Origin: Thermoanaerobacterium xylanolyticum LX-11
GTDB lineage: Bacteria > Bacillota > Thermoanaerobacteria > Thermoanaerobacterales > Thermoanaerobacteraceae
DNA: 64,000 bases
Reading direction: 5' to 3'
Assembly: GCF_000189775.2 (NCBI RefSeq)
Contig: NC_015555.1
Location: 569,001 to 633,000, forward strand
Shown here one piece after another: positions 1 through 64,000 of this stretch (position 1 is the first letter of the stretch; each line of letters opens with the position of its first letter). The notes beneath the pieces are model-generated. The model did not search any database and had not been told where the DNA came from. It worked only from the letters and a program-made list of their open reading frames with translations. The position numbers were made by a program, and so were the translations under genes.

Positions 1-20
1 TTGGATTGAATACTTTTGCT

Positions 21-92
21 TTCAAGGGATTTCCCTCTTTTTAAGATGTTTTAATAGTTCTTGTCTTGATATTTAGTAGGGAAATCCTTGAA
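21..92. repeat. Interrupted inverted repeat upstream of PTS operon
   Basis: The arms at 21-36 and 78-92 (ttcaagggatttccct and agggaaatccttgaa) are complementary apart from one extra G, with a spacer of about 41 bases. As RNA it would form a long stem before the IIB gene. It has no T-run after it and does not match the LicT/BglG RAT consensus known to me. It could be a leader hairpin, an operator or a remnant of a small mobile element. Confidence 0.5.
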
Positions 93-149
93 GATAAAAT
101 GCAAAATTGCTTTTACAAACAAAGCTTTTTGAAAGGAGGGAAAACGTTA

Positions 150-458
150 ATGCTTAAGATTATTCTATTTTGCTCTTCAGGTTCATCCACAAGCATGTTG
201 ATTGGAAGAATTGAAGAAGCAGCAAAAGCAAGAGGCATAGAGGTGGCTGTCGATGCATATCCTGAGGCACAGATGGAAAAATACGTTGAAGAAGCAGATG
301 TGGTTCTTTTAGGTCCGCAGGTAAAATTCATCCTGCCAAAAGCAAAGAAAATATGCAGTGAAAAAGGTGTGCCTGTAGATGTGATAAATCCAGTCGTCTA
401 CGGCATGATGGATGGGGAAAAAGTGTTAGACCAAGCTTTAAGCATGGCTAATAAATAG
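150..458 (+). CDS. celA: PTS lactose/cellobiose-type IIB component
   Basis: Phosphotransfer subunit of a cellobiose/beta-glucoside PTS; it takes phosphate from IIA and passes it to the sugar bound by IIC. The 102-aa length is that of the family. The N-terminus reads MLKIILFCSSGSSTSML, with the phosphorylatable Cys at residue 8 at the end of the first beta strand, which is the family signature. An in-frame ATG at 66 is possible, but the strong Shine-Dalgarno gaaaggaggg (131-140) decides for ATG 150. The IIC gene follows 58 bp later. No IIA gene is in the window, so IIA must lie upstream or elsewhere. The family is clear; exact sugar specificity is inferred from the GH1 neighbour. Confidence 0.93.
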   Translation: MLKIILFCSSGSSTSMLIGRIEEAAKARGIEVAVDAYPEAQMEKYVEEADVVLLGPQVKFILPKAKKICSEKGVPVDVINPVVYGMMDGEKVLDQALSMANK

Positions 459-516
459 TTCTCATTTATAAGTTTTAAAAACAAAAATCCAAATTTAAGA
501 TAAGGAGTGTTATAAA

Positions 517-1842
517 ATGAGTAAGTTTACAGATTCGCTTGAGGAAAAATTGATGCCTATAGCGGGCAAAATCTCTGAAAATAGGTACTTGACATCAATT
601 CGTGATGGCTTTATGCTTGCTGTTCCACTCATTACAATAGGTGCTGTTTTCTTGTTGCTGGCGTTTTTGCCGATACCTGGATATTCTGATTTTATGGCAA
701 AGGCTTTCGGACCAAACTGGAATACATTCTTTATGAGGCCCTTTGAGGCTACAATGTCAATAATGAGTATATTTGTAGTATTTGGCATTGCATACAGCCT
801 CGCAGGGCATTACAAGATTGATGGTTTAAACACGGCTGCAACTGCACTCGTTGCATTTTTGATATTTACACCGTTTATAGTTAATTATACACCTGAAGGA
901 GCTAAAAAAGCAATTCAAGTAAGCGGCGGCATACCAGTTGACTGGATGGGCTCAAAAGGTCTGTTTGTAGGCATTTTAACGGCAATACTGTCAGTTGAAA
1001 TCGTAAGATTTGTTATAAAAAGAGGCTGGGTAATTAAGATGCCAAAAGGTGTTCCACCTGCAGTTGAAAAGGCTTTCTCTGCGTTGATTCCTGCGGCTAT
1101 AGTTGCTATCATCATCGATGTTATAAGAATGCTGTTTGCTATGACATCTTACGGTACAATACATCAATTTATTTACACAGTGTTGCAGATACCTTTGACA
1201 AGACTTGGCGATACACTGCCTGCTACGCTGATTGCTAACTTCTTCGAAGGACTTTTCTGGTCGTTTGGTATACATGGCGCAAACGTAGTCGGATCTGTCA
1301 TGGGACCAATATGGTTGGCACTTGCAGCAGAGAACTTACAGGCATTCCAAGCTGGTCATCCAGTTCCACACATCATAACACAGCAGTTCCACGATATGTA
1401 CATGCTGGTAGGTGGCTCAGGAAGCACATTAGGACTTGTACTTGCTATGCTTTTCTTCTCAAAATCAAGACAGGTAAAAACAGTTGGAAAACTTGCTATA
1501 GTTCCTGGTTTATTCAATATCAATGAACCTGTAATATTCGGACTTCCAATTGTTTTAAACCCAATAATGGTAATACCATTTATATTGACGCCGATGATCT
1601 TAGCTACTTTGACTTACATCGTCATGTCAATAGGTCTTGTTGGGCACCCAACAGGTGTTGTAATACCATGGACGACACCACCTATCATTGGAGGACTTTT
1701 GGTGTCAGGTTTTAGCGGTGCTATATGGCAAATAATCGAATTAGTGATTTCATTTTTCATATACTTGCCATTCTTAAGAGTCGTAGATAGACAGTACCTT
1801 GAACAAGAGCAAGCAATGGCTGTTGAAAGCCAAAAAGGCTGA
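517..1842 (+). CDS. celB: PTS cellobiose/beta-glucoside-type IIC permease
   Basis: Membrane component that binds and translocates the sugar while it is phosphorylated. At 441 aa it is a typical CelB/LacE-type IIC (430-450 aa) with about ten hydrophobic segments. Family-like stretches include the start MSKFTDSLEEKLMPIAGKI, a central FFEGLFWSFGIHGANVVG and the substrate-site segment PGLFNINEPVIFGLPIVLNP. The start is set by ataaggagtg a few bases upstream. It lies between IIB and a small membrane protein followed by a GH1 6-phospho-beta-glycosidase, which points to cellobiose or another beta-glucoside. It is a single-domain IIC; IIA and IIB are separate proteins. Confidence 0.94.
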   Translation: MSKFTDSLEEKLMPIAGKISENRYLTSIRDGFMLAVPLITIGAVFLLLAFLPIPGYSDFMAKAFGPNWNTFFMRPFEATMSIMSIFVVFGIAYSLAGHYKIDGLNTAATALVAFLIFTPFIVNYTPEGAKKAIQVSGGIPVDWMGSKGLFVGILTAILSVEIVRFVIKRGWVIKMPKGVPPAVEKAFSALIPAAIVAIIIDVIRMLFAMTSYGTIHQFIYTVLQIPLTRLGDTLPATLIANFFEGLFWSFGIHGANVVGSVMGPIWLALAAENLQAFQAGHPVPHIITQQFHDMYMLVGGSGSTLGLVLAMLFFSKSRQVKTVGKLAIVPGLFNINEPVIFGLPIVLNPIMVIPFILTPMILATLTYIVMSIGLVGHPTGVVIPWTTPPIIGGLLVSGFSGAIWQIIELVISFFIYLPFLRVVDRQYLEQEQAMAVESQKG

Positions 1843-1849
1843 TATAATT

Positions 1850-1885
1850 GCAATTAGGCGGTTACAGTCGTAATCGTCTAATTGC
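1850..1885 (+). terminator. Intercistronic hairpin after celB
   Basis: A 16-bp stem (1850-1865 with 1870-1885, two G-U pairs) closes a 4-base loop just after the celB stop. Only a short TTTA follows, so it is more likely an mRNA-stabilising or partially terminating hairpin than a full terminator; the genes downstream are in the same orientation and tightly packed. Confidence 0.6.
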
Positions 1886-1921
1886 TTTAAACATTTTAAA
1901 AGGTGTAAGGAGATAAAATTT

Positions 1922-2431
1922 ATGGGTGTTTTGGAAGAACTAAAAATAAGCCTTTTTATGCCTCAAAATTACAAAAGATTAAAAGGCGAATCTATAATAA
2001 AACTTCTCAGATTTGACCTTATCTTGACGATTTTTGGTGTTATCTATTTAACGCTTATAAAACTTATAATATCACTATTTACAGGCAATTTTTCAGTATT
2101 TTTAAATAGCTATTTAAAACTATCAATAAAAAATATTGCATCTTCACTAATATTTCTATACATTGGTTTGATAGCGTCGTCGCTTGTGCTATCACTTGTC
2201 TTTTATGTTGTGGTACTTATAAAGAAACAAAAAGAATTGAACTATTACGATTTGATAGTTTATGCGACGCATGCACTGGCAATATGTATTGTATTGGAAG
2301 AATTCTTTGGCCCCTTAGTGATAGTATTTTCCATAGGTTATCTTCTAATATCATTAGGTGGGGAAAAACTTATTACAAACTATGTGACTAACAAAGCAAG
2401 AGGAGGAAAGAAAAATGGCAAAAGAGTATAA
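1922..2431 (+). CDS. DUF1189-like small membrane protein
   Basis: A 169-aa protein with about four hydrophobic segments (roughly residues 30-50, 70-90, 95-115 and 125-145) and a basic C-terminal tail. The N-terminal part (a FMPQNYKRLKGES-like region before the first TM) resembles DUF1189 membrane proteins of Firmicutes, but I give this only moderate weight. SD gtaaggag precedes ATG 1922. The gene sits between the PTS permease and the GH1 enzyme and its last 17 bases overlap the GH1 start, so translation is probably coupled. Its function is unknown; a role in PTS membrane biology is only suggested by position. Confidence 0.7.
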   Translation: MGVLEELKISLFMPQNYKRLKGESIIKLLRFDLILTIFGVIYLTLIKLIISLFTGNFSVFLNSYLKLSIKNIASSLIFLYIGLIASSLVLSLVFYVVVLIKKQKELNYYDLIVYATHALAICIVLEEFFGPLVIVFSIGYLLISLGGEKLITNYVTNKARGGKKNGKRV

Positions 2432-3809
2432 ATTTCCAGAAGGTTTTTGGTGGGGTTCTGCCACATCTGCAACACAGATAGAAGGTGCTGCGAGTGAAGA
2501 CGGAAAAGGAATGAATGTATGGGATTACTGGTACAAGCAAGTGCCAAACCGTTTTTTTAACGGTGTAGGACCCGAAGTGACGTCTGATTTTTACCACAGA
2601 TATAAAGAAGACATAAAATTGATGAAAGAAATAGGTCACAATTCATTTAGATTCTCTATATCGTGGTCAAGATTGATTCCTGGTGGAGTAGGTGAAGTAA
2701 ACAAAAAGGCAGTAGATTTCTACAATAATGTAATAAACGAGCTTTTAGAAAATGACATTATGCCCATAGCTACTTTGTTCCACTTTGATATGCCGATAGA
2801 GATGCAGCACATTGGAGGTTTTGAAAGCCGTCAAGTTTTGGAGAATTACAAGAATTATGCCAAGACATGCTTTGAGCTTTTTGGAGATAGAGTGAAAAGA
2901 TGGATTACTTTCAATGAACCGATAGTTCCAGCAGAAGGAGGATACCTTTATAATTTTCATTATCCAGACATTGTGGATTTTAAGAAAGCTATACAGGTGT
3001 GTTTCAATACTGTGCTGGCAAGTGCAATGGCAATAAGCGAGTTTAAAAAGTTAGAGATTAAAGATGGTAAAATAGGTATTGTGCTGAATCTTACTCCTTC
3101 ATATCCTCGCAGCAACCATCCTGCAGATTTAAAAGCGGCAGAAATAGCTGATCTTCTCTTTAATAGAAGCTTTTTAGATCCATGTGTAAAAGGAGAATAT
3201 CCAGATAAACTTGTAGAGCTTTTAAAAAGCTACAATCACTTGCCGGTATATACGGAAGATGATCTTGAACTTATAAAAAATAATACAGTTGACTACCTTG
3301 GAGTAAATTACTATCAACCAAGAAGAGTAAAAGCAAAAGAAAACATGCCAAATCCTTATGGAGTATTTACACCCGACTGGTTTTTTGATGAGTATGTAAT
3401 GCCGGGAAGAAGGATGAATCCGTACAGAGGATGGGAGATATACGAAAAAGGAATATACGATATCCTGATAAATGTAAGGGACAATTATGGAAACATTGAA
3501 TCGTATATTTCAGAAAACGGCATGGGTGTAGAAGGAGAAGAGCGTTTCATAAAAGACGGTGTAATCCAAGATGATTACAGAATAGATTTCATCAAAGGTC
3601 ATTTAAAATGGCTTCATAAGGCGATTGAAGAAGGATGCAATGTAAAAGGCTATCACCTGTGGTCTTTCATGGACAACTGGTCATTCCTAAACGCCTACAA
3701 AAACCGCTATGGACTCGTATCAGTCGATATAACCACACAAAATAGAACCATCAAAAAAAGTGGATATTGGTATAAAGAATTAGCGAAAAATAATGGATTT
3801 AGTGAATAA
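2415..3809 (+). CDS. bglA: GH1 6-phospho-beta-glycosidase
   Basis: Cytoplasmic retaining glycosidase of family GH1, 464 aa, without signal peptide, expected to hydrolyse the phosphorylated beta-glucoside delivered by the PTS. The acid/base Glu168 lies in TFNEP and the nucleophile Glu367 in ISENGMG. In the region NWSFLNAYKNRYG, Ser replaces the Glu that binds the free 6-OH in true beta-glucosidases, and the Tyr of the phospho-binding Ser/Lys/Tyr set is present, which supports a 6-phospho substrate. The Lys is one residue earlier than in LacG-type enzymes. SD gaggagg before ATG 2415; the start overlaps the preceding gene. Whether it prefers 6-P-glucosides or 6-P-galactosides cannot be read. Confidence 0.92.
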   Translation: MAKEYKFPEGFWWGSATSATQIEGAASEDGKGMNVWDYWYKQVPNRFFNGVGPEVTSDFYHRYKEDIKLMKEIGHNSFRFSISWSRLIPGGVGEVNKKAVDFYNNVINELLENDIMPIATLFHFDMPIEMQHIGGFESRQVLENYKNYAKTCFELFGDRVKRWITFNEPIVPAEGGYLYNFHYPDIVDFKKAIQVCFNTVLASAMAISEFKKLEIKDGKIGIVLNLTPSYPRSNHPADLKAAEIADLLFNRSFLDPCVKGEYPDKLVELLKSYNHLPVYTEDDLELIKNNTVDYLGVNYYQPRRVKAKENMPNPYGVFTPDWFFDEYVMPGRRMNPYRGWEIYEKGIYDILINVRDNYGNIESYISENGMGVEGEERFIKDGVIQDDYRIDFIKGHLKWLHKAIEEGCNVKGYHLWSFMDNWSFLNAYKNRYGLVSVDITTQNRTIKKSGYWYKELAKNNGFSE

Positions 3810-3833
3810 AATTAAATTTCTCTCTGTTTTAAA

Positions 3834-3862
3834 GCCTTCACAAGTGGTGAGGGCGTTTTTTT
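3834..3862 (+). terminator. Terminator of the PTS/GH1 operon
   Basis: An 8-bp stem (3834-3841 with 3847-3854, one G-U pair) closes a 5-base loop and is followed by a run of seven T (3856-3862), about 25 bases after the bglA stop. Confidence 0.85.
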
Positions 3863-3978
3863 ATGTTTGATTTACAGCTTATTCGGAAGAGAAAGTATGA
3901 AGTCGTTATAAAAAAAATAAAAAAATTTTTAAAACAAAGAAGGAATTTTAGAAATGACGTCGAATATATTTATATATA

Positions 3979-3994
3979 AGATGTACGTACAATA
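3979..3994. promoter_or_regulatory. Candidate AraR operator 1
   Basis: The core ATGTACGTACAA (3981-3992) is a near-palindrome resembling the AraR box of Firmicutes, whose published sites centre on TTGTACGTACAA-like sequence. A GntR/LacI-type repressor of the AraR architecture is encoded at 16167. Site assignment is by eye. Confidence 0.65.
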
Positions 3995-4145
3995 ATAAAT
4001 TTATATGTAATTTATAAGCACGTAGATGAAATTGCCTTACAATTGCTGATAATCTAAGGGAAAAATTCTAAGCATAAAAATTTTTAAAAAAATTTTAAAA
4101 GACAAGGAGGAATTTTAAAAAACATGTAGAATATATATTAATATA

Positions 4146-4161
4146 AGATGTACGTATAAAT
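4146..4161. promoter_or_regulatory. Candidate AraR operator 2
   Basis: The core ATGTACGTATAA (4148-4159) repeats operator 1 with one changed base, 167 bp downstream and about 78 bp before the GH51 start. Two spaced sites would permit cooperative binding or looping, as known for AraR in Bacillus. Confidence 0.6.
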
Positions 4162-4236
4162 TAAAAATATCATTTTAAATGTATAGATAAGTATTTGTTT
4201 ATGTGAAATAAACTTTTAAATTAAAGGAGTATATGT

Positions 4237-5718
4237 ATGTTAGCAAAAATCGTTATCAATGTAGATAACAAAAAGGGTAAAATCAGTAAAAATATCTATG
4301 GTCATTTTGCTGAGCATTTGGGAAGATGTATTTATGGTGGCTTTTGGGTTGGAAAAGATTCGGAGATACCCAATATAGATGGGATTAGAAAAGACGTTGT
4401 TGAAGCATTAAAGAAGATCAAAGTACCTGTGTTGAGATGGCCCGGTGGATGTTTTGCGGATGAATACCATTGGAAAGATGGCATAGGCTCTTATGAATCA
4501 AGGCCCAAGATGATTAATGTGCATTGGGGTGGTGTAATCGAAAACAATCACTTTGGTACGCATGAATTCTTTGAACTATGTGATCTATTGGATGCAGAGC
4601 CATATATTTGTGGCAATGTTGGAAGTGGCACAGTTCAAGAGATGAGAGAATGGATAGAGTACATGACATTTGATGGAGAATCGCCAATGGCAAATTTGAG
4701 AGCCTCAAATGGAAGAAAAGAACCGTGGAAGCTTAAATACTTTGGTGTTGGAAATGAAAGTTGGGGCTGCGGCGGTAATATGCGCCCAGAATATTATGCT
4801 GATGTATATAGAAGATATTCAACATATGTCAGGAATTTTGGTAGCAATAGGATATTTAAAATTGCTTGTGGACCTAATACAAACGATTATAATTGGACAG
4901 AAGTGTTGATGAGAGAAGCTGGAAAGCACATGGATGGCATAAGTTTGCATTACTATACAGTACCAGGCACATGGGAAAGAAAAGGCTCAGCTACAGATTT
5001 TGATGAAGAAGAATGGTTTATGACTATGAAGAAAGCTTTGTACATGGATGAATTAATAACAAAACATTCCACTATTATAGATAAATATGATTCTGAAAAA
5101 AGAGTTGCATTAGTTGTAGATGAATGGGGTACATGGTATGATGTAGAACCAGGCACAAATCCGGGGTTCTTGTATCAACAAAATACAATGAGAGATGCTT
5201 TGGTTGCAGGCATTCACTTTAACATATTTAATAAACATTGCGATAGAGTAAAGATGGCTAATATAGCACAGACTATAAATGTTTTACAAGCAGTAATTCT
5301 TACAGATGGACCCACAATGGTACTTACACCAACATATCATGTATTTGACATGTATAAAGTTCATCAAGATGCAGAATTATTAGATTTTAATATCGATACG
5401 CCTGAATATAATATAGATTCAAAAGAAAGCATTCCTCAAGTAACAGCAACTGTTTCTTCTGATGATAGTGGGAAAATTCATATTTCTCTGTGCAATCTAA
5501 ATCCTGAAAAATCGGTAACAGTGGAATGTGAATTTAGAGGAGCAAAAGTAAGTAAAGCAACAGGTACAATTTTAAGTGCTGATGAAATGAATGCACATAA
5601 TACTTTTGACAATCCTAATAAAGTTGTACCAAAAGAATTTGATGAAATTAAAATTGTTGAAAATAGGATAGTCATGACATTGCCTAAGATGGCTGTTGTA
5701 GGGGTAGAAGCGAGATGA
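4237..5718 (+). CDS. abfA: GH51 alpha-L-arabinofuranosidase
   Basis: Intracellular retaining enzyme that releases L-arabinose from arabinofuranosyl oligosaccharides. The 493-aa length and the (beta/alpha)8 plus C-terminal beta-sandwich layout fit GH51 hexameric enzymes. Conserved [17 protein letters not shown] is at about residues 63-80; the acid/base is Glu174 in GNESWGCGG and the nucleophile Glu296 in VDEWGTWYD. No signal peptide is present, so the substrate must be imported, which fits the ABC importer encoded next. SD taaaggagt sets ATG 4237 (the ATG at 4233 is out of frame). It is the first gene after two candidate AraR operators and is followed by an inverted repeat, then the importer. 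Confidence 0.95.
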
Positions 5719-5760
5719 GTAAAAATGATTTAAGTAGTTTATTTTATAATTTGGTTTCAT

Positions 5761-5829
5761 AAGGATTTTTCCATTATAGTTAAAAAGACAAACTAAATAT
5801 GTTTTAGGCATCTGAGTGGAAAAATCCTT
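5761..5829. repeat. Interrupted inverted repeat between GH51 gene and ABC importer
   Basis: Arms AAGGATTTTTCCA (5761-5773) and TGGAAAAATCCTT (5817-5829) are perfect complements over 13 bp around a 43-base spacer. The design resembles the repeat at 21-92 (similar arm bases, similar spacer). It may fold as a leader hairpin; there is no T-run, so it is not an obvious terminator. Confidence 0.6.
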
Positions 5830-5900
5830 TGAAATAAATTAATATCCAATATAATTATACAATCAATTACACAAAAAATAAATGAAAGGAGAGTTTATCA

Positions 5901-7097
5901 GTGAAAAAAATGAAAAAAATTATTGCCTCAATTTTAGTTCTTGCAATGTTATTTTCATTAAGCGCATGTGGCAATAGCAGTTCAAACAAGACAGCACAGA
6001 ATAATGGCACTAATAGCAGCAATTCAACAACTCAAAATTCAAATTCTAATAAAAAAATTAAAATTGGTGTATCTATTTGGAGCTCAACAGACGTTCTTGG
6101 TAGTCAAGTCAAAAAAATGCTTGATTATGCAGCAAATGCACTTGGCGTAGAATTGATGTATGTAGATCAAGGACATGTTTCTGAAAAGGTTACGGCCAGT
6201 GTCAAAACGTTAGCTGCTGCTGGATGCCAGGGAATAATAATTTGTAACTCTGCTGATTCGGAAATGGCATCAGCGATTCAAACTGCTGATCAATATCATG
6301 TATATCTCGCACAGTTTTTCCGTATAATCAGCAAAGATAGAAGCCCACAAATATATGAACAAGCACAAAAATCTAAATACTATGTTGGTGCAGTTCATGA
6401 AGATGAAGTCGTAAATGGATATAACCTTGCAAATATCTTGATAAACAAAGGTAAGAGATTTATAGGTTTAATAGGATGGAATCCAGGCGATGCTACATTC
6501 CTACTAAGATGGGAAGGCTACAAGAAAGCTGTTGATCAATGGAATCAAAATCATCCAAATGATAAAGTTTTCATGACAGAGCCTGTATATGCTGGTACAA
6601 CTGCTGATGGTGGTGCGTCTGCAGCTACTTCATTGATGAATTCATATCCAAAGATGGATGCATTAATCGTTGCAGGTGGTGGAGGAGATCCTTTAGTTGG
6701 TGCATTAAATGCTATTAAGAATGCTGGAAAGACTGGTAAAATAGGTGTTGTTTCTACAGACTTTTTGCCTGACTTAGGACAAGAGTTGCAAAGCGGTGCA
6801 ATGACTGCTGAATCAGGTGGTCACTTTGCAGATCCATTATACGCTTTTATGATGGTTTACAACGCAATAAGAGGCAAATACGTAAAACCTGAAAATAGTT
6901 TTTATGAGATAAAGTTCCCGTATCTATATGTTTCATCTCCAAGCGAATACAATGACTATCAGAAATACTTTGTAGATAGTTTGCCTTACAATACAGAAGA
7001 AATAAAAGCAATGGCAAATGATTCATTCCAGCAATTAGCTGAGCAAGCATTGAATTTGTCTATAGACGATGTGAAGAAACGTCATGGTGGACAATAA
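5901..7097 (+). CDS. Sugar ABC transporter substrate-binding lipoprotein
   Basis: Periplasmic-binding-protein type I (ribose/LacI fold) solute binder of a CUT2-type importer, likely for L-arabinose or arabino-oligosaccharides. It is 398 aa with a lipoprotein signal: hydrophobic residues 7-20, lipobox LSAC and Cys23 as lipidation site, followed by a Ser/Asn/Thr-rich linker to about residue 50. The binding domain begins KIKIGVSIWSSTDVLG. GTG 5901 is placed well after gaaaggag; ATG 5910 is the alternative. Downstream are two permeases and a double ATPase. Substrate is inferred from the operon. Confidence 0.88.
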   Translation: MKKMKKIIASILVLAMLFSLSACGNSSSNKTAQNNGTNSSNSTTQNSNSNKKIKIGVSIWSSTDVLGSQVKKMLDYAANALGVELMYVDQGHVSEKVTASVKTLAAAGCQGIIICNSADSEMASAIQTADQYHVYLAQFFRIISKDRSPQIYEQAQKSKYYVGAVHEDEVVNGYNLANILINKGKRFIGLIGWNPGDATFLLRWEGYKKAVDQWNQNHPNDKVFMTEPVYAGTTADGGASAATSLMNSYPKMDALIVAGGGGDPLVGALNAIKNAGKTGKIGVVSTDFLPDLGQELQSGAMTAESGGHFADPLYAFMMVYNAIRGKYVKPENSFYEIKFPYLYVSSPSEYNDYQKYFVDSLPYNTEEIKAMANDSFQQLAEQALNLSIDDVKKRHGGQ

Positions 7098-7128
7098 GAT
7101 TTAATAAATTAGATTAAGTTTCAAAAAG

Positions 7129-7153
7129 GCCGTCAGTCGTAGCGGCTGACGGC
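7129..7153 (+). terminator. Intercistronic hairpin after the binding protein
   Basis: An 8-bp perfect stem GCCGTCAG/CTGACGGC (7129-7136, 7146-7153) with a 9-base loop and no T-run. Such GC-rich hairpins after a binding-protein gene commonly stabilise the upstream message, so that more binding protein than permease is made; that role here is inference. Confidence 0.65.
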
Positions 7154-7180
7154 AAAATACAAATTAGGCGGGTGATAATG

Positions 7181-8152
7181 ATGAGTAGTAGTACGGATTT
7201 TGTCAAAAGAAAAAGTATTGATGTATACTTTAAAAAATATTTTGGTATTTTATTGTTAATATTACTTACAGTAATCTTTTGGTTTATTTTTAAAGTGATT
7301 TCACCGCATAATTTTGGAACTCCAGGAAGACTTTTATCATATTTTCAGTCAAGTTTAATTTATGCGGTTGGTGGATGTGGTTTATATTTCATCGTTGCCA
7401 TGGGATTATGGGATTTTAGCATTGGTGCTAATCTTGTTTTATCATCAATATTAGCATGCTATTTTTCACAACATTATGGATATTTAGGGTTAATTTTAGC
7501 ACCTATTGTTAGTGGAACATTGATAGGTTTATTGAATGGTATTGTCTATATAAATTTTCATATACCTTCAATGATTGTTACTGTTGGACTTTCACTAATA
7601 TATGAAAGTTTAAGTGTTTTTGCGACACAAGGACAAGAGCAAATCTTAGGGCCCAATTATCGTGCTTTTGGGACATACCCATATAATGTAATTTTAGCAA
7701 TATGTGCTTTTATATTTGTGAGTTTAGTCATTAAATACACTAAAATGGGAACTTATATGTATGCAATAGGCAGCAATGAATATCTAGCCAAAAATATGGG
7801 TGTTGATGTAAATAGATTTAAAGTATTATCGTATGTGTTATGCGGTTTCTTAGTCGGTATTATGAGCATTCTAAATATCAGCTATGGGACTTCTATGACT
7901 GCGGCATCTGGCATGTCATCAATGAGCATGAATTTTACACCTTTAATGGGTACTTTTTTTGGGTTGTCATTTAGAAAATATGGAACGCCTGTAATAGCTA
8001 TCATAATTGGTGAATTTATAATTTCATTAATTTTCAATGGGTTTGTTGCTATTGGTGCCCCAACTACAATTCAAAATGTTGTTACAGGAATAGCTTTGTT
8101 GTTGATAGTTACAATTACTACAAAACCAGTTAGAGGCATTGTTGTCAAGTGA
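7181..8152 (+). CDS. CUT2-family sugar ABC permease 1
   Basis: Inner-membrane permease of the ribose/arabinose/galactose (CUT2, BPD_transp_2) class, 323 aa with about nine hydrophobic segments. Family-like stretches are FIVAMGLWDFSIGANLVLSS and YAIGSNEYLAKNMGVDVNRFKVLSYVL (read in two parts), the latter the cytoplasmic loop that contacts the ATPase. Start codons GTG 7172, ATG 7178 and ATG 7181 are in frame; gggtga spaced 5 bases favours 7181. The ATPase follows after 11 bp. It pairs with the permease at 9676, so the transporter has a heterodimeric membrane part. Confidence 0.88.
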   Translation: MSSSTDFVKRKSIDVYFKKYFGILLLILLTVIFWFIFKVISPHNFGTPGRLLSYFQSSLIYAVGGCGLYFIVAMGLWDFSIGANLVLSSILACYFSQHYGYLGLILAPIVSGTLIGLLNGIVYINFHIPSMIVTVGLSLIYESLSVFATQGQEQILGPNYRAFGTYPYNVILAICAFIFVSLVIKYTKMGTYMYAIGSNEYLAKNMGVDVNRFKVLSYVLCGFLVGIMSILNISYGTSMTAASGMSSMSMNFTPLMGTFFGLSFRKYGTPVIAIIIGEFIISLIFNGFVAIGAPTTIQNVVTGIALLLIVTITTKPVRGIVVK

Positions 8153-8163
8153 GGTGAAAGATA

Positions 8164-9660
8164 TTGAAAGAAGAAATTTTAAGAGTGGAAAAACTAAACA
8201 AATATTTTGGCAGTAATCATGTGGTAAAAGATGCTACTTTATCATTTAAAAGAGGGGAGATACATGGCTTAATTGGAGAAAATGGTTCTGGGAAATCTAC
8301 ATTGGTTTCTATGATATCAGGCATTTATGAAATAAACAGTGGGAAAATTTTTTTAGAAGACAGAGAAATTAAGGTAAGATCACTTGTTGAAGCAAATAGA
8401 AATGGCATCTCTATAATAGTCCAAGAAGCTGGTACAATATTGGGTTTAACTGTAGCGGAAAATATTTTTTTAGGTAATGAAGAAAAATTTATAAAACATG
8501 GCATTAAAAATATTGCTTCTATGAATAAAGAAGCACAAGAGTTATTGGAGAAATACGAATGTAGTAACATAAATGCGACAGATTTAATCGATAAATATAA
8601 TTTTGAAGAGCGAAAACTTATCGAAATAATTAAAGCAATATATATTGGACCAAAAGTTTTTATTGTTGATGAAACAACTACTGCTTTAAGCCAAAATGGT
8701 CGTGAACTATTATATAAGCAGATGACACGAATAAAAGAAGAAGGAAATACTGTTATTTTTATTACTCACGATTTAGATGAATTAATCAAATGGACTGATC
8801 GCATTACTGTAATGCGTGATGGTGTAGTAGTTGATACAGTAGATAGTGATTCAGTGACGGAAGATGATATAAAAAGGTTAATGGTAGGAAGAGAATTAAG
8901 CGGACATTATTATCGTACAGATTACGAAAAACCGGTATTTAAAGAAACAGTTTTAAAATTAAGCAATGTAACTGTGCCAGGAAAGTTCGACAATATCAGC
9001 TTTGAATTACACAGAGGAGAAATACTTGGAATTGGTGGACTTAGCGAATGTGGAATGCATGAGGTAGGCAAAGCAATTTTTGGAGCATCATTTAATAGAT
9101 TAGGCGATGTTATTCTTAATAATGAAGTTAAAATCAACTCTATTGAAGTTGCCATAAAAAATGGCATTGCCTATGTTTCAAAGGATAGGGATAATGAATC
9201 GCTTATAGTTAATGATACAATTTCAGATAATATTTGCATTACATCATTAGATGATTTAAAAGAACACAACATAATATTTAATAGTAAACTAAGTAAATTT
9301 GCTAATAAATACGCAGAAGTATTAAGTGTAAAAATGGAAAATGTCAATCAGTTGGTATCTGACCTATCTGGTGGCAATAAGCAAAAAGTTGCTTTGGCAA
9401 GGTGGATTGCTAAAAATTCTGAAATATTTATATTAGATAGTCCAACCAGAGGTATTGATGTTAAAGTTAAAGCTGATATTTATGATCTGATGACTGAGAT
9501 GAAAAATCAAGGCAAATCAATACTTTTAATTTCTGAAGAAATTTTAGAATTAATAGGCATGTGTGACAGAATTTTAATAATGAAAGATGGAAAAATCAAC
9601 GGAGAATTTATGAGGGACATTAATTTGACAGAAGAAGATTTAATAATGAAAATGATTTAA
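8164..9660 (+). CDS. CUT2-family sugar ABC ATPase (duplicated NBD)
   Basis: ATPase of RbsA/MglA/AraG type, 498 aa with two fused nucleotide-binding domains. NBD1 has Walker A GENGSGKST near residue 39 and a Walker B FIVDETT. NBD2 has the degenerate first loop GLSECG, an intact signature LSGGNKQK and Walker B IFILDSP. The weaker signature in NBD1 (KYNFEERK) and degenerate Walker A in NBD2 are usual for this class. TTG 8164 is chosen because gaggtgaaag ends 3 bases upstream. It is the third gene of the importer block. Confidence 0.9.
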   Translation: MKEEILRVEKLNKYFGSNHVVKDATLSFKRGEIHGLIGENGSGKSTLVSMISGIYEINSGKIFLEDREIKVRSLVEANRNGISIIVQEAGTILGLTVAENIFLGNEEKFIKHGIKNIASMNKEAQELLEKYECSNINATDLIDKYNFEERKLIEIIKAIYIGPKVFIVDETTTALSQNGRELLYKQMTRIKEEGNTVIFITHDLDELIKWTDRITVMRDGVVVDTVDSDSVTEDDIKRLMVGRELSGHYYRTDYEKPVFKETVLKLSNVTVPGKFDNISFELHRGEILGIGGLSECGMHEVGKAIFGASFNRLGDVILNNEVKINSIEVAIKNGIAYVSKDRDNESLIVNDTISDNICITSLDDLKEHNIIFNSKLSKFANKYAEVLSVKMENVNQLVSDLSGGNKQKVALARWIAKNSEIFILDSPTRGIDVKVKADIYDLMTEMKNQGKSILLISEEILELIGMCDRILIMKDGKINGEFMRDINLTEEDLIMKMI

Positions 9661-9675
9661 GTGAGGGTGAAATGT

Positions 9676-10656
9676 ATGACTGACTTGCAAAATAGTGTTG
9701 AGATAAATGGTGTAAAAAACAAAATACAAAGATATTTAGAAAAACCAATTGCAAGAAGTATATTACCAGTGATAGGGCTGGTAGTTGTACTGGTTATTTT
9801 TACCATGTTAACAGGTGGTAAAATTATAAGCCCAATAAATATAACATTATTACTTGATGAAGTATACGTATTGATGATTGCTTCAATTGGAGTATTTTTT
9901 ATCATGACTATGGGATGCCTTGATTTTTCTCAAGGATCTATACTTGGAATTGCATCGATAGTATTTTCTTATCTATCTGGTTTTAATATTTTATTGGCGA
10001 TTGTAGGTGCAATTATTGCAGGAGCGATTATTGGGGCAATAAATGGTTTTTTTCACGTGAAGCGTAAAATACCTTCATTTATTGTCACAATATGTACAAT
10101 GTTTTTGTTTCGTGGGCTTATTGCGTATTTGACGACGAATTCACCTGTTTATGCGATAAGTGACATTTTAAATTATAATACAGTAACAGTTAAATTAATA
10201 TCAACAGTGGCAATTTTGCTAATTGCTTTTTTGGTTTTTCACTTTACTAAGTTGGGAATCTATCTAAAAGCAATTGGTGCTGGGGAAATTGGTTCAAGAT
10301 TTGCTGGAGTAGATGTTGATAAGATCAAATGGATAATGTATATAGTAGCTGGAATGATTACGGGATTTGCAGCATTCATAAATGTTGTTGAGGTTGGATC
10401 TGTAACAGCATCAGGTGGAAGCATGTTTGAGACAGAAATTTTAATTGCATTAGTTTTGGGAGGATTGCCAATCACAGGAGGTGTTATGGCGCGTTTTTCA
10501 AACATCATTACAGGTGTACTGACATATAAAGTTTTATCTGCAGGATTAAATATGATAGGTCTTACAACTCAAACTCAACAATTAATAGAAGGCGTTATAT
10601 TCTTATTGGTTGTGGCATTGTTCAGTGATAGAAAATCATTGCATATTATTAAGTGA
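9676..10656 (+). CDS. CUT2-family sugar ABC permease 2
   Basis: Second membrane subunit, 326 aa, with the same class features as the first permease: FFIMTMGCLDFSQGSILG and the coupling loop YLKAIGAGEIGSRFAGVDVD. GTG 9661 is in frame, but it overlaps the Shine-Dalgarno gagggtga, so ATG 9676 is preferred. Starts right after the ATPase stop. The two permeases are diverged from one another, indicating an obligate heterodimer rather than a recent duplication. Confidence 0.88.
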   Translation: MTDLQNSVEINGVKNKIQRYLEKPIARSILPVIGLVVVLVIFTMLTGGKIISPINITLLLDEVYVLMIASIGVFFIMTMGCLDFSQGSILGIASIVFSYLSGFNILLAIVGAIIAGAIIGAINGFFHVKRKIPSFIVTICTMFLFRGLIAYLTTNSPVYAISDILNYNTVTVKLISTVAILLIAFLVFHFTKLGIYLKAIGAGEIGSRFAGVDVDKIKWIMYIVAGMITGFAAFINVVEVGSVTASGGSMFETEILIALVLGGLPITGGVMARFSNIITGVLTYKVLSAGLNMIGLTTQTQQLIEGVIFLLVVALFSDRKSLHIIK

Positions 10657-10747
10657 TTTAAAAATGCGATTTTCTTGGAGATTAAGCTTTAATTAGCTTT
10701 TAAAGATTTAAGCAAAAATCTTAAATAAATCCAAAGGAGTGATTATT

Positions 10748-12145
10748 GTGTACAAAGATGAAAGACCCAGGATAGGCTTTTTAGGCATTATGCAGGAGTT
10801 ATATGATGATATGTTGCCAGGTATCACCGAAAGGCAAGAGATGTATGCACAACAAGTTATAAACAGGTTAGGTGATATTGCTGATTTTTATTTCCCTGGT
10901 GCCGCTAAAAATAGAAATGATATAGAGAGGATAGTTAAAGAATTCAATGATAAAGATCTTGACGGAATAATGATCGTCATGCTGACTTACGGGCCAGCTA
11001 CAAACCTTGTGAATGCTCTAAGAAATAATAGACTTCCAATTATGCTGGCAAATATACAGCCAGAAAGCACTGTGACAGGTGATTGGGATATGGGAGACTT
11101 AACGTATAATCAAGGTGTTCACGGTGCACAGGATACTTCAAATATTATTCTGAGAATGGGTATAACATGCCCAATCATAACTGAAGATTGGCATTCTGAT
11201 GCGTTTAAAAATTTTGTGAATGACTGGGCTAAAACTGTAAAGACAGTAAAAGCATTGAGGAATATGAAGATTGCACAATTTGGAAGAATGCACGGCATGT
11301 ATGACATAATGGGTGATGATGCAGCTTTTACAAGGAAAATAGGGCCGCAAATAAACCAAGAGTATATTGGCCAAGTTTTTAGATATATGGAAGAAGCTAC
11401 GAATGAAGAAATTGACAAAGTAATAGAAGAAAACAAGAAGAACTTTTATATAGATCCTAAATTAAGTGAGGAGAGCCACAGGTATGCTGCAAGGATTCAA
11501 ATAGGATTTAAGAAATTGCTTGAGGAGAAAGGATACGCTGGCTTTAGCGCTCATTTTGATGTGTTTAAAGGCGATGGAAGGTTTAAACAGATACACATGA
11601 TGGCGGCATCAAACTTGATGGCAGAAGGATATGGCTATGCGGCAGAGGGTGATGTAGTTACAGCAAGCTTGGTGGCAGCAGGTCATGTTTTGATAGGCGA
11701 TGCACATTTTACCGAGATGTATGCGATGGATTTTAAGAGAAATTCAATTTTGATGAGCCACATGGGAGAGGGCAATTGGAAGATAGCCAGGAAGGATAGA
11801 CCTATAAAATTAGTCGATAGAGAGCTTGGAATAGGAAAGCTTGATAATCCTCCAACAGTGGTGTTTATGGCTCAACCAGGTATTGCGACACTGGCATCAT
11901 TAGTCTCCTTGGAAGGGGAAAAATATAGACTTGTCGTCTCAAAGGGAGAAATTTTAGATACAGAAGAAGCAAAGAATATAGAGATGCCTTATTTCCATTT
12001 TAAACCTGATAATGGAGTTAGAGAATGCCTTAATGGTTGGCTTAAAAATGGTGGTACACATCATCAATGCTTGACATTAGGTGATGCTACTAAAAGATGG
12101 AAGCTTTTATGCGAATTATTAGATATCGAATATGTTGAAGTGTAA
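10748..12145 (+). CDS. L-arabinose isomerase family protein (AraA-like)
   Basis: 465 aa, the length of arabinose isomerases, though the N-terminus lacks the FWFVTGSQ motif of classical AraA and begins [20 protein letters not shown]. AraA-type landmarks remain: NQGVHGAQD (about residue 120), [20 protein letters not shown], the metal-ligand regions [10 protein letters not shown] and SHMGEGN, and a C-terminal HHQCL. Expected to convert L-arabinose to L-ribulose in the cytoplasm. GTG 10748 with aaaggag 8 bases upstream is chosen; GTG 10739 lies inside that SD. It starts the araA-araB-araD block. It could instead act on another pentose or deoxyhexose, because a second isomerase is encoded at 14500. 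Confidence 0.85.
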
Positions 12146-12158
12146 AGGAGTTGGTGAC

Positions 12159-13853
12159 ATGGCAAAATTTTCAATAGGTATTGATTATGGTACAGAATCC
12201 GCAAGGGCGTTGCTTTTAAATCTTGAGACAGCAGAGGAAGTAGCTTCTTCGACTATGAACTATCCACACGGTGTGATGGATGAGAAGCTTCCAGATGGGA
12301 CAGTATTGCCGCAGGATTGGGCATTAGAGCATCCTGATGATTATATTGAAGTTCTAAAAAAGATAATTCCAGATGTGATAATAAAGTCTGGAATAAATAA
12401 AGATGATGTGGTGGGGATTGGCATAGACTTTACGGCATGTACGATGCTTCCTATAAAAAAAGATGGTACGCCGTTGTGCGATTTACCAGAATATAAATCA
12501 AATCCACATGCGTATGTCAAACTATGGAAGCATCATGCAGCACAGCCTGAAGCAAATATGTTAAATAAAATTGCATCTGAAAGAGGCGAGGATTTCTTAG
12601 CAAGGTATGGTGGAAAGATTTCTTCCGAATGGCTGATACCGAAGATATGGCAGATTTTAAATGAGGCTCCAGATATCTATGAAGAAGCAGATAAATTCAT
12701 AGAAGCGACTGATTGGGTGATATTGAAGCTTACTGGCAATGAGAGGAGAAATAGCTGTACTGCAGGTTATAAAGCTATTTGGCATAAGAGAAAGGGGTAT
12801 CCTTCAAAGGAATTTTTTAAGTCATTAGATGAAAGGCTTGAAAATGTAGTAGATGAAAAGCTATCAAGAGATATATATCCTTTAGGTACAAAAGCAGGTG
12901 AATTAACTGAAGAAATGGCCGAGATGATTGGTTTGAAACCCGGCATTGCTGTTGCTGTAGGCAATGTCGATGCACATGTTTCGTTGCCGGCAGTAGGTGT
13001 AACATCTCCGGGGAAAATGGTCATGATAATGGGTACATCTATATGCCATGTAGTCTTAGGTGACAAAGAAGTCGAAGTACCGGGTATGTGCGGAGTAGTG
13101 GAAGACGGCATAGTACCAGGATTTTACGGATATGAAGCCGGGCAATCGGCGGTAGGGGATATATTTGCATGGTTTGTAGATAATTGCGTTCCAGATGATT
13201 ACAAAAAAGAAGCTCAAGAAAGAGGCGTATCTGTGCATCAGCTTTTGACAGAAAAAGCTTCAAAGTTAAAACCAGGAGAAAGTGGTCTTCTGGCACTGGA
13301 TTGGCTTAATGGAAATAGATCTGTTTTGGTTGATGCGGATCTTACTGGTTTGATTTTAGGATTGACTCTTAGGACAAAACCTGAAGAGATATACAGAGCT
13401 TTGATTGAGTCAACAGCATACGGTACACGTATGATAATAGACACATTTAATGAGTATGGCATAAAGATAGATGAGCTTTACGCCTGTGGTGGACTTCCTG
13501 AAAAAAATCCGATGCTTATGCAGATATACGCTGATGTGACAAATTTAGAGATTAAAGTTTCCAAGTCCAACCAGACACCTGCGTTAGGTGCAGCGATGTT
13601 TGGTGCAGTTGCGGCAGGAAGGGAAAATGGAGGTTTTGACAGCATATTTGAAGCAGCTAAAGTAATACCAAAGTTAAAAGACGAGACATTCAAGCCTATT
13701 TCAGAGAATGTGGAAATTTACGAGAAGCTCTTCCAGGAATACAAACTGCTTCATGATTACTTTGGAAGAGGTGCAAATGATGTGATGAAAAGGCTTAAAA
13801 AGATAAAAGAGGTGGTTTCAGATGTTAGAGAACCTAAAACAACGTGTATATAA
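12159..13853 (+). CDS. araB: Ribulokinase
   Basis: FGGY-family kinase, 564 aa (family about 560), which phosphorylates L-ribulose at O5. Visible motifs are the phosphate-1 loop [13 protein letters not shown] at the N-terminus, [26 protein letters not shown], the domain-joining [27 protein letters not shown] and the adenosine-site [20 protein letters not shown] 12159 follows aaaggag by 8 bases. The gene begins 13 bp after the isomerase and overlaps araD by 32 bp, so the block is translationally coupled. Confidence 0.94.
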
Positions 13854-14463
13854 AATGAACATGATGCTTCCTAAAAATAATTTGGTCACAATGACAAGTG
13901 GCAATGTCAGCGGTAGAGACCCTGAGACAAATCTTGTTGTCATAAAGCCCAGTGGAGTTTTGTACGATGACATGACACCTGAAGACATGGTAGTCGTGGA
14001 TTTGAATGGTAATGTGGTTGAAGGTAAGCTAAAACCATCAGTTGATACTGCTACACATCTTTATGTCTACAGACATAGAAGTGATGTGAATGGAATTGTC
14101 CATACACACTCACCCTATGCTACAAGTTTTGCAGCACTTGGCCGGTCAATTCCAGTTTATCTTACAGCTATTGCAGACGAGTTTGGATGCGCAATTCCTG
14201 TAGGACCCTATGCCAAGATTGGTGGAGAAGAGATAGGGAAGGCTATCATAGATTATATAGGGGAAAGTCCTGCAATACTTATGAAAAATCACGGTGTTTT
14301 TACCATTGGTAATTCACCTGAAGCAGCTTTGAAAGCTGCTGTTATGGTAGAAGATACAGCGAAGACTGTGCATTTATCATTGCTTTTAGGTACACCTGAT
14401 GTGATACCAGATGAAGAAGTGAAAAGAGCACATGAGAGATATATGACGAAATATGGTCAATGA
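13822..14463 (+). CDS. araD: L-ribulose-5-phosphate 4-epimerase (class II aldolase family)
   Basis: Zinc enzyme making D-xylulose 5-phosphate, the last step of the bacterial arabinose route. It is 213 aa against about 230 in the family. Motifs: [28 protein letters not shown], zinc ligands in VHTHSPYAT, and the third His in [10 protein letters not shown]. The start overlaps the end of araB. The residues after the zinc site ([17 protein letters not shown]) differ from those of the E. coli enzyme, so a related aldolase activity is not excluded, but the operon strongly supports AraD. Confidence 0.9.
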
Positions 14464-14499
14464 AAAACATGATGTTAATTTAATGAAGGAGGATTTTGC

Positions 14500-15981
14500 A
14501 TGATAAATATACCAGAAGTTAAACTAGGAATTGTAGCTACCAGCAGGGATTGTTTCCCTATCACTTTAAGTGAGAAAAGAAGAGATGCGGTAGTAAAAGC
14601 ATGTATTGAAAAAGGCATATCTATAAGTGAAATCACCACAACTGTAGAGAATGAGATAGATGCTATGAATGCACTGAAAGAAGCTTACGATTTAGGCGTA
14701 AATGCGCTTGTTGTATACCTTGGAAATTTTGGACCTGAAGGTCCTGAAACGATGCTTGCACAAAAGTTTGATGGTCCAGTGATGTTTGTAGCCGCAGCGG
14801 AGGAGACAAAGGACAATCTTTATGATGGGCGTGGCGATGCGTATTGTGGAATGCTTAATGCATCATACAATCTGAATTTGAGAAATTTGAGGGTTTATAT
14901 ACCAGAATACCCAGTAGGATATGCAGATGAAATAGGTGATATGATATCAGATTTTAAAGATATTTCAAGAGTGGTACTTGGACTTAAGAAGCTAAAAATA
15001 ATGAGCTTTGGTCCAAGGCCGCAGGATTTTCTTGCTTGCAACGCTCCTATAAAGCCTTTGTACGACTTAGGGATTGAGATAATGGAGAACTCAGAATTGG
15101 ATCTCTTTGAGGCTTACAATAATCATAAAGATGATAAAAGGATTCCAGATGTTATAAAAGATATGGAAAAGGAATTAGGTTCTGGCAATATGTTTGGTGG
15201 GATACTGCCGAAGCTGGCACAGTATGAACTTACATTAAAAGATTGGATAGAAAAAAATATAGGTGCATCGGCATATGTTGTGTTTGCAAATAAGTGCTGG
15301 CCAGCGTTTCAGACTCAATTTGGATTTGTGCCATGCTTTGTGAATTCAAGGCTTGCAGCAAATGGCATACCTGTGGCTTGTGAGACAGACATCTATGGAG
15401 CACTTAGCGAGTACATCATAACATGCGCTACAGACTTACCAGCTACGCTTCTTGATATAAACAATACGGTGCCCAAAGATATGTATGAAAGCAATAAGGA
15501 AATTATAGGTGATTATAAAAATAGCGATCTTTTTATGGGATTTCACTGTGGCAATACCAGCAGTTGCATGATGAAAAATTTCTCTATGAAGTATCAGAGA
15601 ATAATGCACAGGTTGTTAGAACCTGATAAAGAGCCTGATATAACAAGAGGAACATTGGAGGGCACAATAAGGCCTGGCGATATAACTCTGTTTAGGTTGC
15701 AAAGCACTGCAGATACTAAGCTTAGAAGTTACGTGGCAGAAGGTGAAGTACTTGATATAGATCCTATGTCTTTTGGAAGCATTGGAGTGTTTGCGGTTAA
15801 AGAGATGGCTCGCTTTTACAGGCATGTATTGATAGAAAAGAATTTTCCGCATCATGTTGGAGTCGCATTTAAACATGCAGGTAAAGTATTGTACGCTGCC
15901 ATGAAGCTATTAGGCGTAGATGATGTTTCATTCAATCAGCCAGCTTCAATGTTGTACAAAAACGAGAACCCATTTAAATAA
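14500..15981 (+). CDS. L-fucose/L-arabinose isomerase superfamily protein (FucI-like)
   Basis: 493-aa protein of the fucose-isomerase-like fold, distinct from the AraA-like protein at 10748. The metal ligands expected from FucI are all seen: Glu295 in ACETDIYGA, Asp319 in LLDINN and a His at 451 or 452 in FPHHVGVAFKH. It is a sugar aldose-ketose isomerase by family; the substrate is unknown to me. Position directly after araD within the arabinose operon suggests a second isomerase for L-arabinose or a co-occurring sugar. SD gaaggagg before ATG 14500. A hairpin follows the stop, ahead of the repressor gene. Confidence 0.82.
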   Translation: MINIPEVKLGIVATSRDCFPITLSEKRRDAVVKACIEKGISISEITTTVENEIDAMNALKEAYDLGVNALVVYLGNFGPEGPETMLAQKFDGPVMFVAAAEETKDNLYDGRGDAYCGMLNASYNLNLRNLRVYIPEYPVGYADEIGDMISDFKDISRVVLGLKKLKIMSFGPRPQDFLACNAPIKPLYDLGIEIMENSELDLFEAYNNHKDDKRIPDVIKDMEKELGSGNMFGGILPKLAQYELTLKDWIEKNIGASAYVVFANKCWPAFQTQFGFVPCFVNSRLAANGIPVACETDIYGALSEYIITCATDLPATLLDINNTVPKDMYESNKEIIGDYKNSDLFMGFHCGNTSSCMMKNFSMKYQRIMHRLLEPDKEPDITRGTLEGTIRPGDITLFRLQSTADTKLRSYVAEGEVLDIDPMSFGSIGVFAVKEMARFYRHVLIEKNFPHHVGVAFKHAGKVLYAAMKLLGVDDVSFNQPASMLYKNENPFK

Positions 15982-15991
15982 GATGTTTTTG

Positions 15992-16027
15992 AATTATCAC
16001 CTGTTAAGATGATTTCAGGTGATAATT
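15992..16027 (+). terminator. Hairpin/terminator after the FucI-like gene
   Basis: A 12-bp perfect stem (15992-16003 with 16016-16027) around a 12-base loop, followed by a short T-rich stretch. It separates the catabolic genes from the repressor gene and is probably a terminator of moderate strength. Confidence 0.65.
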
Positions 16028-16166
16028 TTATTACCTTACTTTAAAAAATAAAATAATTGTGACGAATATTTAATAAATATTTTGTCAGATTTGAGATTTA
16101 GTTATATTTTAAGTAAGCGATATAATTATATACAGGTAGATATGATGTGAGGGAGGATGTTCAATT

Positions 16167-17279
16167 TTGGAAGAAAATGTGCCAAAATATCAAATAGTAA
16201 AAGATTATATTACCAATTTAATAATAAAAAACAATATAAATATAGATGATCCACTGCCAACTGAAAGTGAACTGATGGAAATATTCGGTGTAAGCAGACA
16301 TACTATTAGGAAAGCTCTTGATGACCTTGAAAATGAAGGGTGGCTTTACAGAAAGCAAGGTTTGGGAACTTTTTGTGCTGATAGAAATTCTGTGAAAAGC
16401 TATGATAATAAAAATATTGCAGTTATAACGACGTATATAAATGACTATATATTCCCAAGGATCATAAAAGGAATCGATCAAATATTAGCTAAAAATGGGT
16501 ATTCCATATTGCTTTTCAATACGAATAACCGCATTGAGACTGAGATGGACATATTAGAGAATGTCCTGACAAAGGATATTAGGGGATTGATTATCGAGCC
16601 TACTAAGAGTGCACTGCCCCATATCAATCTAAATTATTTTGATGAGTTAAAAAACAAAGGGATACCGTACATCTTTATAAATAGCTTTTATGAAGAATTA
16701 AATCCATCTTATATCATTCAAGATGATGAAGGCGGCGGATACATGGCGACAGACCATCTTATAAAGCTTGGACACAAAAACATAATAGGCATATTTAAAA
16801 GCGATGATAACCAGGGCCTTAATAGGTACAAAGGATATGTGAAAGCCTTAAGGGAACACAATATTAAAATCAAAGAAGACAACATAATCTTTTACACGAC
16901 AGAGGAAATGAAGACAAAGCCAAGGGAAAAAATATACGAGATATACTCAAAGTGGGTCAATAAACCGACGGCTATTGTCAGCTACAACGATCAAATCGCC
17001 ATGTGGATCTTAGATCCAATAAGAGAATTAGGCTACAGTGTGCCTGATGATATTTCAATCGTAAGCTTTGATGATTCTGATTATGCAGAGCTTTCCAATG
17101 TAAAGCTTACATCCATCATACATCCTAAAGAAGAGATGGGGCGGCTTGCTGCTTCGACTCTCTTTGACCTAATAAAAAAAGGGAAAAAGGCTTTTGCAAA
17201 TCCTGTAAATATTCGCATAAAGCCTGAAATAAGGATTAGGAATTCTACTAAGGAGATCGAATTGGAGGAAGTGCGATGA
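16167..17279 (+). CDS. araR: GntR/LacI-type arabinose repressor (AraR-like)
   Basis: 370 aa with an N-terminal GntR winged helix (PTESELMEIFGVSRHTIRKA, residues about 30-50, wing GLGTF) and a C-terminal LacI/ribose-binding-type sensor from about residue 80 (IAVITTYINDYIFPRIIKGI; YNDQIAMWILD; ISIVSFDDSD). This hybrid architecture is that of Bacillus AraR, which is released from DNA by L-arabinose. Start TTG 16167 follows gggagg. It overlaps araM by 4 bases (ATGA). Targets probably include the two boxes at 3979 and 4146. A -10-like TATAAT is at 16121. Confidence 0.9.
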   Translation: MEENVPKYQIVKDYITNLIIKNNINIDDPLPTESELMEIFGVSRHTIRKALDDLENEGWLYRKQGLGTFCADRNSVKSYDNKNIAVITTYINDYIFPRIIKGIDQILAKNGYSILLFNTNNRIETEMDILENVLTKDIRGLIIEPTKSALPHINLNYFDELKNKGIPYIFINSFYEELNPSYIIQDDEGGGYMATDHLIKLGHKNIIGIFKSDDNQGLNRYKGYVKALREHNIKIKEDNIIFYTTEEMKTKPREKIYEIYSKWVNKPTAIVSYNDQIAMWILDPIRELGYSVPDDISIVSFDDSDYAELSNVKLTSIIHPKEEMGRLAASTLFDLIKKGKKAFANPVNIRIKPEIRIRNSTKEIELEEVR

Positions 17280-18562
17280 ATGATGGCACAAGGATAAAGG
17301 AGATAGAAATCTGCAGTGGTGCCTTGTATGATGTCCCGAATATATTAAACAAGATAGGTATAAATTCTAAAGTATTGATTGTGTGTGATAAAAATACTTA
17401 CGAAGTTGCAGGATTGACTCTAAAAAATGTATTAGAAGATAAAAAGTACGATGTATTGTTGTGTAATCTGAATAGAAGTGGAAATTTAGTGCCTGATGAA
17501 AAAGCAGTAGGTGAAGTGTTGATACATCTTAAAGATGACTTCGAGGCTATGATTGCTGTTGGAGCAGGAACAATAAACGATGTTGTGAAATTTATAAGCA
17601 GTAGAGCGAAAATACCTTACGGCATAGTTGCAACAGCTCCATCAATGGATGGATATGCGTCATCGGTGTCGCCTCTTATTGTAAATGGCTTTAAAAGAAC
17701 TTACGATGCTACGTATCCTATATTTATCATAGGTGATACTAAAGTCCTAAAAGATGCGCCTTATGATATGATTGCATCAGGTTTTGGAGATATTATTGGC
17801 AAATTCACATCATTGGCTGATTGGTATGTAAGTAGCATCATAACGGGAGAAGACTATTCTGAAGAAATCGCAGATGATGTGAAAAAGTCCCTTTATAAAT
17901 GTGTAAATGTCAGCAAAAGCTTAAAAAGCAAAGATGAAAGTGCTGTGAGTAAGCTTATGGAGGCGCTAATTTTGTCAGGCATATCGATGCTTAAGTTTGG
18001 AAATTCCAGGCCTGCATCGGGTGCTGAGCACCACTTATCACACTTCATAGAAATGAGAGAGCTTTCAAACGGAGAAATTCGGCATTCACATGGCGCGAAG
18101 GTAGGCATCATGACGAAAATTGTTGTTAAACTTTACAATACTGTATTTTCTTTTGACAAAGATGATATTATTAAAATGATGAAAGAAAGAAAAAGTGAAT
18201 CAAAAGAAGAGTTTGAATTTAGGATAAACAAGAACTTTGGAAGTTTATCATCTGAGGTTTTTGACGATATAGGTTATTACTATTTGGATGAAAATGAGAG
18301 AAAGATGAGACAGGAGAGGATTTTGGACAACTGGGATATGATGCGGAAGTGGGTATCAGAAAATGTGCCGACGGTGGAGTATGTGGATGAGCTTTTAAAT
18401 GATGCTGGTGCACCAAATGATATTGTCTATCTTGACCTTAAATATGATGAACTTAAAGATGTTTTGTTGAATGCAAAAGAGGTAAGAAAGAGGTACACGA
18501 TATTAAGGCTTGCTGAAGACATAAATATAGATAAGATATTTGACATAGCGCTAAAGAATTGA
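17276..18562 (+). CDS. araM: AraM-type sn-glycerol-1-phosphate dehydrogenase
   Basis: 428 aa, slightly longer than the Bacillus protein (about 394). It belongs to the iron-dependent-alcohol-dehydrogenase-like fold and reduces DHAP to sn-glycerol 1-phosphate. Motifs: nucleotide-binding GAGTINDVVKF, TAPSMDGYASSVSPLIVNG, and metal-ligand regions GFGDIIGKF, SGAEHHLSHF and SHGAKVGIM. AraM lies in the arabinose operon of B. subtilis as well; its metabolic link to arabinose is not settled. Start ATG 17276 overlaps the repressor stop. Confidence 0.88.
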   Translation: MNDGTRIKEIEICSGALYDVPNILNKIGINSKVLIVCDKNTYEVAGLTLKNVLEDKKYDVLLCNLNRSGNLVPDEKAVGEVLIHLKDDFEAMIAVGAGTINDVVKFISSRAKIPYGIVATAPSMDGYASSVSPLIVNGFKRTYDATYPIFIIGDTKVLKDAPYDMIASGFGDIIGKFTSLADWYVSSIITGEDYSEEIADDVKKSLYKCVNVSKSLKSKDESAVSKLMEALILSGISMLKFGNSRPASGAEHHLSHFIEMRELSNGEIRHSHGAKVGIMTKIVVKLYNTVFSFDKDDIIKMMKERKSESKEEFEFRINKNFGSLSSEVFDDIGYYYLDENERKMRQERILDNWDMMRKWVSENVPTVEYVDELLNDAGAPNDIVYLDLKYDELKDVLLNAKEVRKRYTILRLAEDINIDKIFDIALKN

Positions 18563-18581
18563 GGCATAAAGCTCTCAATTC
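18556..18581 (+). terminator. Terminator between araM and the convergent P-type ATPase
   Basis: An 8-bp perfect stem (18556-18563 with 18574-18581) overlaps the araM stop and is followed by TTTATT. It lies five bases before the 3' end of the convergent ATPase gene, so it may act in both directions. Confidence 0.6.
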
Positions 18582-18585
18582 TTTA

Positions 18586-21447
18586 TTAAATTCTGCTAAT
18601 TAAGCCAGAGCTTACAAGTACGATGAACCAATCCATAAGGTTAAGCTTTGCATTTCCAAATATATTTGCAATAGGATTTATGTATATGGTTGCCAATAGC
18701 GTTGCGATAGATATTGTTACAGATGGCAACAATAATTTATTTTGAGATATTGGTGTAGGCATTTCGGCGCGTCTTGCGTCAAATACGTTAAACATCTGTG
18801 CCATGACTAAGTTTGAATATGCCATAGTTTTGGCGATGACGGGATTTCTAAACGTTTCTCCGTATTTAAAGGCAAATAGCGTCGTAAATCCTATTAAAGA
18901 ACCTCTTTTGAGTATGTAGTTATATAATTTGTTGTCAAGCAGTTGGGTATTTTCATTTTTTTTAAGTTTTAATGCTGATGGTTCTACGCCTAATGCCAGT
19001 GCAGGTATTCCTTCAGTTACAAGATTTATGCTTAAAATCTGACTTGATGTCAGTGGCATATCCATACCTGTCATTGATGCCATGGCTAAAGCTATGATTT
19101 CGCCAACGTTTCCTGACAAAACGTACCTTAGAAATTTTTTTATGTTTTCGTTGATGCCGCGACCTTCTTTTATAGCCATGACAATTGTTGTGAAATTGTC
19201 ATCAGCCAATGTTATATCAGAGGCGTTTCTTGTAACGTCTGTTCCGCCTTTACCCATTGCTATACCTATATTCGCTTCTTTTACTGCTGGTGCATCGTTG
19301 ATGCCATCTCCTGTCATGGCAACGATGTACCCTTTTTTTCTTAAAGCTCTGACGATCTTTAGCTTGTGGTGGGGAGAAGTTCTGTAAAATATGTTTACGT
19401 CATCTATAAGGTTTATTAACTCATTGTCATTCATTTTATCAAGTTCTTGACCAGAAATTGCTTTTTTGTCCTTTAAAAGTCCGATTCTCTCTCCTATTGA
19501 CATAGCAGTGTTTTTTTGGTCTCCCGTTATCATGACAACATTAATTCCATTTTTCAAGCATTCTTCAATAGTATTTTTAACTTCATCTTTTGGTGGATCT
19601 TCCATGCCTATAAGACCAGCAAATATAAAATCACTGTCAACATTGTTGCCTTCATCGTTTAAAATCTTGTAAGAAACAGCTAAAACTCTTAATGCTTTGT
19701 TAGACATTTCATCGTTATGTTTTATGAGCTTGTTTTTGTTTATTTTCCCTAATTTTATAGCTTTGCCTGCTCTTAAAAAGTAGCTGCATTTATTTAAAAT
19801 CACATCAGGAGCACCCTTTGATATGGCCAATTTGCATGAAACAGCATCGATTACGACAGTCATGAATTTGCTTGATGAGTCAAAAGGTATCTCATCAATT
19901 CTTTCGTATTCCTTACTTTCAATGCCAGCTTTTGAAGCTGCAACGATTATAGCACCTTCTGTTGGATCACCAGATACTGCCCAATCGTTTCCTTTTTTAA
20001 TTAATTTTGAATTGCAGCACATAGCACTGTATTGCAAGATTGAATATAGGTCTTTATCATCTTTTGGGTTTATCTTGACATTGTCACTATAAAAACTACC
20101 TATTGGTGTATACCCAATTCCTGATATAGTCCATACTTTGTCAAGGGTTCGTATTTCTTTCACTGTCATCTCGTTTTTTGTAAGTGTTCCAGTTTTATCA
20201 GTACATATAACATTGGCTACTCCCAATGTTTCTACAGAATTAAGTTTTCTCACTATAGCATTTCTTTTTGCCATTCGCTGTACACCATAAGCTAAAGCTA
20301 TTGTCACAATAGTAGATAAGCCTTCCGGTATGGCTCCTATTGCAAGGCTTATGCCTATTCCGAGCATCTGTGAAAAAGATTTGCCTCTTATTATTCCGCT
20401 TAAGAAAATGCTGAAGCTGATTGCTATGATTGCTATTGTTATGTTTTTTCCTAAAATTTCAAGGCTTTTATTAAGCGGTGTTGAAGTATTTCTTTCTTCG
20501 TTTAACATTTTTGCAATTTTGCCTATTTCTGTTGACATTCCGGTTGAGACTACGATAAGCTTGCCGTATCCTTTGGTTATGCTTGTTCCCAAGTAAGCCA
20601 TGTTTTTTCGTTCAGCTAATGGAATATCATCCTTTAATATCACCAAATCGTGTTTTGATGATGGGTGTGACTCACCTGTTAAACAGCTTTCATCAGTTTC
20701 TAAATTTTTACTTTCCACTATGCGAGCATCGGCGGGTACAATATCTCCTGGTTTTACAATCACTACATCGCCTGGTACAAGTTCTGATGAGCTTAACAAT
20801 GAAATTTTACCGTCTCTTAAAACAGATGATCGGGGTGATGTCAACTTGTGTAGCGATTCTAGAGATTTTTCGGCATTGTACTCTTGAAGCACGCCAAGGC
20901 TTGACTCTAATATGACAATCGATATTATCACAATAGAGTCAGCTACATCCCCAATCAAAAAAGAAATGCCTCCAGCAAAAAGAAGTATCTTAAAAAGGTA
21001 GTTGTTCACCTGATTTAGCATCATTTTAAAAAAAGATGGTTTATTACCGTTTATCAGTTGGTTTAAACCGTATGTACTTAATCTTTTTTTAGCTTCAACT
21101 GTTGATAGTCCATAGTCAATATCTGTGTTTAGAGCTTTCTCTATTTGCTTTTTTGTCATGATGTGCCAAGGGTATTGAGCTTGCTGTTTGATAGGAAAAT
21201 TATCTTTTGTATTCCTTATATTGAATTTTATCTTGTATATTTCTTTCTTGATGTCTTCGACTTTTAAGCTTTCGTCAAAAGTAATGATGATGTTTCCGGT
21301 CATTGGGTTAGCTGTTACACTTAGTATTCTGCTTTTGAGAGATAGATTTTTTTCCAGCCTTTTTGCCAACAATTCATTTCTGTATAGGCCGCTTACGGAA
21401 AATCGGATTCGCTTTGTATATGATGTATATTTTCTTATGAGTTCCAT
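18586..21447 (-). CDS. P2-type cation ATPase with HMA-like N-domain
   Basis: A 953-aa P-type ATPase. The catalytic core is of the P2 (Ca2+/PMR1-like) kind: actuator TGES near residues 257-260, M4 IPEGLS, phosphorylation Asp417 in DKTGTLT, hinge TGDGINDAPA, and M6 NLVTEGIPALALG, where SERCA has NLVTDG. Unusually it carries about 70 extra N-terminal residues that resemble an HMA fold but lack CxxC (RIRFSVSGLYRNELL to VEDIKKEI). The same extra domain begins the divergent ATPase at 21875. ATG 21447 is preferred to 21453 because ggaggt is then 7 bases away. Transported ion not determinable; a divalent cation is likely. Confidence 0.88.
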   Translation of the reverse strand: MELIRKYTSYTKRIRFSVSGLYRNELLAKRLEKNLSLKSRILSVTANPMTGNIIITFDESLKVEDIKKEIYKIKFNIRNTKDNFPIKQQAQYPWHIMTKKQIEKALNTDIDYGLSTVEAKKRLSTYGLNQLINGNKPSFFKMMLNQVNNYLFKILLFAGGISFLIGDVADSIVIISIVILESSLGVLQEYNAEKSLESLHKLTSPRSSVLRDGKISLLSSSELVPGDVVIVKPGDIVPADARIVESKNLETDESCLTGESHPSSKHDLVILKDDIPLAERKNMAYLGTSITKGYGKLIVVSTGMSTEIGKIAKMLNEERNTSTPLNKSLEILGKNITIAIIAISFSIFLSGIIRGKSFSQMLGIGISLAIGAIPEGLSTIVTIALAYGVQRMAKRNAIVRKLNSVETLGVANVICTDKTGTLTKNEMTVKEIRTLDKVWTISGIGYTPIGSFYSDNVKINPKDDKDLYSILQYSAMCCNSKLIKKGNDWAVSGDPTEGAIIVAASKAGIESKEYERIDEIPFDSSSKFMTVVIDAVSCKLAISKGAPDVILNKCSYFLRAGKAIKLGKINKNKLIKHNDEMSNKALRVLAVSYKILNDEGNNVDSDFIFAGLIGMEDPPKDEVKNTIEECLKNGINVVMITGDQKNTAMSIGERIGLLKDKKAISGQELDKMNDNELINLIDDVNIFYRTSPHHKLKIVRALRKKGYIVAMTGDGINDAPAVKEANIGIAMGKGGTDVTRNASDITLADDNFTTIVMAIKEGRGINENIKKFLRYVLSGNVGEIIALAMASMTGMDMPLTSSQILSINLVTEGIPALALGVEPSALKLKKNENTQLLDNKLYNYILKRGSLIGFTTLFAFKYGETFRNPVIAKTMAYSNLVMAQMFNVFDARRAEMPTPISQNKLLLPSVTISIATLLATIYINPIANIFGNAKLNLMDWFIVLVSSGLISRI

Positions 21448-21607
21448 CTTCATACCTCCAGAACGTTTTATAATAAAAATATTTTGTCCAAAATTTTTTA
21501 TTTCACATAAGGAAAAATTTTGAATGATGACAGCTTTCGATGACTTTTATTAATATTATTTGTAAATGCCGGTTAAAATAAATAAAAATAGACAGGAGGT
21601 CTTTAAG

Positions 21608-21844
21608 ATGAGCAAAGAGTTTTGGATTGGTGTAGGAGCATTGGGAATAGCACTTTTATTGGCGAAACCGGCAAAGAAATTAGCAGTAGGGCTTGTAGGT
21701 ACTGCTATGATTCTTGCCGATAAAGGCAAAGAATTGGCTATAAATGTGAAAGAAGAAGTAGAAGACATAATAGCCGAAGCCCAGTATCAACATACTCAAT
21801 CAAAAATAAAGACACAGCCTGAAACAGCAGATAATCCCTCATAA
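21608..21844 (+). CDS. Small one-TM protein linked to P-type ATPase (PacL/DUF1490-like)
   Basis: 78 aa. It starts with a hydrophobic helix (FWIGVGALGIALLLAKP, residues 5-21), then an amphipathic AVGLVGTAMILADKGKELA and an acidic VKEEVEDIIAEAQ, with a polar tail. I recall a like layout, including a DVVAEAR-type motif, in the mycobacterial PacL (DUF1490) proteins that assist Zn/Cd P-type ATPases. The match is by eye. It lies 31 bp before the P1B-like ATPase. SD caggaggtct precedes ATG 21608. Related TM modules occur in the proteins at 24305 and 31531. It has no Cys, one His and no metal-binding tail motif. Confidence 0.75.
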   Translation: MSKEFWIGVGALGIALLLAKPAKKLAVGLVGTAMILADKGKELAINVKEEVEDIIAEAQYQHTQSKIKTQPETADNPS

Positions 21845-21854
21845 GAGGGATTAT
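21831..21854 (+). repeat. Perfect hairpin between small protein and P1B-like ATPase
   Basis: A 10-bp perfect stem (21831-21840 with 21845-21854) with a 4-base loop overlaps the stop codon of the small protein. No T-run follows. It may limit read-through to the ATPase or protect the upstream mRNA. Confidence 0.65.
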
Positions 21855-21874
21855 GCATGTATTGGAGGTTTGAC

Positions 21875-24070
21875 ATGATAAGAGAGATTTTTTCGTTGCC
21901 TGGATTAGCGCGGCTAAGCTTTGATGCACTTTACAAAGATAAATCCCTTGAAAAGAAGATAAATCACTATTTAAAAAGCTCTAAAGGAATCAAATATGTA
22001 AATGCCAGCAGCATTACTGGAAAAGTGCTTGTAAAATACGAAGGCAGGACATTAGGAGAAATAAAAAGAGAAATCATAAATGCGATTTTCAAAGATGATG
22101 TAGATGATAATGTAAAGCCGTATGAACCAGAAGATCTGCCATTAAAGACTCAATTTGTGATGGTAGCTATGCCATTAGCTGCTACGATTTACACCGTTTT
22201 AAAGCGCATATTCGCTGGCAAATCACCGTTAAGCGGCCATTATGGGCTATTAAGCATATCATCAATTGTGTCGATTGTTGCTGGATATCCAATATTTAGA
22301 AGTGGCATAAATACGCTGCTTAAGGAACGCAAAATAAATGGCGATTTGATGATAACAATTGCTACTACCATAATGCTTTTTATAAGAGAAAGCATATTGG
22401 GGCTTGTGGTTATTTTTCTCGTCAATTTAAGTGTCTTTATTCACTCTTTAAACATACACTATAATAAGAAAGCATTAGAAAGCTTCCTTAGATTAAAACC
22501 GGGGAAAGTGTGGATGGCATTAGAGGGAAGAGAAATAGAAGTACCTGTAGAGGAACTTAATGAAGGCGATGTGATTTCACTTAAAAAAGGTGATGTGGCG
22601 CCGTTTGAATGCGAAGTAGTAGAAGGCAGTGCAATCGTAGATGAAAAGTATATACGAGGAAAAGTAAAATACGTCAAAAAGCAAAAAGGTGATAAAATAA
22701 TTGAATCATCATTGCTTATTGATGGGGAAGTAAAGGCCAGAATAACTGACATTGAGGCAAACGAGAGCATAGAAGATCTGTACAAAATTGTGGAATTAGA
22801 ATCAAGGGAGAAATATATTACAAATACTGCTGACGTATATATTAACAAAGTTATACCGCTGTCTTTTTTCATTACAGGTTTTGTGTCATTTTATACAAAG
22901 GATATATTGAAGGGAATATCATCAATGCTTGTTTTATGCCCATGTACTTTTGCACATGGTTCTACTGGTGTCTATGGTATAGCTGTCAAAAATGCGGCAA
23001 AGAGAGGCATATTGATAAAAAGTTCATCTGCAATCGAAAATATGGCAAAAGCTGATATGCTGATTTTTGATAAAACGGGAACACTTACGGAAGGCAGACC
23101 TATTGTAAGTGAAATTTTGCCGTCATCAAGTACTGACAAAAATCATATACTAAAGATAGCCGCGTCTGCAGAATATGGTGTCGTACATCCTGCAGCATTG
23201 TCTATAATTAAAAAAGCAGATGATATGGGGATAAAGGTTGAGGATTTTTCTCATGGAAAAGAAGTCAAAAGCATGGGTGCTTTTGCTTGTGTAGATGGGA
23301 AACAAATGTATGTTGGCAATGAGAGGTTTATGGAGATAAACAATATTGATTTACATGATGTAGAAAATCTCAGTAATGTTTTAAAAAGCTTAAACAGAGG
23401 TGTAATATACGTCGCTGTTGACGGGAATGCTATTGGAGTCATTGGAATGAAAGATGTGCTTAAGAAGAAGAGCAAAGCTGCAGTAGAACTTGTACGTTCA
23501 TTAGGCTTTAACGATGATAGTATTTATATTTTATCAGGTGATGACAAGGAGCCGACAGATAGAGTGGCTTATGAATTAGGTATAGTTAATGCGTTTAGCA
23601 GTGTATCGCCTGATGAGAAGAAGAATTTTGTAAAAAGGCAAAAATATGATGGTAAAACTGTCGTAATGGTCGGCGATGGACTAAATGATGTGAAGGCCAT
23701 GAGAAGTGCCGATGTTGGAATTATTTTAGGAAGACCCATAAGTAAAAAGATATTAAAAGCGCTTGATGTTGCTGTAATCGACGAAAATCCTTTAAAAATA
23801 CCGTATTTGATAGAGCTATCAAGGTATTCAAAGGAAGTGATAAAGCAAAATCATGTTATAGCATCAACAATGAGCTATATAGAATACGTAATGACGCTTT
23901 TTGGTAAAGTAAATCCATTTACGGCAGCAATGCTACACAGCATGAATCAATTAATCGTGTTGGCAAATTCTATTAAAGTTTATAAATATTCATCAAGGAG
24001 GATTATTTCTGATGGAAGAAATGAAAAAAAGATTCGAAGAAGCTTCGAAAGTTTTAAGACAGACGGTTGA
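21875..24070 (+). CDS. P1B-like metal-transporting P-type ATPase
   Basis: 731 aa. The N-terminal ~70 residues (LARLSFDALYKDKSLEKKI to GEIKREI) form a cysteine-less HMA-like domain matching that of the divergent ATPase. The membrane metal motif is CPC at residues 355-357 in LCPCTFAHGS, Asp399 is the phosphorylated residue in DKTGTLT, and the hinge is GDGLNDVKAM. No HP dipeptide box was verified beyond GVVHPAALS. The CPC motif marks a P1B heavy-metal exporter, but the residues after it (TFAHGSTG) are unlike the usual ALGLATP of copper pumps, so the metal is uncertain. ATG 21875 follows ggagg by 6 bases; ATG 21857 is less likely. Confidence 0.85.
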   Translation: MIREIFSLPGLARLSFDALYKDKSLEKKINHYLKSSKGIKYVNASSITGKVLVKYEGRTLGEIKREIINAIFKDDVDDNVKPYEPEDLPLKTQFVMVAMPLAATIYTVLKRIFAGKSPLSGHYGLLSISSIVSIVAGYPIFRSGINTLLKERKINGDLMITIATTIMLFIRESILGLVVIFLVNLSVFIHSLNIHYNKKALESFLRLKPGKVWMALEGREIEVPVEELNEGDVISLKKGDVAPFECEVVEGSAIVDEKYIRGKVKYVKKQKGDKIIESSLLIDGEVKARITDIEANESIEDLYKIVELESREKYITNTADVYINKVIPLSFFITGFVSFYTKDILKGISSMLVLCPCTFAHGSTGVYGIAVKNAAKRGILIKSSSAIENMAKADMLIFDKTGTLTEGRPIVSEILPSSSTDKNHILKIAASAEYGVVHPAALSIIKKADDMGIKVEDFSHGKEVKSMGAFACVDGKQMYVGNERFMEINNIDLHDVENLSNVLKSLNRGVIYVAVDGNAIGVIGMKDVLKKKSKAAVELVRSLGFNDDSIYILSGDDKEPTDRVAYELGIVNAFSSVSPDEKKNFVKRQKYDGKTVVMVGDGLNDVKAMRSADVGIILGRPISKKILKALDVAVIDENPLKIPYLIELSRYSKEVIKQNHVIASTMSYIEYVMTLFGKVNPFTAAMLHSMNQLIVLANSIKVYKYSSRRIISDGRNEKKIRRSFESFKTDG

Positions 24071-24239
24071 CATATCTTTTGCAGAGTATTCAAAAGATAA
24101 ATCAACTAAAAATGAAATTGTAAAATTGTGGCAAGAAACAATTAATGATTTTTTACAGTATGCTGTAAAGATGAGCGAAAAACACCAAGCTAAAGAATTG
24201 TATAAATCTATTGCAAGGACACTCATTTTTGGAAAATAG
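24012..24239 (+). CDS. Small helical protein of the P-ATPase cluster
   Basis: 75 aa, with no TM segment; it is mostly charged and amphipathic helix (MEEMKKRFEEASKVLRQTVD). The gene overlaps the 3' end of the ATPase by 59 bases and has its own SD aaggagg, so it is probably co-translated with the ATPase. I do not recognise the family. It is a candidate soluble partner of the pump. Confidence 0.68.
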   Translation: MEEMKKRFEEASKVLRQTVDISFAEYSKDKSTKNEIVKLWQETINDFLQYAVKMSEKHQAKELYKSIARTLIFGK

Positions 24240-24304
24240 CGATTTAATAATATATTTTTTTCGGGATAAAATAATAGAAGAACCTATGAAGGGAGGAAAC
24301 TTCA

Positions 24305-24664
24305 ATGGGTATCGCTAAAACTTTAGGAAGTAGAAGCTTTTTCTGGGGAATTGGTGTTGCTGCATTAAGTTATATTTTATTTCCAAAAGCAAAGGAAAAG
24401 GCAAAGCCAGTTCTAATAAATGGTGTAAAAAGCACTTATGATATGGCTGATAAGGCATCTTTTGTAATCAATAAAGGCAAAGACAGAATAGCAAAAATGT
24501 TTAATGACAATGATAGAGACGGCGTCGAAGGTGAAAATTTATACCAAAGCGAAATAGACAGTTTAGAAAAAGAGAGAGAAAAGGCTATAAAAGAAGTAAA
24601 TGAGCTTAAAAGCAGGATAGAGATGTTAGAAGGTGAGTTAAGCAGATTAAAAACTGCTGAATGA
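24305..24664 (+). CDS. One-TM plus coiled-coil protein of the P-ATPase cluster
   Basis: 119 aa: an N-terminal membrane helix (FFWGIGVAALSYILFP, residues 12-27), a basic segment KAKEKAKPVLINGVKSTYDM, and a C-terminal coiled coil (residues 83-116, SLEKEREKAIKEVNELKSRI). Both the TM module and the coil are closely matched by the C-terminal half of the ferritin-like protein at 31531, and the TM module also by the 78-aa protein at 21608. SD gggagg precedes ATG 24305. It is the last gene before the first copy of the duplicated terminator. Function unknown; a membrane scaffold for the ATPases is a reasonable guess. Confidence 0.75.
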   Translation: MGIAKTLGSRSFFWGIGVAALSYILFPKAKEKAKPVLINGVKSTYDMADKASFVINKGKDRIAKMFNDNDRDGVEGENLYQSEIDSLEKEREKAIKEVNELKSRIEMLEGELSRLKTAE

Positions 24665-24666
24665 TT

Positions 24667-24706
24667 ATAAAACCCAACTAAACGTTGGGCTTTTTTTTTA
24701 GTGTAA
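24667..24706. terminator. Terminator, copy 1 of a repeat flanking the HEPN/MNT pair
   Basis: Stem CCCAAC/GTTGGG (24673-24678, 24684-24689) plus nine T on the + strand; on the - strand the flanking AAAA gives a shorter U-tract, so it may serve both directions. The whole 40-base block recurs at 25576-25612 with only the T-run length changed. Confidence 0.85.
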
Positions 24707-24712
24707 TCCGAA

Positions 24713-25117
24713 TTATTGATAATCTTTTGTATTATATCCTATTTTTTTAACAGTAAAGTTTATTATATATTCCGCATCATTTATGGCTTTAAGTACATCA
24801 CTTTCGTTTATTTCAATTTCAAATGGATATCTTGGCTGCACACCATATACTGTAAGGCTTGAGCAAAACTTACTTATTTCATCGAAATCATTGTCAATAC
24901 TTGAACACGTTTTGCAAAGCAATCTTAAATCATGAGTTCGCAATGGTTCAACATCGTGATAAATTAAATATGCTTTTAAAACTTTTTCTACAGCTTGTTG
25001 ACAATGGTAACATATAATTTCAAATGGAGCTGGGTGCATGTTTAAAAGAAATTTTGCGCTAGAGAAGTCCTTATTTGAAAAGTCAAGCCATTCTTTTACT
25101 ATGTCTATTTTTTTCAT
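24713..25117 (-). CDS. HEPN-domain toxin of a HEPN/MNT pair
   Basis: 134 aa from ATG 25117 (MKKIDIVKEWLDFSNKDF), or 146 aa from ATG 25153. It has the all-helical HEPN layout: DFSSAKFLL in helix 1, CYHCQQAVEKVLKAYLIY in helix 2, then RTHDL, the spot where HEPN RNases carry their R..H motif, and AEYIINFTVKKI near the end. HEPN toxins act as RNases and are silenced by the cognate nucleotidyltransferase. The gene overlaps the end of the antitoxin gene upstream on the same strand, the normal order for MNT-HEPN pairs. Confidence 0.88.
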   Translation of the reverse strand: MKKIDIVKEWLDFSNKDFSSAKFLLNMHPAPFEIICYHCQQAVEKVLKAYLIYHDVEPLRTHDLRLLCKTCSSIDNDFDEISKFCSSLTVYGVQPRYPFEIEINESDVLKAINDAEYIINFTVKKIGYNTKDYQ

Positions 25118-25430
25118 ATAATAATACCCCATCTCTTGCAATTTTTCTTTCAAGCGTAGGTAAGCGTCTGCGACTATTAAAATCGCTTGATTTAGTCACA
25201 ATTAGATCAACAGGTCTTGTCTGAACTTTATATAATAAATCGCCTAAAAGCTGCATAGCTTCTATTGGTCGAATACTGTTGTCAGGTACAATTACAAATA
25301 TGTCATAATCACTTTCTTCTGATGGTGTTCCATAAGCATATGAGCCAAAAAGATATATTTTATCAGCATCAATATTACTGAGTATTAGATTTTTAATAAT
25401 TTCTAGCTCGTCTTTATTTTGAATATTCAT
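25083..25430 (-). CDS. MNT-type nucleotidyltransferase antitoxin
   Basis: 115-aa minimal nucleotidyltransferase. The catalytic signature GSYAYGTPSEESDYDIFV (residues about 29-46) has the GS and the DxD acidic pair; a third acidic residue lies in RPVDLIVT. In known MNT/HEPN systems this protein adds AMP to the HEPN toxin and neutralises it. It precedes and overlaps the HEPN gene. The pair occupies the whole segment between two copies of the same terminator. Confidence 0.9.
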   Translation of the reverse strand: MNIQNKDELEIIKNLILSNIDADKIYLFGSYAYGTPSEESDYDIFVIVPDNSIRPIEAMQLLGDLLYKVQTRPVDLIVTKSSDFNSRRRLPTLERKIARDGVLLYEKNRHSKRMA

Positions 25431-25575
25431 TTAATCACCTGCTATTTTTCATAATCACTATTATTATTTGACAGTCTAAATAGATATTATGACGATTTAA
25501 TAATGCCCTCTATAAACATTATAGAATACAACTGTACTTGAAGCAAGCAAATAAAATTATCAAATAGGAATTTCC

Positions 25576-25612
25576 ATAAAACCCAACTAAACGTTGGGCT
25601 TTTTTAGTGTAA
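25576..25612. terminator. Terminator, copy 2 of the repeat flanking the HEPN/MNT pair
   Basis: The block from ataaaaccc to agtgtaa matches 24667-24706 base for base except for six instead of nine T. There is no + strand gene directly upstream of this copy that would need it, which suggests it was duplicated with the insertion. Confidence 0.8.
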
Positions 25613-25698
25613 ATTAACTTTATTAAAATATTGAAAAAAGTTAAAGAATGTAGTATCATGTTATTAAGATGACAATGAATATGAAAGGAATGTGTACT

Positions 25699-27258
25699 AT
25701 GGATGCTAATATAGCTTCACTAAAAATTGAAGAACTGCTTATATATGCTTTGAAGCACGGCATGATAGAAGGTACAGACTATATCCAATGTCGCAATTCA
25801 TTGATGGATTTGTTTGAGATACAGGAGCCATACAATGGCATTGTAGATGATGTAGATTTAGACGATCCACATGATATTCTCAATTCTCTTTTAGATTATG
25901 CATACGAAAAAGGTTTTTTCAAGGAAAATACGATTACAAATAGAGATCTTTTTGATACGAGGATTATGGGTTTATTGATGCCGAGACAGTCTGAAGTTAT
26001 AAAAAAATTCGATGATATAAAAAGGGTATCAGGTATTGAAAAAGCTACAGACTATTTTTACAGCTTATCAAAGGATTCATATTATATACGGATGGATAGA
26101 ATTGCGAAAAATAAATATTGGAGGACGGATACAGAATACGGCAGTTTGGAGATTACAATTAACCTTTCAAAACCTGAAAAGGACCCAAAAGACATAGCGG
26201 CAGCTAAAGCATTAAAAGAGACAAATTATCCTAAATGCCTTTTGTGCCTGGAAAATGTTGGATTTAGCGGTAACTTAAATCATCCAGCAAGACAAAATCA
26301 CAGGGTAATACCAGTAAAGGTTGCTGGAGAGCAGTGGTATTTTCAGTATTCGCCTTATGTTTACTACAATGAACATTGCATATTGTTTTATGAAAAGCAT
26401 GTGCCAATGCAAATATCAGAAAAGACGTTTATCAGATTGTTGGACTTCATAGATCAGTTTCCACACTATTTTATAGGTTCTAATGCTGATTTACCGATAG
26501 TAGGTGGTTCCATCTTATCCCATGAGCACTTTCAAGGTGGGCGCCATGTATTTCCTATGGAGGAAGCAAAGGTAGAAGAACATTATAGAAATGAAATGTT
26601 TAAAGATTTAGATGCTGGAATATTGAAGTGGCCTCTATCAGTCATAAGGCTTTCAAGCAAAAATAAAGAAGAATTGATTGATGCGTCATCCATGATTTTA
26701 AGAGAGTGGAGAAATTACAGCGATCCATCTGTTGATATAATTGCTTATAGCACAGTTGGTGGTGAGAAGGTACCGCATAATACAATAACACCTATTGCGA
26801 GGAAAAATGGTGATGGCGCTTATGAGATGGATTTAGTCCTGAGGAACAACCGTACTACTGATGAGTACCCTTATGGTATTTTTCATCCACATGAGGAACT
26901 TCACCATGTAAAGAAGGAAAATATAGGGCTTATTGAAGTTATGGGGCTTGCTATTCTTCCTGGAAGGTTAAAAAAAGAACTTGATGAGATAGAAATGATA
27001 TTATCAGGTAACAGAAAATACGACAAAAAAGAGATTTCTGCAGATGATCCGCTTTTTAAGCATGTACCATGGATTGATGGGCTTGTAAATAAATACGGTG
27101 TGAATCTTAAGAGAGAAGAGGCAGAAGTTGTACTAAAAGATGAGGTAGGTGAAATTTTCTTAAAAGTGCTGCTGGATGCAGGCGTATTTAAGCGTGATGA
27201 GAAGGGAAAAGAGGCATTTGATAAGTTTTTAGATAGTATACATTTTAAAAAAATTTAA
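25699..27258 (+). CDS. galT: UDP-glucose--hexose-1-phosphate uridylyltransferase (type 2)
   Basis: Leloir-pathway enzyme exchanging UMP between UDP-glucose and galactose 1-phosphate. At 519 aa it is of the long Firmicute GalT class rather than the ~350-aa enterobacterial class. Visible motifs: CLLCLENVGFSGNLNHPARQ (about residues 185-205) and the catalytic-His region SHEHFQGGRH. Several in-frame ATGs exist (25669, 25681); aaagga ending 9 bases before makes ATG 25699 likely. First gene of galT-galK-galE, with galK starting 17 bp later. Confidence 0.93.
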   Translation: MDANIASLKIEELLIYALKHGMIEGTDYIQCRNSLMDLFEIQEPYNGIVDDVDLDDPHDILNSLLDYAYEKGFFKENTITNRDLFDTRIMGLLMPRQSEVIKKFDDIKRVSGIEKATDYFYSLSKDSYYIRMDRIAKNKYWRTDTEYGSLEITINLSKPEKDPKDIAAAKALKETNYPKCLLCLENVGFSGNLNHPARQNHRVIPVKVAGEQWYFQYSPYVYYNEHCILFYEKHVPMQISEKTFIRLLDFIDQFPHYFIGSNADLPIVGGSILSHEHFQGGRHVFPMEEAKVEEHYRNEMFKDLDAGILKWPLSVIRLSSKNKEELIDASSMILREWRNYSDPSVDIIAYSTVGGEKVPHNTITPIARKNGDGAYEMDLVLRNNRTTDEYPYGIFHPHEELHHVKKENIGLIEVMGLAILPGRLKKELDEIEMILSGNRKYDKKEISADDPLFKHVPWIDGLVNKYGVNLKREEAEVVLKDEVGEIFLKVLLDAGVFKRDEKGKEAFDKFLDSIHFKKI

Positions 27259-27275
27259 CAAAGGAGAGGAATTAA

Positions 27276-28433
27276 ATGGCAACAAAGATTGTGGAAGAAT
27301 TTAAAAGAATCTATGGAAGTAGCGAAGGGGTAAGATTATTTTACTCGCCAGGCAGGGTAAATTTAATAGGGGAACATACAGATTACAATGGCGGATATGT
27401 ATTCCCATGTGCTCTTGACTTTGGAACGTTTATGGCCATAAGAATGAGAGATGATGGAAAGGTACGCCTTTCTTCACTAAACTTTGATCTTAAAGTCGAG
27501 GTGGACATAGACGAATTAATCTATGATAAAAAAGATGATTGGGCAAATTATCCAAAAGGCGTCTTGAAAGTTTTGCAAGATGAAGGTTATAAGCTAAGAG
27601 GGTTTGACGCCTTGTACGAAGGGAATATACCAAATGGAGCAGGGCTTTCTTCTTCTGCATCGATAGAGCTTGTGACTGGTGTTGCTATGAATGAAATTTT
27701 AAATTTGGGGATTGATAGGGTTGTATTAGTTAAAATGTGTCAAAAAGCTGAAAATAATTTTGTCGGCGTCAATTGCGGTATAATGGATCAATTTGCTGTA
27801 GGAATGGGCAAAGCCGACTATGCTATATTTTTAAAATGTGATACAATTGATTATAAATACGTTCCACTTAAATTAGATGGTTACAGGATAGTTATATCAA
27901 ATACAAATAAGCGAAGGGGGCTTCAAGATTCTAAGTACAACGAGAGAAGGAGTCAGTGCGAGGCTGCATTAAGTTACCTTAAGAAAAAATTGGATGTAGA
28001 CAATCTTGGACAGGTTACACTGGAAGAATTCGATAGATACAAATACTTGATACCAGATGATGTGTTAGTAAAGAGGGCAAGACATGTTGTGACAGAAGAT
28101 GAGAGAGTTTTGGATGCTGTTGAAGCGTTAAAAAATAATGACATTAAACGATTTGGTCAATTGATGGTACAATCTCACAATTCGTTAAGGGATGACTACG
28201 AAGTTACCGGCAAGGAATTGGATGCTTTAGTCGATGAAGCGCTTAAATTAGATTACGTTTTAGGCTCCAGAATGACAGGTGCAGGATTTGGTGGATGTAC
28301 CGTAAGCATTGTCAAAGAAGAATTTATAGAAGATTTCATTAAAGAAGTGACGAAAGGGTACAAAGAAAGAATAGGTTATGAGCCATCAATATATGTGACG
28401 GGTGTAGGAGACGGAGCAAAAGAAATAAAATAG
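27276..28433 (+). CDS. galK: Galactokinase
   Basis: GHMP-family kinase, 385 aa, phosphorylating galactose at C1. The family signature [20 protein letters not shown] is at about residues 24-43, the phosphate-binding GLSSSASIE in the middle and the C-terminal GHMP motif [15 protein letters not shown] aaaggagagg precedes ATG 27276. Middle gene of the gal operon. Confidence 0.96.
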
Positions 28434-28450
28434 AAAGGGGTATATATTGT

Positions 28451-29440
28451 ATGTCTATTTTAGTGTGCGGTGGCGCTGGATATATTGGCAGTCATACTGC
28501 ATATGAGCTTTTTAAAAGAGGAGAAGATGTAATAGTAGTTGACAGCTTGATAACAGGCCATGAAAAAGCGGTAATTGGAGGCAAGCTTTACGTCGGCGAT
28601 ATTAGGGACAGCGAATTTATGGACAAAGTTTTTGAAGAAAATGACATAGAAGCTGTCATTGATTTTGCGGCATTTTCTCTTGTAGGCGAAAGTGTTGGCA
28701 AGCCGTTGGATTACTATGAAAACAATGTTTATGGGACGATGTGCTTACTTAAAAAAATGGTTAAATACGGCGTTAAAAAGATAGTTTTTTCATCAACTGC
28801 TGCCACATATGGAGAGCCTGAAAGAGTTCCGATAAAAGAAGATGACAAGACATTTCCTACAAATCCTTATGGCGAAACTAAACTGGCTGTGGAAAAGATG
28901 CTTAAGTGGTGTGACAATGCTTATGGGATAAAGCATGTTGTGCTTAGGTATTTTAATGTGGCTGGTGCCGATGAAAGTGGCGTCATAGGAGAAGATCACA
29001 ATCCGGAAACACATCTTATACCGCTTATATTGCAAGTGCCATTAGGGAAAAGAGATTTCGTAGAAATCTACGGTGATGACTACGATACAAAGGATGGCAC
29101 TTGTGTAAGAGATTATATACACGTTACCGATCTTGCCGATGCCCACATCTTAGCATTAGATAAGCTAAGAAGGGATAGTAGCAGTGCAATATACAATCTG
29201 GGAAACGGAGAAGGATTTACAGTGAAGGAAGTTGTTGAAACAGCGAGAAAGGTAACCGGACATCCTATACCAGCAAAAATTGCTGCAAGGCGACCAGGAG
29301 ATCCTGCAAAATTGGTAGCATCATCGGACAAGATTATAAATGAGTTGGGTTGGAATCCTAAGCATAATTCACTTGAGGAGATTATAGAGTCTGCGTGGAA
29401 ATGGCATAAATCAAATCCTTATGGATTTGGAGACAAATAG
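28451..29440 (+). CDS. galE: UDP-glucose 4-epimerase
   Basis: Short-chain dehydrogenase/reductase fold enzyme, 329 aa. NAD-binding CGGAGYIGSH at the N-terminus, active-site Ser in SSTAATYG and the YxxxK pair in NPYGETKLAVEK, plus LRYFNVAGAD. Last structural gene of the gal operon, followed within 12 bp by a ROK-family regulator. Confidence 0.96.
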   Translation: MSILVCGGAGYIGSHTAYELFKRGEDVIVVDSLITGHEKAVIGGKLYVGDIRDSEFMDKVFEENDIEAVIDFAAFSLVGESVGKPLDYYENNVYGTMCLLKKMVKYGVKKIVFSSTAATYGEPERVPIKEDDKTFPTNPYGETKLAVEKMLKWCDNAYGIKHVVLRYFNVAGADESGVIGEDHNPETHLIPLILQVPLGKRDFVEIYGDDYDTKDGTCVRDYIHVTDLADAHILALDKLRRDSSSAIYNLGNGEGFTVKEVVETARKVTGHPIPAKIAARRPGDPAKLVASSDKIINELGWNPKHNSLEEIIESAWKWHKSNPYGFGDK

Positions 29441-29451
29441 AGGTGGTAATT

Positions 29452-30642
29452 TTGGCAGATTTGATACCTGTAAGTTACAAATTATTAAAAGGCATGAATG
29501 AAAGTCTCATATTGAATGTGATACGTCACAACAAATACGTATCAAGGTCTGAAATAGCAAAGATAACGAATTTGACGCCGCCTACAGTTACGAATATCAT
29601 AAACAAGCTTTTAGAAGACGGACTTGTGAAAGAAGACAAATTAGGGGAATCCAGCGGTGGCAGGCCACCTGTCATATTGAAGATAAACAATGAAGCTTTT
29701 GATATAATCGTGATAATAATCGGTACAGATATAATGGAAGAGTACCTATTGGATGCTGAACTCACCATAAGAGAATCAAAGGTTGATAATATAAAAAAGG
29801 AAGATTCGGAAAGCATATTCAAACTTTTATTCGACAGAATAAGGCATTTAAAAGATATTTCAAAGAAAGAGATAGCAGGGATCGGCATAGTAGTTAGAGG
29901 TCCTGTAAAGTCAAGCGAAGGCATATCCGTATTTTCTCCTAACATAGGGTGGAAAAATGTGCCTATAAAGGACATGATAGAAAAAGAATTTGGGATTCCT
30001 ACGTTTGTTGAAAATGACGTGAGAGCCATGGCTTTAGGCGAATTCTACAACGGAATTGCTAAAAATGTCGGCAATGTCGTGTTTTTAAAAGTAGGACATG
30101 GAATAGGTTCTACAATAATATTGGATGGCAAAATATACAGAGGAATTAACGACATGGCTGGTGAGATAGGACATACTACAATCGACGTTGCCGGCCCTAA
30201 ATGCAGTTGCGGCAATTATGGATGTTTTGAAGCTTTGGCATCTGAAAAAGCATTGGTAAACAATGTGGTAAAAAGGATAAAAGAGGGATCTTATTCTCTT
30301 GTATCTGAATACGTCAACGGAGACTTGGAAAATATAACAACCAGATTTGTGTACAAAGCGGCGGAAGAAGGGGATGAAGTTGCTTTATCTGAGTTAAACA
30401 AGATCGCCATTTACTTAGGCATAGGCATTGCAAATATAGTCAATGTCTTTAGCCCAGAGTTGGTGCTTATATCAGGAGGAATAGTGAGAGGTCGAAAGTT
30501 TATAGAAGACGTTGTATTGGATACTATTAAAAGGAGATCTTTTGAAGCAAATTATTCATCCTGCAGCATTGCCTTTTCAAATCCAGATTACAATACGGCC
30601 TTGATGGGTATATCAAATATAATATTAGATAGTATTTTGTAA
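29452..30642 (+). CDS. ROK-family transcriptional regulator
   Basis: 396-aa repressor with an N-terminal winged helix (SRSEIAKITNLTPPTVTNII) and a ROK/hexokinase-like sensor with the zinc motif CSCGNYGCFEAL (about residues 245-256). The sensor keeps EIGHTTID, so a sugar or sugar phosphate is the likely effector. TTG 29452 with aggtgg 5 bases upstream is preferred; GTG 29443 lies within that SD. Following galTKE with 11 bases between, it probably regulates the gal operon (NagC/XylR-like). Confidence 0.88.
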   Translation: MADLIPVSYKLLKGMNESLILNVIRHNKYVSRSEIAKITNLTPPTVTNIINKLLEDGLVKEDKLGESSGGRPPVILKINNEAFDIIVIIIGTDIMEEYLLDAELTIRESKVDNIKKEDSESIFKLLFDRIRHLKDISKKEIAGIGIVVRGPVKSSEGISVFSPNIGWKNVPIKDMIEKEFGIPTFVENDVRAMALGEFYNGIAKNVGNVVFLKVGHGIGSTIILDGKIYRGINDMAGEIGHTTIDVAGPKCSCGNYGCFEALASEKALVNNVVKRIKEGSYSLVSEYVNGDLENITTRFVYKAAEEGDEVALSELNKIAIYLGIGIANIVNVFSPELVLISGGIVRGRKFIEDVVLDTIKRRSFEANYSSCSIAFSNPDYNTALMGISNIILDSIL

Positions 30643-30662
30643 TGCTATCTAATATTTTTTTG
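30622..30662 (+). terminator. Terminator of the gal/ROK operon
   Basis: An 11-bp perfect stem (30622-30632 with 30645-30655) overlaps the stop codon and leads into a run of T. Confidence 0.88.
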
Positions 30663-30726
30663 TCATTGAAAAATCTGTACATACCATTTATAATTGAAGT
30701 ATAGACTGATATAGGAGAGGTAAACG

Positions 30727-31452
30727 ATGTTTGGAAATTTTTTTAATAGAATGTACTATGGCGATCCACATAGACCTGATTTAAAAGCTGATGATATTCC
30801 TAAGAAGGGTATGTCTTTGTTTTTTGACATTTTAAAGAACAATTTCTGGCAACTTATAAGCCTTAATCTTTTATTAATTGTATCGTGTATACCTATCGTG
30901 ACGATAGGACCTGCTTTGGCGGGATTTAATAATGTGCTTAGGAATCATGCACTTAATAGAAATGTGTGGCTTTGGAATGATTTCAAAGACGGGTTTGTTA
31001 AAAATTTCAAGCAAAGCTTTATAATTACGTTGATAAATGCTTTAGCAGCTTTTATATTAATCAATAATTACAAAATTTATTCTTCATACAGTGCAGGTTT
31101 TATAAAAATTGCAGGTAGCTATATTACCATATTTATTGGTTTTATACTTGTTCTCATGAATGTCTATATTTATCCTTTGATGGTTACGTATGATTTAAAG
31201 ATAAAGCATATATATAAAAATGCTTTGATATTTTCAATCATAAAGTTGCCTCAGACGATAGGCATAGTGCTATTAAGCTTATTATTGGTTGGGCTTTGTA
31301 TTTTATTTGCGTTTATTCCGCTTATTGTCATTGGATTTAGCTTAGTTGGGCTTGCCATAAACGTGTATGATAGAGGTGTGTTTGAGAAGTATATTGATAG
31401 CAGAGTCAATCAAGAAAACAAAAAAATGGAAGATAAACCTGAAGATCAGTAG
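30727..31452 (+). CDS. DUF624 (YesL-like) membrane protein
   Basis: 241 aa with about five or six hydrophobic segments. The region FFDILKNNFWQLISLNLLLI followed by IPIVTIGPALAGFNNVLRNH is typical of DUF624/YesL proteins, often found near carbohydrate solute-binding or two-component genes. SD ataggagagg precedes ATG 30727. A family-1 solute-binding-type protein lies two genes downstream, in keeping with that context. Biochemical function unknown. Confidence 0.82.
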   Translation: MFGNFFNRMYYGDPHRPDLKADDIPKKGMSLFFDILKNNFWQLISLNLLLIVSCIPIVTIGPALAGFNNVLRNHALNRNVWLWNDFKDGFVKNFKQSFIITLINALAAFILINNYKIYSSYSAGFIKIAGSYITIFIGFILVLMNVYIYPLMVTYDLKIKHIYKNALIFSIIKLPQTIGIVLLSLLLVGLCILFAFIPLIVIGFSLVGLAINVYDRGVFEKYIDSRVNQENKKMEDKPEDQ

Positions 31453-31465
31453 GATGCATAAAACT

Positions 31466-31516
31466 TTCCATAATGGATAATATAACTAACGTTAGTTTAT
31501 ATTACACATTATGGAA
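31466..31516. promoter_or_regulatory. 51-bp palindrome upstream of the ferritin-like gene
   Basis: Outer arms TTCCATAATG/CATTATGGAA (31466-31475, 31507-31516) are perfect 10-mers and an inner palindrome ATATAACTAACGTTAGTTTATAT (one unpaired base) sits at the centre, CTAACGTTAG being perfectly symmetrical. The right arm runs into the Shine-Dalgarno ggaaggag of the next gene. It may be a repressor operator of TetR-like symmetry or an RNA hairpin hiding the ribosome-binding site. Confidence 0.65.
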
Positions 31517-31530
31517 GGAGCAAAATATAT

Positions 31531-32166
31531 ATGGAAAATAAGGAAAGCATAATGAAAGTTTTATCAGATGGCATAAACAGTGAAGCGCTGGCGATTGAAC
31601 AGTACATGGCTGATTTGGACAAGATTCGCAATCCTTATGTGAGAAATATCTTTAAGAAAGTGCTGTTTGATGAGAAATCACATCAAAATAGCTTTAAGAG
31701 AGCTTATGATTTTTTTGGTAAGACTGGAAACAATGAGCTTACGTGGCAAGACAATGTGTCGATGAGATTTAAGATGTTAGGCAATTTTATGGGTACAAAT
31801 ACTACAAAAGGTTTTTTACTGGGGATAAGTGCTGCAGTTATACTTGCATCTATAGGGCCGAATATAAAAAGGGCTTTGAAGCCAATAGCTGTTGGTGCTG
31901 TCTCTGGTGCGATGACGGTATCTGAAAAGATGAAGAATTTAGCAGATGCAGCAAAACAAAACATCGATGTTATTGCAAAAGATGCTGTAAAGTACAAAGA
32001 CGAGCAGTTATCAAAAATGAGAAGTGATAGTGATGAGATTGCAAAAAGCATCATAGAAGAGCTTCAGAAAGAGCGAGATGATGCATTAAAAGAAGCACAG
32101 GATCTAAAAGCGAGGATGGACGCATTAGAAAAAGAAATAAGTGAACTCAGTAAAAATAAAGAGTGA
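31531..32166 (+). CDS. Ferritin-like domain / TM / coiled-coil protein
   Basis: 211 aa in three parts. Residues 8-65 look like one half of a ferritin-like four-helix bundle, with Glu18, Glu23/Tyr25 and ExxH at Glu48/His51; two copies would be needed for a diiron site. Residues 94-110 form a membrane helix (GFLLGISAAVILASIGP) with a basic KRALKPIAVGAVSGAM segment. Residues 172-207 form a coiled coil (IEELQKERDDALKEAQDL). The last two parts are closely related to the 119-aa protein at 24305. SD ggaaggag lies at the edge of a long palindrome. Iron or oxidative-stress handling at the membrane is an inference. Confidence 0.75.
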   Translation: MENKESIMKVLSDGINSEALAIEQYMADLDKIRNPYVRNIFKKVLFDEKSHQNSFKRAYDFFGKTGNNELTWQDNVSMRFKMLGNFMGTNTTKGFLLGISAAVILASIGPNIKRALKPIAVGAVSGAMTVSEKMKNLADAAKQNIDVIAKDAVKYKDEQLSKMRSDSDEIAKSIIEELQKERDDALKEAQDLKARMDALEKEISELSKNKE

Positions 32167-32212
32167 TATGGAATGTTTAATGTGAATATAGATAGAGTAA
32201 GAGGTGAATCTT

Positions 32213-33496
32213 ATGAAAAAGCCTTTTACTCTTTTTTTAATTTTATTGATTGTTGCTTTTTTAGTCACATGGCCATATTATATGTACTTGTATGAAACAG
32301 GCAAAATAAACTTTACACAGACAGATGATGAAGATTACAGGGGGATAATTACATTTTGCGATTTTCCCCATTGGTCAGTCGATGATCCGATAGGTTTTAA
32401 TTTTATAAAGAAAAAGATACAGGATTTTGAATATTTGCATCCAGGGGTTATAATTGAATTTGAGCCAATTAAAAATGGAAATTTTTATTATGATGTCAAT
32501 GATATAATTGGCAATAGTAAACCTGATATAATCCCTATAACTTCAGACAGTCCATTTATCTACAATGATAAATTAGAGCCGCTTAACAAATATCTTGATA
32601 AAAGTTATAAGAATTTATTAAAAGAAGATGTCCTCAATAGGTTTATTTATAATAATAGTGTTTATGGCATTCCTTTAGGGATGTACACAAGTATCCTTTA
32701 CATAAACAGCGATTTGTTCAGCAAAAAAGAAGTGGAAGTTCCTCAAAATGGAGAGTGGAGCTATGAAGAGTTTACAGATGATATGACTAAGCTTACATAT
32801 CAAGAGGGGAAAAAAGAAAAAAAGGATTTCTATGGAATAACTATGTATATGGAAAGAAGCTATAATCTTTGGGGGTTTTTGATGGCAGATGGTGCAAATA
32901 TATTTGATGATAAAGGAATGGTTTTATTTAAGGGACCACAGGCGGAGTCTGGCCTTAAAAAATTGATAGAATTATACTCAAAAGGTGCGATAGATCCTGT
33001 GTCTTTTAGTGGTGATTATGGCAAAATATGGGATAGTTTTGCAGTTAATAAAGAAAGCGCTGCCTTGGTCGATGAAAGTTACAAAGTCCAATACCTTAAA
33101 TACCTTGAAAACAAGAATAAACTTTTTCAGTTTGATATTGTGTTGTATCCAGAAGGAGATGGCGATGTACCTATCACAATGTCTCCCAAAATTTACGGTT
33201 ACGGCATCACAAAGCAGAGCGATAAAAAGAAATTGGATATGGCGTTTAAATTTGTGAAATTTATTGTAGATTCTCAAGAAAACGTGGAGAAAATAGGGTA
33301 TATTCCAGTAAAGAAGGATGTACCTATAACCGATGAAATTATGAAGAAAATTGACATGGCAGTGAAGTATACTGATAATATACCGAAGAATTGGCATGAC
33401 AAAAATATTATGATCAATAAAGCCTTAATAGATGGATTAAAAAATAAAGAAAGCGAAAAAGTGATTTTGGAAAGAATCCAAAAAGCATTAAATTAG
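32213..33496 (+). CDS. Membrane-anchored family-1 extracellular solute-binding protein
   Basis: 427 aa, resembling carbohydrate ABC binding proteins of the MalE class (GIPLGMYTSILYINSDLF; a C-terminal helix-rich lobe with IGYIPVKKDVPI). Instead of a lipobox it has an uncleaved N-terminal TM helix (residues 4-24) so it is probably tethered to the membrane. No permease or ATPase gene is adjacent, which makes transport alone uncertain; a sensory role with other systems is possible. ATG 32213 follows gaggtga by 5 bases. Its stop codon overlaps that of the convergent gene at 33493. Confidence 0.75.
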   Translation: MKKPFTLFLILLIVAFLVTWPYYMYLYETGKINFTQTDDEDYRGIITFCDFPHWSVDDPIGFNFIKKKIQDFEYLHPGVIIEFEPIKNGNFYYDVNDIIGNSKPDIIPITSDSPFIYNDKLEPLNKYLDKSYKNLLKEDVLNRFIYNNSVYGIPLGMYTSILYINSDLFSKKEVEVPQNGEWSYEEFTDDMTKLTYQEGKKEKKDFYGITMYMERSYNLWGFLMADGANIFDDKGMVLFKGPQAESGLKKLIELYSKGAIDPVSFSGDYGKIWDSFAVNKESAALVDESYKVQYLKYLENKNKLFQFDIVLYPEGDGDVPITMSPKIYGYGITKQSDKKKLDMAFKFVKFIVDSQENVEKIGYIPVKKDVPITDEIMKKIDMAVKYTDNIPKNWHDKNIMINKALIDGLKNKESEKVILERIQKALN

Positions 33497-34038
33497 TAGC
33501 GGCTGTTTATAGTATTTTTCGTAATCAAAACCATCTTTGCCGTAAAATTATTGTTGCGAAGCCGCTTAAACCCTTCAGGGTGAAATATGCCTAAAAGAAA
33601 GCTTTCATAATGGGTGATTATGAATCTTTCAAGAGGTGATTTCATATCCATTACTTCAAAGCCCAGCATTTCCACACCTTGATTAAAAAGTGTGTATCCC
33701 ATAAATACATTTACATCATCAAAATCATGATTTTCATTGATATAATTTTTTAACGCTTTTAAAGATTTTTTAAATCTTTTTAGCGCTATGATGCCAACGG
33801 CGATAGGCGAATTGCTTCTGGACGTTATCTCTGTGAGGACTTTATTGTTTAAATGAAGCTCGGCAAATTTATCGCCTTTATTTAGAACTGTGCCATCTTT
33901 CAGCACGATCTTTTTGCCTTTGTATTTCTTTATTGCGATTCTTATTTCAGAATCATCTCCGCCTACTGTATGGATATTATTTAATTTTGCAAATACAAAT
34001 TCCCACAAAGACCAAATGTACATAAAAATCTTTTTCAT
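33493..34038 (-). CDS. YkoP-like domain protein
   Basis: 181 aa. The order of motifs (N-terminal hydrophobic WSLWEFVFAKLNN, KYKGKKIVLKDGTVLNKGDKFAELHLNN, then LKALKNYI and a C-terminal RFIITHYESFLLGIFHPEG) matches what I recall of the YkoP domain found next to, or fused to, polysaccharide deacetylases in Firmicutes. Here it is a separate protein encoded 14 bp after the deacetylase gene, same strand. Function unknown; linked to cell-envelope glycans by context. Confidence 0.68.
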   Translation of the reverse strand: MKKIFMYIWSLWEFVFAKLNNIHTVGGDDSEIRIAIKKYKGKKIVLKDGTVLNKGDKFAELHLNNKVLTEITSRSNSPIAVGIIALKRFKKSLKALKNYINENHDFDDVNVFMGYTLFNQGVEMLGFEVMDMKSPLERFIITHYESFLLGIFHPEGFKRLRNNNFTAKMVLITKNTINSRY

Positions 34039-34052
34039 AATGATTACCCCGT

Positions 34053-34763
34053 TTACGAAAAAATAAATTTGTTTATATCGACAATTTCTAAGTTTTTCTC
34101 TTTTATTCCACTTATTATCTTATCAAGAGCTATAAGCATTGTTTCAGGAGCTTCTTTGTCTGACCCTATGTTGTCGCTGCTATCGTGAAATATCAAAATG
34201 TTTCCGCCTTTTACTTTGTTTAATACGCGATTTACTATTAAACTTGGGTCTTTTACTTTCCAATCCCAGCTCATGTAGCTCCACAAAATTATTTTAATAC
34301 CTAATTTTTTTGAATACCGATAAATAAAAGTTGTAAATAATCCCCATGGCGGTCTATAATATGAAGGATACTTTCCAGTAATCTGAGAGATAATTTCAAC
34401 CGATCTCAATAATTCCTTGTACGTAGCAACAGGTCCCAAAAACCAGTTTATGTGATGCTTATAACCATGGATGCCTATTTCATGACCTCTATTTACGATT
34501 TCTTTGGCTAAATCTGGATACTTTTCGACTTTGTCTGCTAACAAAAAAAAGCACGCTTTAACATTGTATTTATCCAAAAGGGACAAAAGTGTAGGCGTGT
34601 ATTCGGGATCTGGACCGTCATCAAAAGTAATCGCTATCCATGGTACTTTCTTTTTTCTGCTTGTATATATAACATTGTAGTGGAAAATACGGCCCAGCAT
34701 AGTAGGAAGCAGTGCTACTAAGACTAAGTAAAGTATGTAAATTTTTATCATGAATTTTATCAT
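34053..34763 (-). CDS. Polysaccharide deacetylase (NodB family)
   Basis: 236 aa with an N-terminal TM/signal helix (residues 5-22) and a NodB fold. Motif 1 ITFDDGPDPEYT carries the catalytic base and metal Asp, motif 2 HEIGIHGYKHH the metal His pair, motif 3 YRPPWG the substrate Arg. Expected to remove acetyl groups from extracellular N-acetylglucosamine polymers such as peptidoglycan. SD aaggggg precedes ATG 34763 at a slightly long distance; ATG at residue 5 is the alternative. Confidence 0.9.
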   Translation of the reverse strand: MIKFMIKIYILYLVLVALLPTMLGRIFHYNVIYTSRKKKVPWIAITFDDGPDPEYTPTLLSLLDKYNVKACFFLLADKVEKYPDLAKEIVNRGHEIGIHGYKHHINWFLGPVATYKELLRSVEIISQITGKYPSYYRPPWGLFTTFIYRYSKKLGIKIILWSYMSWDWKVKDPSLIVNRVLNKVKGGNILIFHDSSDNIGSDKEAPETMLIALDKIISGIKEKNLEIVDINKFIFS

Positions 34764-34928
34764 TCCGCTAGTTTCCCCCTTACAATAAGATTATATACGT
34801 AAAAAATGAATCTTACAAGTTTATAGTGCTTGAAATGAATGCTAATGCTATTTTGCTTGAAGAGTTTAGAAAAAAAATTTATAATAAAAAGAGGCGAATT
34901 TAACTTAATTGAGAGGATTGTTTAGATA

Positions 34929-35978
34929 ATGAGACATTTTATAAAAAAGTTTGTAGCAATTATTGTGATAATATTTATCTCTGTATCCGTTGTAGGGTGT
35001 GGCAACAGTGATCAACAGTATACACGTACTGATTTTATGATGGATACTGTCATGCAAGTTACTGCATACGGAAGAAATGCAAAAGAAGCAGTTGACGAGT
35101 CTATGAACAAATTGAAAGAAATCGACAACCTTATGAGCAGCCAGAAAAGCGGCAGCGACATACAAAAGATAAATGACAATGCTGGTGTAAAGTATGTGAA
35201 AGTAAATCCAGAGACATTTTACGTAATAAAGACAGCATTGAAGTACGGGAAAATAAGTGGTGGCTATTTCGATATAACTATCGCTCCGTTGGTGAATTTG
35301 TGGGGTATCGGCACTGATCATGCCCATGTTCCCACGGAAAGCCAAATTAAGGATGCTATGAAATACATAAATTACAAAGATGTATTGCTGAATGAGAAGA
35401 ATGATGAGGTTAAATTAAGCAGAAAAGGCATGGCAATCGATTTGGGAGGAATTGCTAAAGGCTTTGCTGCTGACGAACTGGAAAGTATAATGAAAAAGAA
35501 TGGTGTAAAACACGCACTTATAAATTTAGGTGGCAGCAGCGTATACCTTTATGGTTCAAAGCCAGATGGCTCCAATTGGAATATAGGAATACAGAATCCT
35601 TTTGGAGATAAGGGTACGTATTTTGCCATTGTTTCAGGCAAAGACATGCTTATTGACACATCTGGCAATTATGAAAGGTATTTTATTCAAAACGGGAAAA
35701 GATACCATCACATATTAAATCCTTTTACAGGTTATCCTGCAGAAAGCGGCGTCGTCAGTACAACAATAGTTTCTACTAATATTAAGTCTATTGATGCTGA
35801 TGCTTTATCTACAATCACCTTTATTTTAGGTGTTGACAAAGGGATGAAATTGATAGAGAGTATGCCTGGCGTAGACGCAATCTTTGTTACACCAGATTAT
35901 AAAGTATATGCGACATCAGGACTTAAAGGAAAATTAAAGATAACAGATTCGAGGTTTAAGCTGTATGAAAATAGGTGA
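34929..35978 (+). CDS. apbE: FAD:protein FMN transferase lipoprotein
   Basis: 349 aa, exported lipoprotein (TM 8-22, lipobox VVGC, Cys24). It attaches FMN to Thr of flavoproteins such as Rnf/Nqr subunits. Motifs: FMMDTVMQVTAYG, LMSSQKSGSDIQKIN, FDITIAPLVNLWGIG, AIDLGGIAKGFAAD, ALINLGGSSVYLYG and HHILNPFTGYPAE with DALST near the end. Coupled with the NusG_II-domain gene downstream (14-base overlap), a pairing seen in clostridia next to Rnf-type complexes. Confidence 0.93.
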   Translation: MRHFIKKFVAIIVIIFISVSVVGCGNSDQQYTRTDFMMDTVMQVTAYGRNAKEAVDESMNKLKEIDNLMSSQKSGSDIQKINDNAGVKYVKVNPETFYVIKTALKYGKISGGYFDITIAPLVNLWGIGTDHAHVPTESQIKDAMKYINYKDVLLNEKNDEVKLSRKGMAIDLGGIAKGFAADELESIMKKNGVKHALINLGGSSVYLYGSKPDGSNWNIGIQNPFGDKGTYFAIVSGKDMLIDTSGNYERYFIQNGKRYHHILNPFTGYPAESGVVSTTIVSTNIKSIDADALSTITFILGVDKGMKLIESMPGVDAIFVTPDYKVYATSGLKGKLKITDSRFKLYENR

Positions 35979-36333
35979 TAAAATTTTAATAGGAGTGCTT
36001 TTGATTATTTCTCTTGTTTCTGCTTATTTTGCTTATGACAAGGCGCTATCAAGAACTGGTACCAATGTTGTAATAGAAGTAAATGGTTCTAAGTACCAAG
36101 AATTGCCGCTGAATGTGGATAAAACAGTGACAATTCGTAATGGCCAGCATTTAAATGTCGTTGAGATAAAAAATGGTAAAGTAAGAATGAAAGAAGCCAA
36201 TTGTCCAGATCAGATATGTGTTAAAACAGGCTGGATAGAAAAAGAAGGACAGCAAATAGTATGCCTCCCTAATAGAGTAGTGGTGAGAGTTATAGGAGGT
36301 AAAAAAGGAGAAGTAGACGACGTAGTATATTAA
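35965..36333 (+). CDS. NusG domain II-containing exported protein
   Basis: 122 aa: N-terminal TM (residues 5-24), then a single NusG_II beta domain with VVEIKNGKVRMKEANCPDQI, CVKTGWI and CLPNRVVVRV, the typical conserved Cys-containing motifs. Starts inside the 3' end of apbE, so translation is coupled. The role of the family is unclear; it is often paired with apbE or Gx genes of redox complexes. Confidence 0.87.
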   Translation: MKIGDKILIGVLLIISLVSAYFAYDKALSRTGTNVVIEVNGSKYQELPLNVDKTVTIRNGQHLNVVEIKNGKVRMKEANCPDQICVKTGWIEKEGQQIVCLPNRVVVRVIGGKKGEVDDVVY

Positions 36334-36334
36334 G

Positions 36335-36369
36335 TAGCCGCACATTTTAAAATGAACGGCTATTTTTTT
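36335..36369 (+). terminator. Terminator after the apbE operon
   Basis: Stem TAGCCG/CGGCTA (36335-36340, 36357-36362), with inner ATTTTAAAAT pairing, followed by seven T. It overlaps the 3' end of the convergent penicillin-binding protein gene (stop at 36360-36362). Confidence 0.8.
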
Positions 36370-38021
36370 ATCATAATATATCTTAATGTGTTTGAAAGTA
36401 TGTCTTTTACGACAGGTGCTGCGATTTCGCCACCCATGTGGCCATTTTTAGTAGGATTTCTTATGACTACTAAGACGGCTACTTGAGGGTTGTCAACAGG
36501 TGCAAATGCAGCGAAAGATGCTGTGTATTTCCCGGGTGAATAATTTTCAGTTGTGCCAGATTTTCCTCCTACAGTAAAGCCAGGTATTTGGCATGCTGTT
36601 CCTGTCCCCTCATCAACGACTTTTTTAAGCAACTCTTTCATTGTGTTTGACGTATCCTGCGATATAACCTGTCTTATGACTTGAGGTTTAAATTCTTTTA
36701 TGACTTTATCACCTGATTTTATTTCTTTTACTATATTTGGCTTCATCAAGTATCCACCATTTATAGTTGCTGAAAAAGCATCTATCATTTGAAGTGGTGT
36801 TACTGCTATGCCTTGTCCAAAAGACATGGATGCAAGGTCAACAGGATGAACGTTTTTCTCTGGTATTATCATGCCAGATGCTTCACCCGGAAGCTGTATT
36901 CCGGTTGGACTTCCAAATCCAAAGGCGTTTATGTACTTGTACAATGTATTTAATTTAAGCCGTTCTACAATTATCTTCATGAATACTGTATCGCTGGACA
37001 TTGCTACTGCTTGTGAAAAATCGATATTTCCTAATTTTGTCCAGCTATTTATCCTATGGCCTGATACTATGTAGTAACCAGGATCATAAAATTGCTCATT
37101 TGGCGTGACTAAAGATTCTTCTAATGCAGCAGATGCTGTTACTACTTTAAATACTGAGCCTGGTTCGTACAGATAAGACACAGCAGGATTTGACCATGTG
37201 TCGATGGAACTGACTTTATTTGGATTGTTTGGATCAAAATCAGGAAAATTTGCCATGGCTAAGATATCACCTGTCTTTGGATTCATCACGATTGCTGAAA
37301 TGCCATTAGCTGGACTGTAAGTTTCATAAGCTTTTTCTATAGCTGTTTCTGCATATCCCTGAATCACTGAGTCGACAGTAAGGACTAAGTCATCACCTTT
37401 TTCTGGTTCGTACAATTTTTCGGGAAGTCCTATGACATGACCTACTTCGTCAGTTGTGGCTACTTCTAATCCTGATATTCCTTTTAAATATTTATCAAAC
37501 GAGTATTCTAACCCATAAAGACCGTTTCCGTCTACACCAGTGAATCCTAATGTCTGTGATAATAGACTACCGTCTGGATAGCTTCTAATGCTTGTATCTT
37601 CTACGTATATGCCTGCAAGGTTTAACTTTTTTATCTTGTTTACATTGTCCAATGGGACATTTTTTTTAAGGACAGTCCACTCAGAATTTTTATTGCTGAG
37701 AAGCTTATACAGTGAATCTTTTTTCATGCCTAATAAGTTGTACAGTTTGTCTGCGACTGCATCTGGATGTGTTATATTTTTAGGTGCAGCGTACACATCG
37801 CCGCCGCTTACATTAGTGGCCAGGATATTTCCATTTGCATCGTAAATAATTCCTCTTTCTGGCTTTAATACTATCTTGGATGTTGTCTGATTTTTGACGG
37901 CAAGTGAATATTTTGGAGCCATTACAATCTGTAGCCATACAAGTCGTGCTACAAGACATGCGATTAAAAATAAAAATGTAATTAGTACCAGCAAAATGCG
38001 CTTTTTGTTTATTGATGCCAA
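36360..38021 (-). CDS. Class B penicillin-binding protein (PBP2/SpoVD-like transpeptidase)
   Basis: 553 aa, one N-terminal TM (residues 8-30), a dimerisation domain starting ERGIIYDANGNILATN, and a transpeptidase domain with the active-site Ser in PGSVFK, the SxN-position motif SSDTV and KSGTTE. No PASTA repeats follow, unlike SpoVD of Bacillus. It cross-links peptidoglycan outside the cell; whether it serves division, elongation or sporulation is not clear. Start TTG 38021 with aaggggga at suitable spacing. Confidence 0.9.
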   Translation of the reverse strand: MASINKKRILLVLITFLFLIACLVARLVWLQIVMAPKYSLAVKNQTTSKIVLKPERGIIYDANGNILATNVSGGDVYAAPKNITHPDAVADKLYNLLGMKKDSLYKLLSNKNSEWTVLKKNVPLDNVNKIKKLNLAGIYVEDTSIRSYPDGSLLSQTLGFTGVDGNGLYGLEYSFDKYLKGISGLEVATTDEVGHVIGLPEKLYEPEKGDDLVLTVDSVIQGYAETAIEKAYETYSPANGISAIVMNPKTGDILAMANFPDFDPNNPNKVSSIDTWSNPAVSYLYEPGSVFKVVTASAALEESLVTPNEQFYDPGYYIVSGHRINSWTKLGNIDFSQAVAMSSDTVFMKIIVERLKLNTLYKYINAFGFGSPTGIQLPGEASGMIIPEKNVHPVDLASMSFGQGIAVTPLQMIDAFSATINGGYLMKPNIVKEIKSGDKVIKEFKPQVIRQVISQDTSNTMKELLKKVVDEGTGTACQIPGFTVGGKSGTTENYSPGKYTASFAAFAPVDNPQVAVLVVIRNPTKNGHMGGEIAAPVVKDILSNTLRYIMIKK

Positions 38022-38088
38022 TTGAAAGTATCCCCCTTGTAAGTTTATAATTTTATTTTAAATCAATAATGTGCATATTTCAATTGGT

Positions 38089-39012
38089 TTACATGAATCT
38101 GCATTCGGTAGGTTTCACATCTAAGGCAAATTCTAAGAAAGACGGTGCTCTCATTTTGAAATTTTCTGACCATTCCATGAATTTAACCTTACATACAATA
38201 AAAGGCATTATCCATTGAACGTTGTTAATGGCAAGACCGTAAAATTCAGGGTTGACCTTAAGATCGTTGGCAACTTCTAAGAATGATGATAATTCTTTTT
38301 GCGATATTCCAGATTCTACATTTCCAATGTGCACAAGTTTGTCATCCTCGTTGTAAAGACCCAAGACTAACGCTGTTTTATCTATTTTATACCCCAATAT
38401 TACAGCGTTTAGTATTATGTGGTGTTTGAATTTTTGCCATAGACTACTTCTTTTCCCTAAGTAATATTTTGAGTCTGCCTTTTTAGCCATTACTCCTTCC
38501 AGTTGCTTTTTACCAGTTTCCGCAAATAAAGTTTTGCCTTGTCCAAATATATAATCAGATATCCTTATTAGATTGCCTTCACTGACGATTTTACTTAAAA
38601 TTTCTTTGCGCTTAATCAGTGGGTAGTTTAATAGCTCTTTTCCATCAACATATATTACATCCCATGTTATAAATATTGCGGGATTGTATTTACTTAAAAG
38701 TTCTATTTTTAGTTTGTTTTGTTGGTGTTTTCGCATCATTATGTTTCTATAACTTGGTTTATTGTCTTTTAGAACGATTAGCTCGCCATCAAGTATGGCT
38801 TCATTTGATTTTAGACATTTATTTACTTCCATAAGTTCTGGGAATTGGTGGCTTATATCTACTAGCCTTCTGTCTTGAAGTTTTGTAGTAGATGAAAGAA
38901 ATGCTATTGTTCTCGAACCATCCCATTTGATTTCATACACCCAACTTGGATCGTCAAATACATTTCCCGATATAGCCAGCATAGGAGAAATTTTTTCATC
39001 CATCAGGGACAT
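38089..39012 (-). CDS. ligD: ATP-dependent DNA ligase (LigD ligase type)
   Basis: 307 aa, ligase domain only, with nucleotidyl-Lys29 in YEIKWDGSR, DGELIV, WDVIYVDG, GVMAKKADSKY and WQKFKHH, i.e. motifs I, III, IIIa, IV and V, then an OB-fold. Seals breaks in Ku-dependent end joining. No polymerase or nuclease domain is present, in contrast to the mycobacterial three-domain enzyme. Starts 2 bp after the Ku gene, which is its functional partner. Confidence 0.92.
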   Translation of the reverse strand: MSLMDEKISPMLAISGNVFDDPSWVYEIKWDGSRTIAFLSSTTKLQDRRLVDISHQFPELMEVNKCLKSNEAILDGELIVLKDNKPSYRNIMMRKHQQNKLKIELLSKYNPAIFITWDVIYVDGKELLNYPLIKRKEILSKIVSEGNLIRISDYIFGQGKTLFAETGKKQLEGVMAKKADSKYYLGKRSSLWQKFKHHIILNAVILGYKIDKTALVLGLYNEDDKLVHIGNVESGISQKELSSFLEVANDLKVNPEFYGLAINNVQWIMPFIVCKVKFMEWSENFKMRAPSFLEFALDVKPTECRFM

Positions 39013-39014
39013 CT

Positions 39015-39824
39015 TTATGCACCTTTTTTCTTTTTTGATTTTTTTGCAATGTTTTCTCCTTTTACTGATTCGATGCTGGCTTTTAATGCGCTTACAAGGT
39101 CCAGGACATTTTCTTCTTTTGGCGATTCAGGTATTTCAATTTTTCTATCTTGAATTTTTGACTCGATTATTTCGATCAGGGCTTTTCTGTAGTTGTCATC
39201 ATATTTTTCAGGGGAAAAATCAGATGTCAGAGTATCCACAAGTTTTATAGCCATTTTCACCTCATTTTCGTGAAGATCTACATTGCGGATAGGTGGAAGC
39301 TCATTTGTACTTCTTATTTCATCAGGAAAGTGCATTGTTTCCATAACCATGTAGTTGTCATTGAAAACTCTTATGCAGGCTAAATCTTGCTTTGAGCGGA
39401 TTACTACCCGCGCGACTGCTACACGGTTTAATTTCTTCATAGAATCTCTTAGAAGTACGTATGGTTTTGCACCTATTTCATCTGGTGCGATGTAGTATGT
39501 CTTATCGAAATATATGGGATCTATTTGCCTTAAATCTGTAAAATCGATAATATCTATCGTTTTAACTGTTGACTTTGGAATTCTCTCTAAGTCTTCTTCA
39601 TCTATGATGACAAATTTTCCTGGTTCATATTCATAGCCTTTTACGATTTCTTCATCAGAAACTTCTTTATTGCACACAGGGCAAATCTTCTCGTATTTTA
39701 TAGGTGATTTGCAGTCCTTGTGAAGCTGTCTAAAATGGATGGAGTTGTCTTCTGTGGCTGCATAAAGTTTTATGGGGATGCTGACAAGGCCAAAGCTGAT
39801 GGCACCCTTCCACATCGAGCGCAT
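39015..39824 (-). CDS. ku: Ku DNA end-binding protein
   Basis: 269 aa, bacterial Ku homodimer subunit for NHEJ. N-terminus MRSMWKGAISFGLVSIPIKLY is the family start; a basic C-terminal tail ends KKSKKKKGA, as in Ku proteins that recruit ligase. SD gaaggtg precedes ATG 39824. Two-gene operon with the ligase gene. Confidence 0.95.
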   Translation of the reverse strand: MRSMWKGAISFGLVSIPIKLYAATEDNSIHFRQLHKDCKSPIKYEKICPVCNKEVSDEEIVKGYEYEPGKFVIIDEEDLERIPKSTVKTIDIIDFTDLRQIDPIYFDKTYYIAPDEIGAKPYVLLRDSMKKLNRVAVARVVIRSKQDLACIRVFNDNYMVMETMHFPDEIRSTNELPPIRNVDLHENEVKMAIKLVDTLTSDFSPEKYDDNYRKALIEIIESKIQDRKIEIPESPKEENVLDLVSALKASIESVKGENIAKKSKKKKGA

Positions 39825-40037
39825 TTTTTCACCTTCTTTCGATATTTATTAATTAGTATAACCATGAAAAACTCACAATCTTCAGGTAATTTATGGAATG
39901 TGGTTGACTTTGATACAATTTGCCTATATAATATTAATAATTATTAAAAATATAAATTTTTTATTAAATTTATTAAAATAAACATCATGCTTTGACAGCA
40001 TCACGATAAACGAAAACTATCACGTTAGACAGCAGTA

Positions 40038-40231
40038 ATCGTGATATAATTAGATTATACGGCACAGAGACCGAGTTTTATTTGGGATTTTCAAACCCGT
40101 AAAATAAACTGATCGGGCTTCCTTTTTGTACCACCATCTGTCCAGAACAAAATGTTCAAAAGGACGCATAGTAAAATAAGGAAATATAAGGGAGCCACGC
40201 CGTAAAATCTTCCTTTATGAGGTGAAAGGTT
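40038..40231 (+). ncRNA. Probable IS110 bridge RNA (with its extended -10 promoter)
   Basis: An extended -10 TGATATAAT ends at 40050, so transcription would start near 40057 and give about 175 nt before the recombinase ATG, the size of known IS110-group bridge RNAs. Foldable parts: a stem with an internal loop at about 40074-40110, and a longer stem-loop at 40114-40197 closed by gggcttcc with ggagcc and topped by a hairpin GTCC-GAACA-AAA-TGTTC-GGAC (40140-40165). Two stem-loops with internal loops are the expected target- and donor-binding loops. No -35 is clear at 17 bp; it may come from the right end in the circular form. Confidence 0.7.
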
Positions 40232-41455
40232 ATGGATAGATTATACGAGCGTTGTTGTGGGATTGATGTACACAAAAAAATGATAGTTGCTTGCTTTAAA
40301 CATGGCAATGATCAGGAAATCCGTGAGTACGGAACAACAACAGCAGAATTAAGAGAGCTCACTGCATGGCTACTTAATGAAAAGTGTGAAATGATAGCTA
40401 TGGAAAGCACTGCTTCTTATTGGAAACCATTATACAACATATTCGAGCTTTCCGGATTAGATGCTATAGTAGTAAATGCAAGAGACATGAAAGCTGTTCC
40501 TGGACGGAAAACAGATGTAAAAGACGCAGAATGGATTGCAGATCTTCTCCAGCATGGTTTGCTCAAGGCTAGCTATGTTCCTGATAGAGAGCAAAGAGAA
40601 TTGCGTGAAGCATCTCGCTATCGCAAAAGCCTAATTGAGGAACGAGCACGTGAATTGAATCGACTGCAAAAAATGTTAGAAGGAGCTAATATCAAATTAT
40701 CTAGCTTTACTTCCGATATCAATGGCAAAAGCTCCAGGAGAATATTAAATGCTCTTTTAGAAGGCAAGAAATTAGATGAAGAACAACTTCAAGAATTGCT
40801 TCACGGTTCAATGCATAAAAAAATTCCTGAAATTATGAAAGCAGTGGATGGTGTACTTACTCCCCTTCAGAAACAATTAATTAAAAATATCATTGACCAT
40901 ATAGATGATATGGGTAGACGTATAGAAGATATGGATAAACTAATTTCGAATTACTTGGACAAATATCAAAAAGCAATTAAACAGATTGATGAAGTTCCAG
41001 GCATAGGAATACAAAGTGCAGAAACGATTCTAGCGGAAATTGGATTAGAAATGAAGCGCTTTCCGAGTGATGCGCATATATCAAGTTGGGCAGGGCTTTC
41101 CCCAGGCAACAATGAAAGTGCAGGCAAACGACGAAACAGCAAAACGACGAAGGGGAATAAGACATTAAAAACCACCTTAATTCAATGTGCAAAATCTGCA
41201 GTAAAAAAAGAAGGAACATTCTTTTATGCACAATACCAACGTTTAGTTGTAAGACGCGGAAAGAACCGTGCAATAGTGGCAGTAGCTCACTCAATGTTGA
41301 TTGCCATTTACCATATGCTTAAAGAAAATAAACCGTATAAAGAGCTTGGAGAAGATTATTATAATCAGTTTAACAAGGAGCGAAAGATTAATTCCTACCT
41401 AAAAAAACTATATGCATTAGGATGGGAACCTGAAATTGCCACACAACAAATATAA
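40232..41455 (+). CDS. IS110-family transposase/recombinase
   Basis: 407 aa. N-terminal RuvC-like DEDD domain: CCGIDVHKK with the first Asp, AMESTASYWKP with Glu, and DVKDAEWIADLLQHGLL with the Asp pair. A coiled-coil middle (about 130-250) leads to a C-terminal Tnp_20 domain with PGIGIQSAETILAEIG and AGLSPGNNESAGKRR, where the catalytic Ser is expected. The gene appears complete. SD gaggtgaaagg precedes ATG 40232. The enzyme acts with the RNA encoded upstream. Confidence 0.95.
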   Translation: MDRLYERCCGIDVHKKMIVACFKHGNDQEIREYGTTTAELRELTAWLLNEKCEMIAMESTASYWKPLYNIFELSGLDAIVVNARDMKAVPGRKTDVKDAEWIADLLQHGLLKASYVPDREQRELREASRYRKSLIEERARELNRLQKMLEGANIKLSSFTSDINGKSSRRILNALLEGKKLDEEQLQELLHGSMHKKIPEIMKAVDGVLTPLQKQLIKNIIDHIDDMGRRIEDMDKLISNYLDKYQKAIKQIDEVPGIGIQSAETILAEIGLEMKRFPSDAHISSWAGLSPGNNESAGKRRNSKTTKGNKTLKTTLIQCAKSAVKKEGTFFYAQYQRLVVRRGKNRAIVAVAHSMLIAIYHMLKENKPYKELGEDYYNQFNKERKINSYLKKLYALGWEPEIATQQI

Positions 41456-41556
41456 ATATTACCATTAATTCCCTTTAAAGTCTATTTTTAAAGCTGGAGG
41501 GGAAGTCTGCGCTTTTTTAGCTACTTATATAATAAGTTTTCATAGTAAAATAAAAC

Positions 41557-41652
41557 ATGCCTAATCGAAAGAGCGGGGGATATCTTTGGGGTGAATCCGC
41601 GTATGCGGTAGGGTTGCTCTTTACCGAACCCGTCAACTAACCTCGTAGGCAT
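41557..41652 (+). promoter_or_regulatory. c-di-AMP riboswitch (ydaO/yuaA type)
   Basis: P1 arms atgcct/aggcat (41557-41562, 41647-41652) enclose the family's conserved blocks: agagcggggga, ggggtgaatccg, gtaggg, taccgaacccgtcaacta and cctcgtaggc. The aptamer ends only about 20 bases before the start codon of a cell-wall hydrolase, the usual target class. There is no separate terminator, so control may act at the ribosome-binding site. It begins within a few bases of the probable IS110 right end. Confidence 0.92.
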
Positions 41653-41670
41653 AAAGAGAGGATGAATGAG

Positions 41671-42351
41671 TTGAATTACAAAAAAATAGTGGCAACAGCG
41701 GTAGTGTCAATAACACTTATGCAAGCGCCAAGTGCATTTGCGATGGAGCTTTTGAAATACGGTTCAAAAGGACAAGCGGTGGTTAGCCTGCAGCAAACGT
41801 TAAACAGACTTGGCTATAGCACAGGTGGTATTGACGGAATATTTGGCAGCAAGACAAAAAGCGCAGTGATCGCACTGCAGAGAAGGTATGGACTATCTCC
41901 TGATGGAATTGTAGGACCAGCTACAGAGGCAGTATTAAATAGGACGACTGTAACTGGCGTTTCATCAAGGGGTGGTTATGAGCGCCCATCAAATTTTGAC
42001 ATAGTAAGTATTGCAGAAAGATATCTTGGAGTACCGTATGTTTTTGGTGGTACTACACCTGCAGGTTTTGATTGCTCTGGATTTGTTCAATACGTGTTTA
42101 GGCAAGCTGGAAAAAGCATCGGCAGAACTACGTATGACCAGTATGCAGGTGGTAGAGCTGTAAGCTTATCTGATCTTCAGCCAGGCGATATATTGTTTTT
42201 CTCTACATCAGGCGGTGGTCCTACACATGAAGGTATATACATAGGAGATAATCGTTTAATACACATGAGCGATTCCCTTAATAAGGCTGCTATTGCAGAT
42301 TTTAGCGGTTGGTTTAGGACGTACTATATAGGCGCAAGAAGATATTATTAA
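41671..42351 (+). CDS. NlpC/P60 cell-wall hydrolase with peptidoglycan-binding domain
   Basis: 226 aa, exported (signal peptide to about AFA, residue 25). A PG_binding_1 domain (LLKYGSKGQAVVSLQQTL; YGLSPDGIVGPAT) is followed by an NlpC/P60 endopeptidase domain with catalytic Cys in FDCSGFVQYVF and His in PTHEGIYIG, and a further His in RLIHMSDS. TTG 41671 is favoured, since agaggatga then stands 8 bases away; ATG 41662 abuts the SD. Controlled by the c-di-AMP riboswitch upstream, linking wall remodelling to turgor signalling. Confidence 0.92.
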   Translation: MNYKKIVATAVVSITLMQAPSAFAMELLKYGSKGQAVVSLQQTLNRLGYSTGGIDGIFGSKTKSAVIALQRRYGLSPDGIVGPATEAVLNRTTVTGVSSRGGYERPSNFDIVSIAERYLGVPYVFGGTTPAGFDCSGFVQYVFRQAGKSIGRTTYDQYAGGRAVSLSDLQPGDILFFSTSGGGPTHEGIYIGDNRLIHMSDSLNKAAIADFSGWFRTYYIGARRYY

Positions 42352-42375
42352 AATTTAAAAGAGAGCATCTATATA

Positions 42376-42420
42376 GAGGCGTATATGTTTTTGATTTAAC
42401 ATATGCGCCTCTTTTATTTT
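42376..42420 (+). terminator. Terminator after the NlpC/P60 gene
   Basis: A 12-bp stem (42376-42387 with 42400-42411) and a T-rich tail. Confidence 0.9.
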
Positions 42421-42551
42421 TAGAAATTCAATAAAGTCTTAAATGGAAATCTTTGTTTTGCTGAAAAGTGATGGCACAAATAACTGATTATTATAAATTT
42501 TCTACATTGACTTTTTATAACTCGCAATTACCAAAACGTTTGTTCGTTTAA

Positions 42552-42605
42552 TATAATTAAAACACAGTGCTGCACTGAAAGGGACCGGTCCTCACTTATG
42601 TGAGG
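42552..42605 (+). promoter_or_regulatory. Sigma-factor leader with -10 box and three palindromes
   Basis: A -10-like TATAAT is at 42552-42557. It is followed by the perfect palindromes CAGTGC-T-GCACTG (42565-42577) and GGACCGGTCC (42582-42591), and the hairpin CCTCAC-TTAT-GTGAGG (42590-42605). The last hairpin takes in the GAGG Shine-Dalgarno (42602-42605) of the sigma gene, so folding would hide it. I recognise no riboswitch family here. Confidence 0.55.
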
Positions 42606-42615
42606 TGTGTAGTAG

Positions 42616-43182
42616 ATGATAAGTTATAATGAACTGTGCTTTAAGGCTAAAAGTGGTGATAAGGATTCTGTCTATGAGATTTTAAAAAAGTTTAATCCTC
42701 TTTTGATAAAATTAGCAAAAAAGTTTCCATACGACAGTTTTGATGATATGCTTCAAGACGGAAGAGAAGTGCTTATTGCTGCTATCCATCAGTTTGATGA
42801 GAAAAAAGGCAAGGAATTCATAGCATATAGCAGTATGCAGCTTAAATTTTACTTTTTAAATGCCTACAGAAAGAAAAAATCTTTTCTCTCTTTGAATGTA
42901 AAGGCAGATGAGGAGGAAAATGAGATCATCGATTTGATAGAGAGCGATGAACTTACGCCAGAAGAAAAATTTTTTAATGATATCATGAGAAAGGATTTAA
43001 AGGAAGCTTTGAATGGCCTTACTGGAAAGCAGAAAAACATAATAATGCTTTACTTTTTCGAAAGGAAGACACTTGTTGAAATATCAAAAGAATTGGGAGT
43101 AGGCTATCAAAGCGTTGTTAAACTTAAAGACAGAGCTTTAGATAGATTAAGATTTTTGATAAAAAATGATATAATTATGTAA
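42616..43182 (+). CDS. Sigma-70-family RNA polymerase sigma factor
   Basis: 188 aa. Region 2 (YDSFDDMLQDGREVLIAAIHQFD, then FIAYSSMQLKFYFLNAYRKKK) and region 4 (LTGKQKNIIMLYFFERKTLVEISKEL with the HTH GVGYQSVVKLKDRALDRL) are visible, regions 1 and 3 absent, as in ECF-like or TcdR/UviA-like sigma factors. No anti-sigma gene is adjacent. The start codon follows a hairpin that contains the SD. Confidence 0.88.
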   Translation: MISYNELCFKAKSGDKDSVYEILKKFNPLLIKLAKKFPYDSFDDMLQDGREVLIAAIHQFDEKKGKEFIAYSSMQLKFYFLNAYRKKKSFLSLNVKADEEENEIIDLIESDELTPEEKFFNDIMRKDLKEALNGLTGKQKNIIMLYFFERKTLVEISKELGVGYQSVVKLKDRALDRLRFLIKNDIIM

Positions 43183-43207
43183 AACGGCTTGAAAGGATGA
43201 TGTATAC

Positions 43208-43630
43208 TTGGAAGCTAAAAATCTCGGCATAAATGAAGAATTATTCAAAGAAATAATCGAGCTGAATCAAAAAGCTCAGTTTCACAATCTAATCGGCATG
43301 GAGATTGCTGAGCTTGGCAGTGGTAAAGTGACGATGGAAATGACGATTTCCGAGAAACATCTAAATATCTTTGAGATTGCTCACGGCGGTGTATTGTTTT
43401 CTCTCATGGATACGGCTATGGGGATTGCTGCGAAAACGATGGGGAAAAACATGGTGACTCTCGAGATGAATATAAACTATATAAAGCCCTTAAAAGCCAA
43501 AGACAGAATCAAGGCAATAGGGAAGATTATCCACATGGGCAAGACGACTGCTGTTGCAGTATGTGATGCATACAATCAGGATGGCAAGCTTGTGGGATCT
43601 TCCCGCGAGACATTTTACTGCATAGATTAA
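43208..43630 (+). CDS. PaaI-family hotdog thioesterase
   Basis: 140 aa, hotdog fold, expected to hydrolyse acyl-CoA. The motif NIFEIAHGGVLFSLMDTAMG holds the HGG and catalytic Asp of the PaaI/YbgC group, and LEMNINYIKPLKAKD follows. TTG 43208 with gaaagga upstream. It lies 25 bp after the sigma gene, probably in one transcript. Substrate unknown. Confidence 0.88.
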   Translation: MEAKNLGINEELFKEIIELNQKAQFHNLIGMEIAELGSGKVTMEMTISEKHLNIFEIAHGGVLFSLMDTAMGIAAKTMGKNMVTLEMNINYIKPLKAKDRIKAIGKIIHMGKTTAVAVCDAYNQDGKLVGSSRETFYCID

Positions 43631-43670
43631 ATGGTATACAATAAAAATAAGATGAAAGGAGGCCATGAAA

Positions 43671-44417
43671 ATGAATTTTGATAGTTTTTTGTACAATACA
43701 AGACCTTTTTTAAATTATTTGTTTGATTTTTATAGCAATTTAGATGACATGAAGTTAAGCACCGTCATAAAAGATGCTGGGAGTGCTGACAATGTGTCGA
43801 TTATCGTCGTTGATATGATAAACGGTTTTTGCAAAAGTGGGGCTTTGTCCAGTCCTCGAATAGGAGGGATTATAGAGCATATAAAGAGCCTCATTAAAGC
43901 TTCATACAGGATGGGCATAAAAAATGTGATGTTTGTAAATGATGCCCATGTGAAAGGTGCAACAGAATTTGTTGATTATCCAGAGCATTGTGTCAAAGGA
44001 ACAGATGAAAGCCGTATCGTAGAGGAGCTTTTAGAGGTGGTTAAGGACAAGCCAAATGTGTACGAGAAAAATTCGTTAAACGTGTTTTTCGGCGGAGAAG
44101 ACGGTGATGGAAATGAGTTTTTGAAGAAGGTATTCACCATGTTAAAAGGAGGTAAATCTACATTTATCATCGTTGGCAATTGCACTGATTTGTGTGTGTA
44201 TCAGACGGCGATTTCTATAAAGATGATTGCAAACGCCAATAATTTAAGTGCCAATGTGATTGTGCCTGAAAATTGTGTTGAGACTTACGATATAAGCGTA
44301 AAGACGGCGGAAAGGCTTAAAATAGTCCCGCATGATGGTGACTTAACACATACTATGTTTCTATACCACATGAAGCTTAATGGCATAAATATTGTCAAAG
44401 AACTGCTGGAAGAATAA
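43671..44417 (+). CDS. Isochorismatase/nicotinamidase-family cysteine hydrolase
   Basis: 248 aa. Catalytic Asp in IIVVDMINGFCKSG, Lys in CVKGTDE, and the nucleophilic Cys in VGNCTDLCVYQTAI; HVKGATEF and DAH may supply metal ligands as in nicotinamidases. ATG 43671 with aaaggagg 8 bases upstream is preferred to ATG 43665. Nicotinamidase (NAD salvage) is the most likely activity but is not proven by sequence alone. Confidence 0.85.
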   Translation: MNFDSFLYNTRPFLNYLFDFYSNLDDMKLSTVIKDAGSADNVSIIVVDMINGFCKSGALSSPRIGGIIEHIKSLIKASYRMGIKNVMFVNDAHVKGATEFVDYPEHCVKGTDESRIVEELLEVVKDKPNVYEKNSLNVFFGGEDGDGNEFLKKVFTMLKGGKSTFIIVGNCTDLCVYQTAISIKMIANANNLSANVIVPENCVETYDISVKTAERLKIVPHDGDLTHTMFLYHMKLNGINIVKELLEE

Positions 44418-44433
44418 AATAAAAAGTTTTAAA

Positions 44434-44463
44434 GAGCTCTTTAACGTATAAAGGGCTCTTTTT
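44434..44463 (+). terminator. Terminator after the isochorismatase-like gene
   Basis: A 10-bp stem (44434-44443 with 44449-44458, one G-U) and five T. Confidence 0.85.
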
Positions 44464-44630
44464 ATTAATAAATATTTATAAGATATTTATATTTTATTTA
44501 TCAGTTGTAATGCTCTTGTAATATTGATAATATATAATGGATTTATAGAAAAATGGCTATTTGAGATGATTGATGAAGAATTTTGTTACAAATTGCTTTT
44601 TATTGTGAGGGATCTTAGGAGGGGATTTCA

Positions 44631-46538
44631 GTGCCAAAGCCTTTAAATGAAAACGCAAGATACATGGCAGGACTTGACGGACTCCGTGCTTTAGCTGTGC
44701 TTGCTGTCATTGGATATCATCTTAATCTGACTTTTTTGCAGGGTGGTTTTTTTGGCGTCAGCATATTTTTTGTGTTATCAGGATACTTGATTACAAATAT
44801 AATTGCATCGGAGTGGGAGAAAAACAATAAAGTTGATTTAAAAAATTTTTGGAAGCGCAGAATGTTGAGGCTATTTCCAGCTCTTTTTATTATGGTAATT
44901 GTAGTCGCTTCTTATGTTACGCTTTTCGATGCTTCAAGGCTTTCATCTATTAAAGGTGATGCCATAACAAGTTTGCTTTATGTCAACAATTGGTGGCTGA
45001 TATTCCATAAAGTATCTTACTTTGCTAAGTTTGGACCACAATCGACGTTTGGCAATCTATGGTCACTGGCTGTTGAAGGACAGTTTTACCTCATTTGGCC
45101 GTTAGCATTGATTGCGGCATTTAAGTATATAAAGAAGAAAAAGTATATCTTTATTATCACTTTGCTGCTTTCTGTACTTTCTGCTTTAGTAATGGGCGTA
45201 ATGTACACACCAGGCATGGATCCCAGCCGTGTATATTATGGCACTGATACCAGGGCTTTTGGGCTTCTTTTAGGATCGGCTTTAGCATTGATTCTTCCCA
45301 GCAATAAATTTTCCAGCAATGAAGCTAAAAGAAAAGTATTGATTTATGATGTGATTGGATTTTTGGCAATAGCTTTGATTTTTGCTATGCTTATGTACGT
45401 CAATCAATACGATTCTTTTGTATATAGAGGTGGCATGTATTTGCTATCTGCAATAACTGCTGTGGTGGTAGCTGTGTCAGCACATCCTAAAAGCTTTTTA
45501 GGGAAAATATTAGGATGCGCTCCATTAAGATGGTTGGGAGCAAGGTCGTACGGAGTATATCTTTGGTACTTTCCAGTGCTTATTTTGACGACACCGCCTG
45601 TAGATACAAAAGGCTTAAATCCTATTCGGGCGCTGCTACAGGTATTTATGATTATCGCTATTTCTGCTTTGTCATGGAAATACGTAGAGGATCCAATAAG
45701 ACATGGCGCACTTAAAAAAATCATAAACGACTTAAAATCATTAAGATTTAAAAAAGGGAAAATATTACCTACACTTAAAACATCTGCTTTAGTTTCATTA
45801 TCCGTATGTTTAATGGGCATTTTTATTGCCGGTATGAGTGGAATCATACCGGCCAACGCATCAGTTTCGTTAAATTCAGGTTCTGCAAATGGTGCTTCAG
45901 ATTCACCATCTTATATAGAAAGCAGTAGCAATATAGGCAGTGATGTGCATGACTACAATGATAATCTGCCAGATAATAGGAGAGATGTTAAGTACTATCC
46001 GTATAAAGGCGGAAATCCCAGCTCAGCGGCATCAAATAACAGTGATTCTATAATTAGCCCTGTACAGGATGGAAAGGGTATAACCATAATAGGCGATTCG
46101 ATATTGATAGATACAAAGCCTTACTTGGAAGAGATGCTGCCGGGAATCACGATTGATGGCAAAGTAGGAAGACAAATGTATCAAGCAAAAGATGTCGTGA
46201 AAAACCTCAAAGCGAAAGGAAAAATAGACACATTGATAGTTGAGTTGGGGACAAATGGGCCTTTCACTGAAGACCAGCTTTTATCGTTTTTAAAGAGCGC
46301 AGAGCCTGTAAAACGCGTAATATTGGTAAATGTCCGCGTCCCACGCCCTTGGGAAAGCATCGTCAATGAGACGTTGTCAAAAGTGTCTTCAGAATATCCA
46401 CACACTACTTTAATTGATTGGTATAAAGCCAGCTATGGACATGATTCATTCTTTTCACCTGATGCGGTTCACTTAGAGCCCAGTGGTGCGAAGTATTTTG
46501 CTTCACTTATAGCAAATGAGGTAAAAGAAGACAACTAA
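44631..46538 (+). CDS. OatA-like membrane acyltransferase with SGNH domain
   Basis: 635 aa. The N-terminal acyltransferase-3 membrane domain (about ten TM, residues 10-405) has GLDGLRALAVLAVIGYHL with its catalytic His, FFVLSGYLIT and RRMLRLFPALF. A Ser/Asn-rich linker (about 410-475) leads to an extracellular SGNH hydrolase-like domain with block I IIGDSILID, and DAVHLEPSGA at the end. This is the OatA arrangement for O-acetylating peptidoglycan. GTG 44631 follows aggagggg. Expected to raise lysozyme resistance. Confidence 0.9.
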   Translation: MPKPLNENARYMAGLDGLRALAVLAVIGYHLNLTFLQGGFFGVSIFFVLSGYLITNIIASEWEKNNKVDLKNFWKRRMLRLFPALFIMVIVVASYVTLFDASRLSSIKGDAITSLLYVNNWWLIFHKVSYFAKFGPQSTFGNLWSLAVEGQFYLIWPLALIAAFKYIKKKKYIFIITLLLSVLSALVMGVMYTPGMDPSRVYYGTDTRAFGLLLGSALALILPSNKFSSNEAKRKVLIYDVIGFLAIALIFAMLMYVNQYDSFVYRGGMYLLSAITAVVVAVSAHPKSFLGKILGCAPLRWLGARSYGVYLWYFPVLILTTPPVDTKGLNPIRALLQVFMIIAISALSWKYVEDPIRHGALKKIINDLKSLRFKKGKILPTLKTSALVSLSVCLMGIFIAGMSGIIPANASVSLNSGSANGASDSPSYIESSSNIGSDVHDYNDNLPDNRRDVKYYPYKGGNPSSAASNNSDSIISPVQDGKGITIIGDSILIDTKPYLEEMLPGITIDGKVGRQMYQAKDVVKNLKAKGKIDTLIVELGTNGPFTEDQLLSFLKSAEPVKRVILVNVRVPRPWESIVNETLSKVSSEYPHTTLIDWYKASYGHDSFFSPDAVHLEPSGAKYFASLIANEVKEDN

Positions 46539-46546
46539 AAATGATG

Positions 46547-46570
46547 TAAAAAGGCTGCATTTTGCAGCCT
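46547..46570 (-). terminator. Terminator of the amino acid permease gene (minus strand)
   Basis: Perfect 8-bp stem AGGCTGCA/TGCAGCCT (46552-46559, 46563-46570) with a 3-base loop; five A at 46547-46551 give the T-run on the minus strand. It also lies just after the + strand acyltransferase gene. Confidence 0.82.
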
Positions 46571-46574
46571 GTAA

Positions 46575-47927
46575 TTATTCTAAGACTTTTCGAATCTCGT
46601 TTAGCTTTGAGCTATTTTTGTACTTCATGTATATATAGAAGGGTATGCCGCACATAAGCATTATAAATCCGTACATGACAGTCTCGGCTCCAGAGCCGTA
46701 TATTGTCCACATGGCGTATGCAAAGCCTAAAAGCGGAACAATCGAATTCTTTATAAAGCCTAATACGCTGACGTTTTTGTCTCTTTTTATAAGAAGTATC
46801 ATTTCAGATGCGGCTGTAAAAGCGTACACGGGCAAGAAAGATAAAGTTGCCAACAGTATTATAAAATTAAACGCGGAAACCAGAGATTTTGTGTAATTCA
46901 TCAGCAACAAAAGATTTACAAGTACCGATCCTATAATCAATGATACGTGAGGAGTCTTGTACTTAGGATGTACTTTTGAAAAAACTTCTGGAAACAGGCC
47001 ATCTTTCCCTGCCGCATAAGCCACACGAGCTGTAGATAAAAGCCATCCAACGGTTGTGCCAAGCACACTTACGACAGAGCCTACAATTATGACATTCGCA
47101 ATGTTTTTCCCTAAGAACTGTTTGAGGATGTCTGCTATTGGAGAAGCACTTTTCGCAAGCTGGCTTTGCGGTATTGCACCCATTGCCGAGAGGTTTATGG
47201 CTAAGTACATTACTACCGCGATCAAAATTCCGAATATGGTGCTTAACTTTACGTTTTTTTCAGGGTTTTTGATTTCTTCAGCAGTAATTGAGGCTGTTTC
47301 AAGTCCTATAAATGCCCATAGTGTTGAAGTAGCTGCTGCAGACAAAGTATTCATGCCTTTTCCTGCAGGAAATAATGGCATCACATTGCTTGACTTGAAA
47401 TGTACTGCTGATACGATTATGAAGAACAAAAAAAGACATACTTCAAAAACAGTTATAGTTGTTTGAGTTGAGCCAGCTCTTTTTACACCTATAATGTTAA
47501 TTATTGTAAAAATCCATAATATAGCACTAGTGTATATAAAAGCGGCTAAATGACTTTGTGATAAAATCGGGAATAAGGCGCTTGAGTAACTGGCAACTGC
47601 GATAACGACGGCAGCGTTTCCGATCCATGAACCATTCCAGTATAACCACGCATTGATGAAACCTATAAAGTCTCCAAAAGCTAATTTTGAGTATTCATAC
47701 GGGCCACCAGCTTTTGGAATTCTTGAACCTAAATTTGCAAATGACAATGCCAGCAATATTGATCCAATGCCTGTAACAAGCCATGCCAGTATTGTTGCGC
47801 CGGGACCTGATTTAGATGCAAGTGTAGCAGGAAGCATGAATATGCCGGAACCCATCATGTTACCTGTTACAAGTGCTGTGGCGATAAATAGGCCAATGTC
47901 TTTTTTAAGCTTTTGTGTTTTGTCCAT
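46575..47927 (-). CDS. APC-family amino acid permease/antiporter
   Basis: 450 aa, about twelve hydrophobic segments. TM1 has the APC signature GNMMGSGIFMLPATLA and the segment GGPYEYSKLAFGDFIGF follows, resembling the AdiC/CadB/YjeH-type antiporters. TTG 47936 is in frame, but gaaagga is better placed for ATG 47927. Monocistronic. Substrate unknown. Confidence 0.87.
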   Translation of the reverse strand: MDKTQKLKKDIGLFIATALVTGNMMGSGIFMLPATLASKSGPGATILAWLVTGIGSILLALSFANLGSRIPKAGGPYEYSKLAFGDFIGFINAWLYWNGSWIGNAAVVIAVASYSSALFPILSQSHLAAFIYTSAILWIFTIINIIGVKRAGSTQTTITVFEVCLFLFFIIVSAVHFKSSNVMPLFPAGKGMNTLSAAATSTLWAFIGLETASITAEEIKNPEKNVKLSTIFGILIAVVMYLAINLSAMGAIPQSQLAKSASPIADILKQFLGKNIANVIIVGSVVSVLGTTVGWLLSTARVAYAAGKDGLFPEVFSKVHPKYKTPHVSLIIGSVLVNLLLLMNYTKSLVSAFNFIILLATLSFLPVYAFTAASEMILLIKRDKNVSVLGFIKNSIVPLLGFAYAMWTIYGSGAETVMYGFIMLMCGIPFYIYMKYKNSSKLNEIRKVLE

Positions 47928-48022
47928 ATAGTACAATTCCTTTCTATAAGTTTTTGAAATAGCATAATTAAATTAGCACAGGAAAGTGAAAAAGTCAATG
48001 AATAATTTTGCAAAAATGATAT

Positions 48023-48060
48023 AAAAAATGCAGGATATAAAATCGAGCTTTATAACCCGC
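48023..48060 (-). terminator. Terminator of metA
   Basis: On the minus strand an 11-position stem (48060-48050 with 48040-48030; one G-U, one mismatch) is followed by six T (48028-48023). Confidence 0.7.
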
Positions 48061-48071
48061 ATAAATAATAT

Positions 48072-48989
48072 TTATTCAATTGAATTCACATCGTATGGTG
48101 TTTTTTGGTATACATAGTAATTTAACCAGTTAGAAAACAATAGATTTGCATGACTTCTCCATTTCACAATTGGCTCATTATTAGGGTCATCTCCTGGGAA
48201 ATAGTTTTTTGGTATTTTTATAGGAATGCCTTTTTTTAAATCCCTTTCGTATTCGGATTTTAGCGTCAAAGGATCATATTCAGAGTGACCTGTCACAAAT
48301 ATCTGTCTGCCTGATTTTGAAGCTACTATGTATACGCCTGCTTCGTCGGATTCAGAAAGTATTTCAAGGTCATCTACAAGCTCTATATCTTCTTTTCTGA
48401 CTTCCGTATATCTTGAATGGGGTGCATAAAATTCGTCGTCAAATCCCCTTAATAAGTCGACATTTTTCTTAGATACTCTATGCAAAAATACGCCAAACAT
48501 TTTCTCTTTCAGAGGATATTTAGGAATGCCATAGTGATAATATAGACCTGCTTGAGCACCCCAGCAAATATGAAAAGTGGAAAATACATTGTGCTTGCTC
48601 CATTCCATTATTTCTTCAAGCTCATGCCAATAATCAACATCTGAAAAGTCCAAAGTTTCCACTGGTGCTCCGGTTATTATGAGACCGTCAAATTTTTCAT
48701 GTTTTACGTCATCAAATGTTTTGTAAAAAGCTTCTAAATACTCTGGCGCAGTGTTTTTAGATTTGTGTGATGCTGCATAGAGAAATTTTAGATCAATTTG
48801 CAGTGGATTGTTGCTAAGTAGCCTTAATAGCTGTGTTTCTGTCACACTTTTTGTAGGCATCAAGTTTAAGATGGCGATCTTAAGAGGGCGAATATCTTGA
48901 TGAATTGCCCTTTCTTCAGCCATTACGAATATATTTTCTTTAGCTAAAATATCGATGGCAGGTAGACCATTTGGTATATTGATGGGCAT
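48072..48989 (-). CDS. metAA: Homoserine O-acetyltransferase (MetA family)
   Basis: 305 aa, class-I-glutamine-amidotransferase-like fold, first committed step of methionine synthesis. The catalytic Cys is residue 142 in HICWGAQAG, with the His/Glu pair in GHSEYD. Residue 111 is Glu (GAPVETLDF); published work on MetA shows that Glu here selects acetyl-CoA and Gly succinyl-CoA, so this is an acetyltransferase although it belongs to the 'homoserine succinyltransferase' family. ATG 48989 ([11 protein letters not shown]) is the family start; the longer reading would run into the leader. Controlled by a SAM-I riboswitch. Confidence 0.94.
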
Positions 48990-49007
48990 TTGCAAACCTC
49001 CTTCAAT

Positions 49008-49160
49008 GTAAAAAATAAAACACCTCAGAGATGAGGCGTAGATAATCACATCTACTCATCTCCCAAAGCTATAAGCTTTGCAGGAATTAGCACCATTTTC
49101 ATAAAATATGACGGTTGCCGGGTTTCACAGGGCCAGTCCCTCCACCACTCTTGATGAGTT
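49008..49160 (-). promoter_or_regulatory. SAM-I (S-box) riboswitch with terminator
   Basis: Read on the minus strand from about 49160: ctcatcaagagtggtgg, agggactggccctgtgaaac, ccggcaacc, ggtgctaattcctgc and gggagatgag, the S-box core in order (aptamer about 49158-49055). The terminator CGCCTCA-TCTC-TGAGGTG plus a T-rich run (about 49039-49008) follows, and the gatgag of P1 can pair with it alternatively. With SAM bound, metA transcription stops. The rest of the 359-bp gap (49161-49348) is the AT-rich divergent promoter region, with no further feature seen. Confidence 0.95.
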
Positions 49161-49348
49161 TTGATTTACGATATTAAATTGTTAAAATAATTATATATTT
49201 ATTGAAGTTTGATGTCAATAATATGAAGGACACTTTTCGCTAATTCTTATATTGACAATTGTTTGTTTATGAATAGCTTAAAATAATCCAATTTGTGGCT
49301 TTTATTTAGTATGTTTTGCAATTATAATTGAATTTAGAGGTGAAAGAA

Positions 49349-50506
49349 ATGTATGATGTAATTATTGTTGGTGGAGGACCTGCAGGATCTACATTAGGAA
49401 GAAAGCTGTCTAAAGAAGGATATAAGGTATTGTTGATAGAAAAGCATGTTTTTCCGAGGTACAAAGCCTGCGGTGGCGGAATAACTAAAAGGTGTTACAA
49501 ATTATTAGATATTGATATAAGCCAATGCGTAGAAGATATTACAAATGAAATCATTTTTAGATTTCCTAATGATAGAACAATAGCTTTGCAGACTGGTGAG
49601 CCCATAATATACCAAGTAGATAGGACTAAATTTGATAAATATTTAATAGATAAAGCAGCTTATCATGGGTGTGAAATATATGATGGTGAATTATTTTATG
49701 ACTTTTATCAGCATGATAAGGGACTTGTCGTTGTGACAGACAGGGGTGAATATGAGACAAAGGTTTTAGTAGGTGCAGATGGAATAAACAGCAATGTGGC
49801 ACATAAAGCAAACTTAATAAATGGCAAAAAAGGCATAGCACTTGAAGGTGAAGTATACGTGGATAATAGCTTAATCGATGGATTAAAAGGGAAAGTTGTG
49901 GTAGATTTCAATGCAATAAGATATGGGTATGGATGGGTATTCCCCAAAGGTGACAGATTGTCTATTGGTGTCGGGACTTTTTTAAACAAAGTTTCAGACA
50001 TAAAAGAAATGCTATCTAAAATGATAGAGGAAAATGTGGACGGAAATATAAAAGACTGCAAAATTTACGGGCATCAGTTGTCGTTTCCTGATGGGAGCGA
50101 TGGTGTATTTAACAACGATAAAATAATATTGATTGGAGATGCTACAAGGCTTGCTGATCCATTTACAGGCGAAGGAATATACAATGCTTTGCTTACTGCA
50201 GACATATCATTTGATGTTCTAAAAAAGCATTTCAGTGGAGAATGTGGATTGGATGAATACACTATTAGACTCAATAGAGAAGTTGTGCCAGATGTTGGTT
50301 GGGCATATAGATTAGCGCAATTTACTTACAATAACATGGATTTCATAGAAAAATCAGTAAGATATTTTCCTAATGTGCTATCATACTTTGTAGATATAAT
50401 GATGGGTGATAATACATATAAGAATTTTAAATTAAAAGTTCCAATGTATTCACTGCGGGTAATGACTTCTAAGACGAAAATTAAAGTAGAAAAAAACGTG
50501 TCATGA
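49349..50506 (+). CDS. Geranylgeranyl reductase-family FAD oxidoreductase
   Basis: 385 aa flavoprotein. FAD-binding DVIIVGGGPAGSTLGRKLS at the N-terminus, the FPRYKACGGGIT motif near residue 40, substrate-pocket YGYGWVFPKGD and the second FAD motif ILIGDATRLADPFTGEGIYNAL. These are the marks of the GGR family, which saturates isoprenoid double bonds; quinone or lipid modification is likely here. ATG 49349 follows gaggtga. It is divergent from metA. Confidence 0.85.
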   Translation: MYDVIIVGGGPAGSTLGRKLSKEGYKVLLIEKHVFPRYKACGGGITKRCYKLLDIDISQCVEDITNEIIFRFPNDRTIALQTGEPIIYQVDRTKFDKYLIDKAAYHGCEIYDGELFYDFYQHDKGLVVVTDRGEYETKVLVGADGINSNVAHKANLINGKKGIALEGEVYVDNSLIDGLKGKVVVDFNAIRYGYGWVFPKGDRLSIGVGTFLNKVSDIKEMLSKMIEENVDGNIKDCKIYGHQLSFPDGSDGVFNNDKIILIGDATRLADPFTGEGIYNALLTADISFDVLKKHFSGECGLDEYTIRLNREVVPDVGWAYRLAQFTYNNMDFIEKSVRYFPNVLSYFVDIMMGDNTYKNFKLKVPMYSLRVMTSKTKIKVEKNVS

Positions 50507-50551
50507 AGTAATTGACTTTAAACTGTAGTTAAATTAAACTATTTATAGGTG

Positions 50552-50568
50552 ATACCCCTTATGAGTAT
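50552..50568. promoter_or_regulatory. Possible CsoR-like operator
   Basis: ATACCCCTTATGAGTAT upstream of the CopZ-like gene has the pseudo-palindromic TACCC(C)-TAT-GxGTA form of CsoR copper-repressor sites. This is a by-eye match with imperfect symmetry. Confidence 0.35.
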
Positions 50569-50587
50569 ATGAAAGGAGAATTTAAAT

Positions 50588-50812
50588 ATGGGTTTGTTTG
50601 GTTCAAAAGGTGAGACTACAACGATTGATGTGAGAGGCATGTCATGCAACCATTGCAAAATGACTGTAGAGAAAGCATTAAAAGGTCTTGATGGAGTGTC
50701 AAAAGCGACAGTAGACTTGGATAAGGCCAATGCAACTGTAACATACGATCCTAAAAAAGTTACTATAGATGACATGAAAAAAGCGATTATTGACGCAGGA
50801 TATGAAGCTTAA
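50588..50812 (+). CDS. CopZ-like HMA-domain metal chaperone
   Basis: 74 aa, a single HMA domain. The metal-binding motif is MSCNHC (residues 18-23), with the family ending DDMKKAIIDAGYEA. Carries Cu(I) or another soft metal in the cytoplasm. No copper ATPase is adjacent; the two P-type ATPases at 18.6-24 kb lack CxxC domains, so a link is speculative. SD gaaaggag precedes ATG 50588. Confidence 0.88.
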   Translation: MGLFGSKGETTTIDVRGMSCNHCKMTVEKALKGLDGVSKATVDLDKANATVTYDPKKVTIDDMKKAIIDAGYEA

Positions 50813-50829
50813 TATTTTTATTTATGCTT

Positions 50830-50852
50830 AACCGCTAATGCGGTTATTTTTT
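50830..50852 (+). terminator. Terminator after the CopZ-like gene
   Basis: Stem AACCGC/GCGGTT (50830-50835, 50840-50845) with a TAAT loop, then A and six T. Confidence 0.9.
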
Positions 50853-50962
50853 ATATTTAATGTATAATAAGTTTAAAAATGTTATTTACAAAAGGCTTTT
50901 TTTGCTATATAATTATTACATAAAATCCAATCGGAATAGTATAATTTAAAGGAGAGGATATA

Positions 50963-51895
50963 ATGGCAAAGATTGCAAAAAACCTTACGGATTTAATAGG
51001 CAATACGCCGCTATTGGAATTATCAAACTACAATAAAGAAAATAATCTTGAAGCAAGGCTTATAGCAAAATTAGAGTACTTTAATCCATTAAGCAGCGTA
51101 AAGGACAGAATCGGATATGCTATGATTAAAGATGCAGAAGAAAAGGGGCTTATAAACAAAGACACTGTTATTATTGAGCCAACCAGTGGCAATACAGGAA
51201 TAGCGCTGGCTTTTGTTGCAGCGGCTAAGAAATACAGATTAATATTGACTATGCCTGAGACTATGAGCATTGAAAGAAGAAATTTGCTTAAAGCGCTTGG
51301 TGCTGAAATAGTTTTGACTCCAGGGGCGGAAGGCATGTCTGGAGCTGTAAAAAAGGCTGAGGAGCTGGCAAAGCAGTACGGAAATGCATTTATACCGCAA
51401 CAGTTCAAAAACCCTGTCAATCCAGAAATACATAGAAAGACAACAGCAGAAGAAATATGGAGAGACACTGATGGCAATGTGGATATATTTGTTGCAGGCA
51501 TTGGCACAGGTGGGACAATTACAGGCGTTGGTGAGGTTTTAAAATCAAGGAAACCTGATGTAAAGATTGTAGCAGTTGAGCCTGCTGATTCTCCAGTTCT
51601 ATCTGGTGGAAGACCTGGTCCACATAAGATACAAGGTATAGGCGCGGGATTTGTACCTGATGTCTTGAATAGAGAAATCATTGATGAGATATACCAGGTT
51701 AAGAATAATGAGGCATTTGAGACGTCAAGAGCATTGGCAAAATCTGAAGGATTATTAGTTGGAATATCATCAGGTGCAGCCGCATTTGCAGCGACTCAGA
51801 TTGCAAAGAGGCCAGAAAATAAAGGCAAGACGATAGTCGTATTGCTTCCCGATACAGGTGAAAGATACCTGTCAACAACACTGTATCAAGATTAA
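50963..51895 (+). CDS. cysK: Cysteine synthase A
   Basis: 310 aa PLP enzyme making cysteine from O-acetylserine and sulfide. PLP Lys in [11 protein letters not shown] (about residue 44), the substrate loop [11 protein letters not shown], the phosphate loop GTGGTITG and the C-terminal [12 protein letters not shown] aaaggagagg before ATG 50963. Immediately upstream of the fluoride island but itself ahead of the first riboswitch. Confidence 0.95.
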
Positions 51896-51971
51896 TGAAA
51901 GGATAGTATATTGATCAAAAAAGTTCTTCCATATTGATGAATAAAATGATATAATATACTTGACAATAAAA

Positions 51972-52051
51972 GAAGAGGATGAAGCTCCCTCATTTAATTT
52001 GCTGAAAAGCTGATGGCTTCTACAAATAATGTAGATAGCTATCGGCTTTTT
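51972..52051 (+). promoter_or_regulatory. Fluoride riboswitch 1 (crcB type) with terminator
   Basis: Aptamer 51972-52023: GAGGATGAAGCTCCCTC stem, then the conserved gctgatggcttctac block. The aptamer's 3' strand also forms a long terminator stem with gtagatagctatcggct (52031-52047) followed by a T-run, so fluoride binding would prevent termination. It precedes the two MutS-like genes. Confidence 0.9.
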
Positions 52052-52092
52052 ATATTATTTTGCTACTTTAATTAGTTCAGGAGGTGTAACAA

Positions 52093-53628
52093 ATGGCGTT
52101 TCAAAGTATATTGTTTATAAATGCTGAAGATATTACAAACGTTGATTTATTAAATGAACCAGTATTTTTTAAAGATTTGAACATTGATCAAATAATAGAT
52201 GCAATAACATTCGGTAGAAACGAATATAACCTTAAACCGTTTTTTTATAAATCGCCTATTAACAAAGAAACAATCGTATATCGCCAAGAAATAATGAAAG
52301 AATTAGAAAACAATTCGCTTTTTATGTCTGTAAAATCTTTTTCTGAAAAATTTCAGCATATGAGGGAAGCTTTAAAAAAGATTGATAAGATTTATTATAA
52401 ATATCAAAAGGAAAGATGGTTTTTAGATGCAGTTAATTTATATGTTGATGCTGTAGTTTCTTTTGCTAATGATTTAACACATATAGATTTAAATTCTACT
52501 GGCTTTATTGCATTTCGAGAATACATTTTAAATTATGTTAATAGTAATTCTTTTGTATCTTTGAATGAAGCGACAAAAAAACTTGAAGAGGACTTATCAT
52601 CTGTAAAGTACAGCATACTCATAAGAGGAAACAGTATAAAAGTAAGCAAATACGAATCAGAGATAAATTATAGTAACATTGTGGAAGAAACCTTTAAAAA
52701 GTTTAAAGAAGGAGAGGTAAAAGATTATAGGAAGAAGTTTTCAGAGTACGATGATATGAATCACGTGGAAGCAAAAATTTTAGATTTGGTAGCCCAACTT
52801 TATAAAAAAATATTTGAGGAGCTTGATGATTACTGCATTAAAAATAGCCATTTTATAGATGATAAAATCGGTACATTTGAACGTGAGGTACAGTTTTACA
52901 TGTCATATTTGGAATTTATTTCAAAGTTTAAAGATGTAGGATTGAAATTTTGTTATCCACAGGTTGAAAGCCAATCAAAAGAAGTTTTTGACTATGGGTG
53001 CTTTGATTTGGCATTAGCTAATAAACTTATTTCTAATAAATCGACAGTCGTCACAAACGATTTTTACTTAAGTGGCAATGAGAGAATCTTTGTTGTATCT
53101 GGGCCTAATCAAGGTGGTAAAACGACATTTGCCAGGACATTTGGACAAGTTCATTATCTTGCCAGCATTGGATGCCCTGTTCCAGGATATAAAGCGCGGC
53201 TATTTTTATATGACAATATCTTTACACACTTTGAAAGAGAAGAAAATGTAAATGAACTCCACGGAAAATTAGAAGATGAATTGATTAGGATTTATGATAT
53301 TCTCTCAAAAGCTACGTCAGATAGCATTGTTATACTGAATGAAATATTTACTTCTACTACTCTGGAAGATGCTATTTTTCTCAGCAAAAAGGTAATGGAT
53401 AGAATTATAGATCTGGATTTGCTTTGTGTTTGGGTTACATTTATAGATGAATTATCCACTTATAACGAAAAGACTGTAAGTGTAGTTAGTACGGTCGTAC
53501 CTGATAATCCATCGCTTAGAACCTATAAGGTTGTAAGAAAGCCTGCTGATGGTTTGTCTTATGCCATTACAATTGCGGAAAAATACAGACTTACCTATGA
53601 GCATATTAAGGAGCGTGTAAACAGATGA
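52093..53628 (+). CDS. MutS-like ATPase 1 of the fluoride island
   Basis: 511 aa. It lacks the MutS mismatch-reading N-domain and has a helical lever/clamp-like part (about 60-300) followed by the ABC-type MutS ATPase: Walker A GPNQGGKTT at 337-345 and a Walker B variant VILNEIFTSTT in which Asn416 stands where MutS has Asp, with the catalytic Glu417 kept. MutS-type genes are among those reported to follow fluoride riboswitches; their role in fluoride stress is unknown. Overlaps the second MutS-like gene by 4 bases, so the two may form a heterodimer. SD caggaggtg before ATG 52093. Confidence 0.85.
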   Translation: MAFQSILFINAEDITNVDLLNEPVFFKDLNIDQIIDAITFGRNEYNLKPFFYKSPINKETIVYRQEIMKELENNSLFMSVKSFSEKFQHMREALKKIDKIYYKYQKERWFLDAVNLYVDAVVSFANDLTHIDLNSTGFIAFREYILNYVNSNSFVSLNEATKKLEEDLSSVKYSILIRGNSIKVSKYESEINYSNIVEETFKKFKEGEVKDYRKKFSEYDDMNHVEAKILDLVAQLYKKIFEELDDYCIKNSHFIDDKIGTFEREVQFYMSYLEFISKFKDVGLKFCYPQVESQSKEVFDYGCFDLALANKLISNKSTVVTNDFYLSGNERIFVVSGPNQGGKTTFARTFGQVHYLASIGCPVPGYKARLFLYDNIFTHFEREENVNELHGKLEDELIRIYDILSKATSDSIVILNEIFTSTTLEDAIFLSKKVMDRIIDLDLLCVWVTFIDELSTYNEKTVSVVSTVVPDNPSLRTYKVVRKPADGLSYAITIAEKYRLTYEHIKERVNR

Positions 53629-55121
53629 AGACATTTTTGCTGTACAAAAATCGCGATTTTGATATGAAACAGGAATTGCCATGGAATGAACAAATATTGG
53701 TACAGGATTTGGGATTGAATGCGGTTTTTGATGCTATGGCACAAGGTGATGAGTTTTTGTACGATGTAGCTTATAAAGTCATTCTAACAAGTATAAATGA
53801 TGTAAATGAGATAATTTATCGTCAGGATATTCTCAAAGATTGTCTAAAATATCCCTCTATAATAAGAAGCATTTATGACATTGCGGTAGAAACATTGGAA
53901 AATGAGAAAAAAAATTTTTGGAGCATTTTTAGCAGCTATCCATCGTCAATTTTGCATAGCTCAATTGAGCTTATGTACATGTATGTTGATATGCTTATTA
54001 AATTGAGAAAGATTGCGGAAGAACATTTTCACAAATTTGAATCAGAAGGTTTTAAATCATTATTTTCAATGCTACAAAAAGAATTAAATGATGAGTACAT
54101 TGAAACTGTAAAAACACATTTAAAAGAATTGAAATTTGAAAATGGAGTATTGATAAGTGCGGAATTGGGAAAAGGTAATAAAGGGATTAATTACATTCTC
54201 AGAAGGCCTAATGAAATCAAACAGAGTTTAATTGAAAAGATTTTTTCCAAAAAGGCTTCGGCTTTTACTTTTTACATTGCCGATCGGGATGAAAGTGGCA
54301 TGAAGGCTTTATCAGAATTAAAAGATAGAGGCATAAATCTTGCAGCAAATGCTTTAGCGCAGTCTGCAGATCACATTAATGGCTTTTTTAAAATGCTTAA
54401 AACAGAATTAGCCTTTTATGTAGGATGCATTAATCTGTATGAAGAACTTACTAAAATAGGTGAACCTATATGCTTTCCTGTGCCTTTATCTGCAGAGAAT
54501 AGAAGACACTCTTATTCGGGTTTATATGATATAAGCTTGTCTCTGACGATGAAAAAGAAAGTAGTGTCAAATGATTTGAATGCTGACAGAAAAGATCTTT
54601 TCGTCATAACAGGTGCTAACCAAGGGGGAAAAACGACATTTTTAAGAAGCATTGGCCTGGCGCAGTTAATGATGCAGTCTGGCATGTTTGTGGGAGCAGA
54701 GAAATTTTCATCAAATATATGTATTGGATTATTTACACATTTTAAAAGAGAAGAAGATGAAGAAATGAACAGCGGTAAATTAGACGAAGAATTAAGCAGG
54801 ATGAGTGATATTGTTGATAATATAAAGCAAAATTCCATGATACTTTTTAATGAATCATTTGCAGCTACAAATGAAAGGGAAGGCTCAGAGATTTCAAGAC
54901 AGATAATAAGTGCATTACTGGAAGTTAAAGTAAAGATATTTTTTGTCACTCATCTTTATGAATTATCACGCAGCTTGTACGATAAAAAAATGGACAATGC
55001 GATTTTTTTAAGAGCCGAAAGAAAACCTAATGGTGAAAGATCTTTTAAATTAGTTGAGGGTGAACCGCTAAAGACTAGCTATGGAGAAGATTTGTACAAG
55101 AAGATATTTAAAAATTCTTGA
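53625..55121 (+). CDS. MutS-like ATPase 2 of the fluoride island
   Basis: 498 aa, paralogous in layout to its upstream neighbour but clearly diverged. Walker A GANQGGKTT at 330-338; Walker B variant MILFNESFAAT with Asn409-Glu410; dimer-interface segment FFVTHLYELS. A DNA-mismatch-binding domain is absent. Start ATG 53625 overlaps the previous stop (ATGA). Both proteins share the D-to-N change in Walker B, which argues for a shared property rather than decay. Confidence 0.85.
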   Translation: MKTFLLYKNRDFDMKQELPWNEQILVQDLGLNAVFDAMAQGDEFLYDVAYKVILTSINDVNEIIYRQDILKDCLKYPSIIRSIYDIAVETLENEKKNFWSIFSSYPSSILHSSIELMYMYVDMLIKLRKIAEEHFHKFESEGFKSLFSMLQKELNDEYIETVKTHLKELKFENGVLISAELGKGNKGINYILRRPNEIKQSLIEKIFSKKASAFTFYIADRDESGMKALSELKDRGINLAANALAQSADHINGFFKMLKTELAFYVGCINLYEELTKIGEPICFPVPLSAENRRHSYSGLYDISLSLTMKKKVVSNDLNADRKDLFVITGANQGGKTTFLRSIGLAQLMMQSGMFVGAEKFSSNICIGLFTHFKREEDEEMNSGKLDEELSRMSDIVDNIKQNSMILFNESFAATNEREGSEISRQIISALLEVKVKIFFVTHLYELSRSLYDKKMDNAIFLRAERKPNGERSFKLVEGEPLKTSYGEDLYKKIFKNS

Positions 55122-55217
55122 TTTGATTAAAATTTGATGGAGAGATTGAGATTTTTATTTTTACTATTATATTGAAAAGTTTTAATATTTTAGGTATAAT
55201 TGTATTAACAGATGCAT

Positions 55218-55300
55218 AAAGGTGATGGAACTCACTCAAACTGCCATAAGGCTAATAGTTCCTACGTGGTTTAAAAAACCAGTAGGAACTATTTTCTTTT
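55218..55300 (+). promoter_or_regulatory. Fluoride riboswitch 2 (crcB type) with terminator
   Basis: Aptamer about 55218-55265 (ggtgatggaactcact, ctgcc, ggctaatagttcctac). An overlapping terminator pairs aatagttcctac-tggtt with aaccagtaggaactatt (to about 55290) and ends ttctttt. Its conserved GAT is AAT in the second block (ctaatag). It is the first of two aptamers before the antiporter gene; the 318-bp gap 55122-55439 is filled by these two riboswitches and their promoter. Confidence 0.88.
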
Positions 55301-55343
55301 ATAGGGGGTGATATTAAGAAAAGTGTAATATTTTGAAATGTTC

Positions 55344-55431
55344 AGCGATGGAGCTCGCGCAATGCACCAGGATGCTGATAGCTCCTACCATTTTAACAAA
55401 AAAATTCATAATAAATGGAATAATTAGGGGG
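55344..55431 (+). promoter_or_regulatory. Fluoride riboswitch 3 (crcB type), probably translational
   Basis: Aptamer about 55344-55388 (gcgatggagctcgcg, tgcaccaggatgc, tgatagctcctac). No T-run terminator follows. The 3' strand ctccta could pair with taggggg, the Shine-Dalgarno (55425-55431) of the antiporter gene, suggesting control of translation. It lies about 50 bases after the terminator of riboswitch 2. Confidence 0.8.
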
Positions 55432-55439
55432 TTGTACTA

Positions 55440-56567
55440 ATGTGGTTGACTTATAGTTGGTGGTTAGGTTTAGCTTTGATAGCAGGATTGGTTGCTGATT
55501 GGACGGGTATATCTATATCATTAATTGAGATTTTGGTAGGGGTTATTGCTGGCAATTATTTAGGATTTCAAACAAATCAGTGGGTAGAGTTTTTAGGAGG
55601 CGTTGGAAGCGTTTTTTTGACATTTTTAGCCGGAGCAGAAGTTGATCCAATAGTCTTAAAGTCAAAGTTTAAAGAGAGCATCACAATAGGGCTTTTAGCT
55701 CTTATATTTCCTTTTGCAGGAGCTTTTGCTTTTACGCATTTTGTTGCAGATTGGACTCTTAAAGCTTCTGAAATTGCTGGCATTGCTCTTTCAACAACTT
55801 CTGTTGCAGTTGTGTATGCTGTAATGGTGGAAAGTGGACTTAATGAAACGGAACTTGGGAAAATTATTTTAGCTGCTTGTTTTATCAATGATCTTGGTAC
55901 AGTTTTAGTGCTTGGGATACTTTTTGCAAACTATAACAAGTGGATGTTGTTATTTGTAGTTATTACAGTAGTAGTAGCTGTATTTATGCCCTCTGCTACA
56001 AAAAAATTCTTTGCAGTATATGGCAATAAAGTAGGGCAATTAGAAATAAAATATCTATTTTTCTTTCTATTTTTAACAGGTGGATTAGCCTCTATGGCAA
56101 ATAGTGAAGCTGTTCTTCCGGCATATATACTTGGATTAATGGTATCAGGTTTTTTTGTAAAAGAAAAGAATTTATTATTCCGTATGAGATCAATAGCATT
56201 TGCTATTTTTACACCTTTTTACTTTATAAAAGCGGGATTATACGTCTCTCTTCATGGTGTAATAGTAAATATTCTTTTGATTGTTATATTACTTTTAATT
56301 AAAATTGCAACAAAATATATAGCGGTAAAACCAACTACTATGGTATTTAAATTTTCAAAACAAGAAGGAATGTATACAACTCTTCTAATGTCTACAGGTC
56401 TTACTTTTGGAACAATATCAGCAATGTTTGGATTAACTCATAAAATAATAACAAGTAATCAGTACACTATTCTTGTTACTGTAGTTATTTTAAGTGCAAT
56501 TGTACCTACATTAATTGCAGAAAAATTTTACAGACCGCAAGATTATGATATAGAAAGGAAGATTTAG
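55440..56567 (+). CDS. CPA-type cation:proton (or fluoride-linked) antiporter
   Basis: 375 aa with about eleven or twelve TM segments, of the Na+/H+-exchanger fold (NhaS/KefB-like CPA2). The TM6-equivalent carries FINDLGTVLV, with the ND pair of ion binding, and TTSVAVVYAVMVESGLNETELG before it. Position after tandem fluoride riboswitches and before UspA points to fluoride defence, where antiporters of this kind are known riboswitch targets; whether it moves fluoride itself or corrects pH/Na+ is not readable. ATG 55440 follows aggggg by 8 bases. Confidence 0.85.
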   Translation: MWLTYSWWLGLALIAGLVADWTGISISLIEILVGVIAGNYLGFQTNQWVEFLGGVGSVFLTFLAGAEVDPIVLKSKFKESITIGLLALIFPFAGAFAFTHFVADWTLKASEIAGIALSTTSVAVVYAVMVESGLNETELGKIILAACFINDLGTVLVLGILFANYNKWMLLFVVITVVVAVFMPSATKKFFAVYGNKVGQLEIKYLFFFLFLTGGLASMANSEAVLPAYILGLMVSGFFVKEKNLLFRMRSIAFAIFTPFYFIKAGLYVSLHGVIVNILLIVILLLIKIATKYIAVKPTTMVFKFSKQEGMYTTLLMSTGLTFGTISAMFGLTHKIITSNQYTILVTVVILSAIVPTLIAEKFYRPQDYDIERKI

Positions 56568-56568
56568 A

Positions 56569-56988
56569 ATGTTTAAAAAAATTTTACTTGCGTATGATGG
56601 GTCGGAATATGCAAATAAAGCATATGAATTTGTTTTAGAATTAGCGCAAATAAATAATAGTGAAGCATATTTGATATCGGTTGCTAATATTCCGGAATTT
56701 GTAAATTCAAAAGACGAAGTAGATGAGGCTTTAAATTCAGCAAAATTATATTATGGGAAGATACTTGGAAATGCAAGGAAATTGGCTAATGAAAAAGGGA
56801 TAAAAGTATTTACAGAAGTGATAACAGGTCATCCTGTGGATTCAGTAATCCGCTTTGCAGAAAAACATGGATGTGACTTGATAGTTGTGGGTGAAAAAGG
56901 TAATAGCGGTGTAAAAAGGTATATTATTGGAAACGTTGCAGAAAACATAGCAAGGCATGCAAAATGTTCTGTTCTTATTGTAAAATAA
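56569..56988 (+). CDS. Universal stress protein (UspA family)
   Basis: 139 aa single Usp domain. KKILLAYDGSEYANKAYEF at the N-terminus and the nucleotide-binding VVGEKGNSGVKRYIIGNVAENI near residue 105-126 (GxxGx9GN) suggest ATP binding. Starts 1 bp after the antiporter stop, so the two are coupled. UspA genes are known riders of fluoride-riboswitch operons. Confidence 0.92.
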   Translation: MFKKILLAYDGSEYANKAYEFVLELAQINNSEAYLISVANIPEFVNSKDEVDEALNSAKLYYGKILGNARKLANEKGIKVFTEVITGHPVDSVIRFAEKHGCDLIVVGEKGNSGVKRYIIGNVAENIARHAKCSVLIVK

Positions 56989-57005
56989 TATGTAGTGGCT
57001 ATATA

Positions 57006-57047
57006 AAATTTGAAATTCAGGTATGTCAATACCTGAATTTCAAATTT
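57006..57047 (+). repeat. Perfect 19-bp hairpin between uspA and the dynamin-like gene
   Basis: Arms 57006-57024 and 57029-57047 are exact complements over 19 bp with the 4-base loop gtca. No T-run follows. It sits 19 bases before the next start codon and could attenuate transcription, process the mRNA or block ribosome entry. Confidence 0.8.
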
Positions 57048-57066
57048 ACAATATGGATGTAATCCA

Positions 57067-58827
57067 ATGAAGGAGCGATATAGTAGTATGAGGAAAAAAT
57101 TAGATGAAATATTTGAAAAAGTAGAAAGTATATCAAAAGATATAAGTGTTGAAGCAATAGAAGATGCTATATCAGATATTAAAGATAAATTTAGCAGTAA
57201 TGTCTTTTATCTTGTAGTGTTAGGACAATTTAAAAGAGGAAAATCGACATTCACCAATTATATATTGGGAATTGATATGCTTCCTACAGGAGTCGTTCCC
57301 TTAACATCTGTTATAACAAAAGTTCAATATAGTATTGAAGTATGGGCAAAAGTACTGTACGAAGATGGTAGGATTGATAATATTGATGTAAAAGAATTGG
57401 ATTTATACTGCACAGAGAAGAACAATCCTAAAAACATAAAAAAAGTCAAAGAGATACATATAGGATATCCTTTTGAGTTTGTAAGCAATGATGTAGTAAT
57501 TATAGACACACCTGGTATTGGATCGGTATACAAGCATAATACAGATGTCGCATATGGTTATATAAATAAAGCTGATGCTGTGATTTTTTTACTTTCGGTG
57601 GATCCTCCTATAAGTGAATTGGAAAAAGAGTTTTTGTCTCAAATATCAGAGAATGTCAACAAGATATTTTTTGTTTTAAACAAAATTGACTATGTAAGTG
57701 AAATAGAATTAGATGAGATAATTAAATTTAATGAAAATATTATAAAAGAAATTACGAAGCATGATAATATTATTATATATCCAATTTCTGCTAAATTGGC
57801 GTTAGAAGGCAAAATTTCGAAAGATAATGAAGCAATTGAAAAGAGTAGAGCAAAAAAGCTTGAAGTTGACTTACAAAATTTTCTAATGACAGAAAAAGAA
57901 AAAGTATTGCTTGAAAGTTATGCTAAAAATATTGATCGGATCATTTCAATGTGCCAAACTTTTATTGAAAGCAGCATAAAATTAAAACAAATTCCTTTAG
58001 AACATTTAGAATCTAATATAAAAGCCTTTGAAAACTTTATTAGAAAAGTTGAGAAAAATAAAAATGAAATATATTTATTATTTCAAGGCGACATGAAAAA
58101 TATTTTACAAAATTTTGATGAGAAAGTCGAGGAATATAAACAATATTTAAGCTTGAGAGTTTCAGAAAGAACAAAAGAACATTATAACAGCATTTTAAAA
58201 TTAAGTAGAATTGATCAGAAACGAGAACTTGAGGAATATGTTGAAAAAACAATAGTAGAAGAATTTGAAATAATAAAAATGGAAATTGAAAGGGATATTG
58301 AGAAACAGTATAATGTGGCATTATCAAATTATTTTTCAAGGATTAATGAAGTCATTGATGAAATAAAATCTGTGGCAAATGAGTTGTTTGGTATAGATTT
58401 AGAATATTTTAAGTGCAGAGATGGAATTACATCAGAAAGTAAATTTACGTACAAAATAGGATATGATGTAGATGCATTGGAAATCGATCCGGTAATTTTT
58501 ACTTATTTCTTGCCCAAAAAAATTGCTGGCAAGATTATATTAAATGGTATTGTAAGCAGGATTCATGTAGATATTGATAGAAATTTAGGCCGTATAAGAT
58601 ATGATTTGTTAAGAAGAATTGAAGAAAGTTTTAGTGAATTTGAAAAGGATATGAATTCAAAATTGCAATCTATGTTTGAAACGGTTAAAAAACTTCTTGC
58701 TAAAACAAAAACTAATTATGAACTTGACAAAGATAGCTTTCAAAAAGAAAAAGATTTGTATCTAAATATGTTGAAAAATATTTACGAATTGAAAAGCAAA
58801 TTAAATGATATAATTGCCAAAAATTAG
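57067..58827 (+). CDS. Bacterial dynamin-like GTPase
   Basis: 586 aa. GTPase domain: P-loop GQFKRGKS (residues 53-60), switch Thr in the GVVPLTSV region, DTPGIG and NKID. After about residue 290 it is long helical bundle/coiled coil (stalk), with a hydrophobic stretch near FTYFLPKKIAGKIILNGIV (about 478-500) that may be the membrane paddle. Bacterial dynamin-like proteins act on membranes, including repair. No second subunit is adjacent. The start ATG 57067 has a weak SD; ATG 57088, after aaggag at long spacing, is possible. Third gene after the antiporter's riboswitches. Confidence 0.85.
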   Translation: MKERYSSMRKKLDEIFEKVESISKDISVEAIEDAISDIKDKFSSNVFYLVVLGQFKRGKSTFTNYILGIDMLPTGVVPLTSVITKVQYSIEVWAKVLYEDGRIDNIDVKELDLYCTEKNNPKNIKKVKEIHIGYPFEFVSNDVVIIDTPGIGSVYKHNTDVAYGYINKADAVIFLLSVDPPISELEKEFLSQISENVNKIFFVLNKIDYVSEIELDEIIKFNENIIKEITKHDNIIIYPISAKLALEGKISKDNEAIEKSRAKKLEVDLQNFLMTEKEKVLLESYAKNIDRIISMCQTFIESSIKLKQIPLEHLESNIKAFENFIRKVEKNKNEIYLLFQGDMKNILQNFDEKVEEYKQYLSLRVSERTKEHYNSILKLSRIDQKRELEEYVEKTIVEEFEIIKMEIERDIEKQYNVALSNYFSRINEVIDEIKSVANELFGIDLEYFKCRDGITSESKFTYKIGYDVDALEIDPVIFTYFLPKKIAGKIILNGIVSRIHVDIDRNLGRIRYDLLRRIEESFSEFEKDMNSKLQSMFETVKKLLAKTKTNYELDKDSFQKEKDLYLNMLKNIYELKSKLNDIIAKN

Positions 58828-58913
58828 GCAATCATCCTAAAAAGATATTGACTTCTACAATTAATTTGTTTAAACTATAGTTAGAAAATTATAGTTAAAA
58901 GTAAATAATTTTA

Positions 58914-58988
58914 TTAGGTGATGAAGCTCACCTTAATTGCTAATTTTAGCTGATGGCTTCTATATAAGTATAGGAGTTATCAGCTTTT
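58914..58988 (+). promoter_or_regulatory. Fluoride riboswitch 4 (crcB type) with terminator
   Basis: Aptamer about 58914-58963 (AGGTGATGAAGCTCACCT, ttgctaattttagc, tgatggcttctat). The overlapping terminator pairs agctgatggcttctata with tataggagttatcagct (58949-58984), then ttttat. It stands 40 bases before the enolase start. Enolase is a classical target of fluoride inhibition. Confidence 0.92.
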
Positions 58989-59014
58989 ATTATTATAAAT
59001 TTAAAATTATCTAA

Positions 59015-60316
<1,302 letters not shown>

Positions 60317-60334
60317 CTATAGAGTTTAGAAAGG

Positions 60335-60375
60335 ATGGCTAACAGCATCATTAATTAATGACTGTTGTTAGCCAT
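60335..60375 (+). terminator. Hairpin after enolase
   Basis: Stem ATGGCTAACA/TGTTAGCCAT (60335-60344, 60366-60375), loop containing a second small palindrome attaattaat, followed by only TTT. A weak or partial terminator between eno and the MFS gene. Confidence 0.65.
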
Positions 60376-60450
60376 TTTGGTCTAATTTATTAATTAAAAT
60401 AATTAGCGAGAAGAGCAATAAAAAAAGGACCACAGCAAAAAGGATTTGAT

Positions 60451-61638
60451 ATGATGAAAATTGATGATAAAGATAAAAAAGTGGCAATTAGTGTTATACT
60501 TCTACTTGGTATAGTTAGTGCATTTGGAGATATAACTTATGAAGGTGCAAGAAGTGTGTATGGTCCATATTTGAAGTTGTTAGGTGCAAATGCACTAATC
60601 GTTGGCATTGTTACGGGTATTGGTGAATTTTTGGCGTCTGCTATTAGAATACCAGTAGGATATGCTATAGATAAGACATCAAAACCATGGCTTTGGACGA
60701 TATTAGGATATGGAATGCTTATTTCTGTACCTCTTTTAGCTATTACAGGTAAATGGCCAATAGCAGCGCTGTTAATAATATTGGAGCGAACCGGAAAAGC
60801 AATAAGAAGTCCAGGAAAAGATACTATTTTATCACATGTAAGTAAAAAAATAGGAACTGGATTAGGTTTTGGATTACATGAGTTGCTTGATCAAATTGGT
60901 GGTATTATAGGACCTTTGATTTTTACTTTTGTTATATCTTTTGCTGGTAGTTATAAGACGGGCTTTATTTTGATGTGGATTCCAGCAATACTTACTGTTA
61001 TATTTGTAATATACGCTCGAAGCAAAGTCACTAATCCTGCAGAATTGGAGAAAAATACAAAAAATGCATCTAAAAATGTAGATTTGTTGAATAAAAACTT
61101 TTCAAGGCAGTATTTATATTACATGCTTTTTATATTTTTTGCAATGCTCGGATTTGCTAATTATCCGATTATTTCATATCATTTTTTGAGTCATAAAGTG
61201 TTAAGCCAAGATGCTATTCCACTTTTGTACGCATTAGCAATGGCGGTAGATGGAGTAAGTGCAGTATTCATTGGAAAATTTTATGACAAGAAAGGTTTTT
61301 TGTCGTTAGCAGTGCTTCCAATATCGACCTTTTTGATGACTTTCATGGTCTTTTCAAATATGCCAGTTTTGGCTATCGTTTCAATGCTTATATGGGGATT
61401 TATTACAAGTATGCAAGAAACTACGATGAGGTCTGTAATTACCGATATTACGTATATTTCTGAGCGAGGCAAGGCGTTTGGTGTATTCAGTGCTGTTACA
61501 GGATTTTCTATGTTTTTAGGAAGTACTATTTTCGGATACTTATATGCTCATTCTATCAATTTTATATTTCTATATTCAATAATAGCCGAAATGATTGCGC
61601 TTTTTTGGTATGTGTTATTTGTTAGATCAAGCAGATAA
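60451..61638 (+). CDS. MFS transporter 1 of the fluoride island
   Basis: 395 aa, twelve TM segments expected. Begins KVAISVILLLGIVSAFGDI; the loop 2-3 motif is IRIPVGYAIDKTSK, and ERTGKAIRSPGKDTILS follows. The latter motif recurs as TDGIGKGLKDAPRDALVA in the MFS protein at 62537, so the two are members of the same subfamily. Substrate unknown. aaagga 8 bases before ATG 60451. It lies behind enolase and ahead of riboswitch 5. Confidence 0.85.
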   Translation: MMKIDDKDKKVAISVILLLGIVSAFGDITYEGARSVYGPYLKLLGANALIVGIVTGIGEFLASAIRIPVGYAIDKTSKPWLWTILGYGMLISVPLLAITGKWPIAALLIILERTGKAIRSPGKDTILSHVSKKIGTGLGFGLHELLDQIGGIIGPLIFTFVISFAGSYKTGFILMWIPAILTVIFVIYARSKVTNPAELEKNTKNASKNVDLLNKNFSRQYLYYMLFIFFAMLGFANYPIISYHFLSHKVLSQDAIPLLYALAMAVDGVSAVFIGKFYDKKGFLSLAVLPISTFLMTFMVFSNMPVLAIVSMLIWGFITSMQETTMRSVITDITYISERGKAFGVFSAVTGFSMFLGSTIFGYLYAHSINFIFLYSIIAEMIALFWYVLFVRSSR

Positions 61639-61667
61639 ATTTATGGTATAATATAGTTAAAAGAATA

Positions 61668-61740
61668 TTATGGTGATGAAGCTCACCTTAATTGCTTTGA
61701 TGGCTAATGGCTTCTACATTTAGTAGGAGCTATTTTTGTT
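61668..61740 (+). promoter_or_regulatory. Fluoride riboswitch 5 (crcB type) with terminator
   Basis: Aptamer about 61668-61716 (TGGTGATGAAGCTCACCT, ttgctttgatggc, taatggcttctac). Terminator: aatggcttctac with gtaggagctatt (61705-61734), then a T-rich tail. A -10-like TATAAT is in ggtataatatag (about 61645-61656). It controls the three-gene operon that follows. Confidence 0.9.
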
Positions 61741-61799
61741 TTACTTTAAGGATAGAGCATGATAATAAAAAATAGTTGATATATGAAAGGATGATCGTG

Positions 61800-62132
61800 A
61801 TGAAGAAAGTATCATTTGAAATAAGTGACGAACAAATGGAAGAAATAAAAGAATTAAAAGAGGATTTGGAAAAGGACGGTTTCAGCAGTGAAGACTGTTA
61901 CAGAGCTATTTTTGAGATGGGTATTAAAGCGTATTGGATGGAACGAAAAAATCCTGATGATAAAGATATAAGAAAACAGCTTATAATGTTGGCATCAAAG
62001 TATTCCGCTATGAGATTTAAATATTTCCAGCTAGTAAGAGATAATCAAACACTGGATATTAAATTAAAAGGGTATGAGGCAGAAAACAATTATTTAAAAG
62101 GACTTTCTGGCATAAGGACTGATGAAGAATGA
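61800..62132 (+). CDS. Ribbon-helix-helix-like small protein
   Basis: 110 aa. The N-terminal KKVSFEISDEQMEEIKEL followed by a second helix (SSEDCYRAIFEMGIKAYWM) resembles a ribbon-helix-helix (CopG/Arc-like) domain; the C-terminal half is helical (RFKYFQLVRDNQTLDIKL). It may be a DNA-binding regulator, though this is by eye. ATG 61800 with gaaagga 8 bases upstream is preferred to 61776. Overlaps the zinc-ribbon gene by 4 bases. Confidence 0.72.
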   Translation: MKKVSFEISDEQMEEIKELKEDLEKDGFSSEDCYRAIFEMGIKAYWMERKNPDDKDIRKQLIMLASKYSAMRFKYFQLVRDNQTLDIKLKGYEAENNYLKGLSGIRTDEE

Positions 62133-62524
62133 GGTATATATGTCCTAACTGCTTTAAAATAGCTGATATTGGCGATGAAAAATGTCAAAAATGTGGGTAT
62201 GATTTTAAAAATATTACAAATGATGATTATAGCAAAAAACTTATTACGGCGTTAAATCATCCTGATTATAATGTACAGTATATGGCAGCAAAGATTATTG
62301 GTGAACTAAAAATTAAAGAAGCTAAAAATACTTTAATAGAGTATCTTAAGAAGGACAGAAAGGAAAGAGATCCCTACATTGAACAAGCTGTTGTAGCAGC
62401 ATTAGGGGAAATAGGCGATAAAGATGTATATAATTATATTAAAGAAAATATAGATAATTTTTCAGTTTTATCAAAGAACATCGCCTTAATTGCTTTAGAA
62501 AAAATTAAATCAAGATTTAATTAG
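62129..62524 (+). CDS. Zinc-ribbon/HEAT-repeat protein
   Basis: 131 aa. An N-terminal zinc ribbon with two CxxC knuckles (RYICPNC, KCQKCGYDF) joins about three HEAT-like helical repeats (HPDYNVQYMAAKIIGEL; PYIEQAVVAALGEIGD). Such repeats bind proteins. Start overlaps the previous stop, and the MFS gene begins 12 bp after its stop. Function unknown; an adaptor in the fluoride response is a guess. Confidence 0.78.
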   Translation: MRYICPNCFKIADIGDEKCQKCGYDFKNITNDDYSKKLITALNHPDYNVQYMAAKIIGELKIKEAKNTLIEYLKKDRKERDPYIEQAVVAALGEIGDKDVYNYIKENIDNFSVLSKNIALIALEKIKSRFN

Positions 62525-62536
62525 GAGGATAATAAA

Positions 62537-63724
62537 ATGGATAATAAAGAAAGACAAAATAAGAGTACAGTCAATAATATTAAGACATTAGGATGGGTGG
62601 CTTTTTTTGGTGGTTTAAGCCAGGATATGATACAACCTATTTTGCCAACGTTTTACACTCAGATATTAGGTTTAAGTAAAGAAACCGTAGGGTTAATTGA
62701 GGGAAGCGTAACAACGATTGTCAGTATTATGAGGATTGTTTCTGGCATAATATCTGACAAACTTGGAAAGAGAAAATCAATCGTCTTTATAGGATATTTA
62801 TTTTCTGCAATAGGAAGAATTTTTCTATCATTGACTAATGGTGCAGCAATGACGTTTGGATTGCGTTTTACTGATGGCATTGGTAAAGGTTTAAAGGATG
62901 CTCCAAGAGATGCACTTGTTGCAAAGTCATCTGAAATGAAAAACATGGGCTATTCATTCGGATTTCAAAGAATGCTTGATACGTTAGGCTCATTTATTGG
63001 ACCACTTATCACAACAGGGTTAATGGTTTTGCTTGCTAAATACATAGATGAGACGAAATACAGGATAATATTTTTAGTTGCAGGGCTTATTGGCTTTATT
63101 ACAATATTGCTTATTGGATTATTCGTAGTCGAAAGAAAAGGAGATAATGTCAGTACACCGTTTAAATTTGATTTCACTATATTCAAAGGAAAATTTTTGT
63201 TGTTTTTCATAGTTATGCTAATATTTACACTTGGAAATAGCAGTGATGCATTTTTGATATTAAGAGCTCGTAACGTAGGCGTAAGTTCAGCCATGATACC
63301 TATTATCATTGCCATGTTTAACCTTTTTTATGCTTTACTGTCTGTGCCCAGCGGAATACTGTCTGACAAGATTGGAAGGGTTAATGTAATCAAAATTGGA
63401 TGGTTAATTTATGCAGTTACTTATCTTGGATTTGCATTAGCCAGGGTGCCTTGGCATATATGGATTTTATATGCAATTTACGGTATTTATTATTCTACGA
63501 CTGAAGGTGTAGCAAAGTCTCTTGTTGCGCATCTTGTAGATGAAAATAATAGAGGAACAGCTTTTGGATTGTACAATGCTTCTATTGGTATCCTTGCACT
63601 GCCTGCCAGTTTTATTGCTGGGTATCTGTGGGATAAAGTTGCACCTTCCGCTCCATTTTATTTTGGCGCTGGATGCTCAATATTAGCTGTAATTTTTATA
63701 ACTATATTTAGAATAGAAAAGTAA
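62537..63724 (+). CDS. MFS transporter 2 of the fluoride island
   Basis: 395 aa, twelve TM segments expected. Loop 2-3 has RIVSGIISDKLGKRKS and loop 8-9 has LSVPSGILSDKIGRVN, the MFS signature. TDGIGKGLKDAPRDALVA matches the like-placed motif in the first MFS protein. SD taggagg before ATG 62537. Last gene of the operon under fluoride riboswitch 5. It could export an organic anion or metal-fluoride; the substrate cannot be read. Confidence 0.86.
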   Translation: MDNKERQNKSTVNNIKTLGWVAFFGGLSQDMIQPILPTFYTQILGLSKETVGLIEGSVTTIVSIMRIVSGIISDKLGKRKSIVFIGYLFSAIGRIFLSLTNGAAMTFGLRFTDGIGKGLKDAPRDALVAKSSEMKNMGYSFGFQRMLDTLGSFIGPLITTGLMVLLAKYIDETKYRIIFLVAGLIGFITILLIGLFVVERKGDNVSTPFKFDFTIFKGKFLLFFIVMLIFTLGNSSDAFLILRARNVGVSSAMIPIIIAMFNLFYALLSVPSGILSDKIGRVNVIKIGWLIYAVTYLGFALARVPWHIWILYAIYGIYYSTTEGVAKSLVAHLVDENNRGTAFGLYNASIGILALPASFIAGYLWDKVAPSAPFYFGAGCSILAVIFITIFRIEK

Positions 63725-63738
63725 ATAAACTATAAATC

Positions 63739-63776
63739 AAAGTATGGTTTACACATGAACCATACTTTATTATTTT
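63739..63776 (+). terminator. Terminator of the last fluoride operon
   Basis: An 11-bp perfect stem (63739-63749 with 63758-63768) followed by attattttt. Confidence 0.88.
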
Positions 63777-63855
63777 TGTTTTACAGTAAAAATGATATAA
63801 TATATTAAGAATATATCGGCAATTATTTAGATTAAATTAAAGAGATGTGATGAGT

Positions 63856-64000
63856 ATGGATAAGAAAACTGTTACCGATATACTTAATGAAATAGGGCTT
63901 TTATTAGAATTAAAAGGTGAAAATCCTTTTAAGTCGAGAGCGTATTATAATGCTGCCCGTACAATAGAAGTTCTTGACGACGATATTGAGAAATTAATAA
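63856..64000 (+). CDS. polX: PolX-type DNA polymerase/PHP protein, N-terminal part (cut by window end)
   Basis: Only the first 48 codons are inside the window. They read MDKKTVTDILNEIGLLLEL followed by KGENPFKSRAYYNAARTIE, which is the start of the helix-hairpin-helix (8-kDa-like) domain of family X polymerases. Bacterial PolX continues with a polymerase domain and a PHP exonuclease, neither visible here. ATG 63856 lies after gatgtgatg, a weak SD. Confidence 0.8.
   Translation, partial: MDKKTVTDILNEIGLLLELKGENPFKSRAYYNAARTIEVLDDDIEKLI

Follow-up and report, generated by a model that had tools for sequence, protein, structure and literature searches.

The window, a stretch of 64,000 nucleotides at positions 569001–633000 of the complete 2.53-Mb genome of Thermoanaerobacterium xylanolyticum LX-11, contains two divergently oriented genes for P-type ATPases, a P2-type pump on the minus strand and a P1B-like protein on the plus strand, together with three genes for small proteins. 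In window coordinates, the features are:

18586–21453, minus strand: P2-type cation ATPase, 955 aa, with all catalytic motifs intact
21211–21453, minus strand: N-domain of the P2 pump (residues 1–81), HMA-like and cysteine-free (Pfam HMA_2 7e-6, AlphaFold2, PDB fold search)
21454–21607, no strand: intergenic region that separates the P2 gene from the divergent plus-strand genes, Shine-Dalgarno sites lying to either side
21608–21844, plus strand: 78-aa single-TM protein, PacL/DUF6110-like (sub-threshold Pfam matches, alignment to small TM proteins)
21875–24070, plus strand: P1B-like protein, 731 aa, with IRGK in place of TGE and with CPC, DKTGT and GDGLND kept
21875–22099, plus strand: N-domain of the P1B-like protein (residues 1–75), HMA-like and cysteine-free (Pfam HMA_2 1.6e-5, AlphaFold2, PDB fold search)
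24012–24239, plus strand: 75-aa protein, predicted soluble, with a 59-bp overlap with the 3′ end of the P1B-like gene
24305–24664, plus strand: 119-aa protein with one TM helix and a predicted coiled coil, PacL/DUF6110-like

The 75-, 78- and 119-aa proteins, first named in an earlier reading made from the letters and open reading frames only (the sequence-only reading), all correspond to real ORFs. The likely start of the P1B-like gene is the ATG at 21875, which has GGAGG ahead of it, and not 21857. Proteins of Thermoanaerobacterium saccharolyticum NTOU1 and of one Thermoanaerobacterium MAG share 93% identity with the encoded protein. The locus is bounded on the left by a 428-aa dehydrogenase-like gene (17276–18562) and on the right by a HEPN/nucleotidyltransferase pair, after which come galT, galK and galE (gal names assigned from the sequences). 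The HEPN (PF05168) and nucleotidyltransferase genes, which resemble HEPN/MNT toxin-antitoxin pairs, lie on the minus strand at 24713–25430, between the 119-aa gene and galT, and are missing from the corresponding place in one congener (genome G007, locus L159; G-numbers denote the genomes of relatives and congeners and L-numbers the compared loci).

The intergenic region at 21454–21607 is 85–97% identical across congeners and includes an A+T-rich, 31-bp near-palindrome at 21472–21502 (AATAAAAATATTTTGTCCAAAATTTTTTATT), also conserved in congeners, which is a possible operator. An Rfam search of positions 17000–26000 for riboswitches returned no match.

Both ATPases Carry a Cysteine-Free HMA-like N-Domain

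The sequence-only reading had claimed that the two pumps share a cysteine-less HMA-like N-domain on cores of different class, PEGL/NLVTEG of P2 type versus CPC of P1B type; the core motifs are present at the positions given below, and the shared domain is borne out by several comparisons. The first ~75–80 residues of the two proteins can be aligned, with 28% identity over 72 aa in pairwise BLASTP (E 6e-8), and profiles built from the two N-domain groups match one another at 99.6% (E 1e-24, 75 columns). Neither N-domain contains a cysteine, so that the metal-binding CxxC of the HMA fold is missing from both. Matches to Pfam HMA_2 (PF19991) are sub-threshold, at 26.5 bits for the P2 pump and 25.3 bits for the P1B-like protein against a curated cut-off of 30 bits, which part of the relatives reach and neither window N-domain does; these two genes are the only ones in their own genome with HMA_2 matches at E < 0.01.

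AlphaFold2 models of the two N-domains have an identical E-E-H-E-E-H order (pLDDT 81.5 and 81.4), and HMA, MerP and CopZ domains prevail among their PDB fold matches (TM-score ~0.6, best E 0.002–0.003), which also include certain RNA polymerase subunits whose topology is similar. Both N-domains are thus predicted to adopt the ferredoxin-like topology of HMA domains. Unrelated folds, which the sequence-only reading had named as grounds for abandoning its idea, were not seen, since the predicted fold is one and the same.

That reading had also called for a search for other ATPases with this N-domain. HMMs of the domain, trained without Thermoanaerobacterium and without fused proteins, recovered both window N-domains at 1e-8 to 2e-12; further P2 and P1B pumps in Bacillota carry the domain as well. 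These HMMs also match the canonical HMA domains of other, ordinary P1B pumps, and detected the domain in 0 of 19 ordinary P2 pumps; the N-domain is therefore a divergent HMA domain, and the unusual feature is that a P2 pump carries it. The family signature, [LIM]PGRxRxxxPxLxxN, is partly eroded in the window: TKRIRFSVSGLYRN stands in the P2 N-domain where the family has LPGRxRxxVPxLxxN, and the P1B-like N-domain carries LPGLARLSFDALYKD. The signature domain occurs as well in small LPGR/HMA_2-domain proteins of ~100 and 200 aa that have no ATPase core and are mostly encoded as tandem pairs (L078–L092, L096).

The P2 Chain Is Intact and Belongs to a Distinct Clade

The P2 chain retains TGES (20668–20679), PEGL (20317–20328), DKTGT (20185–20199) and GDGIND (19294–19311), and comparison with its congeners gives a dN/dS of 0.11–0.13. 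Its TM6 ion-site motif, NLVTEG at 19009–19026, has a glutamate instead of the aspartate of ordinary Ca pumps. P2A Ca2+ ATPases bind their ion through N..E in TM5 and N..TD in TM6; the window protein keeps the TM5 part (NVGE) and departs from the TM6 part (NLVTE). Other members of its clade alter these ligands further, with either NLVTE or a Gly-Asp form in TM6 and, in many cases, S..Q in TM5. The altered ligands suggest that the ion site of this clade has changed and argue against a plain SERCA-type Ca2+ pump.

P2 pumps that bear the N-domain or its fused equivalent form one clade (support 98/97), also when 15 members are compared with 17 ordinary pumps (100/99). Attraction through N-domain similarity was considered as a source of this grouping and rejected, as the clade holds, with support of 99, once the N-domain columns are removed. 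In the tree of 15 and 17 pumps the closest relative of the window protein is the C-terminal half of a fused protein (L120; 46% identity), and the fused and split states require two to three changes on the P2 tree. In a draft assembly of T. saccharolyticum (L076; G004, contig 67) the P2 gene is frameshifted past residue ~775, either in reality or through sequencing error.

The P1B-like Chain Has Lost a Catalytic Glutamate and Remains under Selection

Functional P1B ATPases carry TGE(S), CPx, DKTGT and GDGxND. The P1B-like protein has three of the four, CPC (22937–22945), DKTGT (23069–23083) and GDGLND (23672–23689), and in its A-domain IRGK (22652–22663) occupies the site of the TGES of active pumps, a loss that the sequence-only reading had overlooked. 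The glutamate of TGES coordinates and positions the water for removal of the aspartyl phosphate (PMC9651954; PMC11977196), and the P1B-like protein is accordingly predicted, from its motifs, to be incapable of normal dephosphorylation.

The same position is altered repeatedly among relatives. The TGE glutamate is replaced by lysine in the window, by alanine in L070, by serine in the fused protein of L120 and by glutamine in L120, L122, L123 and L111, and the TGE region is absent altogether in L108, L109, L110 and L113. Five proteins (L108–L110, L111 and L113) have also lost the phosphorylated aspartate of DKTGT. L112, a split case, is an exception in that TGE and DKTGT are both intact, and inactivity of the partner is therefore not universal. 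TGE is retained in all nine other LPGR P1B pumps, which have the same N-domain, and in every P2 pump of the set. In a quick tree the window protein groups with glutamate-less proteins, fused N-terminal halves and L112 (SH-aLRT 94), and L111_590 falls outside this group on a long branch.

Decay of the P1B-like gene into a pseudogene was considered and rejected on its dN/dS of ~0.1 (0.09–0.11 against congeners), a value similar to that of the P2 gene; both genes are under purifying selection. IRGK itself is present in all three congeners in which the motif was read. At two further loci (L122, 1258–5894; L123, 7594–12269) the 75-aa gene stands between the tandem genes of an active P1B pump and of a P1B-like protein of the TGQ type (Glu to Gln), which make an active/inactive pair within one class. 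The TGQ-type proteins of L122 and L123 thus have no P2 pump beside them but a P1B pump that is active.

The Two Chains Are Fused, Adjacent or Jointly Absent in Relatives

In six other Bacillota genomes the two halves form one protein. Single chains of 1636, 1539, 1528 and 1548 aa in L070, L108, L109 and L110, respectively, unite the P1B-like half with a P2 half that is intact, and the same fusion extends across a frameshift in the assembly in L118 and L120. The L118 fusion, on the minus strand at 4265–10176, is G+C-rich, and its N-terminal half lacks both TGE and DKTGT. The halves are separate neighbours in four lineages, namely the window with three congeners, L112, L111 and L113. Five genomes (L114–L117 and L124), some of them at contig edges, have a P2 pump with the N-domain and no recognisable P1B-like partner.

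Within Thermoanaerobacterium, four genomes have both pumps and four have neither; in a fifth case the P1B-like gene stands without the P2 gene on a short contig. In two of the pump-less congeners, G007 (L159) and G005 (L160), the flanks of the locus align, with short pieces between them that match the P1B-like gene (in both) and the P2 gene (in G005). The remnants, at L159 8111–8510 and L160 7317–8123, are 71–84% identical to the pump coding DNA. Aligned flanks and leftover coding stretches suggest that G007 and G005 lost their pumps by decay. Taken from gene arrangement, the fusion in six genomes, the adjacency in four lineages and the joint presence or absence strongly suggest a functional link between the two pumps.

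Relation to FUPA24 and a Proposed Two-Part Pump

The idea of a fusion between two classes of P-type ATPase is already known from descriptions of the FUPA24 family. In FUPA24, as Chan et al. reportedly put it in their abstract of 2010, a type I ATPase is joined to a type II ATPase, and the type II part alone remains functional. FUPA24 proteins (TC 3.A.3.24), among them the mycobacterial CtpH and CtpI, are twofold-long, begin with a large N-terminal segment and hold the functional motifs in the type II half at the C-terminus (PMC3573892). CtpH and CtpI have received special mention as uncharacterised proteins that may make up a family of their own (PMC10654040). The fused Bacillota proteins (L070, L108–L110, L118 and L120) share this architecture as it is described in print: a double-length chain with the type I half before the type II half is found in L070 and L108–L110 and, with frameshifts, in L118 and L120. 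In the window, by contrast, each half has a gene to itself, the two genes being divergent, and each half begins with an HMA-like domain. All motifs of the P2 half are intact, and the P1B-like half, although without TGE, still has DKTGT, CPC and GDGLND. A search for actinobacterial FUPA24 by way of plasmids matched ordinary P2 pumps, and the regions examined in Streptomyces NBC_01450 and Nonomuraea contained no fusion. As far as we have searched, the new elements are the split form, a separate N-domain on each half, repeated loss of the TGE glutamate under selection, and the link to PacL-like and 75-aa proteins.

With belief and doubt evenly matched, we propose that the window encodes a split, FUPA24-like two-part P-type ATPase, in which the P2 chain works and the P1B-like chain is a non-cycling partner. 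The divergent pair would encode the split form of what the FUPA24 (CtpH/CtpI) architecture presents as a fusion, with the P2 chain as the working pump. Having kept its fold and phosphorylation motif, the P1B-like chain could at most be phosphorylated and would then be locked, since the TGE glutamate is lost; it would probably not pump itself but serve the P2 pump as a structural or gating subunit. The HMA-like domains of the two chains, both free of cysteine, would act in docking or regulation and not as Cu/Zn donor sites, and the 78- and 119-aa PacL/DUF6110-like proteins, perhaps with the 75-aa protein, would bring the pumps together in the membrane or keep them stable there. A physical heteromer, a scaffold or gating role for the P1B-like chain and a role for the small proteins are all points that we infer. 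Several observations weigh against the proposal: the P2 pumps with no recognisable partner in five genomes, the intact TGE and DKTGT of L112, the TGQ-type proteins that accompany an active P1B pump, the P1B-like clade for which a quick tree is the sole support, and the partly eroded, sub-threshold N-domains of the window.

More tentatively, and leaning towards doubt, we suggest the wider reading that this is a heteromeric pump built from two P-type classes, in which a former P1B ATPase has become a dedicated, selected subunit of a P2 ATPase and of which CtpH/CtpI-type FUPA24 proteins are the fused form. A P-type ATPase would then have been reused as a subunit of another P-type class, and FUPA24-like pumps would be linked with a cysteine-free HMA domain and with small membrane proteins that form a conserved set. 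With the halves as separate genes, Thermoanaerobacterium allows the role of the inactive half to be tested separately. KdpFABC is comparable in that a P-type pump subunit works with a second large membrane subunit; KdpA, however, is channel-like and not a former P-type ATPase, and we claim no sequence kinship.

Small Proteins and Alternative Explanations

The sequence-only reading had seen in the shared N-domain a sign of a common partner, perhaps the small proteins. In Mycobacterium, PacL proteins bind and gather several P-type pumps, and DUF6110 proteins accompany P1B6 pumps (PMC9374683; PMC13043812). The 78- and 119-aa proteins are single-TM proteins with a weak, sub-threshold PacL/DUF6110 likeness and can be aligned to small TM proteins beside related ATPases, in a comparison whose E-values, from a tiny database, serve for ranking only. 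In Pfam, the 78-aa protein matches DUF5132 (2e-4) and DUF6110 (6e-3; 17.1 bits, cut-off 26), both below threshold, with no DUF1490 (PacL) among the matches listed. The likeness to the PacL/CtpC effluxosome (DUF1490, with the related DUF6110 beside P1B6 pumps) lies in small single-TM proteins next to P-type pumps, a single such protein being able to serve several pumps; the differences are the weakness of the similarity and the P2 type of one of the window pumps.

Members of the 75-aa family are encoded in 27 of 398 Bacillota genomes, and the gene lies within ~10 kb of a protein of the LPGR ATPase type in 17 of the 27, lies elsewhere in nine and is undecidable in one. It is intact in pump-less G007 and G005, as is the 119-aa gene in G007; G010 and G011 have 75-aa and 119-like genes without pumps, and homologues of the 119-aa gene accompany the pump in L112, while L159 and L162 have such homologues but no pumps. 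As these genes persist in congeners that have neither pump, the 75- and 119-aa proteins do not belong strictly to the pumps, and their candidacy as dedicated partners is weakened. The common-partner idea is supported in part: the resemblance of the 78- and 119-aa proteins to a family that serves several P-type pumps speaks for it, and the persistence of the 75- and 119-aa genes without pumps speaks against it. Each pump may have its more direct partner in the other, given that the supposed P1B pump lacks a catalytic residue.

An unlikely explanation, though one that deserves weight, is that of two independent pumps for different ions, docked by their common HMA-like domain to a PacL/DUF6110-like platform, as with PacL and the Ctp pumps in Mycobacterium; this is the strongest version of the idea put forward in the sequence-only reading. 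The resemblance of the 78- and 119-aa proteins to DUF6110/PacL would fit such a platform, as would the small TM proteins that adjoin many related ATPases. However, the similarity is sub-threshold, the persistence of the 75- and 119-aa genes without pumps speaks against it, and independent pumping by the P1B-like protein is doubtful because its TGE glutamate is missing.

It is improbable, in our view, that the P1B-like protein remains phosphorylated, locked in an E2P-like state, and modulates expression or activity as a regulator or metal sensor that is no subunit of the pump. Retention of DKTGT, GDGLND and CPC alongside the loss of TGE, in the window and its congeners, is what such a protein might show, and TGQ variants do recur (L120, L122 and L123); but the proteins of L108–L110, L111 and L113, which lack the phosphorylated aspartate as well, persist beside or fused to P2, and phosphorylation is therefore not generally needed.

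We give equally little credence to the view that the shared domain is a leftover of general HMA ancestry that implies no joint function, and the gene pair a chance neighbourhood. The match of the domain HMMs to canonical HMA domains and the low identity of the two window N-domains would agree with this view. Against it stand the recurrence of fusion and adjacency across several families, the single clade formed by the domain-bearing P2 pumps, the absence of the domain from all 19 ordinary P2 pumps and the joint absence of the pumps in congeners.

Finally, it is very improbable that the locus is an iron-storage ferrosome of the FezA/FezB (P1B6) kind: a small TM protein does lie beside an HMA_2-like P1B ATPase, as in the L125 and L126 pairs of a DUF6110-like protein and a P1B6-like pump with TM4 YSC, and the P1B6-like relatives of L125–L127 bear the same N-domain, but the window pump has CPC instead of the YSC of those P1B6-like relatives, its TGE is gone, it is found together with a P2 pump, and no other ferrosome gene was recognised.

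A further group of proteins adjoins these ATPases. Their segments of the type (I/L)KxE(I/V)LxxL, some of them repeated, occur at L111 3008–4351, L124 4726–5947, L108 13484–14266, L109 13748–14626 and L120 8489–9382, and in L120 they are joined to a PacL-like TM segment.
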